DNA of 64,000 nucleotides from an uncultured Flavobacteriales bacterium (GTDB lineage Bacteria > Bacteroidota > Bacteroidia > Flavobacteriales > Crocinitomicaceae): the NCBI GenBank assembly GCA_946480085.1, contig CAMLHZ010000006.1:143367-207366 (forward strand), written 5' to 3'. How positions within the stretch are numbered: position 1 is the stretch's first letter; each line of letters begins with the position of its first letter. Of this stretch, positions 1 through 64,000 are shown piece after piece. Under the pieces are notes generated by a model that was given only the letters and a program-made list of their open reading frames with translations, made no database searches and was not told where the DNA came from. A program made the translations under genes and the position numbers.

Positions 1-114
1 GTGTAAAAATTTAGTTTTCAACGTTATGTGAAATCTTTCAAGAAAAAGTTGAATTCAGGTGTTTACTTTTTTTGTTGTCCAACATTAATAGCTGTAAATC
101 AAATAAACACTTAA

Positions 115-696
115 ATGAAAAAGATCATCTTATCAATCACCTTATTTCTGGGAATGAACAGTTATGCCCAAGATTATTACCATGCCATTGGAGCCGCCTA
201 CAACATTGGATTGTACAAATTGGATTACAACTCGGTTAGCCAAAATGAAAGCTTAAGTTCAAGCAGTGCAGTAGGTGCTGGATTGATTGTTTACAAATCT
301 ACTTTGGCTTTTGAAATGTCGAGAAGTTCAAGCTTTGCAGTTTCTGCTTATCCCGGAGTCGGTGGTTACTATAACTCGAGAACTGGTGGGTCATTAGCTT
401 ACCAACTACCTGTTTTAGGAGAATTCTATTTTGGAGACGTTGACGATGCTAACTTCAATTTTGGTGCAGGATTCTTCTACGGAGGGATCTTTTCGAGTGA
501 CGCAACCGGCGGAACTATTATGGGACCACAGGTTTCAATTGGCGGTCAATTCGAATTTAGAGATCAGCTTGTTGGTTTAAGAGGTTACTATACATATGGA
601 TTTAATAAGTCTAAAGACATTCCTGCAGACGCAACAGATGTTGTTGATTCGAAATCACTTTTCGGAATTTCTCTACACTACTTGTTGGGGCAATAA
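115..696 (+). CDS. Secreted outer-membrane beta-barrel-like protein
   Basis: A 193-aa protein with a clear Sec signal peptide (residues 1-18, ending before a Gln, the usual Bacteroidota cleavage context). The mature part is rich in Gly, Tyr, Phe and Ser with alternating hydrophobic residues, as in small outer-membrane beta-barrels, and it ends in a hydrophobic LLGQ. No catalytic motif is visible. The ATG at 115 gives the complete signal peptide. A segment with GAG, then MGPQ, then GGQF (about residues 118-148) recurs in the protein encoded just downstream at 1067-1693, so the two are probably diverged paralogues. A hairpin terminator follows at 734. The outer-membrane location is inference; the specific function is unknown. 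Confidence 0.8.
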   Translation: MKKIILSITLFLGMNSYAQDYYHAIGAAYNIGLYKLDYNSVSQNESLSSSSAVGAGLIVYKSTLAFEMSRSSSFAVSAYPGVGGYYNSRTGGSLAYQLPVLGEFYFGDVDDANFNFGAGFFYGGIFSSDATGGTIMGPQVSIGGQFEFRDQLVGLRGYYTYGFNKSKDIPADATDVVDSKSLFGISLHYLLGQ

Positions 697-733
697 AATA
701 AAATTCCTTTACCCAAAACCCCTGCTTTGCTTG

Positions 734-763
734 AATCCCGGTTCCATTCGTTGGACCGGGATT
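734..763 (+). terminator. Rho-independent terminator of the 115-696 gene
   Basis: AATCCCGGT (734-742) pairs with ACCGGGATT (755-763), with a short loop that can extend the stem by G-T and C-G pairs. The T-rich tail after it is only moderate. It lies 37 bp after the stop codon of the small barrel gene. Confidence 0.7.
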
Positions 764-1066
764 TGTTATTTGTAGTGTTGCTGGAAATGGGGTAGTGTAT
801 CAGAAAAGCCGTTGAAAAGTATGAAATTTGGGCTCGCAAAAATAATCAGACCTGACTAATTGATTAAAAAGATGAAAACAGTAATAACTCTGACTTGATG
901 ATTATTGACCTACAATTTTCAGACTCAAGATTTTGAAGTCTCAACAATTAATTACTCGCTTTTTGCAGGACATCGAAATGTTGATTTAAGACTTCGAGAT
1001 ATTGAAATCATTCCACTATTGCTTTGGTTTATTTATTGTAATTTCGTGTTTTACTGTAAAAACGGA
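764..1066. other. Intergenic, no gene seen
   Basis: About 300 bp of AT-rich DNA between the terminator and the chosen start at 1067. An open frame runs upstream from 1067 to an ATG at 905, but the extension encodes a low-quality sequence ahead of a good signal peptide, so I treat it as untranslated. No RNA or repeat was recognised. Confidence 0.5.
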
Positions 1067-1693
1067 ATGAAATCAATCTTATTAAGCACCATCACCTTTT
1101 TTGGTATTGCATTTAATGGCCAATGTCAATCTTTTGAACCTACACAAATCGGTTTATCCTATGGAAAACGTTTTATTGACCGCTCTTATGTAGATGATTT
1201 CTATTATGATTCAACAGTCGTTCAAAAATTTAATGTGAACTATATTACGTTGAGTTACAAAAGTTTCAATGGTATTACTGACATAGGTAATTTTGAATTT
1301 GGTGTTGCAGCAAATATGGATATTGGTGCTGCTTTTTGCAAAGCTACAGCGGATAACCCAAGTTTTATGGGATCAAAGAGCAAAGTAGGTTTCCTTTTGA
1401 ATTTTGGTGTATTGGCAGAATTGTATACCGCTCCAAGTGATGAAGCTTCTTTCTTTGTTGGAGCTGGTGGAGGATTGTCGTTTTCGGGTATTGAAGACGG
1501 AATTTTAATGTTAGGACCTCAGCTTGAATTTGGTAAGCAGTTTTACATTGGAAGTATACTCATTTGTGCATCGATCAACTATTTGGAGGCGTTGAATAGA
1601 ACCTGGTTTCGTGGGCAAGGTGAACCAAATGTTGTTTTGCGGGATAATCGCAGACAATTTCAATTTACGCTGGCGTGGAATGTTGATGGCTAG
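1067..1693 (+). CDS. Secreted outer-membrane beta-barrel-like protein, paralogue of the preceding gene
   Basis: 208 aa when started at ATG 1067, which places a good signal peptide (MKSILLSTITFFGIAF, cleavage near QCQ|S) at the N terminus. The open frame continues upstream to 905, but those 54 codons would bury the signal peptide, so the internal start is preferred. The mature part has barrel-like alternation and a GAGGG, then MLGPQ, then GKQF segment matching GAG, MGPQ, GGQF in the protein at 115-696, which suggests an old tandem duplication. The stop codon overlaps the end of the convergent lipoprotein gene by about 4 bp. Function unknown. Confidence 0.72.
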   Translation: MKSILLSTITFFGIAFNGQCQSFEPTQIGLSYGKRFIDRSYVDDFYYDSTVVQKFNVNYITLSYKSFNGITDIGNFEFGVAANMDIGAAFCKATADNPSFMGSKSKVGFLLNFGVLAELYTAPSDEASFFVGAGGGLSFSGIEDGILMLGPQLEFGKQFYIGSILICASINYLEALNRTWFRGQGEPNVVLRDNRRQFQFTLAWNVDG

Positions 1694-2232
1694 TGAATAG
1701 GTATATTTATAAGTGAATCCAAAAGCACTGTTCCATCTTCTAATTCCGATCTGAAATAGAAATTATAACCGCCTGGATCAATCGTTGTTTTTGCCTTGAG
1801 CATGGAGCTTACAAATGGCCCATATATATCCGTTATTTCTGCGTAATAATCCAGTCCATGATTTCCGGTCAATGGTTTTTCATCTACCTTTTTTTCGAAA
1901 TAGATATTGAACAAGGAGTTGAGTGAAGTTCCGGGTGGTCTTCCGCTAATTGTTTGATTCGATGTGATCTTGAAATCGGTTACCTTGTTTTTTATTCTTA
2001 TCGTAGTTTCTACGGGGTCGTATGGTGCATGATTTGATTCTGCTTCCCAATTGATGCGGAAGCCAAGGTGAGAACCGTTAATCGAATCTTCAATCGTAAA
2101 TGGAAGCCCGTCTGTAGATTGCAGCTTAGTTGCTGAAAATGTAACCTTCTTAATTTCAATTACCAGGTCTTCATTTTCCTGACACGAAGCTAGAAGGAGG
2201 AGTAGAGGTACAAAAAAGGCAGAAAATCTCAT
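1690..2232 (-). CDS. Small lipoprotein, unknown function
   Basis: 180 aa with an N-terminal lipoprotein signal: a hydrophobic run then LLAS|C with the lipidated Cys at residue 17, followed by polar QENED. The mature part looks like a beta-sandwich (many short strands, one DxxDP-like loop) and has no recognised catalytic motif. Its 3' end overlaps the convergent gene ending at 1693 by a few bases. Upstream lies the terminator of rpsA, so it has its own promoter or depends on read-through. I do not recognise the family. Confidence 0.75.
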   Translation of the reverse strand: MRFSAFFVPLLLLLASCQENEDLVIEIKKVTFSATKLQSTDGLPFTIEDSINGSHLGFRINWEAESNHAPYDPVETTIRIKNKVTDFKITSNQTISGRPPGTSLNSLFNIYFEKKVDEKPLTGNHGLDYYAEITDIYGPFVSSMLKAKTTIDPGGYNFYFRSELEDGTVLLDSLINIPIH

Positions 2233-2244
2233 TGGAATAAATGT

Positions 2245-2287
2245 AAAAAAAAAATCCCGGCACTTCGAGAACCTCAGTGACCGGGAT
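2245..2287 (-). terminator. Terminator of rpsA
   Basis: Read on the minus strand, CCCGG-(A)-CACT pairs with AGTG-CCGGG, followed by a run of about ten T (the A run at 2245-2254). It starts 26 bp beyond the rpsA stop codon. T runs on both sides make it potentially bidirectional. Confidence 0.8.
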
Positions 2288-2312
2288 TTTTATCCTTTAG
2301 AAGATAAGAGAA

Positions 2313-4106
2313 TTATTCTCCGCCTTCCATTTTTTCTTTCAATGCAGCTAAAGCATCCAAGTCACCTAAAGTTGACTTTTCGTTACTTTGGTTAACTGCT
2401 TTTACAGCTTGAGAAGTTGAAGAACCTCCAGTGCTTCCTTTCTTACCACCTGTTTTAGCAGCTGGTTTCTCGTCAGTACCTTCTTCAAACGTACGCGTAT
2501 GAGAAACAACGATTTTCTTAGAATCTTTGTTAAACTCGATTACTTTGAAATCTAATGTTTCTTCAACTTTCGCGTTGTTTCCGTCTTCTTTACGTAAGTG
2601 TTTAGAAGGACAAATACCTTCAACACCGTAAGGAAGAGCAACTACTCCAGCCTTATCTTTTGTTTCGATGATAGTTCCTTGGTGTACTGAACCTTCTCCG
2701 AAGATAGTTTCAAATACATCCCATGGATTCTCTTCCAATTGTTTGTGTCCTAAAGAAATACGACGGTTTTCACGATCGATTTCCAATACAACTACTTGCA
2801 TTTCGTCACCAACCTTACAGAATTCAGATGGGTGCTTGATTTTTTTCTGCCAAGAAAGGTCAGAAATGTGAATCAATCCATCAACTCCTTCTTCCAATTC
2901 AACGAATACACCGAAGTTAGTGAAGTTACGAACTTTAGCATTGTGCTTAGTTCCAGCTGCATACTTCGCTTCGATAGCTGCCCATGGATCTGGCATCAAT
3001 TGTTTGATACCTAGAGACATTTTACGCTCCTCACGATCCAAAGTCAAGATAACTGCCTCAACAGTATCACCAACTTGCATGAAATCCTGAGCTGAACGTA
3101 AGTGCTGAGACCATGACATTTCAGATACGTGGATCAAACCTTCTACACCTGGAGCAATCTCGATGAATGCACCGTAGTCAGCCAATACAACAACTTTTCC
3201 AGCGATTTTGTCACCAACTGCAAGGTTAGTATCCAAAGCATCCCATGGATGTGGTTGTAATTGTTTCAATCCAAGAGCGATACGCTTCTTATCATCGTCG
3301 AAATCTAAGATTACAACGTTTAATTTTTGATCCAATTCAACGATTTCTTCAGGGTGATTAACACGTCCCCAAGATAGATCTGTAATGTGAATTAAACCGT
3401 CAACTCCACCAAGGTCAATGAACACACCGTAAGAAGTAATGTTTTTCACAGTACCTTCTAATACTTGTCCTTTCTCTAAACCAGAGATGATTTGTTTCTT
3501 TTGTTCTTCTAATTCTGCTTCGATCAACGCTTTGTGAGAAACAACTACGTTTCTGAACTCTTGATTAATCTTAACAACTTTGAATTCCATGTTCTTACCA
3601 ACGTAAACATCGTAATCACGGATAGGCTTAACGTCAATTTGAGAACCTGGCAAGAACGCCTCAATTCCAAATACGTCTACGATCAAACCACCTTTAGTAC
3701 GACACTTAACGTAACCAGTGATGATTTCACCTGTACGTAATACGTCATTCACACGGATCCATGCTTTGTGCATACGAGCTGTGCGGTGAGAAACAACTAA
3801 CTGTCCTGTTTTGTCTTCCTGACATTCAACGAAAACGTCTACTTTGTCACCAACTTTAAGGTCAGCATTGTAACGGAATTCTGAAGCAGCAACAACACCT
3901 TCAGATTTGTATCCGATGTTGATGATAACTTCTTTCTTAGATACAGAGATAACTGTACCTTCGATAACTTCTTTCTCATTGATAGAAGTCAAGGTTTTAC
4001 CGTAAGTGTCTGATAACTCAGAACGCTGTACTAATGTATAACCGTCTAACGCTAACGCGTCCCAATCAAAATCCGCAGAACCCTGCGTGTTAATTTGTTT
4101 TGCCAT
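2313..4106 (-). CDS. rpsA: 30S ribosomal protein S1
   Basis: 597 aa made of repeated S1 RNA-binding domains. Typical signatures recur: VFVELEEGVDGLIHISDLSW, GAFIEIAPGVEGLIHVSEMSW and GVFIDLGGVDGLIHITDLSW, each followed by a DRE or DDDKKRIxLGxKQL stretch. About six S1 units span residues 45-535, followed by a low-complexity Gly/Lys/Ser tail and an acidic end. S1 brings mRNA to the 30S subunit; in Bacteroidota, where Shine-Dalgarno sequences are weak, it is presumed important for initiation. The length (about 600 aa) is normal for the phylum. The gene is monocistronic, with a consensus promoter at 4209-4239 and a strong terminator. Confidence 0.97.
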   Translation of the reverse strand: MAKQINTQGSADFDWDALALDGYTLVQRSELSDTYGKTLTSINEKEVIEGTVISVSKKEVIINIGYKSEGVVAASEFRYNADLKVGDKVDVFVECQEDKTGQLVVSHRTARMHKAWIRVNDVLRTGEIITGYVKCRTKGGLIVDVFGIEAFLPGSQIDVKPIRDYDVYVGKNMEFKVVKINQEFRNVVVSHKALIEAELEEQKKQIISGLEKGQVLEGTVKNITSYGVFIDLGGVDGLIHITDLSWGRVNHPEEIVELDQKLNVVILDFDDDKKRIALGLKQLQPHPWDALDTNLAVGDKIAGKVVVLADYGAFIEIAPGVEGLIHVSEMSWSQHLRSAQDFMQVGDTVEAVILTLDREERKMSLGIKQLMPDPWAAIEAKYAAGTKHNAKVRNFTNFGVFVELEEGVDGLIHISDLSWQKKIKHPSEFCKVGDEMQVVVLEIDRENRRISLGHKQLEENPWDVFETIFGEGSVHQGTIIETKDKAGVVALPYGVEGICPSKHLRKEDGNNAKVEETLDFKVIEFNKDSKKIVVSHTRTFEEGTDEKPAAKTGGKKGSTGGSSTSQAVKAVNQSNEKSTLGDLDALAALKEKMEGGE

Positions 4107-4208
4107 TTGGCTTTTAATACTTGTATTTCAATCTGTTCCGCGCAAATTGAAAGCTGTTTAAACTGAACTGCTAATGCGGAAATCGCAGTTTTTCTCAAAA
4201 TGAGGATG

Positions 4209-4239
4209 CAAAGATAGCTCTATTTTCTCGGTTTTCAAA
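4209..4239 (-). promoter_or_regulatory. Promoter of rpsA (Bacteroidota consensus)
   Basis: On the minus strand TTTG (4239-4236), then 19 nt, then TATCTTTG (4216-4209). This fits the Bacteroidota TTTG / TAnnTTTG consensus. It implies a leader of roughly 95 nt before the ATG at 4106. Confidence 0.75.
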
Positions 4240-4332
4240 TAGTTAGAAAGGAAAGTTGATACATTATCCCCGTTTTTTGAGTTTTATTGAAAAATCGAGA
4301 AGCTTTTGTATTATTACCTGAAATATTGAAAG

Positions 4333-4857
4333 ATGAATGGACTTCGAATTTTCTTCATTATATACCTCTTTGCAAGTGTTGTTTTTGCCTTTTCGGCTGT
4401 TTTTGTTCCATTTAGTCCTGGACCTGAAGTTGCAAATTTCCTTGCGGGCAGAGATGGGAAATACGAAGTACTTCCAGCGGTTGGTTTGATCTTGGTAATG
4501 GTTTTGATTCCGGTAGCAGTGATACTGTTCTTTATCAGTAAAGTTGTTGTGCGCAGAACAGACCGAAAACAAGGACTTTTAGATCGAAGTTCATTGATTA
4601 TAAAACGACACAAAACGCTTTACAATGGAATGTATGGGATCAACATTTACATCAATGATAAAAAATACGGAATCATCATGATTGGAAAACCGATGCAGAT
4701 CGGAATCCCCTTAGGCGAGAATTCGGTTTATGCCGAAGCGATGGGGAAGAAGACGGATACCATTGTTGTTAATTTGATTGATGATTTGAAACCTGAATTA
4801 CTTGTTGGTTACGAATTGATTGATGGGAAGCAAGAATTGTTTCTCCGAAAATCTTAA
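4333..4857 (+). CDS. Small membrane protein, unknown function
   Basis: 174 aa. Residues 5-28 and 53-76 are hydrophobic membrane segments separated by a short loop (VPFSPGPEV...GRDGKYEV). After the second segment comes RRTDRKQG, a typical cytoplasmic-side positive patch, and a soluble C-terminal domain of about 95 aa that may be beta-rich. The start is the first ATG after an AT-rich leader. No enzyme motif is seen. It is followed 25 bp later by the LpxR-like gene on the same strand, so the two may be co-transcribed. Confidence 0.72.
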   Translation: MNGLRIFFIIYLFASVVFAFSAVFVPFSPGPEVANFLAGRDGKYEVLPAVGLILVMVLIPVAVILFFISKVVVRRTDRKQGLLDRSSLIIKRHKTLYNGMYGINIYINDKKYGIIMIGKPMQIGIPLGENSVYAEAMGKKTDTIVVNLIDDLKPELLVGYELIDGKQELFLRKS

Positions 4858-4882
4858 TGCTGTATTTCCACGTACCTAGCGC

Positions 4883-5770
4883 ATGTTCAAATTCTTAGTG
4901 TTCAGTGTCTTCGTTCTTTTTGAGACAACCTCTTTTGCCCAAAAATTGTTGACAACATCTGTGTTGAACTCTAATTCATATTGCAACTATGAAAATGATT
5001 TATTTGCCAGAACAGATAGATACTACACTCAAGGGATTGATTTGGGAATCAATCATTTATTAGTAAGAACTGAGGAAAGGAATGAGTTGAAACGATTTGA
5101 ATTTTCTCAGAATGTATACACGCCCACAACAATTAAGTATGATTCTTTATTGGTAAATGATCGTCCTTATGCAGCAACGTTAACTGCCAAATACGAAAAA
5201 GGTATTCTTCGAACGGACCACTTTTCTTATTTATTTGGAACTGAAGTAGGAGTCATTGGTCCAGCTGCCGGTGGGAAACAAATGCAAACGGGAATTCACA
5301 AAGCAACGAATAACTTTCTGCCACTCGGCTGGCAACATCAAATCAATAATGGGTTAGTGGCCGATGTTTACGCTAAAATTGAAAAACCATTGGTAAGGAT
5401 TGATAGTGTTTTTCAATTCATTGGAGGTGTTTCTGCCCGATTGGGGACGCTTCAAACAAATGTAACGCCTTCATTTTTATTGGTATTCGGAAATCGTGAA
5501 ACGGGCAAGATCAACTTGTTCTTCGAGAATTCAATTAGTGCAATTGGTTATGATGGAACATTGCAGGGTTCACTCGTAAGTTCAAAAAATGAATACGTAT
5601 TGCGTTCAAATGAAGTTGAACATTTTGTTTTCAAAAGTGAGCTTTCTCTGCTTTTAAGAATTAGAAGATTCGGATTGCTATTCAATTACTCCATTCAAAG
5701 TAAAACGTTTGCTTATCAGCTTTCTGATTTCCATTCTTGGGGTGGAGTGAGCTTGATTTTCAGTTATTGA
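4883..5770 (+). CDS. Lipid A deacylase LpxR family protein (DUF2219)
   Basis: 295 aa with a signal peptide (residues 1-19). It carries the hallmark YENDLFARTDRYYTQG (N38, D39, D45) and NDRPYAATL (about 92-100), and TGIHK with H139. In Salmonella LpxR, an outer-membrane barrel that removes the 3'-acyloxyacyl chain of lipid A in a Ca-dependent way, the equivalent Asn/Asp pair and His are catalytic. The barrel-like remainder and the C-terminal aromatic residues fit an outer-membrane enzyme. The 3' end is 3 bp from the convergent hydrolase gene. Family assignment is fairly sure; the actual lipid substrate here is inferred. Confidence 0.85.
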   Translation: MFKFLVFSVFVLFETTSFAQKLLTTSVLNSNSYCNYENDLFARTDRYYTQGIDLGINHLLVRTEERNELKRFEFSQNVYTPTTIKYDSLLVNDRPYAATLTAKYEKGILRTDHFSYLFGTEVGVIGPAAGGKQMQTGIHKATNNFLPLGWQHQINNGLVADVYAKIEKPLVRIDSVFQFIGGVSARLGTLQTNVTPSFLLVFGNRETGKINLFFENSISAIGYDGTLQGSLVSSKNEYVLRSNEVEHFVFKSELSLLLRIRRFGLLFNYSIQSKTFAYQLSDFHSWGGVSLIFSY

Positions 5771-5773
5771 TAG

Positions 5774-6781
5774 CTATTTCAAGGTCCAGTCAATGAAAGC
5801 ATTCATTACTTCAGCCCATTTTCCATTTTCATAGTCTGGTTTTCCTTCGACTATGGGAAAGTAATTGTGTTCCAGGTTTGGATAGCGTATTACCTCATAA
5901 TTCGTTTTTCCAGCTTCAATAAAGTAGAGTGGGATTAGCTCATTGAGAAAGGCACATTTATCTTCACTTCCATACGCGATATAAAGTGGAGTTTTAATTT
6001 TAGCCAAAGCTTCGAATCCAATTCCGGTGAATGAACGCCAGGCAACGAGTCCTTCACCTTGTGCCGTAGGATCAAATAGAATTTTTTGGAATTCGTATTG
6101 ACTTTTTTGCAAACTATCGAGTTTCTCCCATGAAATATTCCCTTTCATTGCTTCTTTGTAGTTGAGCCACACTTGCTCATGAACACGTCCTACAGGAGAA
6201 AAACCGAATAAACCTGCATGGGTGATCTTTGAATTTGTTTCGGCTAATCTCGCAGTAATTCTGGATCCTTGCGAATGTCCGGCAACAACTACTTTGGAAT
6301 TGTCGACCCACTTTTGTTTGGATAAAAACTTCAAAACAGCATTTGCTCTATTTACATAGTTCTCTAAATAATCAGCTTTTAGAAAATCTTTTGAAATGCT
6401 GTTTTCATCAGTAGAATCGGTAATGCACATATAACCTGAATTGATGAAACGTGAATCTGCAACAACAGGAGTTTTAGGCATAGATATCACCACCACGTGA
6501 TAGTGAGCTTTCATGTAGTTTAAATCAAAATTCCCAAGTGTAATTGGTGCAATTCCATAATCCGGGAAGTTGACAAACAAAGGAAGTGGAAGGGAGCCCT
6601 GAGCAAAAAGGAGAATCGGTTTTTTTACCGTCAAGTTGGTGTCTGCAACAACAAAATCAATCGTGTCTTTTTTCGATTTCAGACTGAAAAGGGAATAATT
6701 CGTTCCATCAATACGCTCTTGACTGTGAGCGATAAAAGTGTAGCAAACAAATATGAAAATAAGTGAAATGACAGGTTTCAT
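5774..6781 (-). CDS. Secreted alpha/beta hydrolase
   Basis: 335 aa with a signal peptide (1-20, cleavage at AHS|QE). It has the nucleophile elbow G168-H-S-Q-G172 (Ser170), a likely acid Asp274 in YGSEDKCA and a likely base His305 in PNLEHNYFP, in the right order and spacing for an alpha/beta hydrolase triad. The oxyanion region could be LLFAQGSLPLPLF (about 57-70). The family is broad (dienelactone hydrolase or esterase-like); the substrate cannot be told. It acts in the periplasm or outside the cell. The next gene on the same strand, a lipoprotein at 6855-7214, ends about 70 bp upstream. Confidence 0.85.
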   Translation of the reverse strand: MKPVISLIFIFVCYTFIAHSQERIDGTNYSLFSLKSKKDTIDFVVADTNLTVKKPILLFAQGSLPLPLFVNFPDYGIAPITLGNFDLNYMKAHYHVVVISMPKTPVVADSRFINSGYMCITDSTDENSISKDFLKADYLENYVNRANAVLKFLSKQKWVDNSKVVVAGHSQGSRITARLAETNSKITHAGLFGFSPVGRVHEQVWLNYKEAMKGNISWEKLDSLQKSQYEFQKILFDPTAQGEGLVAWRSFTGIGFEALAKIKTPLYIAYGSEDKCAFLNELIPLYFIEAGKTNYEVIRYPNLEHNYFPIVEGKPDYENGKWAEVMNAFIDWTLK

Positions 6782-6854
6782 GATTTCGGAAGTAATTGCT
6801 CACAAAGAAAGTAAATCTGCAGTGTCAAGAAACTTAAAATTGGTTAAGATGTAT

Positions 6855-7214
6855 TTAAGGCAATATTTTGAAAGTTCCTAAATCATCGCCAATCAAATTG
6901 TTGATCAATTCAGTACACGTTATTTTATAAGGTGTTTCATCTATTTTGAAATTCACTGTATCGCCTTGATGAATGGATTGTTCAAATACCGAAACTGAAT
7001 CCTTATTGATCGTTAACCAGGCTTGTCCACCAGTGATATCACCAATTCCTACTTGTACCTTTCCATTTTCACTGGGAATGTCTTTTGTCTGTCGTTGAAG
7101 CAACTGGAATTCATAAGGAGTATTGTTTTCAAGTCTAATAGTGGTTTTCGCTTTCATCATATCTCCGCAAGAGATGAGCATTAAGGGAGCTAGAATCAGT
7201 AGTAAGTATTTCAT
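6855..7214 (-). CDS. Small lipoprotein, unknown function
   Basis: 119 aa. Lipobox LMLIS|C with Cys16, followed by Gly-Asp, an Asp at +2/+3 that in some systems affects sorting. The mature part is a short beta-rich domain (TTIRLENNTPYEFQLL, TVNFKIDETPYKITC) with a second Cys near the end (TCTE). No family recognised. It is upstream of, and on the same strand as, the secreted hydrolase, so the two may form one transcription unit. Confidence 0.7.
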   Translation of the reverse strand: MKYLLLILAPLMLISCGDMMKAKTTIRLENNTPYEFQLLQRQTKDIPSENGKVQVGIGDITGGQAWLTINKDSVSVFEQSIHQGDTVNFKIDETPYKITCTELINNLIGDDLGTFKILP

Positions 7215-7334
7215 GCAATGTTGTTTCTACTAAAATAATGGAATTTTGTATTTCAGGATACGGTAAATTTTAAATAAGTGCGCAGGATTACAAATCCTCC
7301 GCAGCTTAGGGAAGGTAACCGAGCGGAGTCGAGG

Positions 7335-7643
7335 TTATTTGTTCAAACTGCTCACATAGTCAAGTGCTTCCTGAGCGAATTTTGGCCAATGTTCGTTGTA
7401 TTGATATGGAACCTGAATCCACTCTTTCATTGGTCTTCCTTTTCCGGAGGGATCAAACAAAATACTTCCGTCAAAGCTCATCGCTTCATCTCTGAATTCA
7501 CCTTGAAGTTTAAAAACCATGCACTCTTGAAAGAAACAAACAAAAGGTTTTCCGCTAATCTTGAAACATTCTTTTCCAAATAGATTCCCCTTCACTGCTC
7601 CATTGATGTTCGAGCCAATTTCGTTAAAAAGTTCTTGTTCCAT
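7335..7643 (-). CDS. TfoX/Sxy N-terminal-like small protein
   Basis: 102 aa, soluble, with no signal peptide. The pattern GNLFGKECFKISGKPFVCF, then FKLQGE, then LFDPSGKGRPMKEWIQVP matches the TfoX N-terminal-like fold found as stand-alone proteins in Bacteroidota (Gly-rich first half, a GKP strand, a PMKEW motif). In gammaproteobacteria TfoX/Sxy controls competence, but stand-alone short versions have no proven role, so I do not extend that function here. Alone on its strand, facing the iron-type operon at 7761. Confidence 0.7.
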   Translation of the reverse strand: MEQELFNEIGSNINGAVKGNLFGKECFKISGKPFVCFFQECMVFKLQGEFRDEAMSFDGSILFDPSGKGRPMKEWIQVPYQYNEHWPKFAQEALDYVSSLNK

Positions 7644-7760
7644 GTTCCTAAAATCCGCATTTTTTTTCAGTTCATACCTACTTTGCGGTATTGTTTAGAT
7701 TGATTCTTAATAATAGTTTTGCGTCCGCATTCCATTAAAGGCATGACGAAATTTTGAACA

Positions 7761-8057
7761 ATGTACATTCTGGGATTTTTACTGATGACTGTTGCGACTT
7801 ATGCACTTTATCTGCGTTCAGAAAAAACAACGCATGAACATTTTTCCTGGGAGAAGAAAGGGAAATTGGGTAGAAAAAAACTTTCTATGATTTCGATTGT
7901 TTTTTTTGCCTCTTCAGTAGTTGTTTTCTATGTAAAAGCTGGATTACTTGGTGGTTTCTGTTACGGAATGATTGTTTTTTTCGCTATTGCTTCTATGTTG
8001 GTATTAATTCGTCCGTTAATGACAGCGGAAAAATCGAAAGTTCATGCCCGCAAATAA
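7761..8057 (+). CDS. Small membrane protein, DUF3325-like (iron/PepSY operon)
   Basis: 98 aa with three predicted membrane helices (about 2-18, 40-58 and 63-85) and a charged loop ERSEKTTHEH-like between the first two. Size, topology and position as first gene ahead of a PepSY protein match DUF3325-type members of FpvGHJK-like operons that reduce iron-siderophore complexes in the periplasm; this is inferred mainly from context. Its 3' end overlaps the next gene by 14 bp (8044-8057), a sign of translational coupling. Confidence 0.7.
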   Translation: MYILGFLLMTVATYALYLRSEKTTHEHFSWEKKGKLGRKKLSMISIVFFASSVVVFYVKAGLLGGFCYGMIVFFAIASMLVLIRPLMTAEKSKVHARK

Positions 8058-8349
8058 AAAGTACCTTTCTTCTGGTTGGCAGCAGGCTGTAAAATTTCTA
8101 ACATCTTTCATCGGTGGATTATTGATCACTTCGGTCTTTTTTGCCTGCTTGAGCTATTGGATTCCGAATCATAGAACAGCCGTAGTAACTTCTGTTTTTG
8201 GCTTTTTTCCCGTTTGGCTGGTTTTGATGTTGATTCCTTATTTGTTTCAAAAGGCCTGGAAAGCATTACTACTTTACGGAGTGCTCTTTTTTCTGTTGTT
8301 AGAATTGACCTTGATTGGTAAATCCCTTTATCCTATTGTTCTGAAGTAA
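8044..8349 (+). CDS. Small membrane protein, DUF3649-like (iron/PepSY operon)
   Basis: 101 aa with three hydrophobic helices (about 18-38, 44-66 and 72-95) after a basic N terminus (MPANKKYLSSGWQQA). This fits the second small subunit (DUF3649-like) seen between DUF3325 and PepSY proteins in siderophore-iron reduction operons. It overlaps the preceding gene by 14 bp, and its TAA overlaps the ATG of the PepSY gene by one base (TAATG at 8347-8351), so the three proteins are probably made together as a complex. The function is from context; sequence recognition is weak. Confidence 0.68.
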   Translation: MPANKKYLSSGWQQAVKFLTSFIGGLLITSVFFACLSYWIPNHRTAVVTSVFGFFPVWLVLMLIPYLFQKAWKALLLYGVLFFLLLELTLIGKSLYPIVLK

Positions 8350-9938
8350 TGAGCGACAAAAGAAACTATAATATATTTTTTCATCTTCACACGGTTAGCG
8401 GAATTACCATCACCGTTGGATTATTCGTTATTTTCTTTGCCGGAGCATTTACCTTGTTTAGAGAAGAAATTGGACAATGGGAAAGCAGTGGAAAGAAAAC
8501 GGAAGTTGTAGAAAAAAAGGCTGAATTAAAAACCGATTACAACAAGATGATTTCGGCCTTGGAAAATGAGGTTCCAAATGTTTATGGTCGTGAAGTTTAT
8601 GGTAATCTAGACTTGAATTCTGGAAAGTACTCCTTTTACGTTTCGGAAACTGCTGATACTACTTTGGCTACGAATAAAAACATCGATTATCAATTTGAAT
8701 TGAACCACAGAACAGGTAAGTTGGATTCTAAGACTGAGAATTACAGCTTTGGTGAATTGTTATATTGGCTTCATTTTTACTATCAACTTGATCGAATTGG
8801 ATATTACATTTCAGGTTTTGTAGCCTTCTTTTTCTTCTTCGCCATTATTACTGGTGTTATTGTGCATTGGAGGAAGATGTTCAGTAGTTTCTTTGTTTTC
8901 CGACCAAAGCAGAAAATGAAAACCATCTGGACGGATGCGCACACTGCACTTGGATTCATTGGTTTGCCGTTTCAATTTATTTATGCGCTTACTGGTGCAA
9001 TGTTCGGTTTAGGAATTTTGGTTGCCATTTCAAGTGGTTACTGGGTTTACAATGGAGATAGTGAAAAAATGTATTCCGATGTAATGGAGAGAGGTACCGC
9101 TTCGGTTTTGGAAAAGAAAGTAAGGGCGACAATCGATTACAACCATTTGGCTAAGAAAACGGAGCAAAAATGGAAGAATTTTGAGGTTCACGGTTTTCAC
9201 ATAACCAACTACGGAAGTTCTTCTATGCAAATCGAATTTTCAGGTGAAGAGCACATCAGTTCCCGTTTTCTTGGTGCAGGAAAGGTGCTTTATGACATTA
9301 ATGGAAAAGAAATTTCTGCTCAAAAGCCTGGAGAATTGAGTTATTACGATGGTGTTTGGAGTTCTGTTCGACGTTTGCACTATGCTCAATTCGGGAAAAT
9401 TGGTTCAATTGGAGCGTATTTACTGAAGATTGTTTACTTCATAATGGCATTAATCACATGTTTCGTCATTATTACAGGTGTTTTGATTTGGCTAGAAGCA
9501 AGAAATAAGAAAAACATTTCCGAGAAAAGAAGAAAATACAATAACGGAGTAGGGTTGGTTTACCTTTCTATTTGTCTTTCAATGCTTCCAGTTACGGCTG
9601 CCACATTTATTCTTTCAAAATTGCTTCCGGAAACAGCAAATAGAGAATCGGTATTGAATTATTCGTTTTTCTTCGGCTGGTTGGGCGTTTCCATATTGCT
9701 GTATTTCCTGAAAAACAATTACCTAATTAATAAATACACGCTTTTGATCGGTGGAATTTTAGGATTGTCTATTCCAATTCTCAACGGAATTGTTTCTAAA
9801 ACCTGGTTTTGGTCGAACTACGCAAACGGTGAATACGGCGTGTTTTCTGTAGATGTAATTTGGTTGTTGATTGGATTGGTGAGTGTTTGGGTGTTTACCA
9901 AATTGAAACCGAGAAATTCAGTGACTGTTTCTACTTGA
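8349..9938 (+). CDS. PepSY-associated TM helix protein, likely iron-siderophore reductase component
   Basis: 529 aa. N-terminal FHLHTVSGITITVGLFVIFFAGAFTLFREE (about 10-40) is the typical first helix of PepSY_TM proteins, with His residues able to bind heme. It is followed by a periplasmic PepSY-like region, two helices around VAFFFFFAIITGVIVHW and DAHTALGFIGLPFQFIYALTGAMFG, a second soluble domain, and four C-terminal helices. Relatives such as FpvG reduce ferric siderophores in the periplasm with electrons from the inner membrane. It is the last gene of a coupled three-gene operon with two small membrane proteins. Which siderophore or metal is served cannot be read; no TonB receptor lies in the window. 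Confidence 0.85.
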   Translation: MSDKRNYNIFFHLHTVSGITITVGLFVIFFAGAFTLFREEIGQWESSGKKTEVVEKKAELKTDYNKMISALENEVPNVYGREVYGNLDLNSGKYSFYVSETADTTLATNKNIDYQFELNHRTGKLDSKTENYSFGELLYWLHFYYQLDRIGYYISGFVAFFFFFAIITGVIVHWRKMFSSFFVFRPKQKMKTIWTDAHTALGFIGLPFQFIYALTGAMFGLGILVAISSGYWVYNGDSEKMYSDVMERGTASVLEKKVRATIDYNHLAKKTEQKWKNFEVHGFHITNYGSSSMQIEFSGEEHISSRFLGAGKVLYDINGKEISAQKPGELSYYDGVWSSVRRLHYAQFGKIGSIGAYLLKIVYFIMALITCFVIITGVLIWLEARNKKNISEKRRKYNNGVGLVYLSICLSMLPVTAATFILSKLLPETANRESVLNYSFFFGWLGVSILLYFLKNNYLINKYTLLIGGILGLSIPILNGIVSKTWFWSNYANGEYGVFSVDVIWLLIGLVSVWVFTKLKPRNSVTVST

Positions 9939-10280
9939 TTTAAAACACATAGGAACATAGAACACATAGTTTATAACGGTGTTATTACTTTGTGTACGTC
10001 GTGCCCTCGTGGTCGAATTGAAAGAACTACAGTAATGGTATAATGAGGATAAAGGATTGCAGATTCAGCGAGAGATTGTTGAGAGATTGAAACCGGTGTT
10101 GGAGTTTGAGACACGAGATTTAACCACATAGATACCTATCCGAAACATAGTGACAAACAACCCTATTGAAAATAAAAAGGTGAGCATTGAATTTAATTTC
10201 AATCAATGAGTAACTATGCTCTCTATGAGCAATTAACTACGTTCCTATGTGTTTAATAAACCAATTCTGAGGACCGAAGA
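9939..10280. repeat. Intergenic region with decayed ACACATAG repeats and 18-bp inverted repeats
   Basis: No gene seen. Copies of an ACCACATAGnnAC-type motif occur at about 9943, 9968 and 10112. An 18-nt motif AAACACATAGGAACATAG (9943-9960) is inverted at 10237-10254 with one mismatch. This looks like the remains of a small repeat-bounded element between the PepSY operon and the DUF1801 gene. Confidence 0.6.
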
Positions 10281-10646
10281 CTATGTGTTTTTATCATCAA
10301 TCAACGCAATCCTGAACTTCACGATATCCTCAATCAACTTCAACGGCATTGTTTCTGTCAACGGAAATTGAACTGACCCTTTTCCTTGTTTGTATTTCGA
10401 AAGTTCTTTTGCGAAAGCTTCGTGTCCGCTTGGAGTTGCATAAAAACCAATATGACCTTTATAACCGGCAAAGTAAACGGCTGGTTTTCCTTTGTATTTG
10501 TAAGCTGGCATTCCATAACTGATGCTTTCAACCAATTCCGGACCGGTTTTCTTCACACAGTCACGAACTGTTTTTAAGTGGTTTTGAATTTCTTCAGGAA
10601 ATGAATTAATGTATTCTTCTATGGTGTTTACTAATGGTGCTTTCAT
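10281..10646 (-). CDS. DUF1801 (YdhG-like) protein
   Basis: 121 aa, soluble. The pattern TIEEYINSFPEEIQNHLKTVRDCVKKTGPELVESISYGMPAYKYKGKPAVYFAGYKGHIGFYATP followed by KGSVQFPLTETMP is characteristic of the DUF1801/YdhG family (a small frataxin-like alpha/beta fold; a Bacillus member, YdhG, was proposed as an iron chaperone). Whether this protein binds iron is not shown by sequence, though an iron-type operon lies just upstream on the other strand. It starts 4 bp downstream of the stop of the lipoprotein gene at 10651-11541, so the two are probably co-transcribed. Confidence 0.85.
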   Translation of the reverse strand: MKAPLVNTIEEYINSFPEEIQNHLKTVRDCVKKTGPELVESISYGMPAYKYKGKPAVYFAGYKGHIGFYATPSGHEAFAKELSKYKQGKGSVQFPLTETMPLKLIEDIVKFRIALIDDKNT

Positions 10647-10650
10647 CGTT

Positions 10651-11541
10651 TTATTTTGAGTAGTTGAATTCTAAAAGTGTAGGATGTTTGTCTTGACCTT
10701 CATTTGAAATATAGAGCGAGCCATCAGGTGTGAACGCCAAACCTTCGGCTTTATTGAATAAATGTTTTTTCAGCACTTCCATATGCTTTAGTTGACCTTT
10801 CATGTCATAAACAAACAACAAATGATCTGCGGCTGATAAGATGTATAATTCTTTGGTGATAGGATGAATGCATAATCCTGAAATCATGAATTTAATGTCG
10901 GGTTCTTTCGAATTTTTCTTCTCTTTGTAAGAAATGTCAAGGTTGTGCTTTTCAGCATACTCCTTTAAATCCTTGACATTGAATTCGAAAACTGGTTTTT
11001 CACTAATTATCTTTTCATTCAGATCAAACCCGTAGATCGCACGTAAATCCTTGAATTCTTTTCCTTTCCCTAATTTTCCCTTACAGCCAATTAACAAGCG
11101 GTTATTCGCTTTGTCGTAACAAAATCCTTCATTGTTTGGTGCCGGAATTTGAGTTTGGTGAGTTGTAGTTGAGTAATTAGGCGATTGAAAGTTGTTGATC
11201 TCAAAAACGGCCCCGTCACTGCGAAGAACATACATGTCGTTATTTACTCTAGCCAAACCTTCGTAATCGCCATCCATTTCAAAGGTAAACTGATTCTTTA
11301 TCTCTCGATTCACCAAATCATAAATGAAGAGAATTCCGTTTTCATCCTGAATACATCCAAGCGTAAGTGAGTCAATGCATGTAACTCCCGAAATTTCACG
11401 CAAGGTATCAGGCAAAATAATGGTTGATTTCGGAGAGTGGAAATCGTATGCGTAGCTTTTGGGCTTTTCAGAAAAATAACAGCTTACGGCGAATGTTCCA
11501 CATGCCAATATTGCCACTAAATTCCATATTTTGCTCTTCAT
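10651..11541 (-). CDS. SdiA-regulated (YjiK-like) lipoprotein with beta-propeller fold
   Basis: 296 aa with lipobox FAVS|C (Cys21). After it LREISGVTCIDSLTLGCIQDENGILFIYDL, then MDGDYEGLARVNNDMYVLRSDGAVFEI, and later NKAEGLAFTPDGSLYISNEG are hallmark segments of the SdiA-regulated/YjiK family, a six-bladed propeller related to phytase-like and NHL folds. Members are periplasmic or lipid-anchored and of unknown role. It sits 4 bp upstream of the DUF1801 gene on the same strand. Confidence 0.85.
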   Translation of the reverse strand: MKSKIWNLVAILACGTFAVSCYFSEKPKSYAYDFHSPKSTIILPDTLREISGVTCIDSLTLGCIQDENGILFIYDLVNREIKNQFTFEMDGDYEGLARVNNDMYVLRSDGAVFEINNFQSPNYSTTTHQTQIPAPNNEGFCYDKANNRLLIGCKGKLGKGKEFKDLRAIYGFDLNEKIISEKPVFEFNVKDLKEYAEKHNLDISYKEKKNSKEPDIKFMISGLCIHPITKELYILSAADHLLFVYDMKGQLKHMEVLKKHLFNKAEGLAFTPDGSLYISNEGQDKHPTLLEFNYSK

Positions 11542-11628
11542 ATGTTTAAAGTTATGAAAACATGGATAAAAGAGTTCAAAAAGAGTTCAAAATATCTCGA
11601 CTTTGCTCGATAAACTTTTGAACCTTTC

Positions 11629-13887
11629 TTAGACGCGAATTCCGATTACCAAAACGTCATCGATCTGTTCAATCGGTCCACGCCATGATTCAAATGCAGT
11701 TGAAAGTAATTCACGTTGCTTAACCATTGGTTCATTCGAAATCTCAACCAATAATTCCTTGAAACGTTTGTAGAGGTATTTTTTTCCGCCTGGTTTTCCG
11801 CCTTCCAAATGTTCACCACCAAACTGATCTGCAAAACCATCTGTGAACAAATACAAACAATCACCCTTTTTCAGATCAATTGGAGTATTGCTAAACGGCT
11901 GGGATTGAATTTCAATAGATGCAGAAATTGCTTGTTTGTCGGCGTTAAATTGAATCAATTCCTTATCACGAACAATGTAAAGCGGATTGTTTGCTCCGGC
12001 ATATTCTGCGTATAAATTTTCGAAATCAATAGTACAGAGCGCCATATCCATTCCATCTTTCAAAGGTGTTTCCAGCGAATTGTTGTTCAAGCTCTTTTTT
12101 AGCTCATCGTTCACAAAATCCAATGCTTTAGCTGCGGATGTAATACTTAAATTGTTCAGCGATTGATTCAACAATGAGTTTCCAATAATCGACATGAAGG
12201 CTCCTGGAACACCATGTCCGGTGCAGTCAACGGCAGCAACAACAAGTATATCTGAACCCGGTTTGTGTTTTCCATCAGAATTTTCACTGGGATTTCCCAA
12301 TGCTTTTACCTGCGAGAACCAATAGAAATCGCCACTCACCACATCTTTCGGACTAAAGAAAATAAAAGAATCAGATGCATATTCTTTCAATGATTCCTGC
12401 TCCATCAAAATGGAACGCTGGATGCGCTTTGAATATTCAATACTATCCTGAATGTCTTTACTTTTTTCATCAATGATCTTTCGCTGAACGTTGATTTCGC
12501 TTTCCATTCGAAGACGTTCTGAGATATCACGTGCATAGATCACAATTGCCGGTCTTCCATCGAAAGGGGCAACCTTTGCAGAGCATTCCACCGGAATTAA
12601 CCGACCCGATTTGGTTTGAAACGGAATATCAGAATAGATCATTCCGCCTTTTTCCCATACATCTGCTACAATGCGGGAACTTTTGTCAAGAAATTCTTCA
12701 GGGTGTAAATCAAATAAACTCAGTTTCTTCAAGTCCTCAATATTATACTCCAGCATCTTTGCAGCACTTGGATTACATTGGTGAATGACTCCGTCAACAA
12801 TATCAATTACAAGAATAGCGTCGTTTGCCTGGTTAATGATGTGCTCGTAACCACTCAATTGATGATCATATTCTTCAGTTGGTTTGATCTTCTGGTATTT
12901 CAAATTACTGTCAATTGACTCTACAATTGGGAATATCAATGAAGGATTCAGGAATTCACCAACCTTATCAGGGCGTGAAACATAACGCACAATTCCGTTG
13001 ATATCGATCAGGAACGAAGCCGGAAGCGGAATTCCTTCTTCATAAGTCTCTTCAATGATATGATCATATTCTTTTAACTGAACTCCATATTCCATTGCAA
13101 TACGCTGACCTTCATCGGCCAATACTTTGAAGTCCAATCCAAGCTTCGACATCATTTCCTTATTCACGTCCATTGGATCCGGTCCAATAGCTAATAGCAT
13201 GATGTTTTTACTTTGAAATTTCTCACGGTTCTTTTCGTAAGTACGGAGCATCATATGGCATCCGGGACACCAATCCCCACGTACGAAAATCAACAATAAA
13301 TGACGTTTATTTCTGTAATCAGAAAGCGACACCATGTTTCCGTTTTGATCGGGAAGACTGAATTCACTGGCTTCATTACCAATTTGTACCTTATAACCAC
13401 CTTTTGTATGCGAAAGCAATTGTTTTCTATCGCGATAGATTCCAATAGCAAGAAGTGTGGAGAATACAAAAAGCGGAACAGGATAAACATAAGCCATCCA
13501 GGAATAATGAAGTGCGATAGCCAATGAATAAGTTGCAACAATCGAAATGATCAGTAAGGTAGGTTCAAACCAGGGTTGTCCGGTATAACCAAAAACCCTG
13601 AAGTTCACAATTCTGAAAATAGCTCCGAAAGCACCTATAAAAAGAGCAAATGCGAAGATAGGTAAGTGATTTACACTGGCATCTATTGAAAGTCCAACCA
13701 AAATGGCAGCCAGCCAAACATTGCTGAATTGAAACCAGCTGGTGTATTTTGAAACTTCTTTCATGGCGCAGAAGTAGGCAGCAATGGCCAATGCTCCTGC
13801 AACCAAATGCAAGTCAATGAATAAAATAATAACTGCAGCAATGTTAAGAATTGATCCTATGATTGTGCTGAAATGGATGTTTTTCAT
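11629..13887 (-). CDS. Membrane-peroxiredoxin-PAS-PP2C (SpoIIE) multidomain signalling protein
   Basis: 752 aa. Residues 8-155 form about five to six membrane helices. Residues 168-310 are an AhpC/TSA-like redoxin domain with FVRGDWCPGC, Cys207 and Cys210, and SFLIDINGIVRYV. Residues 346-462 are a PAS domain (IINQANDAILVIDIVDG). After a short coiled coil (SIEYSKRIQRSIL) residues 500-752 form a PP2C/SpoIIE phosphatase with PKDVVSGDFYW, DCTGHGVPGAFMSIIG, DGMDMALC and LYLFTDGFADQFGG; the metal-binding Asp residues are present. Such phosphatases usually dephosphorylate anti-sigma antagonists or similar Ser/Thr-phosphorylated partners. The fusion suggests redox or thiol sensing coupled to phosphatase output. 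A promoter lies directly upstream; it is monocistronic. Confidence 0.9.
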   Translation of the reverse strand: MKNIHFSTIIGSILNIAAVIILFIDLHLVAGALAIAAYFCAMKEVSKYTSWFQFSNVWLAAILVGLSIDASVNHLPIFAFALFIGAFGAIFRIVNFRVFGYTGQPWFEPTLLIISIVATYSLAIALHYSWMAYVYPVPLFVFSTLLAIGIYRDRKQLLSHTKGGYKVQIGNEASEFSLPDQNGNMVSLSDYRNKRHLLLIFVRGDWCPGCHMMLRTYEKNREKFQSKNIMLLAIGPDPMDVNKEMMSKLGLDFKVLADEGQRIAMEYGVQLKEYDHIIEETYEEGIPLPASFLIDINGIVRYVSRPDKVGEFLNPSLIFPIVESIDSNLKYQKIKPTEEYDHQLSGYEHIINQANDAILVIDIVDGVIHQCNPSAAKMLEYNIEDLKKLSLFDLHPEEFLDKSSRIVADVWEKGGMIYSDIPFQTKSGRLIPVECSAKVAPFDGRPAIVIYARDISERLRMESEINVQRKIIDEKSKDIQDSIEYSKRIQRSILMEQESLKEYASDSFIFFSPKDVVSGDFYWFSQVKALGNPSENSDGKHKPGSDILVVAAVDCTGHGVPGAFMSIIGNSLLNQSLNNLSITSAAKALDFVNDELKKSLNNNSLETPLKDGMDMALCTIDFENLYAEYAGANNPLYIVRDKELIQFNADKQAISASIEIQSQPFSNTPIDLKKGDCLYLFTDGFADQFGGEHLEGGKPGGKKYLYKRFKELLVEISNEPMVKQRELLSTAFESWRGPIEQIDDVLVIGIRV

Positions 13888-13894
13888 GTGTAAC

Positions 13895-13923
13895 CAAATG
13901 TAGAAAAATATTTAGTTCTCAAA
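13895..13923 (-). promoter_or_regulatory. Promoter of the redoxin-PAS-PP2C gene
   Basis: On the minus strand TTTG (13923-13920), 17 nt, then TACATTTG (13902-13895), a good Bacteroidota consensus. It is only a few bases from the ATG at 13887, so the mRNA would be nearly leaderless. Confidence 0.65.
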
Positions 13924-14193
13924 GCAGTGTATCCATTTCTTACGTGTACAAATTACATTTGGATTTTGAGACCGTTATATGTTGAGTCATTTTCAACTAT
14001 TAACACTCATGCATTGCTCGCTCTCCGGCATTTAATCAAAACAAGATATGTTTGTTATATCACATCAGGGAATTCTTTTTGTTTGATTATCGTTTGATTA
14101 AGAGATTATTAATTGACTTGTCCCGTTTTTGTCCTTTTTAATAAGACAACCTTCGAGCTGCTCTCGCGTATTTTTGTCACAACTAAGTTGATT

Positions 14194-17100
14194 ATGAAAC
14201 AAATGTGTTCAAAATTAAATACGATTATCCTGAGTTTTTTCATTCTTTTCATCGGATGGAATGCAAAAGCGCAGTGTACATGGACAAGCTATTTTTACGA
14301 TAACTTTGAATATACCACAGTAATTCCATACATCGTTCCAGGGACAACATACCAAAATTCACCTCAAACTTTTGCTGGTTGTGTTCATGCCGGAACAAGA
14401 GGTTTGTATTTAAATTTTGCTGATGGTATTTCAGGAATGGTTTACGACCAACCGTTTACGAATGTTTGTGTTGGAGCAAATTACCGTTTTTCATTTTGGA
14501 CAAGAGATGCGTTTTCGAGTTCGAATAACATGACGTTTAGAGTAGTAGACGCTTCAAACAATATTATTGCTACTCAAACAGTAATTACAAATTCGACCTG
14601 GCAAAATGTGGTAATGCCTTCATTTATAGCACCAACTTCTACCATTCGTTTTCAAATCTTCACGAATATACCTGGTGGACCTGGGAATGATGCCGGATTA
14701 GATGAATTGACGTTGAGCGTTTGTTCTCCGCCAGTTGCGAATTATACTTTCTCACAATGTTCATCTGCGGGAAACACAAATCTTTACAGTCAAATCACAA
14801 ACGGATCATCTTCGAATGGAACCTGGACGGGACCATCGGCGCTTACCAATGGTTATCAGGGAACATTTACTCCCGGAACCAATACAAATGGGACTTATAC
14901 GTATACGATTGATGCTGGTGGAACTTGTCCTGACTCGGTTGCGAACGTTCAAGTGACTTCAGTTGCTACGCCAAATATTAATCCACTTGGGCCAATTAAC
15001 AGTTGTGGACCATATACGTTACCTGCGATTACAGGTACAAACTTATCTGGAAATCAAAGATATTACACGGGAATTAATGGGACCGGAACCATGTATAACA
15101 CGGGAGCTGTTATTTCAACTTCCCAAACACTCTACATGTATGGTGGTGCTTCCGGATGCAGCGATCAGGAAACTGTTGTAATCAACATTTCTGCACCTGT
15201 AAACGCTGGAAATGACAATGCTTCAAGTATTTGCGGCGAAGGTCCCACACTTTTATTGAATACATACTTAAGTACCGGAGCCACAACTGGTGGAACCTGG
15301 GCAGAAACTACTGCAGTCCCTTCAGGAACATTCAACAACACAACTACAAGTTGGAACACCAATGGATTGAATCAGGGAACATACACGTTTACCTATACAG
15401 TTCCTGCAAATGGTGCTTGTCCTGCTGATGTGGCAAATATCAGTGTTTTGATCGGAAATGTACCAGCTGTTAATCTAGGAAACGACACAACGCTTTGTAT
15501 CGGACAAAATATTACGCTTAATGCGGGGACGTATGATACTTATCAATGGAACAATGGATCAACCAATGCCACAAAATATGTTACCAATCCTGGTGGAACT
15601 TATTGGGTGAAAGTAGGAACATTGGGTGCAAATCAAATTGTTAACGGTGGTTTTGAAAGTGGAAATACCGGATTTACCACTCAGTATACATTAGGGACAG
15701 GCGGAACATGGGGCTTGTTATCAAATCCGGGGACATATGCCATTACAACTTCACCGAATTTAGTTCATAGTAACTTTAGTTCTTGTCAGGATCATACAGC
15801 TGCTCCAGGTGTAAATCAATTGGTTGTTAATGGTGCTTCAACACCGAATACACAAGTTTGGTGTCAAACAGTTCCGGTTCAACAAAACACTTCTTATCAA
15901 TTTGGTACATGGGTTTCTTCTGTTGTTGCTGACCCGAACGTTGCTCAACTTCAATTCACCATTAACGGTGTTTCACTTGGTGCAAATTTTTCGCCTTCGA
16001 CAACACCTTGTACCTGGTCGCAATACACGCAAACATGGCAATCTATGACTACATCGAATGCGCAAATTTGTATTGTGAACCAAAACATTACGGGTGGAGG
16101 AAACGATTTCGCGATTGATGATATTACTTTCAGACCAGTGTGCTATTCAACGGATACAATTGTGGTTAATTTTAGTCCTAATCCAGTTGTGAATCTGGGG
16201 CCTGATAAAGCGGTTTGTGAAGGAACAACTGTAACGTTTGATGCAGGAAATGCAGGAATGAATTATGCGTGGAACAGCACAGAAACCACACAAACGATTT
16301 CTCCAACTACAACGGGGAACTATTCGGTAGTTGTGACAAATCAATACGGTTGTCATGGGACGGATAACGCAAACGTTAGTTTTGAAGTTCAGAAAATCGC
16401 CGGAAATGATAGTTTGGATTTTACATGTTCTACAAACAACGCATTTGAACTCTCAGATCTTTTATCGGCAAATACAACTGCTGGAGGAACATGGTCTGGA
16501 CTAACAGCTGCGTTCGCGGGCACACTTGATGTTACAGACGGAAGCTTAGGATTAACAGGACAGGCCGGAACGTTTGATTTCAATTATGTTGTTTTTGGAA
16601 CCAATTGTCCGAACGATACATCTTTCATTCAGCTCACAGTTCATCAACAGCCCGTTGCGGCACCGGATCAGAATTTACATTTCTGCAATACTGTTGGAGA
16701 CGTTCATGATTTCAGTGGATATTTGAACCATCCGTTTGAACCGATTACAGGTTCTTGGGAAACATCAGCGAACGTTCCTGCGGGAAGTTTCAATACTGCA
16801 ACTTCAGTATTTGATGTTGGAAACATCGCTCACGATAATTACCAATTCAACTATATTCTGCCTTCAGATCCGGGATGTGTAAACGATACAACAACAATTG
16901 ATGTAAAGATTACGGCGGTACCGCAGATTCATTTCATTTCTGATGTTACAGAAGGTTGTCAGCCGCTTGCAGTGAACTTTACCAATACAAGTATTACTCA
17001 AGGGAATACAACATTTAGCTGGAATTTAGGTGATGGAACAAATTCAAGCAGTTCGGCAGATGTACCCAATGTGTATGAAGCAGCTGCTTGTTATGATATC

Positions 17101-17709
17101 ACATTAACTGCAACTTCTGATGGACTTTGCTCGGCAACAGGAACCTTAACAGATATGATCTGTGTTCATGCGGTTCCCGAAGCTGCATTTGTTTACAGTC
17201 CGCAACAGGTTTATTCGGATGGTCCCACGGTAAACTTCACCAATGAATCCATCAACAACGATTTTAATGTTTGGACCTTTGGTGATGGTGGATCATCTAC
17301 TTCTGTAGAACCTGAGCACACTTACCCGATTGGTGAAGTTGGAAGTTATGAAGTGATGCTGATTGTAACCACTCAATTCGGATGCGCTGATACAGCTGTG
17401 AAATCCGTACTCGTAAAAGATCAATTGATCTATTACGTACCAAATACCTTTACACCCGACTCGGACGAAAACAATCCGGTATTTATTCCGGTGATGACCG
17501 CCGGGATGGATGAGAACGATTATCACCTGGAAATCTACAACAGATGGGGCGAAATGGTTTTTGAAACCAGCGATATTCATGAAGGATGGGATGGAACTTT
17601 TAAAGGTAAAATGGCAGATACCGGAACTTACATCTGGAAATTGAGCTTCGGATTGATTGAAACAGACGGAAAGGAAACGGCAAAAGGACACGTTAATTTA
17701 TTGCGCTAA
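14194..17709 (+). CDS. Giant secreted adhesin-like protein with PKD domains and CHU_C (type B) T9SS sorting domain
   Basis: 1171 aa from ATG 14194, which puts a signal peptide (NTIILSFFILFIGWNAKAQ|C) at the N terminus; the frame is open back to 14113 but the extra 27 codons have no signal character. The body is a chain of Ser/Thr/Gly/Asn-rich beta-domains with LGNDTTLCIGQNITLNAG and LGPDKAVCEGTTVTFDAG Ig-like units and PKD motifs (FSWNLGDGTNSS, FNVWTFGDGGSS). The end (about 1090-1171) is a CHU_C gliding-motility C-terminal domain: PNTFTPDSDENN, YNRWGEMVFET, GWDGTFKGK, GTYIWKL. CHU_C domains send proteins through T9SS, usually with a SprF/PorP partner. Likely a cell-surface adhesin. Confidence 0.88.
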   Translation: MKQMCSKLNTIILSFFILFIGWNAKAQCTWTSYFYDNFEYTTVIPYIVPGTTYQNSPQTFAGCVHAGTRGLYLNFADGISGMVYDQPFTNVCVGANYRFSFWTRDAFSSSNNMTFRVVDASNNIIATQTVITNSTWQNVVMPSFIAPTSTIRFQIFTNIPGGPGNDAGLDELTLSVCSPPVANYTFSQCSSAGNTNLYSQITNGSSSNGTWTGPSALTNGYQGTFTPGTNTNGTYTYTIDAGGTCPDSVANVQVTSVATPNINPLGPINSCGPYTLPAITGTNLSGNQRYYTGINGTGTMYNTGAVISTSQTLYMYGGASGCSDQETVVINISAPVNAGNDNASSICGEGPTLLLNTYLSTGATTGGTWAETTAVPSGTFNNTTTSWNTNGLNQGTYTFTYTVPANGACPADVANISVLIGNVPAVNLGNDTTLCIGQNITLNAGTYDTYQWNNGSTNATKYVTNPGGTYWVKVGTLGANQIVNGGFESGNTGFTTQYTLGTGGTWGLLSNPGTYAITTSPNLVHSNFSSCQDHTAAPGVNQLVVNGASTPNTQVWCQTVPVQQNTSYQFGTWVSSVVADPNVAQLQFTINGVSLGANFSPSTTPCTWSQYTQTWQSMTTSNAQICIVNQNITGGGNDFAIDDITFRPVCYSTDTIVVNFSPNPVVNLGPDKAVCEGTTVTFDAGNAGMNYAWNSTETTQTISPTTTGNYSVVVTNQYGCHGTDNANVSFEVQKIAGNDSLDFTCSTNNAFELSDLLSANTTAGGTWSGLTAAFAGTLDVTDGSLGLTGQAGTFDFNYVVFGTNCPNDTSFIQLTVHQQPVAAPDQNLHFCNTVGDVHDFSGYLNHPFEPITGSWETSANVPAGSFNTATSVFDVGNIAHDNYQFNYILPSDPGCVNDTTTIDVKITAVPQIHFISDVTEGCQPLAVNFTNTSITQGNTTFSWNLGDGTNSSSSADVPNVYEAAACYDITLTATSDGLCSATGTLTDMICVHAVPEAAFVYSPQQVYSDGPTVNFTNESINNDFNVWTFGDGGSSTSVEPEHTYPIGEVGSYEVMLIVTTQFGCADTAVKSVLVKDQLIYYVPNTFTPDSDENNPVFIPVMTAGMDENDYHLEIYNRWGEMVFETSDIHEGWDGTFKGKMADTGTYIWKLSFGLIETDGKETAKGHVNLLR

Positions 17710-17802
17710 CCCTCCTGATTTTAGGACATTTGCAAAATCAAATTCGTTAATTTCCCTGTTTACAATTTTAGAGAGTATGAAATTGTTGTACTTTCGATAT
17801 GT

Positions 17803-19479
17803 ATGACACACCTCAATTTACCCCGTTTCATTAAAAACAATTTCAGTTTCAAGCTGATACTTGTTTTTTTATTCTTGACATTGAGCAGTACTAAAGTTTC
17901 TGCCGCTGTGTTGACTTTGGAGCAGGCCAAAAAGGAAATTCTCCATATTGTTGAAACAGACAATGATCCTTCAAAAGCGTTATTGGAATTCATTACCGAA
18001 CACAAAGCTGAATTTTTTGTGAGTAAAGAGGTGTGGTATCGTACCTGCAAGTTTGTTGTTAGCGAAGCAGAAAAACTTGAAGGAGATCATTTTGCTCACA
18101 TCTGTACGGTTGTGGGTACTCGGATGCATTATCACGGTTATTACGAGGATTCATTCTATTATTTGTACAAAGCGAATAAATCAATTAAGGAAGAGCCTCC
18201 GATAGATAAAACGTTTTATGCTTTTTTCCATGAATCATATGGTTTATCGCTGTACTACTATGGTCGTTATTCTGATGCTAAGCGTGAACTTGTCGCCGCA
18301 TTGAGATCGAAAAAGGTTTGGGAACCGGCCCCTTACATTGGAATTCTGAATTCACTTGGTCTCGTTTATCGCGATCTGAAGAACATCGATTCAGCAAGGT
18401 ATTACTTCAATCGAGCCCTAACCAAAGCAAAAAAGCACAATGAAAATGGGTGGATTGGAGTTATTTCAGGGAATTTGGGACATTTATGCTATTTGCAGGG
18501 GGATATCAAGAAAGCCGAGGAATTGGTGATGTATGATTATATAGCGAGTCAAGAAAACAAACAAGAAGAAAGTGCGATTAATGCTGGACTGTTGTTGATA
18601 CAAATTCACATTGAAGAAGGAAGATTGGCTGAAGCGAAGAAGATTCTGCAAAAAATTGAAAAATTGGTTTTTCGGGATAACTATCGAACCGATGAGTATA
18701 GAGTTCTTTATAAAGCACGGAATTTGGTTTATCAAGCAGAAGGCAATTATAAAGAAGCATTGGAAAATTATAAAATAGCTTCTTTATACGATGATACACT
18801 AAGAAGTCAAAAGACCGAAGAAAATCTTAAGAAAACCGAATTCCAAATCAATTTCGAACAGAAACAAAGTGAATTGAGTTTAGTTCGGGAAAAAGAGAAA
18901 TTCAATGAATGGACAATTACCATTCTCTCTCTACTTATTGGAATAGTATTGATCGGTTCTATCATGATTATTCGGGGAATTCTGAAACGTAGAAAACGAG
19001 AAAATCAACTGCATGAATTGAAGAAGGAAAGAGTAGAACGCGAATTGGCACATGCCGAAAAAGAAATGCGCTTCATATTGAGTAATCTTATTGAGAAAAA
19101 TGCAATTGTAGAACAGTTGACATCCGAAATTGAAGGTTTTCAAAACGACGTTGATTCTAAATTCAATGAAGAGCGTTCAAAAATGCTTGGACGTTTACAA
19201 TCAATTACACTTTTAACTGATGACGATTGGCTCGAATTCAAGAAATTGTTCGAAAGATTGAATCCTAACTTCTTCTCGCGCTTGCTTTTGGCGGCTCCTG
19301 ATCTTACAAATGCAGAAATTCGTTTGGTAACTCTGATAAAATTGAATCTATCCAATTTAGAAATGTCAAGAGTTCTGGGGATTTCACCTGATTCAGTTCG
19401 AAAAACAGCACTTCGTTTACGCAAAAAGTGGAACATTGAGCAACAAGAAGAGTTGGTTAAATTTGTGTTGAACTTGTGA
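17803..19479 (+). CDS. TPR-containing membrane regulator with C-terminal HTH
   Basis: 558 aa. A signal or anchor segment (about 13-32) is followed by TPR repeats (about 90-330; for example LNSLGLVYRDLKNIDSARYYF, ISGNLGHLCYLQGDIKKAEEL), a membrane helix (about 368-392), a charged coiled coil and a C-terminal HTH (about 500-558): NAEIRLVTLIKLNLSNLEMSRVLGISPDSVRKTALRLRKKW, which resembles LuxR/GerE-type recognition helices. This architecture (periplasmic TPR, one TM, cytoplasmic coiled coil and HTH) is a common Bacteroidota one-component regulator. It lies between T9SS cargo genes and may control them; that is inference. A TACTTTCG box at 17789 is 5 bp before the start codon. Confidence 0.85.
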   Translation: MTHLNLPRFIKNNFSFKLILVFLFLTLSSTKVSAAVLTLEQAKKEILHIVETDNDPSKALLEFITEHKAEFFVSKEVWYRTCKFVVSEAEKLEGDHFAHICTVVGTRMHYHGYYEDSFYYLYKANKSIKEEPPIDKTFYAFFHESYGLSLYYYGRYSDAKRELVAALRSKKVWEPAPYIGILNSLGLVYRDLKNIDSARYYFNRALTKAKKHNENGWIGVISGNLGHLCYLQGDIKKAEELVMYDYIASQENKQEESAINAGLLLIQIHIEEGRLAEAKKILQKIEKLVFRDNYRTDEYRVLYKARNLVYQAEGNYKEALENYKIASLYDDTLRSQKTEENLKKTEFQINFEQKQSELSLVREKEKFNEWTITILSLLIGIVLIGSIMIIRGILKRRKRENQLHELKKERVERELAHAEKEMRFILSNLIEKNAIVEQLTSEIEGFQNDVDSKFNEERSKMLGRLQSITLLTDDDWLEFKKLFERLNPNFFSRLLLAAPDLTNAEIRLVTLIKLNLSNLEMSRVLGISPDSVRKTALRLRKKWNIEQQEELVKFVLNL

Positions 19480-19576
19480 TTTTTCTATTTAATGTGTTGT
19501 TTTTAACTGTGATCTGTTTTCGCTGTTAGATATTTAAGTTTTTTGTCTCTTGTCTGTTTTTTGTCCCCCGTATTCA

Positions 19577-19609
19577 TTGAGATTGCTGGGTTTTGATAAT
19601 CTACTTTCG
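19577..19609 (+). promoter_or_regulatory. Candidate promoter of the first lectin-like T9SS gene
   Basis: TTG (19577-19579) and TACTTTCG (19602-19609), close to the TAnnTTTG box. The upstream TTTTTTGTCCCCCGTA block is shared in diverged form with the second paralogue, so promoter and gene were duplicated together. Confidence 0.45.
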
Positions 19610-19633
19610 TGACATCTTAAATACAAAAAACAC

Positions 19634-22600
19634 ATGAAAAACAAATTACTTTTTCTAAGAAGTAATTGGACTTCGTACTTAATGCGTTATGGTTTTCTAC
19701 TAGCTGCACTATCTACTGTTGTACAATCTTCTGCTCAAACTACGGTTACCGTTGGAACTGGAACAGCTACCACTTCAAACGCGCCGATTACTGGATACTA
19801 TGGGTATTCATACTCTCAAAACATCTATAAAGCATCTGATATTATTGCTGCGGGTGCAACATCAATGGGAACAATTTCCAAAATTCGTTTTTTCTACGCT
19901 TCTGGTGGAAACAACAATGCTACTAACTGGACTGTTTACATTGGTCATACGGTAAAAAATTCATTTACCTCAACTACAGATTGGATCAATGCTGCATCTA
20001 CGACTAACAGTTTCTCAGGTACTGTAACGTATCCGGCTGCTGGTAACTGGTTAGAAATAACTTTGTCAACACCTTTTCAATGGAATGGGGTGGACAATAT
20101 TGTCATTGGAGTTGATGAAAATCAAGCAGGTTATTCGAGCTCTACGTTGAATTGGAGACAAACAGGAACAGGAACTGATTATAGAACAATCTATTATTAT
20201 TCAGATCCAACAAATCCAAATCCTGCATCGCCACCAACTGCAATCGGACGACAACTTTACGCGCCGAATTTACAATTGGTTTGGACAATTGCACCTGCAT
20301 GTACTGGAACGCCAAGTGCTGGTACAACAACTGTTAATGATGCTTCCATTTGTCCTGGACAATCGGTTAATCTAGGTGTGACTGGTGGACAATTTGAATC
20401 AGGGATCACTTACCAATGGCAAGAAAACACAGGTGCTGGTTGGACAGATATTAATGGCGCAACTGCATCAACAACAACTGCAACCAATGCGGTTACAACT
20501 GATTATCGTATTGTTCGTACATGTTCAACTTCCTTGTTGGCTGATACAGCCGCTCCAGTAAATGTTGTGATGAATACTAATCCAACAATTGTTATTGATC
20601 ATACAGATATGGCCTTATGTGCTGGTGAACCAGCAAATCTAATCGCTTCAGGAGCTGATACATATCTTTGGTCACCAACTACCTTGTTAACCCCTTCCGC
20701 AACTTCACCGAATGTAAACGTAATTCCAGCTGCTACAACCACCTATACAGTTGTAGGTACAACAACTGCTGGTTGTACAGGAACTGCAACTGCTTTGATT
20801 ACCCCGCTACCATTTGCGCGCTCAAGTGCATCGTTTAGTCCAAGTGAGAATTGTACGTTTGGAACACCAATCACTTTATCTATTACGGATGTTCCTGCAG
20901 AAATTACAAGTGGTGGAACTTGGGAGTACAGATTTATGGCTGACGATGGAACAACAGTGCTTCAAGACTGGAGTTCAGTTGCAGATTATACATTTACTCC
21001 ATCTAATGACGGAATCTATGATTTCTTCTATCAAATGCGCTCAACGTCTTGTTTAGCAGATAATATTGATTCAGTTAAAGCTACCATTGTTGTAGGTTTC
21101 GGTACTGATTCTGTTGGAATCACAAATTTCAATTGTAACTCTGATGGTATCTTGAAAATGATGGGAACTTACGGTCAAACCGAAAATGAAGAAATTTATT
21201 CAAACCCACTTTCAGATCAAGTAACAATGACAGATTTTGCTTTAGCAAACAGTGCTACGGTAACAGCTGGTCGTTTGGTGTTGACACCTTCTGCAACGAA
21301 TGTCGCTGGATATGCAACACTCACAGTTCCAGGTTTTGTTCCAGGATTTAATAACGCTATGAAAGTATCGTTTGACATGACTGCTGATACGCCAATCAAT
21401 ATTTGGGGAACAGGTGGTGGAGATGGACTTTGTTACTCTTTTGGTAACGATGCAACTCCTGCCGCAAACGGAAGTGGACACAACGGAAAAGGAACAAAAT
21501 TGCGTTTGTCTTTTGACGGTGCTGCAAATGTTGAAAATGGAAATGTACCAGGAATTTACCTGGTTTACGGTTGGACAGCAACTGTACCTTTTGGACCAGC
21601 TAGTCCACAAACATTGGCGTACTCTTCAAATACTTCTACATGGAAAACGCTAACTGACGTTCCTGTAAGTATTGAAATCAATACAAATGGTCAGGTTACT
21701 GTAATCGTAGGCGGACAGGTTATTTTTGAAGATGTTCAATTGCCAGCGTCATATATGACGGAAGATGTAACTACATGGAAGCACTTGTTTTCTGGACAAA
21801 CTGGAGGTGATGCTCTACGTCATGCAATATCTAATCTTACGATTGAAAAAGGAAGTTTGTATTACGGAATTACAGCAGGTGGTTCAGTATTGGCTCCATC
21901 TTCCTGGCAACCAACGAAAACATTTTCAGATCTTCTTCCTGGTACTTATGATTTGTGGATTAGCAAAAATCAGGCTGGTACATGTTTGAAAAATATTGGA
22001 ACATTCGAAATCCAAAACTTGAACCCGATTGTTGATTTAGGAAACGACACAACTTTATGTGAAGGTGAAGTAATTATGTTGAACGCGGGAAATATTGGAG
22101 CAACATATATTTGGAGTGGAAACAATGTTTATACGCAAACGTTTGAAGTTACAGAAGCTGGTTCGTACATCGCACATGTAGTGGATACGGTAGGTTGTAC
22201 TGCAGTTGGAACAATCAATGTTGATTACAACGAAGCTCCCTCAGCAACCGGAATTTATTCTCAAGGCTCTTTCCCAACAATGAGTTTCTCAGTTCTTGGA
22301 GCACAAAATGCTTCCACTTACGACTGGAACTTTGGTGATGGAAACTCTGTTCAAAACGGTCCTGCATCGGTTTCTCATATGTACACACAAGACGGAACAT
22401 TTACAGTTACTGTAACACTTACAAACGACTGTGGAACTGAAGTAGAGACAACATCAATTACAATTATTGATTACACTGGAGTTGGTGAGAATACAATTGA
22501 GGGAATGGAAGTTTATCCAAATCCAGCATCTTCAACTGTAAACATTTCTATTCCGAATGCAGAAGCAAGTGAATTCCGTGTGTTCAGCATCTCAGGAGCA

Positions 22601-22729
22601 GAAGTTGTAGCAACAACATCATTCAATACAAATACTGCAGTAGACGTTTCAGCTTGGGAAAGTGGAGTATACTTCCTGACTGTTACCAATGGTGGAATAA
22701 CAACAACACAAAAAGTAGTAGTAGAATAG
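19634..22729 (+). CDS. Lectin-like/PKD surface protein with type A T9SS sorting domain (copy 1)
   Basis: 1031 aa. Signal region to about residue 35 (QSSAQ|TT). Then a beta-domain resembling the adhesin modules at the start of many Bacteroidota surface proteins, Ig-like units (CAGEPANLIASGADTYLWSP), an L-type lectin-like domain (about 515-710; GGDGLCYSFGNDATPAANGSG, GKGTKLRLSFDG), a second Ig-like unit (LGNDTTLCEGEVIMLNAGN), a PKD domain (YDWNFGDGNSVQNGP) and a type A sorting domain (MEVYPNPASSTVNISI ... GVYFLTVTNGG). The CTD is cleaved by the PorU sortase in known systems and the protein anchored to the surface. It is a tandem paralogue of the next gene; their 3' ends are identical. Probably a carbohydrate-binding adhesin. 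Confidence 0.88.
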   Translation: MKNKLLFLRSNWTSYLMRYGFLLAALSTVVQSSAQTTVTVGTGTATTSNAPITGYYGYSYSQNIYKASDIIAAGATSMGTISKIRFFYASGGNNNATNWTVYIGHTVKNSFTSTTDWINAASTTNSFSGTVTYPAAGNWLEITLSTPFQWNGVDNIVIGVDENQAGYSSSTLNWRQTGTGTDYRTIYYYSDPTNPNPASPPTAIGRQLYAPNLQLVWTIAPACTGTPSAGTTTVNDASICPGQSVNLGVTGGQFESGITYQWQENTGAGWTDINGATASTTTATNAVTTDYRIVRTCSTSLLADTAAPVNVVMNTNPTIVIDHTDMALCAGEPANLIASGADTYLWSPTTLLTPSATSPNVNVIPAATTTYTVVGTTTAGCTGTATALITPLPFARSSASFSPSENCTFGTPITLSITDVPAEITSGGTWEYRFMADDGTTVLQDWSSVADYTFTPSNDGIYDFFYQMRSTSCLADNIDSVKATIVVGFGTDSVGITNFNCNSDGILKMMGTYGQTENEEIYSNPLSDQVTMTDFALANSATVTAGRLVLTPSATNVAGYATLTVPGFVPGFNNAMKVSFDMTADTPINIWGTGGGDGLCYSFGNDATPAANGSGHNGKGTKLRLSFDGAANVENGNVPGIYLVYGWTATVPFGPASPQTLAYSSNTSTWKTLTDVPVSIEINTNGQVTVIVGGQVIFEDVQLPASYMTEDVTTWKHLFSGQTGGDALRHAISNLTIEKGSLYYGITAGGSVLAPSSWQPTKTFSDLLPGTYDLWISKNQAGTCLKNIGTFEIQNLNPIVDLGNDTTLCEGEVIMLNAGNIGATYIWSGNNVYTQTFEVTEAGSYIAHVVDTVGCTAVGTINVDYNEAPSATGIYSQGSFPTMSFSVLGAQNASTYDWNFGDGNSVQNGPASVSHMYTQDGTFTVTVTLTNDCGTEVETTSITIIDYTGVGENTIEGMEVYPNPASSTVNISIPNAEASEFRVFSISGAEVVATTSFNTNTAVDVSAWESGVYFLTVTNGGITTTQKVVVE

Positions 22730-22748
22730 TTAGTAGTGTTACTATTCT
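22289..22748 (+). repeat. 460-bp direct repeat, copy 1 (3' end of first lectin-like gene)
   Basis: By eye every base from 22289 to 22748 equals 25668-26127 (offset 3379). It covers the PKD domain, the sorting domain, the stop codon and 19 bp after it. Flanking sequence on both sides is clearly diverged. Confidence 0.93.
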
Positions 22749-22753
22749 GCTCA

Positions 22754-22787
22754 AGCCCTGACGATTAATCGTCGGGGCTTTTTTTTT
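22754..22787 (+). terminator. Terminator of the first lectin-like gene
   Basis: AGCCCTGACGA pairs with TCGTCGGGGCT (one G-T pair) around a TTAA loop, followed by nine T. It begins 25 bp after the stop, just outside the identical block. Confidence 0.9.
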
Positions 22788-22953
22788 GCAAGTTATTGAG
22801 TATATGGAATTAAATCAATTTTGTATTCAAAACAATCGTGTTCAGTTAAAGATGTTTTTAGAGATAATTGTGTTGATTTTAACTCTACGTACTTACACTG
22901 TTAGATATCTACTAAAAATTTAGTATTGTCCGCTTTTTGTCTCCTGTACTTAC

Positions 22954-22985
22954 TTGGGTTCAGCACTAACGTTGGTCTAATTTCG
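22954..22985 (+). promoter_or_regulatory. Candidate promoter of the second lectin-like T9SS gene
   Basis: TTG (22954-22956), 21 nt, TAATTTCG (22978-22985). Upstream TTTTTGTCTCCTGTA resembles the block upstream of copy 1 (TTTTTTGTCCCCCGTA). Confidence 0.45.
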
Positions 22986-23009
22986 CGATATTATTAAACT
23001 AATAAACAC

Positions 23010-26000
23010 ATGAAACACAACTTACTTTCAAAAAGAAGTAATTGGACATCGTACTTATTGCGCTATGGTTTTTTTCTTGTCGCATTAACTACCGCTGGAC
23101 TTACTTCAGCTCAAACTAACATTACGGTTGGTACGGGTACAGGAACTACATCAAACGTTCCTTTAACTACAAACTACGGTTACAATTACACGCAGCAAAT
23201 CTATTACGCTTCAGAGCTTACCGCTCAAGGTGTTGGTCAAGGTCAAATCAATAAGATTCGCTTTTATACGACTTCTGGTGCCCCTTTGAATAATACTGCC
23301 TGGACAGTTTATATTGGACATACCGCAAAAACGCAGTTTACATCAAATACAGATTGGGAAGTTATGGCCAATTTGACAACTGCGTTTAACGGTAACGTTA
23401 CTTTTCCAGCTGCGAATAACTGGGTAGAGATTGTATTGACTACTCCTTTTCAGTGGAATGGAACAAGTAACATTGTTATCGCAATTGATGAGAACACTGG
23501 TGGATTTGGTTCTTTGAACAGTTGGAGACAAACAACAACTACTGGGGTAAATCGTTCTATTTACTATAGAAATGATGCGACGAATCCAGATCCGAACACA
23601 CCACCAACGGCAACAGCTCGTTTAGCCCTTTATCCTAATTTACAGTTGGAGATGGTTCCAACCGTTGCTTGTTCAGGAACTCCTAATCATGCGAATGCAA
23701 TTACAAACACAGCTAATGTTTGTACTGGGGGAACAGCTAACTTGTCTTTGAATCAAAACTACTTTATCACAGACATTACATATCAATGGCAATTTAATGA
23801 CGGAGTATCAGGTTGGGTAGATATCAATGGAGCAACAAATGCTACATATGTCCCAACAAATATGACAGTAACTGGTGATTATCGCGCAACCGTGGGTTGT
23901 ACATTATCAGGAATGAGCGATATTTCTGCAGAAACCACAATTACTGTTAATCCTTATCCAGTAGTGACTATCGATCATACGGACATCGCGCTTTGCGGTG
24001 GAGAACCAGCAAACTTAACAGCTTCTGGAGCAGATACATATGTTTGGTCACCAACAACGTTGTTGACACCATCTGCAACTTCTCCAACTGTGAATGTTAT
24101 TCCTGCAACAACAACAACATATACAGTAGTTGGTACAACTACTGCTGGGTGTTCAAGTTCTGCAACAACGTTAATTACACCACTTCCTTTTACACGTTCT
24201 ACGGCATCTTTCAGTCCAAGCGAGAACTGTACGTTTGGAACACCAATTACGTTATCAATTACAGATGTTCCAGCTGAAATTACAAGTGGTGGAACATGGG
24301 AATACAGATTTATGGCAGAAGACGGAGCAACAGTTTTACAAGACTGGAGTTCAGTTGCTGATTACACATTTACTCCTTCAATTGATGGTACGTATGGATT
24401 CTTCTACCAAATGAGATCAACTTCTTGTTTGTCTGATAACATTGATTCAGTTTATGCAGATATCATTGTTGGTTTCGGAGCTGATACAGTTTTAATCACA
24501 AATTTCAATTGTAACTCTGATGGAATCTTAGCAATGGATGGGACTTACGGACAGGTTGCTATCGATACGATCTATTCAAATCCTCTATCTGACCTTGCTA
24601 CGATGACAGCATTTACTTTAGCTAATAATGCTTCAGTTACCGGTGGAAGATTGGTATTGACTCCTTCAGCTACAGGAAACGTAGGTTATGGAACATTAAC
24701 TATTCCGAACTTCGAAATTGGTGCAAACAATGCAATGAAAGTATCGTTCAACTTAACTGCAGACCAGCCAATCAATACTTTCGGAACTGGAGGTGCTGAT
24801 GGAATTGCTTATTCTTTTGGTCCTGATGCTACTCCAGCTGGAAACGGAACAGGACACAATGGAAAAGGAACCAAATTGCGTTTGTCTTTTGATGCTGCCG
24901 GAAACGGAAGTGAGAATGGAAATGCTCCTGGAATCTATTTAGTTTATGGTTGGACAGCAACGAATGCATTTGGTCCGGCGAGCCCTCAAACATTGGCTTA
25001 CTCAACAAATACAGCTCTATGGAAAATTCACCAGGATGTTCCTGTAATTTTGGATATCAATGCAGAAGGTAAGGCAACAGTTACTGTTGGCGGTCAGGTT
25101 ATTTTTGATAATATTCAACTTCCTGCTGCTTATATGAACGAAGACGTAAGCACATGGAAACATTTATTCTCTGCTGCAACTGGTGGTGATGCAATGCGTC
25201 AAGCGGTTTCAAACTTAAACATTGAAGCAGGAAGTTTGCTTTACGGAATTACAGCAGGTGGAGCAACTTTGGCACCATCAACATGGCAATCAGAGGCAAC
25301 TTTCGGAGACTTGCTACCAGGTACTTACGACCTTTGGATCTCTAAAGACGAAGCTGGTACTTGCTTGAAAAACATTGGAACATACGAGATCTTAAACTTG
25401 AATCCAATTGTTTCTTTGGGGAACGACACCACATTGTGTGAAGGAGAATTAATGACATTGGATGCCGGAAACATTGGTGCAACTTATGTTTGGAGTGGTA
25501 ACAACGTTTACACACAAACATTGGAGGTTTCTGAGGCAGGATCTTACATTGTTTATGTAACTGATACAGTTGGTTGTTTGGCAATTGGAACAATTAACGT
25601 TGATTACAACGAAGCTCCTTCTGCAACAGGGATTTATTCTCAAGGTTCTTTCCCAATGATGAGTTTTTCAGTTCTTGGAGCACAAAATGCTTCCACTTAC
25701 GACTGGAACTTTGGTGATGGAAACTCTGTTCAAAACGGTCCTGCATCGGTTTCTCATATGTACACACAAGACGGAACATTTACAGTTACTGTAACACTTA
25801 CAAACGACTGTGGAACTGAAGTAGAGACAACATCAATTACAATTATTGATTACACTGGAGTTGGTGAGAATACAATTGAGGGAATGGAAGTTTATCCAAA
25901 TCCAGCATCTTCAACTGTAAACATTTCTATTCCGAATGCAGAAGCAAGTGAATTCCGTGTGTTCAGCATCTCAGGAGCAGAAGTTGTAGCAACAACATCA

Positions 26001-26108
26001 TTCAATACAAATACTGCAGTAGACGTTTCAGCTTGGGAAAGTGGAGTATACTTCCTGACTGTTACCAATGGTGGAATAACAACAACACAAAAAGTAGTAG
26101 TAGAATAG
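23010..26108 (+). CDS. Lectin-like/PKD surface protein with type A T9SS sorting domain (copy 2)
   Basis: 1032 aa, collinear with the preceding paralogue in every domain: signal region to about residue 35, N-terminal beta-domain, Ig-like units (CGGEPANLTASGADTYVWSP), L-type lectin-like domain (GGADGIAYSFGPDATPAGNG, GKGTKLRLSFDAAG), LGNDTTLCEGELMTLDAGN unit, PKD and type A sorting domain. The N-terminal half is clearly diverged at protein level, while the last roughly 145 codons plus 19 bp are identical in DNA to copy 1. The duplication is therefore old, but its 3' ends have been homogenised. It has its own promoter-like box and terminator. Likely adhesins with different ligands and a shared export signal. 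Confidence 0.88.
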   Translation: MKHNLLSKRSNWTSYLLRYGFFLVALTTAGLTSAQTNITVGTGTGTTSNVPLTTNYGYNYTQQIYYASELTAQGVGQGQINKIRFYTTSGAPLNNTAWTVYIGHTAKTQFTSNTDWEVMANLTTAFNGNVTFPAANNWVEIVLTTPFQWNGTSNIVIAIDENTGGFGSLNSWRQTTTTGVNRSIYYRNDATNPDPNTPPTATARLALYPNLQLEMVPTVACSGTPNHANAITNTANVCTGGTANLSLNQNYFITDITYQWQFNDGVSGWVDINGATNATYVPTNMTVTGDYRATVGCTLSGMSDISAETTITVNPYPVVTIDHTDIALCGGEPANLTASGADTYVWSPTTLLTPSATSPTVNVIPATTTTYTVVGTTTAGCSSSATTLITPLPFTRSTASFSPSENCTFGTPITLSITDVPAEITSGGTWEYRFMAEDGATVLQDWSSVADYTFTPSIDGTYGFFYQMRSTSCLSDNIDSVYADIIVGFGADTVLITNFNCNSDGILAMDGTYGQVAIDTIYSNPLSDLATMTAFTLANNASVTGGRLVLTPSATGNVGYGTLTIPNFEIGANNAMKVSFNLTADQPINTFGTGGADGIAYSFGPDATPAGNGTGHNGKGTKLRLSFDAAGNGSENGNAPGIYLVYGWTATNAFGPASPQTLAYSTNTALWKIHQDVPVILDINAEGKATVTVGGQVIFDNIQLPAAYMNEDVSTWKHLFSAATGGDAMRQAVSNLNIEAGSLLYGITAGGATLAPSTWQSEATFGDLLPGTYDLWISKDEAGTCLKNIGTYEILNLNPIVSLGNDTTLCEGELMTLDAGNIGATYVWSGNNVYTQTLEVSEAGSYIVYVTDTVGCLAIGTINVDYNEAPSATGIYSQGSFPMMSFSVLGAQNASTYDWNFGDGNSVQNGPASVSHMYTQDGTFTVTVTLTNDCGTEVETTSITIIDYTGVGENTIEGMEVYPNPASSTVNISIPNAEASEFRVFSISGAEVVATTSFNTNTAVDVSAWESGVYFLTVTNGGITTTQKVVVE

Positions 26109-26127
26109 TTAGTAGTGTTACTATTCT
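25668..26127 (+). repeat. 460-bp direct repeat, copy 2
   Basis: Perfect copy of 22289-22748. Divergence resumes at position 26128, before a terminator that is unrelated to that of copy 1. Confidence 0.93.
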
Positions 26128-26133
26128 ACTTCT

Positions 26134-26170
26134 GGCCCCGATCCCGTACATACTGGATCGGGGCCTTTTT
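26134..26170 (+). terminator. Terminator of the second lectin-like gene
   Basis: Perfect 11-bp stem GGCCCCGATCC / GGATCGGGGCC with a 10-nt loop and a T5 tail. Confidence 0.92.
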
Positions 26171-26207
26171 GTATTTTTCATTTTGAAAATAAAACTAACT
26201 TTAACCT

Positions 26208-27065
26208 ATGACAGGCTTGAAGAATTGGATAAAATATCATTTTAGTAAACGCATTCATCGCGATAAACTTCATCCGGCTGTTGGCATTCAACAGCGCTCA
26301 TTGGTAGTTCAATATCTTCAGGCAAAAGCTTCCAAATCATTGCCGCCATTTAGTTCAACCGGCTTCAAGGTTTTTTCTCAATTTGAAGAAGACGGATTGC
26401 TTCTTTACTTGTTCAGCTTGATTGGTGAGGGGAGCAAAACCTTCATCGAAATTGGTGCGAATGATGGAATTAATAGCAATTGCAGTAATCTCGCAATTCA
26501 TTTCGGATGGTCGGGATTGTTCTTTGAAGGTGATGAGAAACTGATTAAGCGTGGACGAAAATTCTATGCAAAGATTCCAACACCATATCACCCGAAACCA
26601 ACGTATGTTCAGGCAATTATTAAGGCAGAGAATATCAATCAACTGGTAGAACAAAATGGATTGAAAGGCGATATTGAATTGCTTTCAATTGACATAGATG
26701 GAAACGATTATTGGGTTTGGAATGCGTTAACGGTTGTTCGTCCGAAAGTGGTGGTAATAGAAACGCACACGGAGTTTGGAACGGAGAACATCGTAGTTCC
26801 TTATGATCCTGAATACATGTATCCCGGAAAGCATCCTGTATATCACGGAGCAAGCGTTGTTGCAATGAATAAACTAGCACAGAAAAAAGGTTATCGTTTG
26901 GTTGGAGCTAATGATTTGGGAATCAATCAAATTTATGTCCGTGAAGATTTGTTGGTGAATGAAGTACCTACTGTTACACCAGAATCAACGCTTTGGCATC
27001 CGATTGCTCAAAAAGGACAAGAGAAGTTTCAAGAGATTAAGGATTGGGAATACCTGGAAGGGTAA
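26208..27065 (+). CDS. FkbM-like SAM-dependent methyltransferase
   Basis: 285 aa with no signal peptide. KTFIEIGANDGINSNCSNLA (E81, G83, N85, D86, G87) is the SAM-binding glycine motif. It is followed by WSGLFFEGDEKL (acidic end of strand 2), LLSIDIDGNDYWVWNAL and PKVVVIETHTEFG, as in FkbM-type methyltransferases. These often methylate sugars or glycan-linked hydroxyls in surface polysaccharides. It follows the lectin-like adhesin genes but behind a strong terminator, so probably from its own promoter. A hairpin-forming repeat lies between it and the convergent nuclease gene. The substrate is unknown. Confidence 0.78.
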   Translation: MTGLKNWIKYHFSKRIHRDKLHPAVGIQQRSLVVQYLQAKASKSLPPFSSTGFKVFSQFEEDGLLLYLFSLIGEGSKTFIEIGANDGINSNCSNLAIHFGWSGLFFEGDEKLIKRGRKFYAKIPTPYHPKPTYVQAIIKAENINQLVEQNGLKGDIELLSIDIDGNDYWVWNALTVVRPKVVVIETHTEFGTENIVVPYDPEYMYPGKHPVYHGASVVAMNKLAQKKGYRLVGANDLGINQIYVREDLLVNEVPTVTPESTLWHPIAQKGQEKFQEIKDWEYLEG

Positions 27066-27190
27066 TTCTAAATTCCAAAATTTTAAATTCTAAAAAAGAA
27101 AAGTACTGGAACGAATTTTAGGACTTCATAATACTGCATTGAAAAGTTCGCCAGTCCTCTTTAACATTTAGAATTTTGGAATTTAAAATT
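27064..27190. repeat. MITE-like palindromic element, possible bidirectional terminator
   Basis: Terminal arms 27064-27087 and 27167-27190 are inverted repeats matching at 22 of 24 positions, around the core AAATTCCAAAATT. Inner arms near AGTACTGG and CCAGTCCT also pair. The whole 127-bp intergenic space between two convergent genes folds on itself. Confidence 0.6.
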
Positions 27191-27195
27191 GAAGC

Positions 27196-28161
27196 TTAGT
27201 TCTTGTGTGTTAAGTAAAGGTAAACCGGCAAGTGGTCAGAATATCCTCCATGATAATAGTCGCCGCTATAACTGGAATTCGGGATTTGGTCACCACTATC
27301 GAAGGTGTGCAGCAAACGTTGATCACGAAGAATAAACGCATTGTTTTTGTGGACTTCCAATCCATTTTTTCCCTGAAGTAATCCTTGCGAAACGATCAAT
27401 TGATCAAAGACTTCCCATTTTTCATTATGAACATGAGTTCCTTCGCCTTTTTTGTGCTCCTCTATCAACAAATTAATCAAATCTCCAGGCTGTTGTTCAT
27501 GCTGACCCTTCGCTCTCAAGATGGAATGAATGCTTTTGTTGACCGGTGTGTCGTTGAAATCACCCATCACAATAATATTGGCTTCCGAATCTGAACGTAG
27601 AATTTCGTCAATTTCTCTTCTTAGAATTTCAGCAGTTCCCAATCTTCTGCTTTCAGATTCTATAATTCCTTCCCGACGAGATGGCCAGTGATTCACAAAG
27701 AAATGAACACGACTTCCACTGGATAGTCGACCTTGAATATGCAATATGTCTCGCGTTCTGAAATACGGTTCGTCATCCAGATTAACGACAATTTTCGTTT
27801 CCAGTTCTATAGTCATCAAACTCGGATTGTACAGGAAAGCACAATCAATTCCACGTTTATCATCCGAATCGAAATGCACTATGCGAAGATTGAAATTCTT
27901 CAAAACGTCGGTGTTTACCAAGGCTTCTAATACGTCTCTGTTTTCAATTTCTGCCAAACCAATTGCAAGCGGTGTTTTTGTTTCGAAAAAAGTGAGCACC
28001 TGTCCCAAATTTTTGAGTTTTTCCTGATAACGCTCTTCGTCCCATTGCTTTTCTCCTTCAGGTGTAAACTCTTCGTCGCCCCGAACATGCGGATCGTCAA
28101 ATGTATCAAACAGATTTTCAACATTGTAAAAGAGAATAGGATGTAGCGAAATGTCGGACAT
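27196..28161 (-). CDS. Endonuclease/exonuclease/phosphatase family protein
   Basis: 321 aa with no signal peptide. Motifs in order: FYNVENLFDTFDDP (substrate Asn), AIGLAEIENRDVLEAL (catalytic Glu), FFVNHWPSRREG (His), IVMGDFNDTPVNKSI (DxN) and GGYSDHLPVYLYL (SDH). All metal and catalytic residues of the DNase I-like EEP superfamily are present. The NVENLFD opening is typical of the Bacteroidota group annotated as endonuclease or hydrolase. The substrate (nucleic acid or phosphoester) is not defined by sequence. Convergent with the methyltransferase gene. Confidence 0.9.
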   Translation of the reverse strand: MSDISLHPILFYNVENLFDTFDDPHVRGDEEFTPEGEKQWDEERYQEKLKNLGQVLTFFETKTPLAIGLAEIENRDVLEALVNTDVLKNFNLRIVHFDSDDKRGIDCAFLYNPSLMTIELETKIVVNLDDEPYFRTRDILHIQGRLSSGSRVHFFVNHWPSRREGIIESESRRLGTAEILRREIDEILRSDSEANIIVMGDFNDTPVNKSIHSILRAKGQHEQQPGDLINLLIEEHKKGEGTHVHNEKWEVFDQLIVSQGLLQGKNGLEVHKNNAFILRDQRLLHTFDSGDQIPNSSYSGDYYHGGYSDHLPVYLYLTHKN

Positions 28162-28230
28162 AGCTGAAAATTATGGTAGAAATTTAGGGAAAATTGCTGT
28201 CTTGTAAAAATCAATTTCTCTGTTTTCCTG

Positions 28231-28238
28231 TACCTTTG
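28231..28238 (+). promoter_or_regulatory. TAnnTTTG box upstream of the Dph6-like gene
   Basis: TACCTTTG lies 5 bp before the ATG at 28243, matching the Bacteroidota -7 box and implying a leaderless or nearly leaderless mRNA. No clear -33 element was found at normal spacing. Confidence 0.5.
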
Positions 28239-28242
28239 ATCT

Positions 28243-29112
28243 ATGGGAGAAAAAGCTGTTGTTCTTTGGTCGGGTGGGAAAGATTGTAATCTCTCTTTAC
28301 ATTTAGCGAAGGAGAAAGGATATGATGTTTTGGCACTTGTTACCTTTTATTCTTCGTCCACAGAGTTCAGAGCCCATGCAAAGGAATTGATGGATCTCCA
28401 ATCGAAATCGCTGGGAATTCCTCATATGCTTTTACAAGTTGAAGAACCTTTTGCCGAAAACTACGAAGTTCAGCTTGTAAAGTTGAAAACCCAGTTGGGA
28501 ATTGAAGTAGTGATCTCTGGTGATATTTCTGAGGTTCATGGAAATTCAAATTGGATTTCGGATAGAGCCGCTGCTGTTAAACTGCAAACATTTCTCCCAC
28601 TTTGGCATGCTGAAAGGGCAGAAGTGATGAAGCAGTTACTCAATTCGAACTTTGAAGTTGTATTGTCAATGGTGAAAGAGCCGTGGTTCGATACCAGCTT
28701 TCTCGGTCGAAAAATCACTCCTGAATTAATTGACGAGTTTCAACGTTTAGGGAAAGAAAATGGATTAGATTTTTGCGGTGAGCAGGGAGAATACCATACG
28801 ATGGTATTAAACGGACCTGGTTATCGTTCACCAATTACGATTGAAAAATTCAGTACTGAGAAGTATAACGAAATGTTTCACTTTACAGATTTGAAGATTT
28901 CGTTGAATGCTAACTATGATGTGCCACAATTGGAGAAGCATAAAATCTGCGTCAGCTGTGGAATCCCTTTTTCATGTTATACAAGCGGTTGCTGGTGTGC
29001 AGGTCTTCCGATGATTATGCCAATGGAGAACATTACAGATTGTTTATGTCCGAATTGTTTGAAAGCAGAGATCAATAGAAAATTGGAAGAGAATAATTTG
29101 AATTCGATCTAA
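28243..29112 (+). CDS. Dph6-type ATP pyrophosphatase fused to a cysteine-rich CWC domain
   Basis: 289 aa. N-terminal VVLWSGGKDCNLSLH holds the PP-loop SGGKD (10-14) of adenine nucleotide alpha hydrolases. Further segments VLALVTFYS, VVISGDI, PLWH and GEQGEYHTMVLNGP match the diphthine-ammonia ligase/Dph6 group. Bacteria lack diphthamide, so another amidation or thiolation is more likely. Residues 236-272 add eight cysteines in CVSCG...SC..GCWCAGLP...CLCPNCL, the pattern of the small Cys-rich CWC family, probably Zn-binding. The fusion is unbroken in frame. The stop overlaps the next ATG by one base (TAATG), so the neighbour is translationally coupled. Confidence 0.87.
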   Translation: MGEKAVVLWSGGKDCNLSLHLAKEKGYDVLALVTFYSSSTEFRAHAKELMDLQSKSLGIPHMLLQVEEPFAENYEVQLVKLKTQLGIEVVISGDISEVHGNSNWISDRAAAVKLQTFLPLWHAERAEVMKQLLNSNFEVVLSMVKEPWFDTSFLGRKITPELIDEFQRLGKENGLDFCGEQGEYHTMVLNGPGYRSPITIEKFSTEKYNEMFHFTDLKISLNANYDVPQLEKHKICVSCGIPFSCYTSGCWCAGLPMIMPMENITDCLCPNCLKAEINRKLEENNLNSI

Positions 29113-30041
29113 TGATATTAGTAGCTTTTACTTTTACGAGATACCGTTTAATTTTCGGTTTGAAGTCCTTTACTTTGAAAAAATTGAGTTTAACCGATTT
29201 GGGTGGGGTAACTCAGGGGCTTCCGAATGACTCAAAGCTGGTTATTATTCAAGATTACTTTCATATTTTAGGGATTCCCGCTTTTCCAATACGTAGAAGA
29301 TTTTCGTTTGAAATGTGTGGAGAAAAATCTGCGATTCCAGTTAATTTGCAGCGAATAATCGATCAACCGTATCCTAGAGTAAGAGGCAAATGGTACTCCT
29401 GGACTTTTTTAATAGCAATAGGTTTGGTAGTTATCGCAGGAATAATCTCTTCAATAATGCATAGCCACGATGAGCAAAAGGTAATGCTTGAAATTCAGGA
29501 GCAGGCTATGCTTGAAAATAAGGCAGAAATAACGAGACAACTGAAAAAGGATGAAGAGATGTTTGATAATCCACAAACCGGATTCATTGTTTTGGTTCAA
29601 GGAAGCAATCCTTATATTGATCGGTACAACATTGTACATGACGCACAATATCAGTTTGAGGTTATAAAGGTTACCAGAGATAGTGTTCAGATATTGTTGG
29701 ATAGAATGAATGATTTAGACAATAAGATGCGTCGAGAAGCCCATTCGGGAGCACTTAATTTGCCTATTGATTCTTTAGAAGCGAGAATTCGTTATAGAGA
29801 AAACAACTGGAATCAATCGTCTTTTATGGATTCGGTGAGAATCGTTTATTCAAAACAAGAAATGATGCAAAAAATGGTTGTTTTGAACCTGGAAAATTAT
29901 GTCAATAAATATGAGATTGTAAACATTTCTTTGACCGAATTCAGAAGCTTGAAATCAACATTGAATGTAGATAAGAGCGTTGATATAAAAGCCTTTTCCA
30001 AAATAGGAGCTGGTTGGGTGAAAGTTATTCAGAGTTATTGA
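29112..30041 (+). CDS. Membrane protein of unknown function, coupled to the Dph6-like gene
   Basis: 309 aa. An N-terminal soluble part has LVIIQDYFHILGIPAFPI, a motif I associate with an unnamed family of Bacteroidota membrane proteins. One clear membrane helix follows (about 97-118, WTFLIAIGLVVIAGIISSI), then a charged helical stretch (QKVMLEIQEQAMLENKAEITRQLKKDEEMF) that may be a coiled coil, and a soluble C-terminal domain. No catalytic motif. The start codon overlaps the stop of the upstream gene (TAATG), which supports this start and suggests shared function. Convergent with the giant gene ending at 30083. Confidence 0.7.
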   Translation: MILVAFTFTRYRLIFGLKSFTLKKLSLTDLGGVTQGLPNDSKLVIIQDYFHILGIPAFPIRRRFSFEMCGEKSAIPVNLQRIIDQPYPRVRGKWYSWTFLIAIGLVVIAGIISSIMHSHDEQKVMLEIQEQAMLENKAEITRQLKKDEEMFDNPQTGFIVLVQGSNPYIDRYNIVHDAQYQFEVIKVTRDSVQILLDRMNDLDNKMRREAHSGALNLPIDSLEARIRYRENNWNQSSFMDSVRIVYSKQEMMQKMVVLNLENYVNKYEIVNISLTEFRSLKSTLNVDKSVDIKAFSKIGAGWVKVIQSY

Positions 30042-30082
30042 GATGCGTTCATTTTAAGGCTCCTTATTGAAGAGGACGCTGG

Positions 30083-33000
30083 TTATTTGACCAAATGAAT
30101 AAACCCTTGTTTCATTCCTGTTTTGTCTGATTTTCCTTTTGGATAATAGATATAGAAATAAACACCTTCATTTAAACCTTCGCCATCAAATGTGTTTTCA
30201 TAAGGTGCAGCATGAAATATTGGGTTGCCCCAGCGATTAACGATGAACAATTCATTTTCTAGCTGCGAGAAAACATCATCAAAGTAGAAGAAATCATTTA
30301 TTCCATCGCCGTTTGGTGTAACCACATTTGGAAGCGGTCCAGCACAATCAACCGTTTCTACAAACAAAGTGTCGAAGTAAACACAACCCGATTGCGTGGT
30401 GATTTGAAGTACAAAATCCTGATTTCCGGTAATTGGAAGTTCAGTTGTATTTCCTAAACCAAGCCAGGTGTAAGAATTGGTGTCGTTAGGGAAGTAGTAA
30501 GTGTAAATATCGTTCAAACAGAAAATCGTGTCTGGCAATAAATTAAGATTTGGCGGTAGAATAGCATTTATGGTCAGGAAATCTGAATATTCGCAGCCCA
30601 AACTGTCCCAGGTATGAATGGTGTGTGTGCCCGAATTTTCTTCAGTTAGAATAAAGTCGACCTGATTATCATCCGTGAAATCTCCAAACGGTGTTTCCCA
30701 GAATATGCTGTCCGAATTTGTCGTAACTACAATGTTTCCGGGTGTATCCTCACAAAACGTAGCAAAGTTAATTTGTGTTGAGAATTGTCGGTCAGAGCCA
30801 TGAACCACAATGGTTCCGATATTCGTTGGACAAGCATTTTGGTCGTAACCAACAACAGTTACATTGGGATAACTATTCTCACCGGAGAATGTCACTTCAA
30901 AATCATCTTCATTCTGAAAAGGACTGGACCATTGAACCGAATCTAAATTGTTATTCAGTACAGATATTACTTCTGTTTCGTCGGCACAAAGTTTCAATGT
31001 GTCGTTTGACAATGAAAGCGCTGTTTGCGGATGAAGAGTGATAATTTCTACCACGGTTTGTGAGTAGCAAGAATTGGCAACCGTTACGGATAAGTTGTTA
31101 TCACTTTCAATTGATGAATACGGAATAGAAATTGGGTTGATATCTCCAACAAAAGTGTTCCCGCAGTACCATTCGATGGTTGCACTGTCAGGAATTCCGT
31201 CAATGTAGTAAACACCGTCTTCGTTATAACACAAGCTATTGTCGCCCAGGATATTTCCTATATCGAATGTTCCATCAATGATCACAACACTATCTAAAAT
31301 AGTTGTTCCACACTGTGTTAATTCTACGATATATACGCCGGGTGAAGAAACAATCAGACTATCTGCCGTAGAGCCTCCATTTTGCCATTCAATATCAATG
31401 TTTCCGGAATGGGTAATGTGGATGGTTGCGCTTTCGTTTGCACACAAAACGGCATCCGGATCAACGGATAACGTTGGAGTAGAATATTGGAAAACTTCGA
31501 ACGGATTGGCAACCAGCGAACAGCCATCGGCATCGATCACATGACATTCGTAAAGCCCAATATCCTGAACATAAACTACGGAAGTGTGTGATAAGGTGTC
31601 ACCATTCTGATTGATCCAGGCATAAGTTGTATAGAAGTTCGGAACAGCCAATTCAATCGAATCTCCCGGACAAACAACTCCATCAGGAACATTAGTGGTT
31701 ATTACCGGAGGCATTTTCAATCCCAAATACTGATTGAATAAGATGTAAACGTAACATCCTGTCACGGAATCTGTGATTGTTCCGCTATACGTGTACCATC
31801 CGGGAGTGTTAATCAATAAACTATCGTAGTTATTTGTCCAGATAGGATCAGGTCCGCTCCAGCTTAGATCCGAGTTTGGATTTCCCGAAATCAAGTAATC
31901 AGAATCACCCGGACAAAGTAATGAAGGACCAGTTACCATTGGATTCCAGCTAGGATTTTGGTTAACAGTTATGTAAAACTGCTGCGAGGTGTGGTACCAA
32001 ACAGTATCTACACCGCACAAGTTGTCATAACCAACAACAACGGTCATTTCAACGGTATACCAACCTGAAGTTACAGGTGAAAAAACGGCAGTTGCTGTAT
32101 CAAAATTGGGAACAGGTATTCCATTGATTTCCCACATTACAGTGTCAACCGGAATTTCTATCTGGGGAACGTAATTCGGAATAGTATTTACAAACAGATC
32201 AATTCCATGAAATTCAACCGGATTTCCTTGACAAACCTGCACTGAGTCACCTGTTGGAACATCAGTTGCCATTACAATTCCTGGTGAAAGTGTATCTGGA
32301 TCTAGCGCCAAATCCAAAATAAAAATGAACTCACCGTTATTCATACAATATTCATTTTCGACATGAACACTGTATTGAATTCCTGTATCAATCACATGTG
32401 GACCAGGTCCTGTGTAGGTTTGATCCGGACCAATGAGTTCCAAAACAGAATTTGGATCTAAACCAGAAAATAAAAGCGAAACACTTTCGGGATAACAATA
32501 ATGATAATCCAAATAATTTGGACCACCCTGATTTACGTTTACACCATGATCATCAGTCAATAAAGGTAGAGTAGGTGTTGGTTCCAGAATTCCATGAATG
32601 GTATCCAAATCAAATTCACAATCATCAATACGTTCAACTCTTACCCAGTAATCACCCGTCGCTGAAATGGTGCTGAAAGCATTAGTTGTTCCGTCATACC
32701 ACAAATGATCATAAGCAGGACCGTAATGATAGTATGTCAACGGATCGTAATTCAATTCCGCAGTCAAACAAAAATGAACGGTATCGTTTTCAAGCGTCAC
32801 ATAATCCGGAATTTGATTAGCGCTTAAATGACCAACCAAACTATCGTTAGCCGGCGGCATAAAGAAATTGTAAGCTCCGTAAGTTGAATTCACGTGTGTT
32901 TCCAAAAATGAATTCTTGCTTTGGTCGCCAACTAAGTACAAATGAAATGGTTCTGAACCGTAAAAAGGGTTGAAAGTATAGTTGTTTCCACCAATAACCG

Positions 33001-34384
33001 GAGCTGTTCCTCCCTGAAAATTCAGATCTTGAGAATAACTTCCTGCGATAAAGGGTTTGTTGTTTTGGTAAGCCGAAATTCCTTTTCCTTCGTCATCCAT
33101 TTTACCACCAAAATGTTTTACATAGCTGCGTGAGCCATTATTTTCCACCTTGATGAGGTAAGGATCCTTGTAACCAACAGAACTGAACAAATATTCAGTT
33201 GTGTCCTGAAGTTGTGACAAATCACACTTGAAATGTCCCGTAATGTAAATGCCGTTTGCCGGATCAATAGCTAGTGAACGTGCTGAAAGTTCATTGTCGG
33301 AACCCAATGTATTGTTCCAGATATGCTGACCATTTGCATTGGTTTTTACCCAGAAGATTTGTTTATCGTACGGATTTTGAATGTTGACAATTGCGCTTTG
33401 GTTGACATAAGTCATATTTCCAAGGAAATCTCCAATAACAATTGATTCATTGTCCTGATTAATCTCTACTTCGTAAGGAACAACCATTCCTGCTTTAAAG
33501 AGGTTAAAGAATTGAAATTGTCCGGCTGAATTTAGCTTCGCCAGATAACCAATATTGAAACCGTTGTTGGTAATGGTATTTCCTGCAAAAACAAGCGTAT
33601 CAGAAAATTGTCCGGTGAGGAAAACGTTATTTTGGAAATCCACATCAACAGAAAGTCCTCTATCGTCGTAGTCTGCAGTTCCGGTTACAGTCCAAAGTGG
33701 ATTTCCAGAACTATCGTATTTCAAAACGAAAATATCGAAACTTGGATTTCCAGTGTTTGGATTAGGGGTACTCACTAAGCTGGAACTTCCAATGGTAGAA
33801 TTTCCCTGGTATTCTCCGGTAATAATGACATTATTATTGTTATCAACGGCTAATTTATATCCATTTTCAATTCCTGAACCACCTTCTTTGCGAGCCCAGA
33901 GAATATTTCCTGCAGGGTCCATCTTTACAATGAAAATGTCTTTTGAATTGGAGTTTGACGTCAAGGTTGTACTTCCAAAAGTGACTGTTCCGAAGAAAGA
34001 ACCGCAAACAACGATATTTTGATCGGGACCAATAGCAACGTCTACCGCACGGTCGTCTTGAGAACCTCCGAATTGGGTGATCCAAAGAACGTCTCCGTTT
34101 GTTCCATATTTGGCTACATAGGCATCATTGCTTCCGTTGGTTCCGTTAAAACCGTTCATCGTACCAAAAGAAGTTTGTCCGGAGAAATAACCCGTAACAT
34201 AGCTTTGTCCTGAAAAATTGGTTTCTAAATCGGTTGCTTCATTAATGGTTTGACTAAAGGTGTTTGCTCCCCACCCTTGAGCGAAAGAGTGATTGGTAAA
34301 TAGCAAAGAAAAGAACAAAACAGAGCAAACCACATTTCGAAACGTAGTGCAATAATTGTTGAAAGACAGCTTTAGTAATGTCAA
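30083..34384 (-). CDS. Giant SBBP-repeat/CHU_C T9SS surface protein (copy B), start uncertain
   Basis: About 1433 aa. After a signal peptide ending HSFAQ|GW comes GANTFSQTINEATDLE, matching the N terminus of the paralogue at 35064-39767. About 400 residues of SBBP-type beta-propeller repeats follow (DAYVAKYGTNGDVLWITQFGG, DIFIVKMDPAGNILWARKEGG), then many Ig-like Cys-containing units and a terminal CHU_C domain (PNVVTPNGDGINDFFYFDD, VNRWGNPIFHA, FDGEGLNEGVYFYIYY). The only in-frame ATG is at 34567, 97 codons ahead of the cleavage site and overlapping the upstream gene. I place the start at TTG 34384; GTG 34333 is the alternative. The true ATG may have been lost. Surface-exposed, T9SS-exported; adhesion is inference. 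Confidence 0.82.
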   Translation of the reverse strand: MTLLKLSFNNYCTTFRNVVCSVLFFSLLFTNHSFAQGWGANTFSQTINEATDLETNFSGQSYVTGYFSGQTSFGTMNGFNGTNGSNDAYVAKYGTNGDVLWITQFGGSQDDRAVDVAIGPDQNIVVCGSFFGTVTFGSTTLTSNSNSKDIFIVKMDPAGNILWARKEGGSGIENGYKLAVDNNNNVIITGEYQGNSTIGSSSLVSTPNPNTGNPSFDIFVLKYDSSGNPLWTVTGTADYDDRGLSVDVDFQNNVFLTGQFSDTLVFAGNTITNNGFNIGYLAKLNSAGQFQFFNLFKAGMVVPYEVEINQDNESIVIGDFLGNMTYVNQSAIVNIQNPYDKQIFWVKTNANGQHIWNNTLGSDNELSARSLAIDPANGIYITGHFKCDLSQLQDTTEYLFSSVGYKDPYLIKVENNGSRSYVKHFGGKMDDEGKGISAYQNNKPFIAGSYSQDLNFQGGTAPVIGGNNYTFNPFYGSEPFHLYLVGDQSKNSFLETHVNSTYGAYNFFMPPANDSLVGHLSANQIPDYVTLENDTVHFCLTAELNYDPLTYYHYGPAYDHLWYDGTTNAFSTISATGDYWVRVERIDDCEFDLDTIHGILEPTPTLPLLTDDHGVNVNQGGPNYLDYHYCYPESVSLLFSGLDPNSVLELIGPDQTYTGPGPHVIDTGIQYSVHVENEYCMNNGEFIFILDLALDPDTLSPGIVMATDVPTGDSVQVCQGNPVEFHGIDLFVNTIPNYVPQIEIPVDTVMWEINGIPVPNFDTATAVFSPVTSGWYTVEMTVVVGYDNLCGVDTVWYHTSQQFYITVNQNPSWNPMVTGPSLLCPGDSDYLISGNPNSDLSWSGPDPIWTNNYDSLLINTPGWYTYSGTITDSVTGCYVYILFNQYLGLKMPPVITTNVPDGVVCPGDSIELAVPNFYTTYAWINQNGDTLSHTSVVYVQDIGLYECHVIDADGCSLVANPFEVFQYSTPTLSVDPDAVLCANESATIHITHSGNIDIEWQNGGSTADSLIVSSPGVYIVELTQCGTTILDSVVIIDGTFDIGNILGDNSLCYNEDGVYYIDGIPDSATIEWYCGNTFVGDINPISIPYSSIESDNNLSVTVANSCYSQTVVEIITLHPQTALSLSNDTLKLCADETEVISVLNNNLDSVQWSSPFQNEDDFEVTFSGENSYPNVTVVGYDQNACPTNIGTIVVHGSDRQFSTQINFATFCEDTPGNIVVTTNSDSIFWETPFGDFTDDNQVDFILTEENSGTHTIHTWDSLGCEYSDFLTINAILPPNLNLLPDTIFCLNDIYTYYFPNDTNSYTWLGLGNTTELPITGNQDFVLQITTQSGCVYFDTLFVETVDCAGPLPNVVTPNGDGINDFFYFDDVFSQLENELFIVNRWGNPIFHAAPYENTFDGEGLNEGVYFYIYYPKGKSDKTGMKQGFIHLVK

Positions 34385-34533
34385 AGCAAAGTTCAGTTTT
34401 GTCCTTTTTCCTAAAGGTAAGGAGAATTCAAAAGAACAAACGTGCAAATGAATATTCGAGTTGCTTGTGTGTTTAAAATCCACGAATCTCAAACAAATTG
34501 TAAGAAAAAACCTTTTTTTGTTGACTTTACAAC

Positions 34534-35031
34534 TTAACTGAAGATGGCTTTGTATTCTTCGATACAATTTGCGCCATATTTCTTTTTCAGGTAATCTTTC
34601 ATCACCTTGTTGTAACCTGGGATGTCTTCACCTTCAGGATTATAAAAGATACAACAGCCTACATAGTCGAAATTAACCTTGTACTTTTTCCTGAACGCTG
34701 CGGACCTTTTTTCGTTTTCTTTAGGAAAGCCCTGAAATCCTCCTCGAATGACAATTTCAACCACACCTTGCTCAATCATTTTTTTAGCATTCTCAACGGT
34801 ATACGGGCAAGGGATACCAACAAAAGCAATGCTTGTCGAATTGGTGTCTGATAGGTATGAGCTTGTCAGAACCTGATGGATAATTGGTTTTAGGGGGGCC
34901 AGTTCAGGCGTTTCTGGTCTTACCGTATCTTTTTTAAAGACATACAACGAATCGAATTTCGCATCGTTCTCCTGAGCGAATGTTAAACCTGAAAAGCAAC
35001 AGAATAAAAGTACAAGAAGGTGATTTGTCAT
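34534..35031 (-). CDS. Small secreted protein, FEKKY-domain-like
   Basis: 165 aa with signal peptide 1-19 (GLTFAQ|EN). The C-terminal half FRKKYKVNFDYVGCCIFYNPEGEDIPGYNKVMKDYLKKKYGANC resembles the FEKKY-type domain of short Bacteroidota secreted proteins (KKY, GC, YN..M..YL..KYG). Three to four Cys could form disulfides. It lies between two giant paralogous CHU_C proteins on the same strand, 32 bp after the upstream one, so the three are probably one operon (39767 to 30083). Its role is unknown; it may assist or modify the surface proteins, but that is only context. Confidence 0.7.
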   Translation of the reverse strand: MTNHLLVLLFCCFSGLTFAQENDAKFDSLYVFKKDTVRPETPELAPLKPIIHQVLTSSYLSDTNSTSIAFVGIPCPYTVENAKKMIEQGVVEIVIRGGFQGFPKENEKRSAAFRKKYKVNFDYVGCCIFYNPEGEDIPGYNKVMKDYLKKKYGANCIEEYKAIFS

Positions 35032-35063
35032 GCTGAAATCTAGAATACTGCGAATTTATACTA

Positions 35064-38000
35064 TTATCGAATCAATGTCAAGAATCCTTGTCTTCGATTT
35101 TCCGGATGCGCTTTTCCTTCCGGGTAATAGACATAAAAATAGACACCCTCATTAAGATTCTCACCATCGAAATCGTTGATGTAAGGACCAGCTTCGAAGA
35201 TCTTATTTCCGAATCTGTTGAAAAGAACCAACTCATTATTCAATTGAGAAAGTGCATCGTCGATAAAGAAATAATCATTCGTTCCGTCGCCGTTTGCCGT
35301 AATGAAATTCGGAATGGCGTCGTCGCAATCAACGGTTTCAACCACCAATGTATCAAAAGTTAAACAGCCTTGAGGCGTTGTAACGTTCAGTATCAGGTCC
35401 TGATTACTAAGAATGGGCAAATCCGTTGTATTTCCAAAGGTTGACCAGATATAAGTATTTGTATCGTTGGGGAAATAGAAAGTGAACACATCATTGATGC
35501 AATAAATCGAATCTGGTAAAATATCAATGTTCGGAATCAGATATTCAGGAACGTCTACAGAATCTGTGTAATGACAGCCTAAATTATCCCACAATTCAAC
35601 ATAGAACATTCCAGAGTGAGCAGCGTCTATTGCAAACGAAATGGTTGTTGTGTCGAACGTTCCAAACGGAGTTGTCCAAATTAAACTATCTGCATTTGTT
35701 TGAATAACAATTGATCCCGAATCTCCGGTACAGAAATTACTAAAATCGACCTCAATGTTACTGTTGAAATCTGGTGTAATTACCTGGATAGTATCGAGGT
35801 TTGAAATACATCCGTTATCGTCCATTCCGTAAACGGTGATAGGACCGTAGGTTAAATTTCCAGTTATTGTCAAATCGTCGTCTACAACTGTTCCCTGATA
35901 ACTGTTCCAAACGATGGAATCGAGATCAGTGTTCATTAAACTGAGAATTTCTGAATCATAGTAACAGAGCGAAATGCTGTCGTTTGCTAAAGCAATTTGT
36001 GGTTGAGGTAAAACGGTTACACTATCTGAAATGCTGGTGGCGTAACAATCGTTCGAAATTTGAACTGTGATAATAGTATTGTTATTCAAGGTGTTAAATG
36101 GAATTTGCATTGAATTGCCTACTCCAAGAAAACTTTGTCCGGAATACCAACTTGCTGTCTCAGTAGTTATGTTCACACTGAACAAGCCATTTTCGTTCTG
36201 ACAGAGAAGAGAATCACCGAATATTTCGTAATGGCCAAGTGAATCGAAAAGTGAAACGTTCACGGTTCCGTATGCCAACGGACATTCAGTGGACTGATAA
36301 GCCACAATGAAAGATGTATCCTGAACAACATTGTTCAAATGAAATTCATTATTAATGACAATCAACGAAGTATCGGAAGAGGTATACCAATTCAAAATGA
36401 ATGTGGAATTATCTTCCAGAACAACATTGTTTCCTACACAAACGGTTACCGACTCAATGTCAGGAATTACCGATTCGGGAACCTGAGTGATATTGATGGT
36501 ATTGGTGTTTGCAGTACAACCGTATTCGTTGGTTACAATTGCTGCATAAGCTCCGGCTTCGTATACAGGATATGCACCACCAGTTAGTTGACCATCATTC
36601 CATTCATACATCAAGTTGTTCGGATTTCCTAGAATCAACACCGTATCACCAAAGCACAAAATGGAATCAACAGCTGAAATAGAGGCAGAGAATGTGGCGT
36701 CGATGATTTCTATGGTGTCGGAAATGGTTATTCCACATTGACTGATTGCTACAGTATAAATTCCTGCGGTGTTCACAGTGATAGAGCTTCCTGTAGTGCC
36801 TGTTGGTGTCCAAACAAAACTTGGTGTTCCTGCATAAGCCACCTGGATGGTTACTGATTCACCTTCACAAAGAAATTCATCTGGCATAATCGTTATACTA
36901 GGAGTAGTATATTCTCTAAGTTCGAATGGAGGAGTGGTTAAATGACAATCTTCGTCATCCACCACATGGCAATAGTAAAATCCTAAATCTTCACCGTAAC
37001 ATTCATAGGTTTGAGATAAGCTATCTCCATTAGGTCCAATCCAATCGTAACTTTGATACGTGTTTTGAATGTACATTAAAACGGAATCGTAAGGACAAAC
37101 AATTGCATCGGCGGGATTAGAAACAATGTTCGGAGCCGTTTTAAGTGTAATGTTGTGCCATACGGCTTCCGGATTAGAACAACCTGTAATTGTATCTACA
37201 ACACTCCCGTGATATTGATAAGTGCCAGGAGCATTAACTTCTATACTGTCATTTAAGTTATTCCATATTATTCCAGGTCCAGTCCAGTTGAAATTTGGAT
37301 GCGGGTTGTTTACAACAAGAAATATTGAGCCATTTGGACAAAGCAGATTATCACCTGAAATTGTTCCTGACCAAGTAGGTAGAGGATTTACAGTGATATA
37401 AAATTGTCGTGTCACATGATAATTCGTAGTATCTATTCCGCATAAATTGTCGTACCCGGTAGAAAAATATAAGTCAACGGTGTACCAACCAGAACTGCTA
37501 GGTGTGAAGTAGGTATGTACGTTCGGATAATTGTTGTATTGAGAGCCGTTAATCGTCCAAACAATGTTCGTGACAGGAGATTGAATATCTGGGGAGTAAG
37601 TTGCTAATGGATTGGTGAATAAATCAATTCCACTAAAATACACTGAATGATTTGCGCAGATAGTAAGTGAGTCTCCAGTCGAATTAGCGTTTTGCATAAC
37701 GATTTGAGGAGACACCGAATCATTTGGCAGTACATAATCCAAATTGAAGTGAAAATCACCCATAGCTTGACAATATTCGTTATTGACAATTACATGGTAC
37801 CAGCCTTCATTTTGTATACTGAATGGCCCGGTTCCAATTAAATTTGAACCATTTGGAACTGTTGTCAATAATGTGCTGCCTGAATCTAAACCTGAATAAG
37901 TAATTTCTATACTTTCCGGAGCACAATAATGGTAATTGTTGTAATGAGGGCCAGGATTGAATACGTTCACGTTGTGATCATCAGATAATAATGGTAAAAC

Positions 38001-39767
38001 CGGAATGGGTTCCGAAATCGCATAAACACTGTCAATGTCCAATTCACATTCGTCTGAACGAGTCACGGTAACTGAATAATTTCCAGTTGTTGTAATGATC
38101 AGTTTATTCCCTGTTACTCCTGTATTCCAAAGGTATTCATAACTCGGACCGTAATGCGCATAGGTTAAAGGATCGTAGCGCAATGAATCTTTTGTACAAA
38201 AGTGGATGGTGTCATTTACCAGATTTGGAGCCCAATTGTACTGAACAATTTCTCCAATCAAACTGTCATTAGCAGGTGGTACGAAATAATTCAAGGTATG
38301 GTAGTTGGAATTGATGTGATTAATTAGAAAAGAATTTCTGGTATCATCCCCAAGCATGTACATGTGAGCAGCTTCATTTAAACCAGCATAATGAAGTGAA
38401 TAGTTGTTATTCGCAGTTTGCACAACGTCAGGTGTTGGTGCGAAGTTCAGGTCCTTGGTAAAACTTCCGCAGATATAAGGCTTATCATTTTCTTTGATGG
38501 CTATACCCAAACCTTCGTCGTCCTTTTTACCGCCAAAATGCTTGATGTATTCAAATTGTCCGGTATTCGTAACCTTTAATAGATATGGATCCTTAAATCC
38601 GACAGAATTGAATGTAGCCTGTGCAGTATCTTGAATTTGTGATAAATCACATTTGAATGAGCCGGTTACAAATACATCGTTGTGTAAATCAACAGCAATA
38701 GCTCTGGCGGAAATGTCATTGTTTGAACCCAGTGTGTGATTCCAGAGATAACTTCCGTTGTTTTCTGTTTTGATGATGAAGATTTGTTTATCGTAAGGGT
38801 TCTGAAAAGCATGCGCACCACTGGCATCGTAATAATTCATATTGCCAATAAAGTCACCTGTCATGAACACCTGATTATTTGTATTCAACTCCAAATCATA
38901 GGCAATCACCATTCCTGCCTTCATTTGATTGAAAAACTGCAGTTGTCCTGCTGGATTCAACTTGCACAAGAAACCAATGTTGTACCCTTGATTTGGATAA
39001 GTATTCGAAGCAAATGTCAGGTTTTTAGAAAATTGACCAGTAAAAAAGATGTTGTTCTGATTGTCCACCGCAACAGCAAGACCTCTGTCCTCGTATTGTG
39101 CGTTACCATTTAAACTCCATGTAGGGTTACCATTTACATCGTATTTGGAAATGAAGAAGTCAAACGAATATTGATTCGTATTAGGGTCAATGGCACTGGT
39201 GAATGAATTGTTCCCTATAATCGCTGTCCCTTGAAATTGCCCCGTTAAAATCACATTGTTCTGGTGGTCTACTGTAATTCCATAAGCGTTTTCAGCCATA
39301 TTTCCACCTTCACTTCTTGCCCAAAGCACATTTCCGCTCGGGTCTAATTTTACAATAAAGATATCTTTTGAATTTCCAACAGAAGTAAGTGTAGTGGAAC
39401 CAAACGTGACAGTTCCAAAGAATTGTCCTGTAACCACAATGTTTTGGTCGGGACCAATAGCCAAATCAATTGCTCGATCGGAATAATTTCCACCAAATAT
39501 TTTTTTCCAAAGAAGTGATCCTGTTGTAGAATATTTTGCAACGTAAATGTCGCCATTCCCGGCAGCAGAAGGGACAACATTCGCGGTGTTAAAAGCTGTT
39601 TCTCCCGTAATGTAGCCTGCGATGTATGATTCTTCGTTGGCATTCAGCTCTACATCGTTCGCCTCATTGGTGAACTGACTAAAGGTATTTGCTCCCCATT
39701 GTTGTGCGAATGTTGCAGAAGAAGCGAGGAATATCAGTAATAGCAGGATTGATTTTAGTGTGTTCAT
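35064..39767 (-). CDS. Giant SBBP-repeat/CHU_C T9SS surface protein (copy A)
   Basis: 1567 aa with a good signal peptide (MNTLKSILLLLIFLASSATFAQ|QW). Residues 25-480 hold SBBP-type propeller repeats (DIYVAKYSTTGSLLWKKIFGG, DIFIVKLDPSGNVLWARSEGG). Residues about 540-1470 are a string of Ig-like units with recurring CxxD/CPNGS starts and long Asn/Ser/Thr-rich strands. Residues about 1480-1567 are the CHU_C type B sorting domain (PNFITANGDGTNDYFFIDD, FNRFGNKIFEAGPY, NLNEGVYFYVYY). It is collinear with the 30083-34384 protein, an old duplication around the small secreted gene. The SprB-like size and CTD suggest a gliding or attachment adhesin; the ligand is unknown. Confidence 0.88.
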   Translation of the reverse strand: MNTLKSILLLLIFLASSATFAQQWGANTFSQFTNEANDVELNANEESYIAGYITGETAFNTANVVPSAAGNGDIYVAKYSTTGSLLWKKIFGGNYSDRAIDLAIGPDQNIVVTGQFFGTVTFGSTTLTSVGNSKDIFIVKLDPSGNVLWARSEGGNMAENAYGITVDHQNNVILTGQFQGTAIIGNNSFTSAIDPNTNQYSFDFFISKYDVNGNPTWSLNGNAQYEDRGLAVAVDNQNNIFFTGQFSKNLTFASNTYPNQGYNIGFLCKLNPAGQLQFFNQMKAGMVIAYDLELNTNNQVFMTGDFIGNMNYYDASGAHAFQNPYDKQIFIIKTENNGSYLWNHTLGSNNDISARAIAVDLHNDVFVTGSFKCDLSQIQDTAQATFNSVGFKDPYLLKVTNTGQFEYIKHFGGKKDDEGLGIAIKENDKPYICGSFTKDLNFAPTPDVVQTANNNYSLHYAGLNEAAHMYMLGDDTRNSFLINHINSNYHTLNYFVPPANDSLIGEIVQYNWAPNLVNDTIHFCTKDSLRYDPLTYAHYGPSYEYLWNTGVTGNKLIITTTGNYSVTVTRSDECELDIDSVYAISEPIPVLPLLSDDHNVNVFNPGPHYNNYHYCAPESIEITYSGLDSGSTLLTTVPNGSNLIGTGPFSIQNEGWYHVIVNNEYCQAMGDFHFNLDYVLPNDSVSPQIVMQNANSTGDSLTICANHSVYFSGIDLFTNPLATYSPDIQSPVTNIVWTINGSQYNNYPNVHTYFTPSSSGWYTVDLYFSTGYDNLCGIDTTNYHVTRQFYITVNPLPTWSGTISGDNLLCPNGSIFLVVNNPHPNFNWTGPGIIWNNLNDSIEVNAPGTYQYHGSVVDTITGCSNPEAVWHNITLKTAPNIVSNPADAIVCPYDSVLMYIQNTYQSYDWIGPNGDSLSQTYECYGEDLGFYYCHVVDDEDCHLTTPPFELREYTTPSITIMPDEFLCEGESVTIQVAYAGTPSFVWTPTGTTGSSITVNTAGIYTVAISQCGITISDTIEIIDATFSASISAVDSILCFGDTVLILGNPNNLMYEWNDGQLTGGAYPVYEAGAYAAIVTNEYGCTANTNTINITQVPESVIPDIESVTVCVGNNVVLEDNSTFILNWYTSSDTSLIVINNEFHLNNVVQDTSFIVAYQSTECPLAYGTVNVSLFDSLGHYEIFGDSLLCQNENGLFSVNITTETASWYSGQSFLGVGNSMQIPFNTLNNNTIITVQISNDCYATSISDSVTVLPQPQIALANDSISLCYYDSEILSLMNTDLDSIVWNSYQGTVVDDDLTITGNLTYGPITVYGMDDNGCISNLDTIQVITPDFNSNIEVDFSNFCTGDSGSIVIQTNADSLIWTTPFGTFDTTTISFAIDAAHSGMFYVELWDNLGCHYTDSVDVPEYLIPNIDILPDSIYCINDVFTFYFPNDTNTYIWSTFGNTTDLPILSNQDLILNVTTPQGCLTFDTLVVETVDCDDAIPNFITANGDGTNDYFFIDDALSQLNNELVLFNRFGNKIFEAGPYINDFDGENLNEGVYFYVYYPEGKAHPENRRQGFLTLIR

Positions 39768-39839
39768 GCTTTGTTAGCTTTCTGAAGTAGTAAATACGAT
39801 GTAAACCAAAAGGTTGGAAAAATAAATTGAATTCGTGGT

Positions 39840-40323
39840 CACAACTCAAATTTGTACTTTCCATTTTTCATTCTGCTTGCTTCTGCGCTTGTTTTTAATT
39901 GGATTTCTGTTGATTGCTGCTTTTGAATCAGTCAATTCGCAAGTCACATTTACTGATTCCAATCTTCCTATTGTGGTCATTCATACCATCGCGTGAGAAA
40001 TGATAAACGATGATACCAGAGTGGTTTGTGTCATGGGCGTAATTGATAATGGGGCAGGAGTTCGAAATTATCTGACGGATGCATTCAATAATTACGATGG
40101 TAAAATTTCCATTGAGATATGAGGATCGACTTCTCAACAATATCCGAAAAAGAGTTATGGCTTTGAAACACAAACCTCACTTGGAGCTAACAATAACATT
40201 TCACGTTTAGGTTTACCAATTGAAAATGGAAACTATTTAGATATTCTAAAAGGAAATGACCACAATTATACACTGGGAAAATTGCTGTGAGATAAAACTG
40301 ACTTGAGACTCAATGTTTATTAG
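39840..40323 (+). pseudogene. Decayed CotH-kinase family gene fragment
   Basis: One reading frame translates to a signal-like stretch (LRLFLIGFLLIAAF) then NSQVTFTDSNLPIVVIHT, VVCVMGVIDNGAGVRNYLTDAF, NNYDGKISIEI, GSTSQQYPKKSYGFETQ and ISRLGLPIEN, which is the N-terminal third of Bacteroidota CotH-like proteins. It is broken by in-frame TGA at 39994, 40120 and 40288 and ends at TAG 40321. The second TGA falls where the family has Arg (IEIRGSSSQ), consistent with CGA to TGA. The catalytic C-terminal part is absent. It lies between the giant CHU_C operon and the thioredoxin-like gene. Not expressed as one protein. Confidence 0.82.
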
Positions 40324-40380
40324 TCAACAATCAATAGCGCGCCAATTTGCAACTATTCTTTGTCGGCATGAGTCAGTCAT

Positions 40381-40415
40381 AACTCATAACTCATAACTCA
40401 TAACTCATAACTCAT
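40381..40415. repeat. Five tandem copies of AACTCAT
   Basis: Exact 7-bp tandem array of five units (35 bp) that ends at the base before the stop codon of the minus-strand gene starting at 40416. Confidence 0.95.
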
Positions 40416-41363
40416 CTACATTCCCTTTTTTAGAAAATCGCTGAAAGTATAAGGGCCATCTTCATAACTCCATTCGGCGATAATTTTCCCGTCAGGAGAT
40501 AAAATGTAAAGGAAAGGCTGACTGCTTGATTTGAATTTTGCAATTTGTAATTTAGAATTGACTTCCCCAATATTTCCTTCTCCATTTGGATGAGGTTGTT
40601 TATCATCAACCCAAGCTGCTTTATAAACAAAATTATCTTTAATCAGACTTTGAATCTGGTGATCTTTTAAAACCTGCTCTTCAAATTTTCGCGAATTTAC
40701 ACAAGTCCATCCTGTAAAGTAGATCAAACAATTTTTCTTCGTTGCTTTTGCTTCTGTCAAAGCTTTGTCAAGTGATTCCAAAGCGGAAAACTCTAAAGGT
40801 TTGTTGCTGCTCGTTTTTATTTGTTGATACTCAAAGAATGCCTTCATAGCTTCTTTGTAGTCCCATGATTTATTCTTTTTCTCTAAAAACAATTTGAATT
40901 CGACTACTTCATTTTCTTTCATTCCTGCGGCCATTAAATTAGGTTTCACGCTTTCGAATGTTGCCAATTTTACGGGAAGTTTCTCAATTTGCATTCGAGC
41001 CTCGGTGCCATTGTAAAGCCAGTCGTAATCAGTCTTATGCTTTGATTTGTATTTTTTAATGAGATCCAGACAGGTTTGAAAGCTGATTTCATCGTAATTA
41101 TCAATTTGACTCATTTCGTCCATTAATATAACCCCAAGCATTGGACCCTTAAAAATTTCGGCATCTACAGAATCCAGCTGTCCACATTCAGAAAAGATTT
41201 CATAATCACGTTGAATAGAATCCTCATCCCATTTATTGTGAAAGGTTGCACAGTAAGGTTTTTGATTTAATGTTTCTTCGCAGTCGTATTTTCCTTGTGA
41301 ACAGGAAACGAAGCAAAAGGAAAATACGGTTGCAAGTAAGATTAATAGAGCAGATGTTTTCAT
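40416..41363 (-). CDS. Thioredoxin-fold lipoprotein with CxxS active site
   Basis: 315 aa with lipobox CFVS|C (Cys21). The first half (about 25-180) is a helical region with several Cys and no known family. The second half (about 195-315) is a thioredoxin fold: KKNCLIYFTGWTCVNSRKFEEQVL, then SSQPFLYILSPDGKIIAEWSYEDGPY with the cis-Pro. The usual Bacteroidota DsbD-C/thiol-disulfide motif WxCVNCRK is here TCVNSRK (Cys221, Ser224), so only the nucleophilic Cys remains. A CxxS motif suits trapping or isomerisation better than oxidation or reduction. Lipid-anchored, periplasmic side. Its stop codon touches the AACTCAT tandem repeat. Confidence 0.83.
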   Translation of the reverse strand: MKTSALLILLATVFSFCFVSCSQGKYDCEETLNQKPYCATFHNKWDEDSIQRDYEIFSECGQLDSVDAEIFKGPMLGVILMDEMSQIDNYDEISFQTCLDLIKKYKSKHKTDYDWLYNGTEARMQIEKLPVKLATFESVKPNLMAAGMKENEVVEFKLFLEKKNKSWDYKEAMKAFFEYQQIKTSSNKPLEFSALESLDKALTEAKATKKNCLIYFTGWTCVNSRKFEEQVLKDHQIQSLIKDNFVYKAAWVDDKQPHPNGEGNIGEVNSKLQIAKFKSSSQPFLYILSPDGKIIAEWSYEDGPYTFSDFLKKGM

Positions 41364-41525
41364 ATCTGAAAATTACGAATTACAAATTATTAATTGCGGA
41401 TATCGCCGTTTTTAGACTGTTTAAACTCATTGGTAATTGGTAATTAGTCATTTGTAATTAAGCTATTTATCTCATTAATTAACAATAACTTGCAACTTTA
41501 TTAACAATCATCGAAAAAAAGGTCG

Positions 41526-41533
41526 TACCTTTG
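41526..41533 (+). promoter_or_regulatory. TAnnTTTG box upstream of the DEAD-box helicase gene
   Basis: TACCTTTG 22 bp before the ATG at 41556 fits the Bacteroidota -7 element. A -33 partner at proper spacing was not clear. Confidence 0.55.
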
Positions 41534-41555
41534 CGCCAAATTTTAGATTTATTTT

Positions 41556-43574
41556 ATGACCTTTAAAGAACTCGGGTTACGAGTTGAGGTTCTGCAGTCG
41601 ATAGAAGCACTGGGTTTTGCAGAACCAACTCCGATCCAACAAAGTGCCATTCCGCACTTGTTACAATTAGAAAGCGATTTTGTCGGACTCGCTCAAACAG
41701 GGACAGGTAAAACAGCCGCATTCGGCTTACCACTGGTACACAAAGTTACCGACCGTCCAACTCAAACACAAGGTTTAGTCATCGCTCCAACGCGCGAATT
41801 GTGTTTACAAATCTCAAAAGACTTAGAAGCATTTGCTCAGTTTGATCCTCAAATTAAAGTTGTAGCCGTTTACGGTGGAACTGATATTCGTCGTCAGATG
41901 AGTGATATTAAGCGTGGTGCAACTATTGTTGTAGCAACTCCGGGTCGTTTGGTCGATTTGATCAATCGTAAAGCAATCAACCTTCAAACTGTTGAAACGG
42001 TTGTGCTTGACGAAGCAGACGAAATGCTGAACATGGGCTTCAAAGAAGACATCGATGCTATTTTGAATGTTACTCCTGAAACCAAAAATGTTTGGTTGTT
42101 TTCTGCTACAATGCCAAAAGAAGTTGCGGCCATTGCGAAGAATTATATGAATGATCCTTTGGAAGTTGCCATGGGACACAAAAATCAAAGTAACGAAAAC
42201 ATCGAGCACGTTTACTATTCTGTAAAAGAGCGCGATCGTTATGATGCATTGAAGCGTTTGATCGATGCTAGTCCGGAAATTTTTGGATTGGTTTTCTGTC
42301 GTACACGTAATGAAACGGCTACCGTTGCTGAGAAATTGGCAAAAGACGGATACAGCGCTGAACCTTTGCACGGAGATTTATCTCAGGCAATGCGTGATCG
42401 TGTAATGGATCGTTTCCGTGAGCGTTCAATTCAGTTATTGGTTGCAACGGATGTTGCTGCTCGTGGAATTGACGTTGACAACATTACGCACGTTATCAAT
42501 TACAACCTTCCTGATGATATCGAGAACTATACGCACCGTTCTGGTCGTACAGCTCGTGCTGGTAAACAAGGGAAATCATTGGTATTGATTAACGCTCGTG
42601 AGAATTACAAGATTAAAGCTATCGAGAAGCAGATTCGTACTACGTTTACTGCTGCTTTGATTCCTTCAGCACAAGAAATTTGTGGAATTCAGTTGAATAA
42701 ACTGATTGCAAAAGTGAAAGATACAGAAGTGAAAGAAAAAGACATCGAGCCTTTCTTGGAAGGAATGATGACTGATTTCGCTGAAATGACAAAAGAAGAA
42801 ATCATCAAGAAATTCGTTTCTGCTGAATTCAACCGTTTCATTGAGTACTACGATAGAGCTGGTGATTTGAACCTTGCTACTTCGAAAGGAGAACGTGGTG
42901 AGCGTCGTGAAAGAGGAGATCGTGAAGATCGTTTCGACCGTAAAGACCGCTTCGAAAGAGGTGATCGTCCGGAAAGAGGTGAAAGAAGCGACCGTCCACG
43001 CAGAGATGATGCAAACAGAACGCGTTTCTTTGTTAGTCTTGGAAAACGTGACGGATTGAACCCTGGTGGTTTATTACGCGTTATCTGTGATTCAACAGGA
43101 TTGAAATCTGCTTCAATTGGTAAAATTGATGTAATGCCGAACTTCTCTTTCTTTGAAGCTGATAAAACTGACGAAGGAGCAATCCTTTCGAAAGTAAACG
43201 GTTCAGATTACGAAGGTCACGAAGTGAAAGTTGAAATCACACAGAAAAAAGAAGGAGGAAGCGATCGCAGAAGCGGTGGTGGAGAACGTAGAAGTGGTGG
43301 TTTCGGCGGAGATCGTGGTGGTTTCGGTGGAGATCGTCGTTCATCTGGAGGCGGAGAACGTCGTTCATTTGGTGGTGACAGAGATCGTTCTTCTTCAACA
43401 GGAGGTGGAGATCGTCGTTCATCTGGAGGTTTCAGAGGAAACTCAAGCTACGGAAAACCTGAAGGAGGAAGCGGAGAACGCAAATCTTTTGGTGGTGATA
43501 GAGCAAGAACTGGCGGTGGAGATCGCAGAAGTTCAGGTGGCGGACGTCGTTTTGATTCAAGCTACAGCAAATAA
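41556..43574 (+). CDS. deaD: DEAD-box ATP-dependent RNA helicase (DeaD/CsdA type)
   Basis: 672 aa. Full DEAD-box set: Q motif GFAEPTPIQ, motif I AQTGTGKTAAF, Ia PTRELCLQ, II DEADEMLNMGF, III SATMP, IV VFCRTRNE, V ATDVAARGID and VI HRSGRTARAG. After the helicase core (to about 380) comes a helical extension, then a DbpA/CsdA-type RNA-binding domain (about 490-565; FFVSLGKRDGLNPGGLLRVICDSTGL). Between and after these are Arg/Gly/Asp-rich low-complexity stretches (ERGERRERGDRED; GGDRRSSGGG repeats to the end). Typical for RNA remodelling in ribosome assembly, translation and cold response. Length and tail are normal for Bacteroidota. Followed by an inverted repeat and typA. Confidence 0.95.
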   Translation: MTFKELGLRVEVLQSIEALGFAEPTPIQQSAIPHLLQLESDFVGLAQTGTGKTAAFGLPLVHKVTDRPTQTQGLVIAPTRELCLQISKDLEAFAQFDPQIKVVAVYGGTDIRRQMSDIKRGATIVVATPGRLVDLINRKAINLQTVETVVLDEADEMLNMGFKEDIDAILNVTPETKNVWLFSATMPKEVAAIAKNYMNDPLEVAMGHKNQSNENIEHVYYSVKERDRYDALKRLIDASPEIFGLVFCRTRNETATVAEKLAKDGYSAEPLHGDLSQAMRDRVMDRFRERSIQLLVATDVAARGIDVDNITHVINYNLPDDIENYTHRSGRTARAGKQGKSLVLINARENYKIKAIEKQIRTTFTAALIPSAQEICGIQLNKLIAKVKDTEVKEKDIEPFLEGMMTDFAEMTKEEIIKKFVSAEFNRFIEYYDRAGDLNLATSKGERGERRERGDREDRFDRKDRFERGDRPERGERSDRPRRDDANRTRFFVSLGKRDGLNPGGLLRVICDSTGLKSASIGKIDVMPNFSFFEADKTDEGAILSKVNGSDYEGHEVKVEITQKKEGGSDRRSGGGERRSGGFGGDRGGFGGDRRSSGGGERRSFGGDRDRSSSTGGGDRRSSGGFRGNSSYGKPEGGSGERKSFGGDRARTGGGDRRSSGGGRRFDSSYSK

Positions 43575-43597
43575 GAATTAGCAATTATCAATGATTT

Positions 43598-43639
43598 AAT
43601 TATCAAGTGAGTGACTCTAGAGAATCTCACTTGATAATT
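43598..43639. repeat. 14-bp perfect inverted repeat between deaD and typA
   Basis: AATTATCAAGTGAG (43598-43611) and its exact complement CTCACTTGATAATT (43626-43639) around a 14-nt loop, within AT-rich DNA with further partial copies of AATTATCAA. No T tail, so it may be an mRNA structure or small repeat rather than a terminator. Confidence 0.8.
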
Positions 43640-43667
43640 GATAATTAAAGAATTTATAATTAATAGA

Positions 43668-45464
43668 ATGGAAATTAGAAACATCGCAATTATTGCACAC
43701 GTTGACCACGGTAAAACAACGTTGGTTGATAAAATGATTGAGGCAGGAAACGTAATTAATGAACGTGATCGTCCTACGGGAGATTTGATTATGGATAGTA
43801 ACGATTTAGAGCGTGAGCGTGGAATCACCATCGTATCTAAAAACGTTTCCGTTTCTTACAAAGGAACAAAGATCAATATCATCGATACTCCCGGACACGC
43901 CGATTTTGGTGGTGAGGTAGAGCGTGTATTGAACATGGCTGATGGAGTTTGTTTGTTGGTGGATGCTTTTGAAGGCCCAATGCCGCAAACACGTTTCGTA
44001 TTGCAAAAAGCACTTTCAATGGGAATCAAACCATTGTTGGTAATCAATAAAGTAGATAAGGATAACTGTACTCCTGACGAAGTTCATGAGAAAGTATTCG
44101 ATTTGATGTTCGAATTGGACGCAAACGAAGAGCAGTTGGAATTCCCTACAATTTACGGTTCTGCGAAAAATGGTTGGATGTCAACAGACTGGAAACAACC
44201 AAAAACAGATATTTCTGACTTGTTAGACCAAATTTTGGAGTATTTCCCACCGCGTAAAATCGAAGCCGGAAATACACAATTATTGATCACTTCTTTGGAT
44301 TTCTCTACTTACGTTGGGCGTATCGCTATCGGTCGTTTACACCGTGGAGCATTGAAGGAAAATCAGCCGATTATTTTGGCAAAACGCGATGGAACTCAAG
44401 AGAAACACCGTGTGAAAGAATTGTTCGTTTTTGATGGTACTGAACGTAGAAAAGTAGAATCAGTTGATGCTGGTGATATTTGTGCGGTTACAGGAATCGA
44501 AGGTTTTGAGATTGGTGACGTTATTTGTGACGCTGAAAATCCAGAGCCATTGGCTTCTATCTCTATCGATGAGCCTACAATGAACATGTTGTTCTCTATT
44601 AACGATTCACCATTCTTCGGAAAAGAAGGAAAGAAGGTAACTTCTCGCCACATTTCTGAGCGTTTGACGAAAGAGTTGGAGAAAAACCTGGCAATGCGTG
44701 TTTCTGAAACAGATAAAGCAGACAAATGGATCGTTGCTGGTCGTGGTGTATTGCACTTGTCGGTTTTGATTGAAACAATGCGTCGTGAAGGATACGAATT
44801 ACAAGTTGGTCAGCCACAAGTAATCATTAAAGAAATTGATGGTGTTAAGTGTGAGCCGGTTGAGGAATTGACAATCGACTTACCGGAAGAATTTTCCGGA
44901 ACAGCGGTAGAAGCAGTTACAAAACGTAAAGGAGAGATGACAAATATGGAGCCGAAAGGAGCTCGTATGGTGATTCAATTCCAGATTCCATCTCGTGGAA
45001 TTATCGGTTTGCGTAACTACTTGTTAACTCAAACTGCTGGTGAAGCGATTATGACTCACCGTTTCCTGGAGTACCAACCATTCAAAGGTGAAATTCCCGG
45101 ACGTCAAAATGGATCATTGATCTCATTGGAATTGGGAACTTCTATTCCTTTCTCGATGAACAACTTGCAGGATCGTGGTAAATTCTTTATTCACCCGAAC
45201 GAAAATATCTACGAAGGACAAGTAATTGGTGAAAACTCACGTGCAGGTGACTTGTGTGTGAACGTAACGAAGACGAAGAAGTTGACGAATATGCGTTCAT
45301 CAGGAGCTGACGATAAAGTTCGTTTGGCACCGCCGAAAGTATTCTCACTAGAGGAATGTTTAGAGTACATTCAAGGTGATGAGTATGTTGAGGTAACACC
45401 AGAAAACTTACGTATCCGTAAAATCTTGTTGAAAGAAAACGAGCGTAAACGTTCTTCAAAATAA
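43668..45464 (+). CDS. typA: Translational GTPase TypA/BipA
   Basis: 598 aa from ATG 43668. Ten extra codons upstream are open but the family starts at [24 protein letters not shown]1 [10 protein letters not shown]2 RGITI, G3 [15 protein letters not shown]4 NKVDKD and G5 SAKNGW are all present, followed by the beta-barrel domain II, EF-G-like domains III and V and the TypA-specific C-terminal domain ([44 protein letters not shown]). TypA is a ribosome-binding GTPase needed for 50S assembly and stress adaptation. Complete and normal in length. A perfect hairpin terminator follows at 45545. Confidence 0.97.
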
Positions 45465-45544
45465 TTAGCACTTTCCGTCACGACGGACTCTGCAAAAAAA
45501 AATGAACCATCTTCCTTGTGGACGGTGGTTTACTAATCAACTTT

Positions 45545-45579
45545 TAAAAGCGATTTGTCATCGGACAAATCGCTTTTTT
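45545..45579. terminator. Strong terminator after typA
   Basis: AAAAGCGATTTGTC and GACAAATCGCTTTT pair perfectly around ATCG, with six T after it. Good on the plus strand and plausible on both. Confidence 0.93.
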
Positions 45580-45669
45580 GGTTCATAAGACCACCTTCGA
45601 AATTGTTCAAGAATAGTTGTGCAATTGGCACCTGAATCACAGACAAACGCTATTCAAACAAAAGAGAAT

Positions 45670-46230
45670 ATGAAAATCTATGTAAAAAATATGGCTTGTG
45701 AAAGCTGCAAAATTTTCGTTGAGGGTGCCCTGGACGAACTCGGTATTGAAGCTCGTAAAGTTGATTTGGGAGAAATAGAAACGAAAAATGACGTTTCTGA
45801 TGACGAAAAAAAGAAACTCAATAGTATGCTCAACAAAGCTGGACTGGAACTCCTGGAAAAGAAGCAAGGTGTATTGATCGAAAAAATCAGAAAGATCTTG
45901 GTGGATTATGTTTACAATTCTGACGAACGTTCCAATATTAAATTCTCCATTTTATTAAGTGAAGAATTAGGCTTAAGTTATACTTACTTGTCCAATATTT
46001 TTTCAGAGGTTGAAGCCTCAACCATTGAACAATTTCTGATTTCATTAAAGATCGAACGGATAAAGGAGTTAATCATTTTTGGAGAAGATACGTTCTCTGA
46101 AATTGCTTATAAACTGCATTATAGTAGTGCTGCGCATTTATCTAACCAATTCAAAAAAGCGACAGGGTTAACACCATCTCACTTTAAAGCATTGAAAGAG
46201 AAAAGAAGAATAACCATTCAAAACATTTAA
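45670..46230 (+). CDS. AraC-family regulator with an HMA-like N-terminal motif
   Basis: 186 aa from ATG 45670 (an upstream ATG at 45619 adds 17 codons of no clear merit). Residues 1-70 begin MKIYVKNMACESC with Cys10 and Cys13 in an MxCxxC context, like heavy-metal-associated domains. Residues about 95-180 are an AraC-type double HTH: LSYTYLSNIFSEVEASTIEQFLISLKIERIKELI and FSEIAYKLHYSSAAHLSNQFKKATGLTPSHFK. The adjacent histidine kinase begins 10 bp later, so they form one operon and perhaps one pathway. A close paralogue lies at 56702-57286, and a decayed fragment of the 3' end of this gene lies at 57656-57734. A metal or redox signal is possible; inference. Confidence 0.85.
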   Translation: MKIYVKNMACESCKIFVEGALDELGIEARKVDLGEIETKNDVSDDEKKKLNSMLNKAGLELLEKKQGVLIEKIRKILVDYVYNSDERSNIKFSILLSEELGLSYTYLSNIFSEVEASTIEQFLISLKIERIKELIIFGEDTFSEIAYKLHYSSAAHLSNQFKKATGLTPSHFKALKEKRRITIQNI

Positions 46231-46240
46231 GTACTCAAAA

Positions 46241-47437
46241 ATGGAAAACAAACAGGACAATTCTAAAATTCTTAAAAACAATTACATACCAACTGCCGAA
46301 TTTTATAGTCAAATAATTGATAGTTTACAAGATTACTCGATTTTCACTTTAGACAATGACCTTGTTATAAATAGTTGGAGTTCAGGCTCAACAAAAATAT
46401 TCGGCTACGAAACTGAGGAAGTTCTTGGAGTCCCTTTCGATTTAATATTTACCGAGGAAGACCTAAAACAAGGTGTTCCGAAACAAGAAATTGAAACGGC
46501 CCTTAAACAGGGTAGAGCAACTGACAACAGATGGCACATTAAGAAAGACAAAAGTCTTTTCTTCGCTTATGGGTTAGTTTTTCCACTAATTGGTTTAGAC
46601 GGCGAGATGCTGGGGTACGTCAAAATTGTGCGCGATTTGACCGAACGGAAACGATCTGAAGATGCAATCAAGAATTACGTCAGAGAATTGGAAGACCTAA
46701 ATTCTCATAAAGAAAGTGTTCTGGCAATACTTTCTCACGATTTAAGAAGCCCGCTATCAGGGATTATTGCAACCGCCAAGTATTTGAAGGAAAACTTTCA
46801 TAGAATGGATCCTGATGTTGTTCAGGAAATGCTTGACTTATTGCATAGATCATCGATAGATGAATTGGATATGTTAGACTATTTAGTGGAATGGGCACGC
46901 GTAAAATATACATCAGACGCTTTTTCTCCAACAAAAATAAAACTAACCGAATACATCGATAAAGTATTTGCCATGTTAAGCGAAACCGCTTCGATGAATG
47001 TTGTAAACCTGCATAACAAGATTGAAGATGACATGTCTGTATTTGCGGATGTTAAAATGTTGATATCCATCATTCAAAATATCGTTTCAAATGCCATTAA
47101 ACATACTAAGAATGGTGGTTCTGTAACGGTTTCAGCTGAAAGTAAAGACGACAAACTAGTCATTCAGATTAAGGACACTGGCCTTGGGATGTCTGATGAA
47201 ATATTGGGAAAATTGTTTACCCCACACATTAGAAACTTTTCAGAATCAATAAAAAAGAACAAAGGTGCTGGAATTGGACTGTTGCTGGTAAAAGGATTTT
47301 TAGAAAAAAATGATGGTGAAATTTGGGTGGAAAGTGTTGAAGGGGAAGGTTCAACGTTTTATTTCACCCTGCCTATTGATAAACCTTTACATAAAGTTGG
47401 TGGTTCAGAGGAAATGATGTTCGACGAAAGTAATTGA
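46241..47437 (+). CDS. PAS-domain sensor histidine kinase
   Basis: 398 aa, with no membrane segment. Residues 20-135 are a PAS domain (DYSIFTLDNDLVINSWSSGSTKIFGYE ... LVFPLIGLDGEMLGYVKIVRDLTERK). A HisKA follows with phospho-acceptor His166 in LAILSHDLRSPLSGI, then HATPase_c with N box NIVSNAIKH (280-288), G1 DTGLGM (312-317) and G2 GAGIGLLLVKGFLEKNDGEI. All catalytic elements are intact. It is cytoplasmic, with the ligand or redox input through PAS. The AraC regulator gene ends 10 bp upstream. No receiver-bearing regulator is in this operon, so the partner may be encoded at 55-57 kb or elsewhere. Confidence 0.93.
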   Translation: MENKQDNSKILKNNYIPTAEFYSQIIDSLQDYSIFTLDNDLVINSWSSGSTKIFGYETEEVLGVPFDLIFTEEDLKQGVPKQEIETALKQGRATDNRWHIKKDKSLFFAYGLVFPLIGLDGEMLGYVKIVRDLTERKRSEDAIKNYVRELEDLNSHKESVLAILSHDLRSPLSGIIATAKYLKENFHRMDPDVVQEMLDLLHRSSIDELDMLDYLVEWARVKYTSDAFSPTKIKLTEYIDKVFAMLSETASMNVVNLHNKIEDDMSVFADVKMLISIIQNIVSNAIKHTKNGGSVTVSAESKDDKLVIQIKDTGLGMSDEILGKLFTPHIRNFSESIKKNKGAGIGLLLVKGFLEKNDGEIWVESVEGEGSTFYFTLPIDKPLHKVGGSEEMMFDESN

Positions 47438-47472
47438 TAGGGTAGACCCTGTAAAAGAAAACATTACCGCAT

Positions 47473-47508
47473 AAAAAAACTGCACCTTAAATAAGGTGCA
47501 GTTTTTTT
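47473..47508. terminator. Bidirectional terminator between histidine kinase and DUF3494 gene
   Basis: AAAAAACTGCACCTT pairs with AAGGTGCAGTTTTTT, with A and T runs on both sides, between convergent genes ending at 47437 and 47525. Confidence 0.95.
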
Positions 47509-47524
47509 ATTTAACTGGGAGTCC

Positions 47525-49147
47525 TTATTCAGAAATAAGTTTACCAGATTCTATCAATTGATTGTTGCCAATAAGGCTGTAAAAATAAATCCCTGACGAC
47601 AATTTACCAGTATCCAACGTTGTTGAACTGGAAGTGATTGTTTGATACAATACTTCCTCACCAGTCAACGCATACAAACGCAATTCTAATTGGCTTGCAT
47701 CATCTATATTCTCCAACGTTATGGTTGTTGAATTTGTGAATGGATTCGGGTAAATACTAACTTGAATGTTTGCGTTTGTCAACTCTGAGTTACCAGTTGT
47801 TTGACAATCTGCAGGATCAATACTGGCCGCACCATTGATGGCGTTTGTTGTTAATGCACCTACACCGGTTAAAACGCGTCCGTTCATTTCAACTCCTGAC
47901 ATCAGGTTAATGGCACCTTGAGAAATAACGGTACCGTTAAATATGGAATTATCATTAATGTCCACTGCACCATTCACCAGCCAATATACATTTTTGGCTT
48001 GAGTTCCATTGATAAGAACCACATTTGAAAAAGTACTTGTTTCAAGTGCGCCTTCTACTTTGATAATGAATACGGCATCAGCTACCCCTTGTGAATTCAG
48101 GTAAAGCGTATCTGTAAAAGTGGTACCAGCGTTTAAGACATAGATGTGAGGCGTTAAGACAAGATTTCCTCCAAACTGTGCTGGATACAATAGTTCGATA
48201 TCTGCAGTTAGTGAATTCATGTAATTATAAGCAGCTAATAGATCTGCAGCTGCCATTGCGGTAGAGAAATCGGGAGTAGCATGGATATATCCTGATACCA
48301 ACAACGGATCGAAGCCTGTAGTTAAACCTACATTCGTTCCCACATCGCCTATTATATTCGAAATGCCGTTATTTTGAACCGGACCGTCCGAAGAAAAGAT
48401 TCCGTAACAACCAACCATACCAAGAGCAGGTGCTGCTGGACCTGTAAGTACAGGACTTCCACAACCAACTGGCGTATATGCCAGAACACCGTCAACCATA
48501 ATTGCACCTGCGGTAGTCATTGCTCTTCCTTCAAGAGTATCTGCAGAATTCATGTTAATTCCTGCGTTGTTCGCAATAACAGTCCCTCTCATGGTTGTTC
48601 CTGTAGCCATATCCACCAAACCTTCAACTTTCCAAAACACGTTACATGCCTTGGCTCCATTGATTAAAGTCACTTTTGAATTGGCATTCGTTGAAAGCGG
48701 TCCCGAAATTTGAAAAATGAAGACTGCATCGGCATTGGTTTGACCGTCCAAAATAAGTTCCAGATTCAGGGTAGATGCACCAGATAGTGCGTAAACACCT
48801 TCATTCAGTATTTGTCCGTTTCCTAACAAAGGAGCAGGAAAGAAACCTGGAGTAGCGGCGTTTAACTCATTGTAGGCGATTAGTAGATCTGCTGCGGCTT
48901 GCGCACTTGTCACGTCAGCAGCATGCATACCGCCGTTTACGTTTCCAAAACCTGTGTTGGAGCCGTTATTGGTTCCTACTTTTCCAGTTAATTGAGAAAT
49001 GCCTGTATTGCTTACAGCTCCATCAGTAGAGAAGAGAACAAAGTTGGATGTGCTTCCTAAATTCGGTGCCTGACCGAAAACAACTGTTGATGCCGACAAT
49101 AGAATTGCCAAAAATGTGATGTTTCGTATATTTTTTATCATGTTCAT
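47525..49147 (-). CDS. Double DUF3494 (ice-binding-like) protein with type A T9SS sorting domain
   Basis: 540 aa with signal peptide (SASTVVFG|QAPN). Residues 27-225 and 245-440 are two DUF3494 domains: LGSTSNFVLFSTDGAVSNTGISQLTGKVGTNNG, DAVFIFQISGPLSTNANSKVTLINGA, then FWKVEGLVDMATGTTMRGTVIANNAGINMNSADTLEGRAM; the second copy is similar. DUF3494 is the fold of many microbial ice-binding proteins, a beta-solenoid, but also of adhesins with other ligands. Residues about 460-540 are a type A sorting domain (VSIYPNPFTNSTTITLEN ... GIYFYSLIGNNQLIESGKLI). A relative with the same two domains but a type B CTD lies at 52270-54792. Ice binding is possible, not shown. Confidence 0.88.
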   Translation of the reverse strand: MNMIKNIRNITFLAILLSASTVVFGQAPNLGSTSNFVLFSTDGAVSNTGISQLTGKVGTNNGSNTGFGNVNGGMHAADVTSAQAAADLLIAYNELNAATPGFFPAPLLGNGQILNEGVYALSGASTLNLELILDGQTNADAVFIFQISGPLSTNANSKVTLINGAKACNVFWKVEGLVDMATGTTMRGTVIANNAGINMNSADTLEGRAMTTAGAIMVDGVLAYTPVGCGSPVLTGPAAPALGMVGCYGIFSSDGPVQNNGISNIIGDVGTNVGLTTGFDPLLVSGYIHATPDFSTAMAAADLLAAYNYMNSLTADIELLYPAQFGGNLVLTPHIYVLNAGTTFTDTLYLNSQGVADAVFIIKVEGALETSTFSNVVLINGTQAKNVYWLVNGAVDINDNSIFNGTVISQGAINLMSGVEMNGRVLTGVGALTTNAINGAASIDPADCQTTGNSELTNANIQVSIYPNPFTNSTTITLENIDDASQLELRLYALTGEEVLYQTITSSSTTLDTGKLSSGIYFYSLIGNNQLIESGKLISE

Positions 49148-49291
49148 GTATTTTGATTCATTTTTTGCGGAGAGAATTCTCCTGATGATGTGGAATAGAT
49201 TCCACTTGTCTTAAACTCTTGAGTTTACAGGTAGGTATCGAATTACAAAAATCTACGACCTTGAAGGTCAATTATGTGATTCGTTTCAGAT

Positions 49292-49322
49292 AAAACCATC
49301 CATTTCAGAAACGGATGGTTTT
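49292..49322 (-). terminator. Terminator of the PorP-OmpA operon
   Basis: AAAACCATCC / GGATGGTTTT with an 11-nt loop, lying 14 bp beyond the stop of the OmpA gene on the minus strand. Confidence 0.85.
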
Positions 49323-49335
49323 GAAGCGTGTTTAA

Positions 49336-51285
49336 TTATTTTTTCTTTACAATGAACTCTGTTCGTCTGTTCTTTTTGTGTTCTTCTTCCGAACAGGTAG
49401 AGACAACCTCGTTTTCACATGCACAGTCCATTGCCAATTGATCCTCACCATATCCTTTACCGTAAATACGTTCTGGATTCGAAATTCTTTGTTTGATATA
49501 GTCGGCAGAGGATTGAGCTCGCATTTGTGATAGCTCATCGTTGTACATTTTTGGACCTCTACAGTCGGTATGAGATTTTAATTCAATTTCCATAGTAGGG
49601 AATTGAGTCATGACTTTTACGATTTTATCCAATTCTTTGGCAGCAGCAGGTGTGATTTCAGCTCTGTTATAGTCAAAATAAATGGAGTTCAATTTGATTA
49701 CCGGACCTAAATCTTCTTCCACTTTAACATCCTCGTCAACCACAACCACTTCTTCTTCCTTATCTTGTGAAAGATGTAGATTTGCCGTAATCATCGCTTC
49801 AGTACCAAAAGAGTTTGTTGTGTTCTTACCTTCTTGAAAGCCTTCTTTATTACCAGTCAATTCGAAGTTTTTATCTGTATCAATCTCAAATTCATACTTT
49901 CCATCCGAATCCGTTGTTATTTCACTCAGCAAATTACCATCAATATCTAACAAGTTCACTTTTGTTCCTTTCAGCGGATTTTCATCCATGTCGTAAGCAA
50001 TACCAGTAATTGTTTTAGCTGTTGGTTTTATATTTAATAAATCGATCCCGTAAATATCATCCATTCCGCTTCCGTCAGCTCGATTAGAAGAGAAGTAACC
50101 TGTGTTGCTCTTACTGCTAGAAATGAATGCGTAATCATCTTTTAGCGTATTTACAGGTGCTCCTAAATTGGTGACTTTACCCCAGGTTGTTCCGTTCATG
50201 GTACTTTGAAAGATGTCCAATCCACCAAGACCAAAATGACCGTTAGATGCAAAATGCATTACTTTTTCGGACTCATCAAGGAAAGGGAACATTTCATCAC
50301 CTTCAGTATTGATTATTTTTCCAAGATTTTCAGGTTTTCCCCAAGATCCATCTTCGGCTTGAGTAGAACGATAAATATCTGTTCCTCCAAAGCCACCTGG
50401 CATGTCACTTGTGAAATACATTGTTTTTCCGTTTGCTGACAAATAGGGCTGACCAACGGAGTAGGCAGTATTATTGTGTTCAAATGCAATCGGTTCCGAC
50501 CATTTTTCATTTTCGAGTTTACGTAAGAAGATACGAAGCTCAACCAGGTTGTCCTTTGTTTTGTCTTTTGCGCCATTCTTCGTATATGCCATATATGTTC
50601 CAGAGTTGCTAAAGGCAGCAGGACCATCGTGCATTTCTCCATTTTCTTTTTTATCAAAGAATTCACGGTTTTTTAATTGACCATCTTCGATATCTGCAAC
50701 ATACAAATTAAAGAACGGCTCATTGTTGTAATTGTCTCTGCGCTTGATCATTTTTGGTGCTGCGTTGCTTGAGGCGTACACCACCTGATCTCTGAAATAG
50801 GTAGTTCCAAAATCCTGAGAAGATGTATTGATGGACATTTCGCGGATTTTAAAATCTCCGTTGTCTTTTTTGATTTCATCAAATTCAGCTCTATTTTGCA
50901 TAAAGCTAATGGCACGTAAATCGCTTGGCTTTTGTTGAGCGAACTGAGTCATTTGAATATCCGATTCTGTATACTTTCCGCTATACTTTAAAAGCATGGC
51001 GTAGTTATAATAATCTTCCGGGATGAGTTCTTTTCCGTTAGCGATTAATGCTGCATACGTTTTTTCAGATTCCTCATTTTGATCCATTTTACGGTAGCTT
51101 TCGGCCAAATTCCGTTGTCCAGATACCGTTAAATCTTTTGTTCGAGCGTATTTATCAATGGCATGATCGTAAGCATATATTGAGAAGTATTTGTCGCCCT
51201 TTTTTTCCTTTGATGATTTTTCTTGGGCAAAGGTATTTAAGCTTATTCCGATGAGAACAAGTAATGATATTAGTATTTTTTTCAT
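49336..51285 (-). CDS. OmpA-family protein with PD40-like propeller, T9SS/gliding partner
   Basis: 649 aa with signal peptide (1-20). N-terminal TPR-like helices (about 25-130; SGQRNLAESYRKMDQNEESEKTY), then WD40/PD40-type strands (YLSANGKTMYFTSDMPGGFGGTDIYRS, MHFASNGHFGLGGLDIF), a CarboxypepD_reg-like beta-sandwich (ITGIAYDMDENPLKGTKVNLLD), and a C-terminal OmpA peptidoglycan-binding domain (about 535-645; NSIYFDYNRAEITPAAAKELDKI, ELKSHTDCRG, RAQSSADYIKQR). This is the OmpA partner usually encoded beside PorP/SprF proteins in T9SS loci; it ties the secretion or anchoring complex to the cell wall. It follows PorP by 16 bp in the same operon. Confidence 0.93.
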   Translation of the reverse strand: MKKILISLLVLIGISLNTFAQEKSSKEKKGDKYFSIYAYDHAIDKYARTKDLTVSGQRNLAESYRKMDQNEESEKTYAALIANGKELIPEDYYNYAMLLKYSGKYTESDIQMTQFAQQKPSDLRAISFMQNRAEFDEIKKDNGDFKIREMSINTSSQDFGTTYFRDQVVYASSNAAPKMIKRRDNYNNEPFFNLYVADIEDGQLKNREFFDKKENGEMHDGPAAFSNSGTYMAYTKNGAKDKTKDNLVELRIFLRKLENEKWSEPIAFEHNNTAYSVGQPYLSANGKTMYFTSDMPGGFGGTDIYRSTQAEDGSWGKPENLGKIINTEGDEMFPFLDESEKVMHFASNGHFGLGGLDIFQSTMNGTTWGKVTNLGAPVNTLKDDYAFISSSKSNTGYFSSNRADGSGMDDIYGIDLLNIKPTAKTITGIAYDMDENPLKGTKVNLLDIDGNLLSEITTDSDGKYEFEIDTDKNFELTGNKEGFQEGKNTTNSFGTEAMITANLHLSQDKEEEVVVVDEDVKVEEDLGPVIKLNSIYFDYNRAEITPAAAKELDKIVKVMTQFPTMEIELKSHTDCRGPKMYNDELSQMRAQSSADYIKQRISNPERIYGKGYGEDQLAMDCACENEVVSTCSEEEHKKNRRTEFIVKKK

Positions 51286-51301
51286 GATTGTATTTTAACT
51301 T

Positions 51302-52240
51302 TTAGAAGTATCTGGGCGATTGGATCTGTTGTTTGCTGTTGAATATAAAATCATAGCGCAACATGATTTCGTGACTCCCTTGATTGTAGGCTGGAGTTCT
51401 AAGTCCCATTGACCAATCGTAGGAATAGCCAACATGAAGTTGTTGTGATATGTCCAATCCGATCAGCACACCAACGGCATCACCAGTTCTGTACATTGCT
51501 CCAAGTGATAATCTCTTCATAAGAATGAAAGAAGCTGTTAGATCCGTTTGAATCGGAGCTCCACTTGTTACCTTGATCAAGGTTGTTGGTTTAAACGCAA
51601 GGTTATTCGATAAATTGAACACTGCACCAGCAATAAAGAAGTAGTGTCTTTGTGCTTTACTTTCGGTAACCGTGCCACCTGGTTGTGTGGTAGTGTAGTA
51701 GTTGCTTTCCAGTAAATTTGGTATTGAAACTCCAGCATAAAAACGCTCCAGTGAGTAATAAGCACCGAAACCAACGCTTGGGGTAACCTTATTTCTTAGA
51801 TCATTTTGAAACGATGGATCACTTTGATTATCCAAGGCTAACGTACTTAAGTTGGCTTGAAGAATATTCACTCCTCCGCTTAAACCCAGTGCGAGTTTAG
51901 ATTTTGCAGTTAGTTGCATTCTGTAGGCAAAACTTCCTGAAACAGCTGTATTGTTTACAGGTCCAATTTTATCATTAGAAGCGGCTAATCCTAAACCAAT
52001 ATGCTTGTTTGCAATGGGTGTATGCAATGTCAGTGTTTGGGTCATTGGTGCTCCTTTAAAACCGATCCATTGTGAGCGATGAAGTCCAGTGATTGAAAGC
52101 GCATCTCTGCTTCCTGCATAAGCAGGATTTATAGAGAGTGTATTGTACATGTAATGCGTGTACATTGGATCTTGTTGTGCCATTGCAGTAAAGCACAGTG
52201 AGCTGAGCAACAAAAGCGATGCTATTTTGTATGTTTTCAT
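51302..52240 (-). CDS. PorP/SprF family type IX secretion membrane protein
   Basis: 312 aa with signal peptide (CFTAMAQ|QD). QQDPMYTHYMYNTLSINPAYAGSRDALSITGLHRSQWIGFKGAP is the diagnostic N-terminal sequence, followed by HIGLGLAASNDKIGP and a barrel with GVSIPNLLES and HVGYSYDWS. PorP/SprF proteins are outer-membrane barrels that export or anchor CHU_C (type B) cargo; SprF is needed for SprB in Flavobacterium. It is encoded 29 bp after the end of a CHU_C protein gene and 16 bp before OmpA, so the operon encodes cargo, its dedicated outer-membrane partner and the OmpA link. Confidence 0.95.
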   Translation of the reverse strand: MKTYKIASLLLLSSLCFTAMAQQDPMYTHYMYNTLSINPAYAGSRDALSITGLHRSQWIGFKGAPMTQTLTLHTPIANKHIGLGLAASNDKIGPVNNTAVSGSFAYRMQLTAKSKLALGLSGGVNILQANLSTLALDNQSDPSFQNDLRNKVTPSVGFGAYYSLERFYAGVSIPNLLESNYYTTTQPGGTVTESKAQRHYFFIAGAVFNLSNNLAFKPTTLIKVTSGAPIQTDLTASFILMKRLSLGAMYRTGDAVGVLIGLDISQQLHVGYSYDWSMGLRTPAYNQGSHEIMLRYDFIFNSKQQIQSPRYF

Positions 52241-52269
52241 AATTTCTTGTTTAAATGCGTTTGGACTTT

Positions 52270-54792
52270 TTACTTATTTAAGTAAATGGTTCCTTTGTAG
52301 ACCTCTGAACCATTGCCAAGATCAAGAACGTAGAAGTAAGTTCCCACTGGTAGCGGTTCTTTTCCGATATTGAAGTCAGAAGTAGATTCACCATCCCAGG
52401 TATTTTCATAGGGTTGCGCTGAAAAGACTTTGTTTCCCCAACGGTTGAATACCGTAAACTCATTCGAAGGGAAGTTCAATATTCCACGTATAATGAATAG
52501 ATCATTCACTAAATCCTCATTTGGTGAGAACCCTTCAGGAATGAAAAAATCAGAAGGTACTGGTACAATACTCGAAATATTGTTTGTTGAGTCCAGCTCT
52601 ATTTCGTTGGCAGTAATTGTTGCAGTATTCTGATAATTCCCTGTTGAATTCACCGTAGCTGTTATAGTAAGTATAGCTGAATCACCACTATTTACGTTTC
52701 CAATGTTCCAGATTCCCGTTAAAGGATTAAAGATTCCGGTTGTAGTTGTTGATGAAACGTAGGTATATCCGTTTTGAAGAATATCTTGCACTAGAACACC
52801 AGTTGCATCGTATGCCCCAATGTTACTTGCAACAATTGTAAATACTACATTCTCACCAATTACAGGAGTCATACTAGATGCTGTTTTCACCACTTGAACA
52901 TCAATTGCACACGAATCAACAATTAACTCAACGTCAATCGATGTAGCATTTGGTGAACAAGTTCCCGTTATATCAACGTTGTAGTTGTTTGCAGCATCCG
53001 CGAATGTTACCGGATCAATGCTTAAAGTTGCAGTGTTTACGCCTGAAAAAGCAGGACCATTAATCAAATTAACCAATCCTTTTCTCCACTGGTAAGTATT
53101 TCCTAATCCACTAGCAACTACAGTGAAACTTACAGAGTCGCCAATACATACGGTGATGTCGTTGGGTTGACTTGTAATTACAGGTGCAGAATCAATGGTT
53201 AAAGAAACAAAATTGGAAGTATCAGCAGGGGAGAAAGTACCAGTTACAATCACATTGTAGTTGTTTGCTTGATCTAAGATTGTTGCAGGATTGATCAACA
53301 ATGTAGCAGTTGTTGCGCCAGAGATATTTCCGCCATCAACAAGATTTACATTTCCTTTTCTCCATTGGTACATTAATCCAACGCCATCGGCTATAACCGT
53401 GAAACTCGCGGATTCACCATCACATACCATCGTGTCTACTGGTTCTGTTATTGTGAATGGAGAACAACTTGTTGGCATAATGGCATTCATTGCATAAGTA
53501 TTCACTGCACCAACACCAGTTAGTGCTCTACCGTTTAAAGTAACACCCGTTAACAAATCAATTGCTCCCTGAGAAATAATTGAACCATTAAAAATTGAGT
53601 AATCACTGATTGAAAGTGCACCATTGATCACCCAATAAACATTTTTAGCTTGTGCGCCGTTCATTAAAATGACGTTTGAAAAGGTACTCGTTCCAAATGC
53701 CCCGTTTACCTGAATAACAAAAACCGCATCCGCATTTCCTTGCGCATTCAAATAAAGTGAGTCTGTAAAAGTTACCGCACTGTTCATCAGGTAAACATGG
53801 GGTGTAAGTACCAGATTATTTCCGAATTGTGAGGGATACAATAACTCAATATCGTAGGGTAAACCGTTTAAGTTATTATAAACAGTTGTTAGATCGGTTG
53901 CGGTTTGAGCAGTTACTGCATCAGGAACGGGATGAATTGTTCCGGTAACCAATAAAGGATCATAACCTAAAGTTGAACCGCTGTTGGTTCCAACATCTCC
54001 TGTTACGCTGGTTATACCAACGTTTGTTACAGGTCCGATTGCTGAGAACAAAACAAAACATTCTGTTGATAATAAATCCGGATTTGCGGGACCAGTTAAA
54101 ATGGGTGCAGAACATCCTAGAGGAGTTCGTGCAACAATTCCGGTAACGCCAATTGCACCGTTAATAGATAGTGCTCTTCCTTCCAAAGAATCTCCAGGAC
54201 TCATCAGAATGAAATCATTATATGCAACAATAGTTCCTTTCATGATTACATTGGCGGCTATATTCACAGCTCCGTCTATTTTCCAATAAACATTACAGGC
54301 TTGAGCATCGTTGATCAGATTCACTTTGGCGTTAGCGCCAATTCCAAAAGAGCCTTCAACTTGTATAATAAAGACCGCATTCGGATCATTTTGTGCGTCC
54401 AGATTTAACTGACCGTTCAGTGTTGCTGCACCAGGGATGCTATGAACACCAGGAACCAAGGTCATTCCGCTGCCCAGTAGTACACCGGGTGAATTTGTAG
54501 TTACTGCGGCATCAAGTTGTAGATAGGCCACATTCAAATCCAAAGTAGCTTGAGCACTTGCAGGATTCTGATCGTGCATTACACCATCCACATTTCCAAA
54601 GCCAGTGCTTCCACCAACATTTGATCCAACATGACCTGTAAGATGTGTAGTTCCAACATTTGTTACAGCACCATTTGTGGTGAAAAGAACAAAATCTGCG
54701 GATGTTCCTAAATCAATGACTTGAGCGTGGCTTGTATTGAAAAGTAGTAGAATAGATATAGTGGAGGTAAGCGTAGTTAATAATTTAATCAT
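52270..54792 (-). CDS. Double DUF3494 protein with Ig-like, DUF11 and CHU_C (type B) domains
   Basis: 840 aa with signal peptide (1-23). Residues 25-225 and 235-435 are two DUF3494 domains (LGTSADFVLFTTNGAVTNVGTTHLTGHVGSNVGG; DAVFVIQVNGAFGTSTFSNVILMNGA). Residues 445-605 are two similar Ig-like units (MYQWRKGNVNLVDGG; YQWRKGLVNLINGP). Residues about 625-740 are a DUF11 repeat (VQVVKTASSMTPVIGENVVFTIVASNIGAYDATGV). Residues about 755-840 are CHU_C (PEGFSPNEDLVNDLFIIRG, FNRWGNKVFSAQPYENTWDG). It is first in an operon with PorP/SprF and OmpA, and is the obvious cargo of that pair. A DUF3494 paralogue with a type A CTD flanks the operon on the other side. Confidence 0.9.
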   Translation of the reverse strand: MIKLLTTLTSTISILLLFNTSHAQVIDLGTSADFVLFTTNGAVTNVGTTHLTGHVGSNVGGSTGFGNVDGVMHDQNPASAQATLDLNVAYLQLDAAVTTNSPGVLLGSGMTLVPGVHSIPGAATLNGQLNLDAQNDPNAVFIIQVEGSFGIGANAKVNLINDAQACNVYWKIDGAVNIAANVIMKGTIVAYNDFILMSPGDSLEGRALSINGAIGVTGIVARTPLGCSAPILTGPANPDLLSTECFVLFSAIGPVTNVGITSVTGDVGTNSGSTLGYDPLLVTGTIHPVPDAVTAQTATDLTTVYNNLNGLPYDIELLYPSQFGNNLVLTPHVYLMNSAVTFTDSLYLNAQGNADAVFVIQVNGAFGTSTFSNVILMNGAQAKNVYWVINGALSISDYSIFNGSIISQGAIDLLTGVTLNGRALTGVGAVNTYAMNAIMPTSCSPFTITEPVDTMVCDGESASFTVIADGVGLMYQWRKGNVNLVDGGNISGATTATLLINPATILDQANNYNVIVTGTFSPADTSNFVSLTIDSAPVITSQPNDITVCIGDSVSFTVVASGLGNTYQWRKGLVNLINGPAFSGVNTATLSIDPVTFADAANNYNVDITGTCSPNATSIDVELIVDSCAIDVQVVKTASSMTPVIGENVVFTIVASNIGAYDATGVLVQDILQNGYTYVSSTTTTGIFNPLTGIWNIGNVNSGDSAILTITATVNSTGNYQNTATITANEIELDSTNNISSIVPVPSDFFIPEGFSPNEDLVNDLFIIRGILNFPSNEFTVFNRWGNKVFSAQPYENTWDGESTSDFNIGKEPLPVGTYFYVLDLGNGSEVYKGTIYLNK

Positions 54793-55349
54793 AAAGTAAT
54801 TTAAAAAGAGTTTAATGGGGGGTCGATGGGAAGGTGTGTGGGGATTGCGTTTATTCGCAAGTCACCAGTAGTTCTAAGAGTAGTTTTAATGTAGGTTTTA
54901 ATAATCTGAATCGCACTGATTAGACAACAGATTTATCTACAGTACAAAGGTGCTGTTAATAAAAGTGTAATGGGTTATATGATTGCGTTGGATCGTTACA
55001 CAATTACTACCTTCTGCTTGAAAATGGACAATTGCTCTGCTTTTCGAGCTGTTAACAGTCGTGATGTTCTGTAAGAAGATATTCTTGCCTCAGGCAAAGG
55101 ATCGTTGGGTTTGCTGCTCTGAATTGGTTTAATAAAAGGCGATACTTTAGGTTTTTATCATTGTTCAGTTAACTTAGGAATGGATTGTTGACCTTTTCAT
55201 TTTGTACTCTGTATTGCACTGAATCAAACATTCTTTTTAGAAAAGTTTACATTCAATTCTTCTTGTAACCAACATATCTATTGATTTGACATTACCGGAA
55301 AAACGTGAACCCGGCTCCAAAATGAAGAATAAATCAGGTACTTGTGTTT
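54793..55349. other. Intergenic, no gene seen
   Basis: About 560 bp of AT-rich DNA without a credible ORF on either strand. On the minus strand CACCTTTG at 54952-54945 is one base off a Bacteroidota -7 box and could serve the DUF3494/PorP/OmpA operon with a leader of about 150 nt. No RNA gene was recognised. Confidence 0.4.
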
Positions 55350-55808
55350 TTATATTGACTCCTTGTACCAACTCAACTGCTTTTCTAATTTTTGGAACTT
55401 GAAGATCTTGGTGAAAATACTTTGTAAACGAACAAATGCAGTTTCGCTCTTCACAACATAATCAAAAGCATGATGATGCATGCAGTTTACGGCAACTTCT
55501 ATATCATCCTGAGAAGAGAGTATGATGACAAAAATGTTAGGATCAAAAGCCCTTATTTTATCCAAAACCTCAATTCCATTCATGGCATCCAAATGAATCC
55601 CGTTCAGGTGGTAGTCTAAAATTACGATATCCGGATTAGACGATAGATTAGCCAAACAAAGTTCTCCCGTTGTGAAAGTTTCGATTTCAAAATCGGCGTT
55701 TTGGAGAAATTCGATTTCCAATGATTTTAAAAACACCACATCATCATCAATCAGGAAAATTTTTATTCGATCGGATTCACTTGCGATCCCTTTTTTTTCA
55801 TTTTTCAT
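55350..55808 (-). CDS. Single-domain response regulator
   Basis: 152 aa. A receiver domain only: acidic pocket D21-D22-D23, phospho-acceptor Asp65 (VILDYHLNG), switch Ser in IILSSQ and Lys120 (DYVVKSE). No output domain; it ends in a short basic helix. The start ATG overlaps the stop of the upstream REC-HPt gene by four bases (ATGA at 55805-55808), so the two are translationally coupled. It probably passes phosphate between a kinase and the HPt protein, or acts by protein contact. Confidence 0.92.
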   Translation of the reverse strand: MKNEKKGIASESDRIKIFLIDDDVVFLKSLEIEFLQNADFEIETFTTGELCLANLSSNPDIVILDYHLNGIHLDAMNGIEVLDKIRAFDPNIFVIILSSQDDIEVAVNCMHHHAFDYVVKSETAFVRLQSIFTKIFKFQKLEKQLSWYKESI

Positions 55809-56701
55809 AGACGTTTTTTTACTACTTCTTTCAATTCTTCGCAGGCTTTTGAACAGATACTTTCCAGTTGGACAATAAGCTCTGGTAATTCATCTAAATG
55901 TTTATTCTCCTTGGTATATTCTTCAATTTTTCTCGCTAGATTTTCATAATCTTGATGAATGCCCATTATCGCAAATGATGGAATGAGTTTATGTACAGCA
56001 GCATTCAATGATTTCCAGTTTTGAGCTATCAAACTCTCATTTATTGATTTTACTAAAATTGGGGTTTGTTCCAAATAAAGTAGAATCATTTCGGTCATTA
56101 GTTTTGGTTTATACTTGGTCCGCTTCGTTAAAGACTCCAGATTACAATATGTTGAGTGGATTAAAATAGGTGTTTCGTTCGTTTCGTTTTTGTTGCTCGT
56201 TGAATGTTTTTTTACCAATTCAATGATTTTACGTCGCAATAATTGATCATCCAATGGTTTTGGAAGGTAATCATTCATGCCTAAAGCTTTACATTGCAAC
56301 AAATCAACACTGGTTACGTCTGCGGTCAATGCGATAATAGGAACGTTCAACTTCATTTTTTCGCGAATGTATTTGGTTACTTCAAAGCCATCCATTTCAG
56401 GCATCTGCAAATCCATCAAAATAAGATCATAACCATCATTTTCCAGTTCATTGATCGCCATCTTTCCGTTTTGAGCAATGGTGCAGTTAAACCCAAAGTC
56501 ACGAAGTAGAACTTTCATTAGTAGTTGGTTGAGCGGGGAGTCTTCCACCACCAGAATTTGAAAATTGGTATTCAAACCAGCATCAACAGCTTTAGGTTCC
56601 ATTTCGGGAATCGTATCGATTTCATAGAAATTACTCACAGATCCTTCATCTAGACTTTTTAGACCCTCTAATTCGATACTTTTTTTTCTCAAAGGATCCA
56701 T
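55805..56701 (-). CDS. REC-HPt phosphorelay protein
   Basis: 298 aa. After a 45-aa leader comes a receiver domain (about 47-165): acidic Glu53/Asp54, phospho-acceptor Asp97 in DLILMDLQMPEMDG, Thr in IIALTAD and Lys148 in LPKPLD. A C-terminal HPt domain (about 190-298) has phospho-acceptor His237 in NAAVHKLIPSFAIMG. There is no kinase core, so it looks like the receiver and HPt part of a hybrid kinase made as a separate protein. It sits between an AraC regulator (whose stop TAA abuts this ATG at 56701/56702) and a single-domain response regulator. Confidence 0.92.
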   Translation of the reverse strand: MDPLRKKSIELEGLKSLDEGSVSNFYEIDTIPEMEPKAVDAGLNTNFQILVVEDSPLNQLLMKVLLRDFGFNCTIAQNGKMAINELENDGYDLILMDLQMPEMDGFEVTKYIREKMKLNVPIIALTADVTSVDLLQCKALGMNDYLPKPLDDQLLRRKIIELVKKHSTSNKNETNETPILIHSTYCNLESLTKRTKYKPKLMTEMILLYLEQTPILVKSINESLIAQNWKSLNAAVHKLIPSFAIMGIHQDYENLARKIEEYTKENKHLDELPELIVQLESICSKACEELKEVVKKRL

Positions 56702-57286
56702 TTATTCCTCTGTTAGATTTCCATTACCAATATCTTCTATAGGTTTTCTGCGAATAGTTTTCATTTGTTTAAAATGAGATGGAGTCAATCCCGTCACTTT
56801 TTTAAACTGAGTTGACAAATGGGCCACACTACTGTAATTCATCTTCCAGGCAATTTCCGTAATGTTGAGTTCTCCGTAAATGATTAACTCTTTTATTCGT
56901 TCAACTTTATGGGAAATGATGAATTGCTCAATGGTTGTTCCCTGCACTTCTGAAAACAAGTTCGACATATAAGTGTAATCATGCTGTAGCTGATCACTTA
57001 GAAAACTGGAAAAGTTCACTTTCAGTCCTTCATCTGTATGATGAACCATTTGAACGATTACGTTTTTGATTCTTTCAATCAATACTGACCTTTTGTCGTC
57101 GATTAGTTCAAGACCTGAAGTAAGAAGACCTTTTCTGAGCTGTTCTCGCTGCTCCAAAGAAATGTTTTCCATTATCTCTACTTCTCCCAATTCAACGGGC
57201 ATAAAGTGTAGATTTAATTTTTTTAGTTCTTCTTTCACTGCTAATTTACAGCGGTTGCTTACCATGTATTTAATGTATATTTTCAA
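56702..57286 (-). CDS. AraC-family regulator, paralogue of 45670-46230, first HMA-like Cys lost
   Basis: 194 aa, collinear with the 45.7-kb protein: MKIYIKYMVSNRCKLAVKEELKKL against MKIYVKNMACESCKIFVEGAL, then the AraC double HTH (HDYTYMSNLFSEVQGTTIEQFIISHKVERIKELI; ITEIAWKMNYSSVAHLSTQFKKVTGLTPSHFKQM). The MxCxxC motif is here MVSNRC, keeping only the second Cys, so metal binding of that type is unlikely. First gene of a tight minus-strand operon with REC-HPt and a single-domain receiver. The first few bases of this gene (57253-57261) happen to match a motif after 58501; see findings. Confidence 0.85.
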   Translation of the reverse strand: MKIYIKYMVSNRCKLAVKEELKKLNLHFMPVELGEVEIMENISLEQREQLRKGLLTSGLELIDDKRSVLIERIKNVIVQMVHHTDEGLKVNFSSFLSDQLQHDYTYMSNLFSEVQGTTIEQFIISHKVERIKELIIYGELNITEIAWKMNYSSVAHLSTQFKKVTGLTPSHFKQMKTIRRKPIEDIGNGNLTEE

Positions 57287-57655
57287 TGCTATTTGTTTAG
57301 ATTTTACTCTTTTATGTTCTCATTGAATGAACACATACTGTCGCGGTAAAGATGGTGTCTTTAATTGATAAAGCAGTTAGCTTATAACCATTATAAATTA
57401 TATAATTTTTGGGTTTTAAATATTCAATATTAGGGAGTAATGAGTTTCTATTTTAAATAGCCGTTAGAGCATTTGCCTCTTCGTAGAAGTAGATTAAACA
57501 GAATTCGGACAACAGATGATTGAAAAAAACACCCTTTAAATCAGGCAATAAAGAAACACATTGTTTTGGTGAGGAAACTTTTTCCTAATTTCACACGAAC
57601 TTCAACTTGGAAGTGGGATACAGAGTTATCATTGCGATATTAAAACGACCATTCT
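57287..57655. other. Intergenic, no gene seen
   Basis: AT-rich spacer upstream of the minus-strand AraC operon, which must contain its promoter. I see no clear TAnnTTTG box and no ORF. It leads into the araC remnant at 57656. Confidence 0.4.
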
Positions 57656-57734
57656 CCATCTCAGTTTAAAGCATTGAAAGAGAAAAGAGAATAAACCATT
57701 CAACATATTTGAGTACTCAAAAAGTAAAAGACAA
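57656..57734 (+). pseudogene. Remnant of an araC 3' end plus spacer
   Basis: CCATCTCAGTTTAAAGC, ATTGAAAGAGAAAAGA, ACCATTCAAC and GAGTACTCAAAAA follow the same order and spacing as 46174-46250 (the last codons of the 45.7-kb araC gene, its stop region and the spacer before the histidine kinase), with small indels that destroy the frame. It ends where the ORF at 57735 begins, exactly where a kinase gene would start. Confidence 0.85.
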
Positions 57735-58109
57735 ATGATAGAATCAAAATTCATATTGGATATAATAGCAACAACGATTGCAGGTGAAAAGCACGAAGAC
57801 CAAATGGCTAAGCAAATAAAGCATTTGGAGGAAGTAGAGTACGAGCACATGGACACCGGATTGATTTTGTTTCTTGATCCTGAGCCGAAGATTAAACCCT
57901 ACGTTTTGACAAATGAGCAATTGGTTGAAACATTTGGAGACAAAGATCATGAATTGTCTAAAGTGGAATTAATTAAAGAAGACCAAAAGATTCAGGCCGA
58001 TGTATCTGTTCACTTTGTAAATGGAATCATCGATCGCATCGAGATTTGGAACAAGAAAGGTGAGTATCCTGAAGACGATTTAGCGAGTTGGGAATTAATT
58101 CGTAGATAG
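57735..58109 (+). CDS. Hypothetical acidic cytoplasmic protein
   Basis: 124 aa, with no signal peptide or membrane helix and many Glu/Asp/Lys. Segments such as HMDTGLILFLDPEPKIKPYVLTNEQLV and VSVHFVNGIIDRIEIWNKKGEYPEDDL look like a small beta-sheet domain, but I do not recognise the family. The ATG at 57735 lies in sequence that still resembles the start of the 46241 kinase, so the true start could be further in (for example at residue 24, MAKQ). The membrane protein gene follows 11 bp later on the same strand. Confidence 0.6.
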   Translation: MIESKFILDIIATTIAGEKHEDQMAKQIKHLEEVEYEHMDTGLILFLDPEPKIKPYVLTNEQLVETFGDKDHELSKVELIKEDQKIQADVSVHFVNGIIDRIEIWNKKGEYPEDDLASWELIRR

Positions 58110-58120
58110 GCTTTTAACAA

Positions 58121-58501
58121 ATGATACTCATAGCTCATTACGGACTTGTAATATTGCTGTCGCTTTTTTTAGTGTTTCATCTGTGCATTCTCCTTAAAGT
58201 GATTCCCTACAGCATTGTTTGGGGCGGACGATTAAAAACAGACACAGAGATGTATCGGTTTGAAACCGTATCCATTTTGATTAATCTCGTTTTTCTGCTC
58301 ATTGCTTTGGCGCAATCACCTTTTTTAATAATCGACCTTCCCAACACAGTACTGACGATTTTATTATGGGTTTTGGCAGCCTTGTTTCTGTTCAATACTT
58401 TCGGAAATGCATTGTCAAAAAACAAATTAGAACAAATCATCTTTACGCCCATCACCGTTCTATTAACCATCTTTTCAGTCATTTCAGCAGTAAGCAACTG
58501 A
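58121..58501 (+). CDS. Small four-helix membrane protein
   Basis: 126 aa, with hydrophobic helices at about 7-27, 49-67, 72-92 and 103-122. Between helices 1 and 2 is KVIPYSIVWGGRLKTDTEMYRFE, a conserved-looking loop that I associate with an unnamed bacterial membrane protein family. It has no transport or enzyme motif. It lies 11 bp after the preceding hypothetical gene. The attC-like boundary of the cassette region begins right after its stop codon, so it is the last gene before the clearly cassette-like units. Confidence 0.65.
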   Translation: MILIAHYGLVILLSLFLVFHLCILLKVIPYSIVWGGRLKTDTEMYRFETVSILINLVFLLIALAQSPFLIIDLPNTVLTILLWVLAALFLFNTFGNALSKNKLEQIIFTPITVLLTIFSVISAVSN

Positions 58502-58540
58502 CGAGAAAACGAGTGAAAATTAGTATACTTGTTAGGCACC

Positions 58541-58566
58541 TTTGTCTATTTGGAAACCGTTAGCAG
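58541..58566 (+). repeat. attC-like right half, site A
   Basis: TTTGTCTATTTGG, a 5-nt spacer and GTTAGCAG. It is nearly identical to the right half of site C (59701-59724). A left half is present only in diverged form; AATTAGTATACTTGTTAGG resembles AATGATTATACTTGGTAAGG of site B. Confidence 0.6.
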
Positions 58567-58575
58567 TAATTTAAA

Positions 58576-59061
58576 ATGACGAAAACTGACAAATCCATAC
58601 ATAACATTTGTATTGCTTCAATAAAGAGAAGTACAATAAAGCCGTATGACTTTAAATGGACGAAGTTTTATGAAGATAACACGGAGTTTCCATATGCTGG
58701 ACTTGAAATTGACTTGATGGAGGATGAACTATTTATTTGTTCCACTTTTATTGATCAGAACAACTTCAGTATTGTGACTACAAGACGACTATTAACTCAA
58801 CAAGACGGTCAATTATACTCGGAGTATATTCAAGGTGCGACTGACAAATTGTATGGTGACTTTAAAGGTTATCAAGACAAGGATTTTACGTTCGGACAAG
58901 TTCAAGTGCAAAACGGAAATGAAATAAAATACTTTATTGAAACAGGTGAAGCATCAATGGTTATGATACATGGCGTACGAACTTTAATCAGGACTACACA
59001 AATGGCGCATAATCAAATAGAAAAAGTGAAACGAATTTGGGACAAACAGAACGAAAAATGA
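58576..59061 (+). CDS. Hypothetical protein, cassette-borne
   Basis: 161 aa, soluble, with no signal peptide. Segments like FKWTKFYEDNTEFPYAGLEIDLMEDELFICSTFID and a mixed alpha/beta pattern suggest a single small domain, but I recognise no family. It starts 9 bp after GTTAGCAG (58559-58566) and ends 3 bp before CTGCTAAC (59065-59072), so the ORF fills the unit as in integron cassettes. No strong ribosome-binding sequence, as usual here; expression may depend on an upstream promoter. Confidence 0.65.
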   Translation: MTKTDKSIHNICIASIKRSTIKPYDFKWTKFYEDNTEFPYAGLEIDLMEDELFICSTFIDQNNFSIVTTRRLLTQQDGQLYSEYIQGATDKLYGDFKGYQDKDFTFGQVQVQNGNEIKYFIETGEASMVMIHGVRTLIRTTQMAHNQIEKVKRIWDKQNEK

Positions 59062-59064
59062 AAA

Positions 59065-59142
59065 CTGCTAACACTAAATAAATCAAGCGCCAAAAATGAT
59101 TATACTTGGTAAGGGAATTTACTTGTTTGGGAACCGATATGT
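59065..59142 (+). repeat. attC-like site B
   Basis: CTGCTAAC (59065-59072), one base, CTAAATAA (59074-59081), then TTGTTTGG (59123-59130), a 5-nt spacer GAACC and GATATGT from 59136. CTAAATAA and TTGTTTGG pair with two G-T pairs. Same 78-bp length and order as site C. Confidence 0.65.
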
Positions 59143-59154
59143 ACAATTACAACC

Positions 59155-59640
59155 ATGATAGAAAAACACCTGAAATATAACTTTCCAGAAAAAAACAGTG
59201 ACCCTTTTGACACTGATTTTGATGGTAACTATTTTGCTTTTGCAAATGCATTCACGAATTTGTCGGATAAACTATCTGATTTTTCAATAGATATTCTCGA
59301 GAAGCAAATTCCAATGGGATACAAAACGATTATTATTCTTAATAGATTAAGTATACTATCAAATGGTTTTGAGAAATCTCGTTGGGAAGAGTCGATAAAT
59401 AGGGTAAAAAGCAGTCGTTATTTCTTAACCACTGACAAGACAATTCAATTTTTCAGGAAGGATTGGCAGGCTAACATAGAGACAAATGTTATTTACAAAC
59501 CAGAGTCGAATGATGCAAGCTTAAATTCGAGCATATGGGATAACTTTCAAGAATGCTTGGAATATGCAAAGAAGGTATCCGAAGAAAATAAATGCACTGT
59601 TATTATTTCAGAGGTGCTAGATTCAATATCATGGCATTAA
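59155..59640 (+). CDS. Hypothetical protein, cassette-borne
   Basis: 161 aa, soluble, of unknown family, with aromatic and acidic residues spread evenly (FPEKNSDPFDTDFDGNYFAFANAFTNLSDKL ... GYKTIIILNRLSIL). No signal or membrane segment. It starts 19 bp after the boundary GATATGTACA (59136) and ends 6 bp before TGTACATAAC (59647), the near-complement of its own start. No similarity to the neighbouring ORF of the same length was noticed. Probably an accessory gene of unknown role. Confidence 0.65.
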   Translation: MIEKHLKYNFPEKNSDPFDTDFDGNYFAFANAFTNLSDKLSDFSIDILEKQIPMGYKTIIILNRLSILSNGFEKSRWEESINRVKSSRYFLTTDKTIQFFRKDWQANIETNVIYKPESNDASLNSSIWDNFQECLEYAKKVSEENKCTVIISEVLDSISWH

Positions 59641-59646
59641 AAAAGA

Positions 59647-59724
59647 TGTACATAACACCAAATAAATCAAGCACAAAAAGTCTAGATTTATAAGTCATCT
59701 TTGTCTATTTGGAAAACGTTATAA
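59647..59724 (+). repeat. attC-like site C
   Basis: TGTACATAAC (59647-59656), one base, CCAAATA (59658-59664), then TATTTGG (59706-59712), AAAAC and GTTATAA from 59718. The inner arms pair perfectly. Confidence 0.68.
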
Positions 59725-59776
59725 CCAATTGTAAAGAAATAGCACCAAAAGAATATACAGAATAATTTAAAAAAAC

Positions 59777-60097
59777 ATGAAAACTTGTCCGAACTGCAAA
59801 TCAGAAATTGAAGATGATTGGGATTTATGCTGGAATTGTAATTATAGTATGAGTGAAAACAAAGTCATTGAAAACGAAGTTGTTGAAAACAAAGAAACGA
59901 CAAAAGAAAGCAGAGAAATAGAATGTTTAAGATGTAATATCCCTTTAATATTTGCAGGGGATTACAAATTTCATGAAGGCGCAAGGATCGGTTTTTTTGG
60001 TGATTTATTTGAGGCTTTTGTTAACCGAGAAAAATTCGATTTATACGTTTGTCCAAAATGTAGAAAAATAGAATTTTACGTGCCACAGAAAGTATGA
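59777..60097 (+). CDS. Double zinc-ribbon small protein, cassette-borne
   Basis: 106 aa. An N-terminal zinc ribbon CPNCKSEIEDDWDLCWNC (Cys at 4, 7, 19, 22) is followed by a short acidic linker with ENEVVENKE-like repeats. A second ribbon pair CLRC (about 54-57) and CPKC (about 95-98) surrounds GDYKFHEGARIGFFGDLFEAFVNRE. The second half recalls small Bacteroidota proteins that read as nucleotide- or lipid-associated zinc ribbons, but the function is unknown. It lies in the unit starting GTTATAACC at 59718; the complementary end motif is not clear (TTATACAG at about 60110). Confidence 0.7.
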   Translation: MKTCPNCKSEIEDDWDLCWNCNYSMSENKVIENEVVENKETTKESREIECLRCNIPLIFAGDYKFHEGARIGFFGDLFEAFVNREKFDLYVCPKCRKIEFYVPQKV

Positions 60098-60547
60098 GGA
60101 CATTTATACAGAAAAGCTCCAAAGCTGGCGCGAGTCACTGACTCGTACCATTTCTTAACAACTCACGAGCTCGGTAACGAAGAGATAATTAAAATAGAAG
60201 CTGGGATTAGTCTTCGTTTTTTTTGTGCTGATAAAATATAAACATGTAAGGACTCGATCTATTCAAGAAATGCGCGCTATTTTACGATTTGCAAGATTAT
60301 TTAGTATATTCGGTTAAAGTAATAAAACCTTCGCCTATACACTGCCGTGAGACATTTTTGACAAGGTTTGTAGCTTGTATAAAGAAGTTAGCGATAATTA
60401 TGAATGAAATCTCATCTATAGTTAATAGTCTTATGTATTAATCGGTAAAATGATACTATAGCTTTGTTGTCCAAATTATTTTACAAAATAGATTACCATA
60501 AAATGCCATTAAAAAAAATATATTTTAGTATTCATAAATAAAAAACA
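60098..60547. other. Intergenic boundary region with hairpin and structured element E1
   Basis: No gene seen. It holds the palindrome CGAGTCACTGACTCG inside a CCAAAGCTGGCG...CTCGTACC block (60113-60145), a GATTAGTCTTCG stretch before T8 near 60207 that echoes the terminator at 62533, and element E1 (60281-60386) that ends in AAGTTAG and resembles 62619-62722. Confidence 0.6.
60281..60393 (+). repeat. Structured boundary element E1
   Basis: AAACCTT (60325-60331) pairs with AAGGTTT (60363-60369). It shares ACGATTTG, CCTnCGCCTA and GTATAAAnAAGTTAG with E2. It ends in GTTAGCG, the putative start of the unit carrying the FG-GAP-like gene. Confidence 0.55.
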
Positions 60548-62515
60548 ATGTGTAAAAAACTACTTTTTTTTGCGCTGTTTGCTATAGCCTGCTGTCAAAC
60601 AACAACTGCACAAAACTGGAATGAAATTATTAAAGCCACAGCTAATGATAGGGGAGCAAATGATTGGTTTGGCTGGTCAGTAGCCATCTCGGGTGATTAT
60701 GCTATTGTGGGGGCTTATCGGGAAGATGAAGATGTGTCAGGAGGGAATACGCAAAGCGAATCTGGTTCGGCTTATATCTTCAAAAAAAATGGAGGAACAT
60801 GGAGTCTGATTCAAAAAATCGCGGCTTCTGACAGGAGTGCTGGTGATTTCTTTGGCTCTTCGGTATCCATTTCTGGAGATTATGCTGTTGTGGGGGCTTT
60901 TAATGAGGATGAAGATGCATCTGGCGGAAACACTAAATCTAATGCTGGTTCGGCTTATATTTTTAAAAACAACGGCGGAACATGGACACAGGTTCAAAAA
61001 ATTGTAAATTCTGACAGAAATTTTAACGATCATTTTGGCTATTCAGTAGCCATCTCGGGAGATTATATCGCTGTAGGAGCCGTTTGGGAAGATGAAGATG
61101 TCTCGGGTATGAATCCTCTGGGATTTGCCGGTTCAGCTTACATATTTAAAAATAATGCAGGAACGTGGACCGAAGTTCAAAAAATTGTGTCTTCGGATAG
61201 AGCCGTTCAAGATTACTTTGGCCAATCTATTGCCATCTCTGGAGATTATATCATAGTTGGCGTTCAATATGAGGATGAAAACGTATCTGGCGGAAGTACA
61301 CAATCGGAGGCAGGATCAGCTTATATCTTCAAAAACAATGCTGGAATATGGACGCAGGTACAAAAAATCGTAGCCTCCGACAGGGCTGCTGGTGATATGT
61401 TTGGATTTTCGGTAGCCATTTCGGGAGATTATGCCATTGTTGGTGCTATATGGGAAGATGAAAATGAAGCTGGTGGGAATACCCAAACTTCTGCCGGATC
61501 AGCCTATATTTTCAAAAACAATTTGGGAACATGGACACAAATGCAAAAAATTGTGGCTTCCGATAGATCTATTGATGATAGATTCGCTGCATCTGTATCT
61601 ATATCAGGAGAATATGCTATAGTAGGAGCTGTAGGAGAATCCCATGATGTTTCTGGTAATAACACCTTAAGCGAAGCGGGTTCGGCCTATATTTTTAAAC
61701 TCAATGGAGCAACATGGATACAATCTCAAAAAATTGTAACATCCGACAGGGATGTTAATGATCAATTCGGCTATTCAGTAGCCATCTCAGGAAATTATGC
61801 ATTGGGAGGAGCAATTAATGAGGATGAAGATGCATTTGGAGGGAATAGCCAAAGCGCAGCCGGTTCAGCTTATATTTTTGGGCTAGATTGTTCGACCACT
61901 GGAGTTGACAATCAAATCGCTTGCGATAGTTATACATGGATCGACGGAAATACCTATACGGAATCAAACAATATAGCCACTCACATCCTAACCAATGCCA
62001 CAGGCTGCGACAGTGTGGTTACACTGAATTTGACAATAAACACGGTGGACATTTCTGTATCTAGCAATGGTCCAACCTTAACCGCTACGGCAACGGGTGC
62101 CGCTTATCAATGGTTAAACTGTGATAATAATTTTAGTGAAATTATTGGCGAAACAGGACAATCATTTACTGCAATGGCTAATGGAAATTATGCTTTAGAA
62201 ATTATCCAAAACGGTTGTACTGATACCTCAATTTGTTATACAGTATCAGGTGTGGGAATAGCAGAAAACGGAGTGGAGATTTACACGGTTGTATACCCAA
62301 ACCCAAGCCCCAAAACGTTTATAGTGAAATTAGGTAAAACTTATTCAGATGTTACTGCTAGAGTAGAGAACATAACCGGAGTGCTGATTAATCAATATGA
62401 ATACACATCTACTGATAAATTTCAAGTAAACATAGAAGAAGAACCAGGTATATATTTTATTAGGTTGTATTCTTCTGGTAATCAAATAGCTAATATTAAA
62501 GTAGAGAAACGATAA
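60548..62515 (+). CDS. Seven-repeat FG-GAP-like beta-propeller protein with type A T9SS sorting domain
   Basis: 655 aa with signal peptide (1-21, QTTTA|QN). Residues 33 to about 447 consist of seven repeats of exactly 61 aa: SDR...D.FG.SVAISGDYAIVGA..EDED.SGGNTQS.AGSAYIFKNN.GTWTQVQKIV. This matches FG-GAP/integrin-alpha-type blades, so a seven-bladed propeller is likely; the DED/ED acidic turns may bind Ca. A repeat-like unit with CDSYTWIDGNTYTESN and ATGCDSVVTLNLTIN follows, then an Ig-like piece and a type A sorting domain (VVYPNPSPKTFIVKLGK ... GIYFIRLYSSGNQIANIKVEKR). Exported and surface-anchored. Large for a cassette; flanked by boundary elements E1 and E2. Confidence 0.88.
   Translation: MCKKLLFFALFAIACCQTTTAQNWNEIIKATANDRGANDWFGWSVAISGDYAIVGAYREDEDVSGGNTQSESGSAYIFKKNGGTWSLIQKIAASDRSAGDFFGSSVSISGDYAVVGAFNEDEDASGGNTKSNAGSAYIFKNNGGTWTQVQKIVNSDRNFNDHFGYSVAISGDYIAVGAVWEDEDVSGMNPLGFAGSAYIFKNNAGTWTEVQKIVSSDRAVQDYFGQSIAISGDYIIVGVQYEDENVSGGSTQSEAGSAYIFKNNAGIWTQVQKIVASDRAAGDMFGFSVAISGDYAIVGAIWEDENEAGGNTQTSAGSAYIFKNNLGTWTQMQKIVASDRSIDDRFAASVSISGEYAIVGAVGESHDVSGNNTLSEAGSAYIFKLNGATWIQSQKIVTSDRDVNDQFGYSVAISGNYALGGAINEDEDAFGGNSQSAAGSAYIFGLDCSTTGVDNQIACDSYTWIDGNTYTESNNIATHILTNATGCDSVVTLNLTINTVDISVSSNGPTLTATATGAAYQWLNCDNNFSEIIGETGQSFTAMANGNYALEIIQNGCTDTSICYTVSGVGIAENGVEIYTVVYPNPSPKTFIVKLGKTYSDVTARVENITGVLINQYEYTSTDKFQVNIEEEPGIYFIRLYSSGNQIANIKVEKR
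60644..61889 (+). repeat. Seven in-frame 183-bp repeats
   Basis: Units start at residues 33, 94, 155, 216, 277, 338 and 399 of the encoded protein with no length variation; the last unit is cut after AYIFG. The DNA repeats are similar but not identical. Confidence 0.9.
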
Positions 62516-62532
62516 AACAAAAATTAATAACT

Positions 62533-62561
62533 AAAAGCGAAGATTAGTCTTCGCTTTTTTT
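62533..62561 (+). terminator. Terminator of the FG-GAP-like gene
   Basis: AAAAGCGAAGA / TCTTCGCTTTT around TTAG, with T7 after it, 18 bp after the stop codon. Confidence 0.9.
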
Positions 62562-62618
62562 GTGCTTCTAAATGTATAAATGTGAACGACAGGTACATTA
62601 AGTAAATCCACTTACCGC

Positions 62619-62722
62619 TTGACGATTTGAAGTTTTTTTGTCTACATTAGCTATACGCGACAAACCTGCGCCTAAATATTTTTTTTGGTTGTCAAAAGGC
62701 AGGTTTTAGGGAGTATAAATAA
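62619..62722 (+). repeat. Structured boundary element E2
   Basis: AAACCTGC (62662-62669) pairs with GCAGGTTT (62699-62706). Compared with E1 one stem pair changes T-A to G-C in both arms. It ends directly before GTTAGAAC at 62723. Confidence 0.55.
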
Positions 62723-63268
62723 GTTAGAACTCATTTTATGACGACAAAAAACACTTACATATTGACCATTTTCGTTTTTGTTTTCGGACTTGTTGCTTGT
62801 GGACAAAGCACTGCATCTCAAGATTCGATAATAACTAAATCAAACTATTCACTTTCAATAACTACATTTAATCACGCAGAGCAATTTTCTAAGGGTGTAA
62901 CAACTTATAGCCTAAAGAATGACACATTGACTATTCGAAAGACATTTAGGCTATCAGACAAAGTCACAATATTGTTTTCAAAAAAAATAGACGATAATTC
63001 CATTGAGCAAATTAAAAGTGTAGGCATCGACAGTTTAAAGGACTTTTATTGTAACAACTGCGTAATGATGACAAGTGGAAATGAATATTTTATCTCAACG
63101 ACTATTGACACAGTTAATAAGAAAATTATTCTTCATCACTATTACAACGAACAAATTGAAAGACTAATTAATGAACTGAACAAAAACATACCAGACAGTT
63201 TTAAACTTCACTATTTGAGAAGTGAAACTAAACAAGACTGCGAGATGTAAATAAAAATGAGTTCTAAC
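62723..63268 (+). repeat. 15-bp perfect inverted repeats enclosing a lipoprotein gene
   Basis: GTTAGAACTCATTTT (62723-62737) is immediately followed by the ATG, and AAAATGAGTTCTAAC (63254-63268) begins 4 bp after the stop codon. Confidence 0.95.
62738..63250 (+). CDS. Cassette-borne lipoprotein, unknown function
   Basis: 170 aa with lipobox GLVA|C (Cys21) after a hydrophobic segment. The mature domain is about 150 aa, with NNCVMM containing a second Cys and a C-terminal amphipathic helix (NEQIERLINELNKNIPDSF). I recognise no family. The start codon directly follows a 15-bp motif whose exact reverse complement comes 4 bp after the stop, so gene and boundaries form one compact unit. No promoter box is seen between E2 and the ATG; the boundary element itself may supply it. 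Confidence 0.72.
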   Translation: MTTKNTYILTIFVFVFGLVACGQSTASQDSIITKSNYSLSITTFNHAEQFSKGVTTYSLKNDTLTIRKTFRLSDKVTILFSKKIDDNSIEQIKSVGIDSLKDFYCNNCVMMTSGNEYFISTTIDTVNKKIILHHYYNEQIERLINELNKNIPDSFKLHYLRSETKQDCEM

Positions 63269-63307
63269 AGGCCCCAAAGCTGGCGAGAGACTCTGGCTCG
63301 TGCCCAC

Positions 63308-63628
63308 ATGATCTATGATCGTGCTGCCGGAAATATGGAATACGTAAAGGAAATGATTGAACTTTTCCGTAAGGAAATGCCGGTTTATTTAGCTGAAATG
63401 GAAGACGCATTGTCAAAATCGGACACGGAAATGGTAAAGCGTATTGCTCATAAAATGTTAAGCCCTTCTGCCTTTTTTGGAGCCAACGATCTTTGTGTTA
63501 CACTAAGGGAAATGGAGAAAAAAGTAGATTTGAGTCCAGATGAGATCAAGCTCCTTGTTCAGCAAGTAAATCAAAAGTGCTTAACTGTGTTTGAGGAGTT
63601 GAAGAAGGAATTGGATGCGATTGGGTAG
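63308..63628 (+). CDS. HPt-domain protein, probably truncated from a larger kinase
   Basis: 106 aa from ATG 63308. An HPt four-helix bundle with phospho-acceptor His48 in VKRIAHKMLSPSAFFGA; DRAAGNMEYVKEMIELFRKEMPVYLAEMEDAL is the typical first half. The frame is open upstream to ATG 63257, but those 17 codons lie over the cassette end motif (63254-63268) and the CCAAAGCTGGCG block, so they are not native HPt sequence. HPt domains carry phosphate in multistep relays. As it sits at the right edge of the array, it may be the tail of a hybrid kinase whose front was lost. It could still work with the REC proteins at 55-57 kb. Confidence 0.82.
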   Translation: MIYDRAAGNMEYVKEMIELFRKEMPVYLAEMEDALSKSDTEMVKRIAHKMLSPSAFFGANDLCVTLREMEKKVDLSPDEIKLLVQQVNQKCLTVFEELKKELDAIG

Positions 63629-63656
63629 TTTGAGTTTGACAGTGAAGTTGTGGCTG

Positions 63657-63685
63657 TTTGTTTTCCAAAAAGAAAACTATCTTTG
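63657..63685 (+). promoter_or_regulatory. Promoter of the terminal partial gene
   Basis: TTTG (63657-63660), 17 nt, TATCTTTG (63678-63685), a full Bacteroidota consensus, 35 bp before the ATG at 63721. Confidence 0.7.
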
Positions 63686-63720
63686 AATACACCGATGAAC
63701 CTTAAATCAGATACAATCAC

Positions 63721-64000
63721 ATGATCAAATACTTGTTTTTTCTCCTATTAGCTTCATCTTCCTTCGCTCAGGAAAAAACAAAATTCTATGAGCGTTTGTA
63801 TTGTGCAGACATGTCGGCTACTTGCCTTTTTATTCAGGGAAGAGTTTCATGGTCGCCTTCAAATCCCTTGTTTGGTATTCAGCTCAAAAGAGAGAAACAC
63901 GACAATGAGGCTGGAATTTTCACCTTTGTTACCGGGCAATCTTTCTCCGTTAATTATACGAAATTGAACAATCAGGAGCTACTCAATTTAAATTTGGGAA
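63721..64000 (+). CDS. Secreted protein, 3' end outside the window
   Basis: At least 93 codons open to the window edge. Signal peptide MIKYLFFLLLASSSFAQ with cleavage before or after the Gln. The mature start (EKTKFYERLYCADMSATCLFIQGRV) has two Cys and beta-like alternation (GIQLKREKHDNEAGIFTFVTGQSFSVNY). No family recognised in the visible part. It has its own consensus promoter at 63657-63685. Confidence 0.7.
   Translation, partial: MIKYLFFLLLASSSFAQEKTKFYERLYCADMSATCLFIQGRVSWSPSNPLFGIQLKREKHDNEAGIFTFVTGQSFSVNYTKLNNQELLNLNLG

Follow-up and report, generated by a model that had tools for sequence, protein, structure and literature searches.

The DNA analysed here, a window of 64,000 nucleotides, very probably carries a chromosomal integron in decay, belonging to a Bacteroidota type with a XerA-like integrase that lacks the additional domain of IntI. 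This reading draws on traits that can be followed in the sequences themselves: the pairing of each cassette's own ends, the strand bias of the sites, the order integrase, attI and array, duplications with exact ends, the missing domain and an integrase remnant in the window. The TypA protein of the window is 93% identical to TypA of G001, a MAG named Fluviicola, and we therefore take the window as part of a Crocinitomicaceae (Fluviicola-like) chromosome. Its relevant part is composed as follows.

57735 to 58109, forward strand: p0a, a gene of unknown function found beside the integrase in the genomes G116, G080 and G128; a homologue of 52-64% identity occurs in seven of 14 genus genomes.
58121 to 58501, forward strand: p0b, a 126-aa ORF called between p0a and the array; no Pfam match.
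58530 to 58558, forward strand: S0, an attC-like site preserved in its right half (L′ and spacer), TTGTTAGGCACCTTTGTCTATTTGGAAACC, near the L′ half of the G080 and G116 sites; a left half is not recognisable.
58559 to 59135, forward strand: cassette c1, with R′ 58559-58567, ORF 58576-59061, R″ 59064-59072 and attC 59064-59135; ends complementary at 9/9 positions.
59136 to 59717, forward strand: cassette c2, with R′ 59136-59145 (GAT core), ORF 59155-59640, R″ 59647-59656 and attC 59647-59717; ends 9/10.
59718 to 60149, forward strand: unit c3, with R′ GTTATAACC at 59718, a zinc-ribbon-like ORF at 59777-60097 and a class B repeat at 60116-60149; no R″ match.
60237 to 60292, forward strand: 3′ remnant of an integrase gene, recognised by alignment with the G116 integrase end and the attI behind it.
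60320 to 60386, forward strand: S4, an attI-like site ending in TATAAAGAA before the GTTA at 60387, from the G116 alignment and the attI alignment with nine other loci.
60387 to 62722, forward strand: unit c4, opening with GTTAGCGATAATT and holding an FG-GAP repeat ORF (60548-62515); no matching R″.
62655 to 62722, forward strand: S5, a second attI-like site, a diverged copy of the S4 region (local score of S4 against S5, 107).
62723 to 63304, forward strand: cassette c5, with R′ 62723-62737, ORF 62738-63250, R″ 63254-63268 and a class B end 63269-63304; ends 15/15.
63302 to 63628, forward strand: Hpt-domain gene of the right flank (PF01627, E 1e-10).

The preliminary description of this DNA had pointed to three units that open with a motif and close with its reverse complement, and all three pairs were recovered. 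They are GTTAGCAG/CTGCTAAC at 58559 and 59065 for c1 (8/8, lengthening to 9/9 as GTTAGCAGT/ACTGCTAAC), GATATGTACA/TGTACATAAC at 59136 and 59647 for c2 (9/10 complementary) and GTTAGAACTCATTTT/AAAATGAGTTCTAAC at 62723 and 63254 for c5 (15/15 complementary). When inverted matches were searched around each ORF, the c1 and c5 pairs proved to be the longest around their own ORFs, and the 8-bp exact part of the c2 pair tied in length with two other inverted matches. The same search found no matching closing box for the units starting at 59718 and 60387, so that only three of the five units have matched ends. The boundaries also share sequence. AACACYAAATAAATCAAGC follows the c1 and c2 closing boxes (two matches with at most three mismatches; shuffle mean 0.05, and none of 100 shuffles reaches two), TTTGTCTATTTGGNAAMCG stands ahead of the opening boxes of c1 and c3 (two matches; shuffle mean 0.17, one of 100 shuffles reaching two), and by inspection AATT occurs exactly at positions 10-13 past the boundary in c1, c2 and c3. 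The class B repeat (60116-60149 and 63271-63304), weak when taken alone, reaches two matches in 6/100 shuffles, and besides c1 there are five other single 9/9 pairs in the window (both strands counted). Because such single pairs recur elsewhere in the window, a lone pair proves little. The class B motif was found in none of 150 family genomes at one mismatch or fewer, and in no viral contig.

The boxes do not literally begin with TTRRRY, as had been supposed: those of the window read TTAGCA, ATATGT and TTAGAA, and the core of the c2 opening box is GAT instead of GTT. Neither is GTTRRRY the consensus (nor RYYYAAC at the closing end) in the long array of G030 described below, where a box consists of GTT, then A or G, then about five largely free, cassette-specific bases; positions 5-9 vary, and T or C is common at the purine positions.

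Some further candidates were set aside. A cassette starting at 57254, the first 9 bases of which match a box ending at 58498, was rejected because its start would lie within a conserved gene. A looser chain detector was dropped when chains of three and four units arose in 3/40 shuffles. A search of the window against Rfam at the gathering threshold returned no match. The Hpt gene was abandoned as a synteny marker: it has matches in 12/14 genus genomes, none better than E 1e-11, and 20 of 21 such matches lie inside frames of 836-1116 residues. Among the cargo proteins, that of c1 has 285 homologues at E≤0.001 when searched against the protein database; homologues occur in five of 395 phylum genomes, in none of them carried as a cassette. 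The c5 protein has four weak matches in 240 family genomes (best E 5e-7), one of which, in G061, sits between attC-like sites without matching ends.

From 60237 to about 60292 the window matches the 3′ end of the integrase gene of G116, and the alignment runs on into attI (60320-60386), with a score of 70 against a best of 45 in 200 shuffles. At the protein level the remnant amounts to 14 residues at 71% identity (E 0.20); the uncorrected protein search also returned 58249-58647 on the minus strand (24% identity, E 0.001, a better E than that of the remnant), which we take as spurious. The S4 region has its second copy at about 62522-62742; the alignment of S5 alone with the G116 tail is not significant (6/200 shuffles). 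An end resembling TATAAATAA precedes GTTA, with 0-3 changes, after the integrase stop codon in nine other loci, and the two copies in the window are similar to it. These attI-like ends are A/T-rich and lie beside the integrase; in G030 and G222 a palindrome takes their place. The distance from the integrase stop to the first cassette is 50-210 nt overall (about 50 in G030, about 206 in G222, 92-118 in the genus). The window is therefore best read as the chromosomal integron of the genus with a truncated integrase. The GAT core of c2 and the missing closing boxes fit decay, and with two attI-like sites and a remnant inside the array not every unit can be a clean cassette. With its in-window integrase truncated, the array would now be fixed; an intact copy may exist elsewhere in the genome. 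The idea of an attC cluster without integrase therefore holds insofar as the window has no working integrase, but not entirely, the 3′ remnant remaining beside an attI-like site.

The neighbour gene p0a leads to related loci within the genus. In G116, of the same genus as G001, TypA is succeeded by p0a (60% identity), then by an integrase of 296 aa, an attI-like site and an array of class A sites, which resemble those of the window. By eye, the ORFs of this array seemingly include a restriction-modification set. In G080 the integrase lies about 3 kb after p0a, and a separate array contains a cassette with the ends GTTATGTACA/TGTACATAAC, the latter being the c2 closing box of the window; the gene in that cassette has no detectable similarity to c2. 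In G128 p0a, an integrase and attI are followed by the contig end. An integrase is thus near p0a in three of seven genus genomes; in the other four none was detected in the 20 kb fetched, and no pair in 80 kb. Gene order conserved across distant relatives would have spoken against a cassette array, and none of the seven p0a loci carries the window's cassettes in the stretch read. The L′-R′ motif of the window (at most one mismatch) gave 45 matches, spread over 37/240 family genomes, and its reversed control gave 26, which makes for a weak excess; five of the 45 lie downstream of family recombinases on the same strand (two each in G116 and G139, one in G004). The R″-L″ motif was discarded: in 26 close-relative genomes it gave 13 matches in 11 genomes against six for the reversed control, and these are by eye mostly coding.

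Fuller versions consist of a tyrosine recombinase, an attI-like site downstream of it and a run of same-strand cassettes. They were found among twenty family recombinase loci that had been selected for score and for space on the contig, without regard to arrays. A 14-base word recurs at cassette-like spacing in four of the twenty, namely in G222 (L154), G030 (L167), G152 (L166) and L160; the word of L160 was put aside, as it looks like a tandemly repeated coding block. The 156 kb read in G030 contain 45 forward sites and no reverse one, 33 at 2331724-2360580 and 12 at 2443944-2452478, and the longest ORF is forward in 37/42 cassettes. Each of these cassettes opens with GTTR and variable bases; the closing end is in most of them the reverse complement of the opening, exactly so over 10 bp in 21/31. 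Over 31 cassettes, own ends match at 171/186 variable positions; with permuted closing boxes the value is 88±6.7, and none of 10,000 permutations reached the observed one. The boundary logic of the preliminary description, in which a cassette start is complementary to its own R″, is strongly confirmed by these arrays. In the L stem of the 23 sites with exact pairs, 6.7 of 7 positions pair within a site compared with 5.99±0.13 between sites (0/300). The elements of attC, an R″ complementing the own R′, an L stem and an unpaired spacer, are all present, and the complementary R boxes also in c1, c2 and c5 of the window.

Some cassettes are present twice. A G222 cassette with a 446-aa ORF occurs in two copies alike at 1388/1400 compared bases, the identity ending at the cassette boundaries, and two cassette pairs in G030, 10-19 kb apart, are 0.998 and 0.991 alike. 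Duplication with exact ends, as in G222, would be an indirect sign of excision and insertion catalysed by the integrase. The contigs L151 and L159 terminate exactly at a boundary GTT(A), as would be expected if the next cassette differs between cells.

For 64 sites from up to 18 arrays we joined each cassette's own ends and compared minimum-energy folds. The bottom strand folds better in 59 sites and the top strand in five (sign test 4.5e-13), with 32/32 in the family and 27/32 in the phylum set; an earlier, looser site set had given 21/22. In G116 and G080 the strand difference comes, by eye, largely from positions with an A·C mismatch on the top strand and a T·G wobble on the bottom one. Between R and L the pairing is most often interrupted by 4 nt on one strand side and none opposite (31/64). 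Within the first 10 bp after this spacer, 48/64 sites have no asymmetric bulge and 16/64 have one or two, so that an extrahelical base in the L stem is not the rule in these sites; two extrahelical bases are described for folded classical attC (PMC3053210). In the window the bottom strand is slightly preferred in all of c1 (-9.2 against -8.6 kcal/mol for the top strand), c2 (-8.8 against -7.1) and c5 (-14.4 against -13.6). Folding of the class A sites is modest: 30/200 (c1) and 8/200 (c2) shuffles are as stable on the top strand, and 4/200 and 2/200 on the bottom strand; the folded c5 site is more stable than 200/200 shuffles.

A search for IntI-like or other recombinases, which had been proposed, was run on the family genomes. 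None of 240 exceeds the cut-off of the IntI model TIGR02249, yet all 240 and all 14 control genomes give some match; the proteins P0149 and P0150 score 202 and 233 bits against a cut-off of 265. What adjoins the arrays is XerA-like, in agreement with the suggestion of another recombinase system: the two array-linked proteins scanned reach 233 and 236 bits with the XerA-type model NF040815 (cut-off 220). P0150 aligns with VchIntIA (2A3V) in two pieces, between which IntI has about 43 extra residues. Aligned with IntI1 and an IntI2-like protein, 22/22 family recombinases (two duplicate rows having been dropped) have 71-72 residues where IntI has 113, so that about 41, the I2 domain, are missing. 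The window itself has only the 3′ remnant. In a tree of 43 rows, the ten array-linked recombinases group with 15 others of the family in a single clade (99/96) that stands apart from XerC (six rows), XerD (seven rows) and IntI, each at ≥99/98; the array-linked proteins thus fall outside the XerC and XerD clades. IntI is the nearest outside group at 82/85, a value at which a sister relation is not firm. A separate XerD lies above its cut-off in 7/7 genomes searched.

The link between recombinase and cassettes was quantified with a strict detector (C, then GTTR, with 10/10 complementarity to the own closing box). Twenty-six integrase loci, two of them overlapping, contain 30 pairs in 340 kb (shuffles 5.3), compared with four pairs in 363 kb (shuffles 5.0) at 25 control loci around TypA. 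Twenty-four integrase loci were assessed for position, of which nine are too short downstream and several had been picked via motif or p0a matches. A same-strand pair lies downstream in 12/15 loci with at least 2 kb there and upstream in 1/22, antisense pairs numbering three in total; among loci fetched by score alone, 8/11 have downstream pairs. No pair was seen at locus L001, the candidate integrase of G001, in a count that assumed the integrase position. A profile built from 12 such integrases matches 99/296 Bacteroidota genomes at E 1e-60 or better. The array check covered 20 of the 25 genomes with the best scores; in the other five the coordinates had indicated little space. Pairs occur in 14/19 eligible high-scoring loci, 41 pairs in all against 0.8 in shuffles, with two upstream and one antisense; this array frequency rests on 20 of the 99 matching genomes and describes the best scorers. 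Loci without any pair amount to 3/15 in the family and 5/19 in the phylum, and Persicobacter CP012852 has no 10/10 pair.

From these observations a mechanism may be outlined. Each cassette would probably be excised and inserted as a circle via attC. In the folded bottom strand the closing box R″ would pair with the opening box R′ of its own cassette, with an often one-sided unpaired spacer and then the L stem following, and strand exchange would take place between the G and the TT of R′, with attI as partner site. As in integrons, the substrates of the recombinase are most likely attI and the bottom strand of attC in its folded form. We infer the movement of the cassettes by this recombinase, the single-stranded substrate and the cut point, and the one-sided spacer is a candidate for what halts an enzyme without I2 after the first strand exchange.

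The units could instead be moved as double-stranded DNA by a Xer-type recombinase in a dif-like or IMEX-like manner, the boxes being binding arms that need no single-strand folding. The recombinases do score above the XerA-type model and below IntI, an R box of 10 bp comes close to a Xer arm in length, and the attI-like sites of G030 and G222 are palindromes. A fixed arm, however, would not need R″ and R′ to be complementary within a cassette and yet variable between cassettes, and the bottom strand is favoured in 59/64 sites; we regard this possibility as unlikely. Rather less likely still is a classical array (CALIN) whose IntI is of the ordinary kind, additional domain included, and lies elsewhere in the genome or has been lost. 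The attC-like architecture, the cassette-own R boxes and the bottom-strand preference are integron marks that it would share, and for the window organism the analysis covered this stretch of its genome. Against it stand the 0/240 family genomes above the TIGR02249 cut-off, the absence of the domain in 22/22 recombinases of the kind adjoining arrays, with one of which the window remnant aligns, the departure of the R boxes from RRRY and the 48/64 sites without asymmetric bulges. A third possibility is that there is no cassette system and that the inverted repeats are due to chance, to terminators or to a small hairpin element. The resemblance of the class B repeats to a hairpin element, the stray 9/9 pairs and the two of five unmatched units could be credited to it. 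It is very improbable given the shared boundary sequences, the fixed position of AATT, the remnant with its attI and the recurrence of this architecture in other genomes, whose arrays speak against it for c1-c3 and leave it mainly for the class B ends.

The decayed chromosomal integron of the window thus remains the preferred reading, and the interpretation given in the preliminary description is supported overall. Beyond the window we lean towards a second integron lineage, widespread in Bacteroidota (with the recombinase in about one third of the sampled genomes), that recombines folded single-stranded attC without the I2 helix, wobble pairs and the one-sided spacer replacing extrahelical bases; the window would be a decayed member of it. 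Such a lineage may represent the state before IntI gained I2 or an independent solution.

Bacteroidota are listed among the phyla with integrons (PMC8618304, PMC9668308), which are reported as rare there (PMC9024848, PMC8618304). The IntI insertion is described as essential for integron function and as not fully conserved in an integron-like subgroup (PMC8138268), and single-strand attC recombination is tied to the acquired I2 helix, Xer proteins being without I2 (PMC7790495). One survey retained only matches with the additional domain or an intI patch (PMC2426708), and enzymes without I2 may therefore have been left out; an attC model was built from 11 taxa, none of them Bacteroidetes (PMC8352920). 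Arrays like the present ones are not described in the literature our search covered; most subscription papers and all bioRxiv preprints lie outside that coverage, and an earlier description is possible. Folded-site cassette arrays beside recombinases without I2 make the claimed requirement for I2 testable in nature and bear on the origin of integrons. They also suggest a large and unseen cassette pool in Bacteroidota. Tools keyed to IntI may miss the recombinases, which are below the IntI cut-off used here.

Among the closest known systems are sedentary chromosomal integrons with IntI (VchIntIA, PDB 2A3V), such as the Vibrio superintegrons. As in these, an integrase lies beside an attI-like site, the cassettes mostly carry one ORF and share one orientation, and the R″-L″-L′-R′ sites have cassette-own R boxes and fold better on the bottom strand. 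Unlike in IntI integrons, the integrase is without the additional domain, the R boxes are GTTR plus free bases and 48/64 L stems are unbulged. Integrase and cassettes point the same way here, attI following the 3′ end of the integrase gene, whereas in class 1 integrons integrase and array are divergent. The one complete Bacteroidetes integron named in PMC9024848, in Salinibacter ruber, was found with a tool built on IntI and attC models, whereas the recombinases of the present arrays are below the IntI cut-off used here. With a CALIN, an attC cluster lacking an integrase (PMC9024848), the window shares attC-like sites without a working integrase and differs by its persisting 3′ integrase remnant and attI-like sites. 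XerA-type recombinases (NF040815, 'site-specific tyrosine recombinase/integron integrase'; PDB 4a8e, 5hxy) have the same domain lay-out as the recombinases studied here, which unlike them adjoin cassette arrays and exist besides a separate XerD in 7/7 genomes.

A 44-nt repeat is present before both attI-like sites of the window, its two copies (60192-60235 and 62529-62572) being 82% alike, and it has been duplicated jointly with the attI-like region that follows it. Judged from its hairpin and T run, this repeat looks like an intrinsic terminator. Unit c4, one of the two without a matching closing box, contains the gene of an FG-GAP_2 repeat protein (60548-62515) with internal repeats of 183 bp; the protein gives a weak match to a type IX secretion tail. 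Elsewhere in the window the ORF list contains two pairs of adjacent, visibly paralogous large surface-type proteins (19634-22729 with 23010-26108, and 30083-34567 with 35064-39767).

Among the 120 listed of the 285 homologues of the protein encoded by cassette c1 (58576-59061), many lie on very short metagenome contigs, as might be expected of cassettes within arrays that are hard to assemble.

The family genome G094 carries several recombinase copies of 291-300 aa with near-equal scores, perhaps an amplified element. A 363-aa integrase of Persicobacter (CP012852, locus L247, 11713-12804) is 51% identical to the integrase of the family genome G222; repeated elements are found near it, and no cassette pair with fully complementary boxes (10/10) was found around it.

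In the array of the relative G116 (L212, reverse complement 7854-10506) an HTH regulator, a methyltransferase-like ORF and a third ORF appear, judged by eye, to form a restriction-modification set. The contigs of loci L151 and L159 stop exactly at the GTT(A) cassette boundary past the integrase, as if the following cassette varied within the population.
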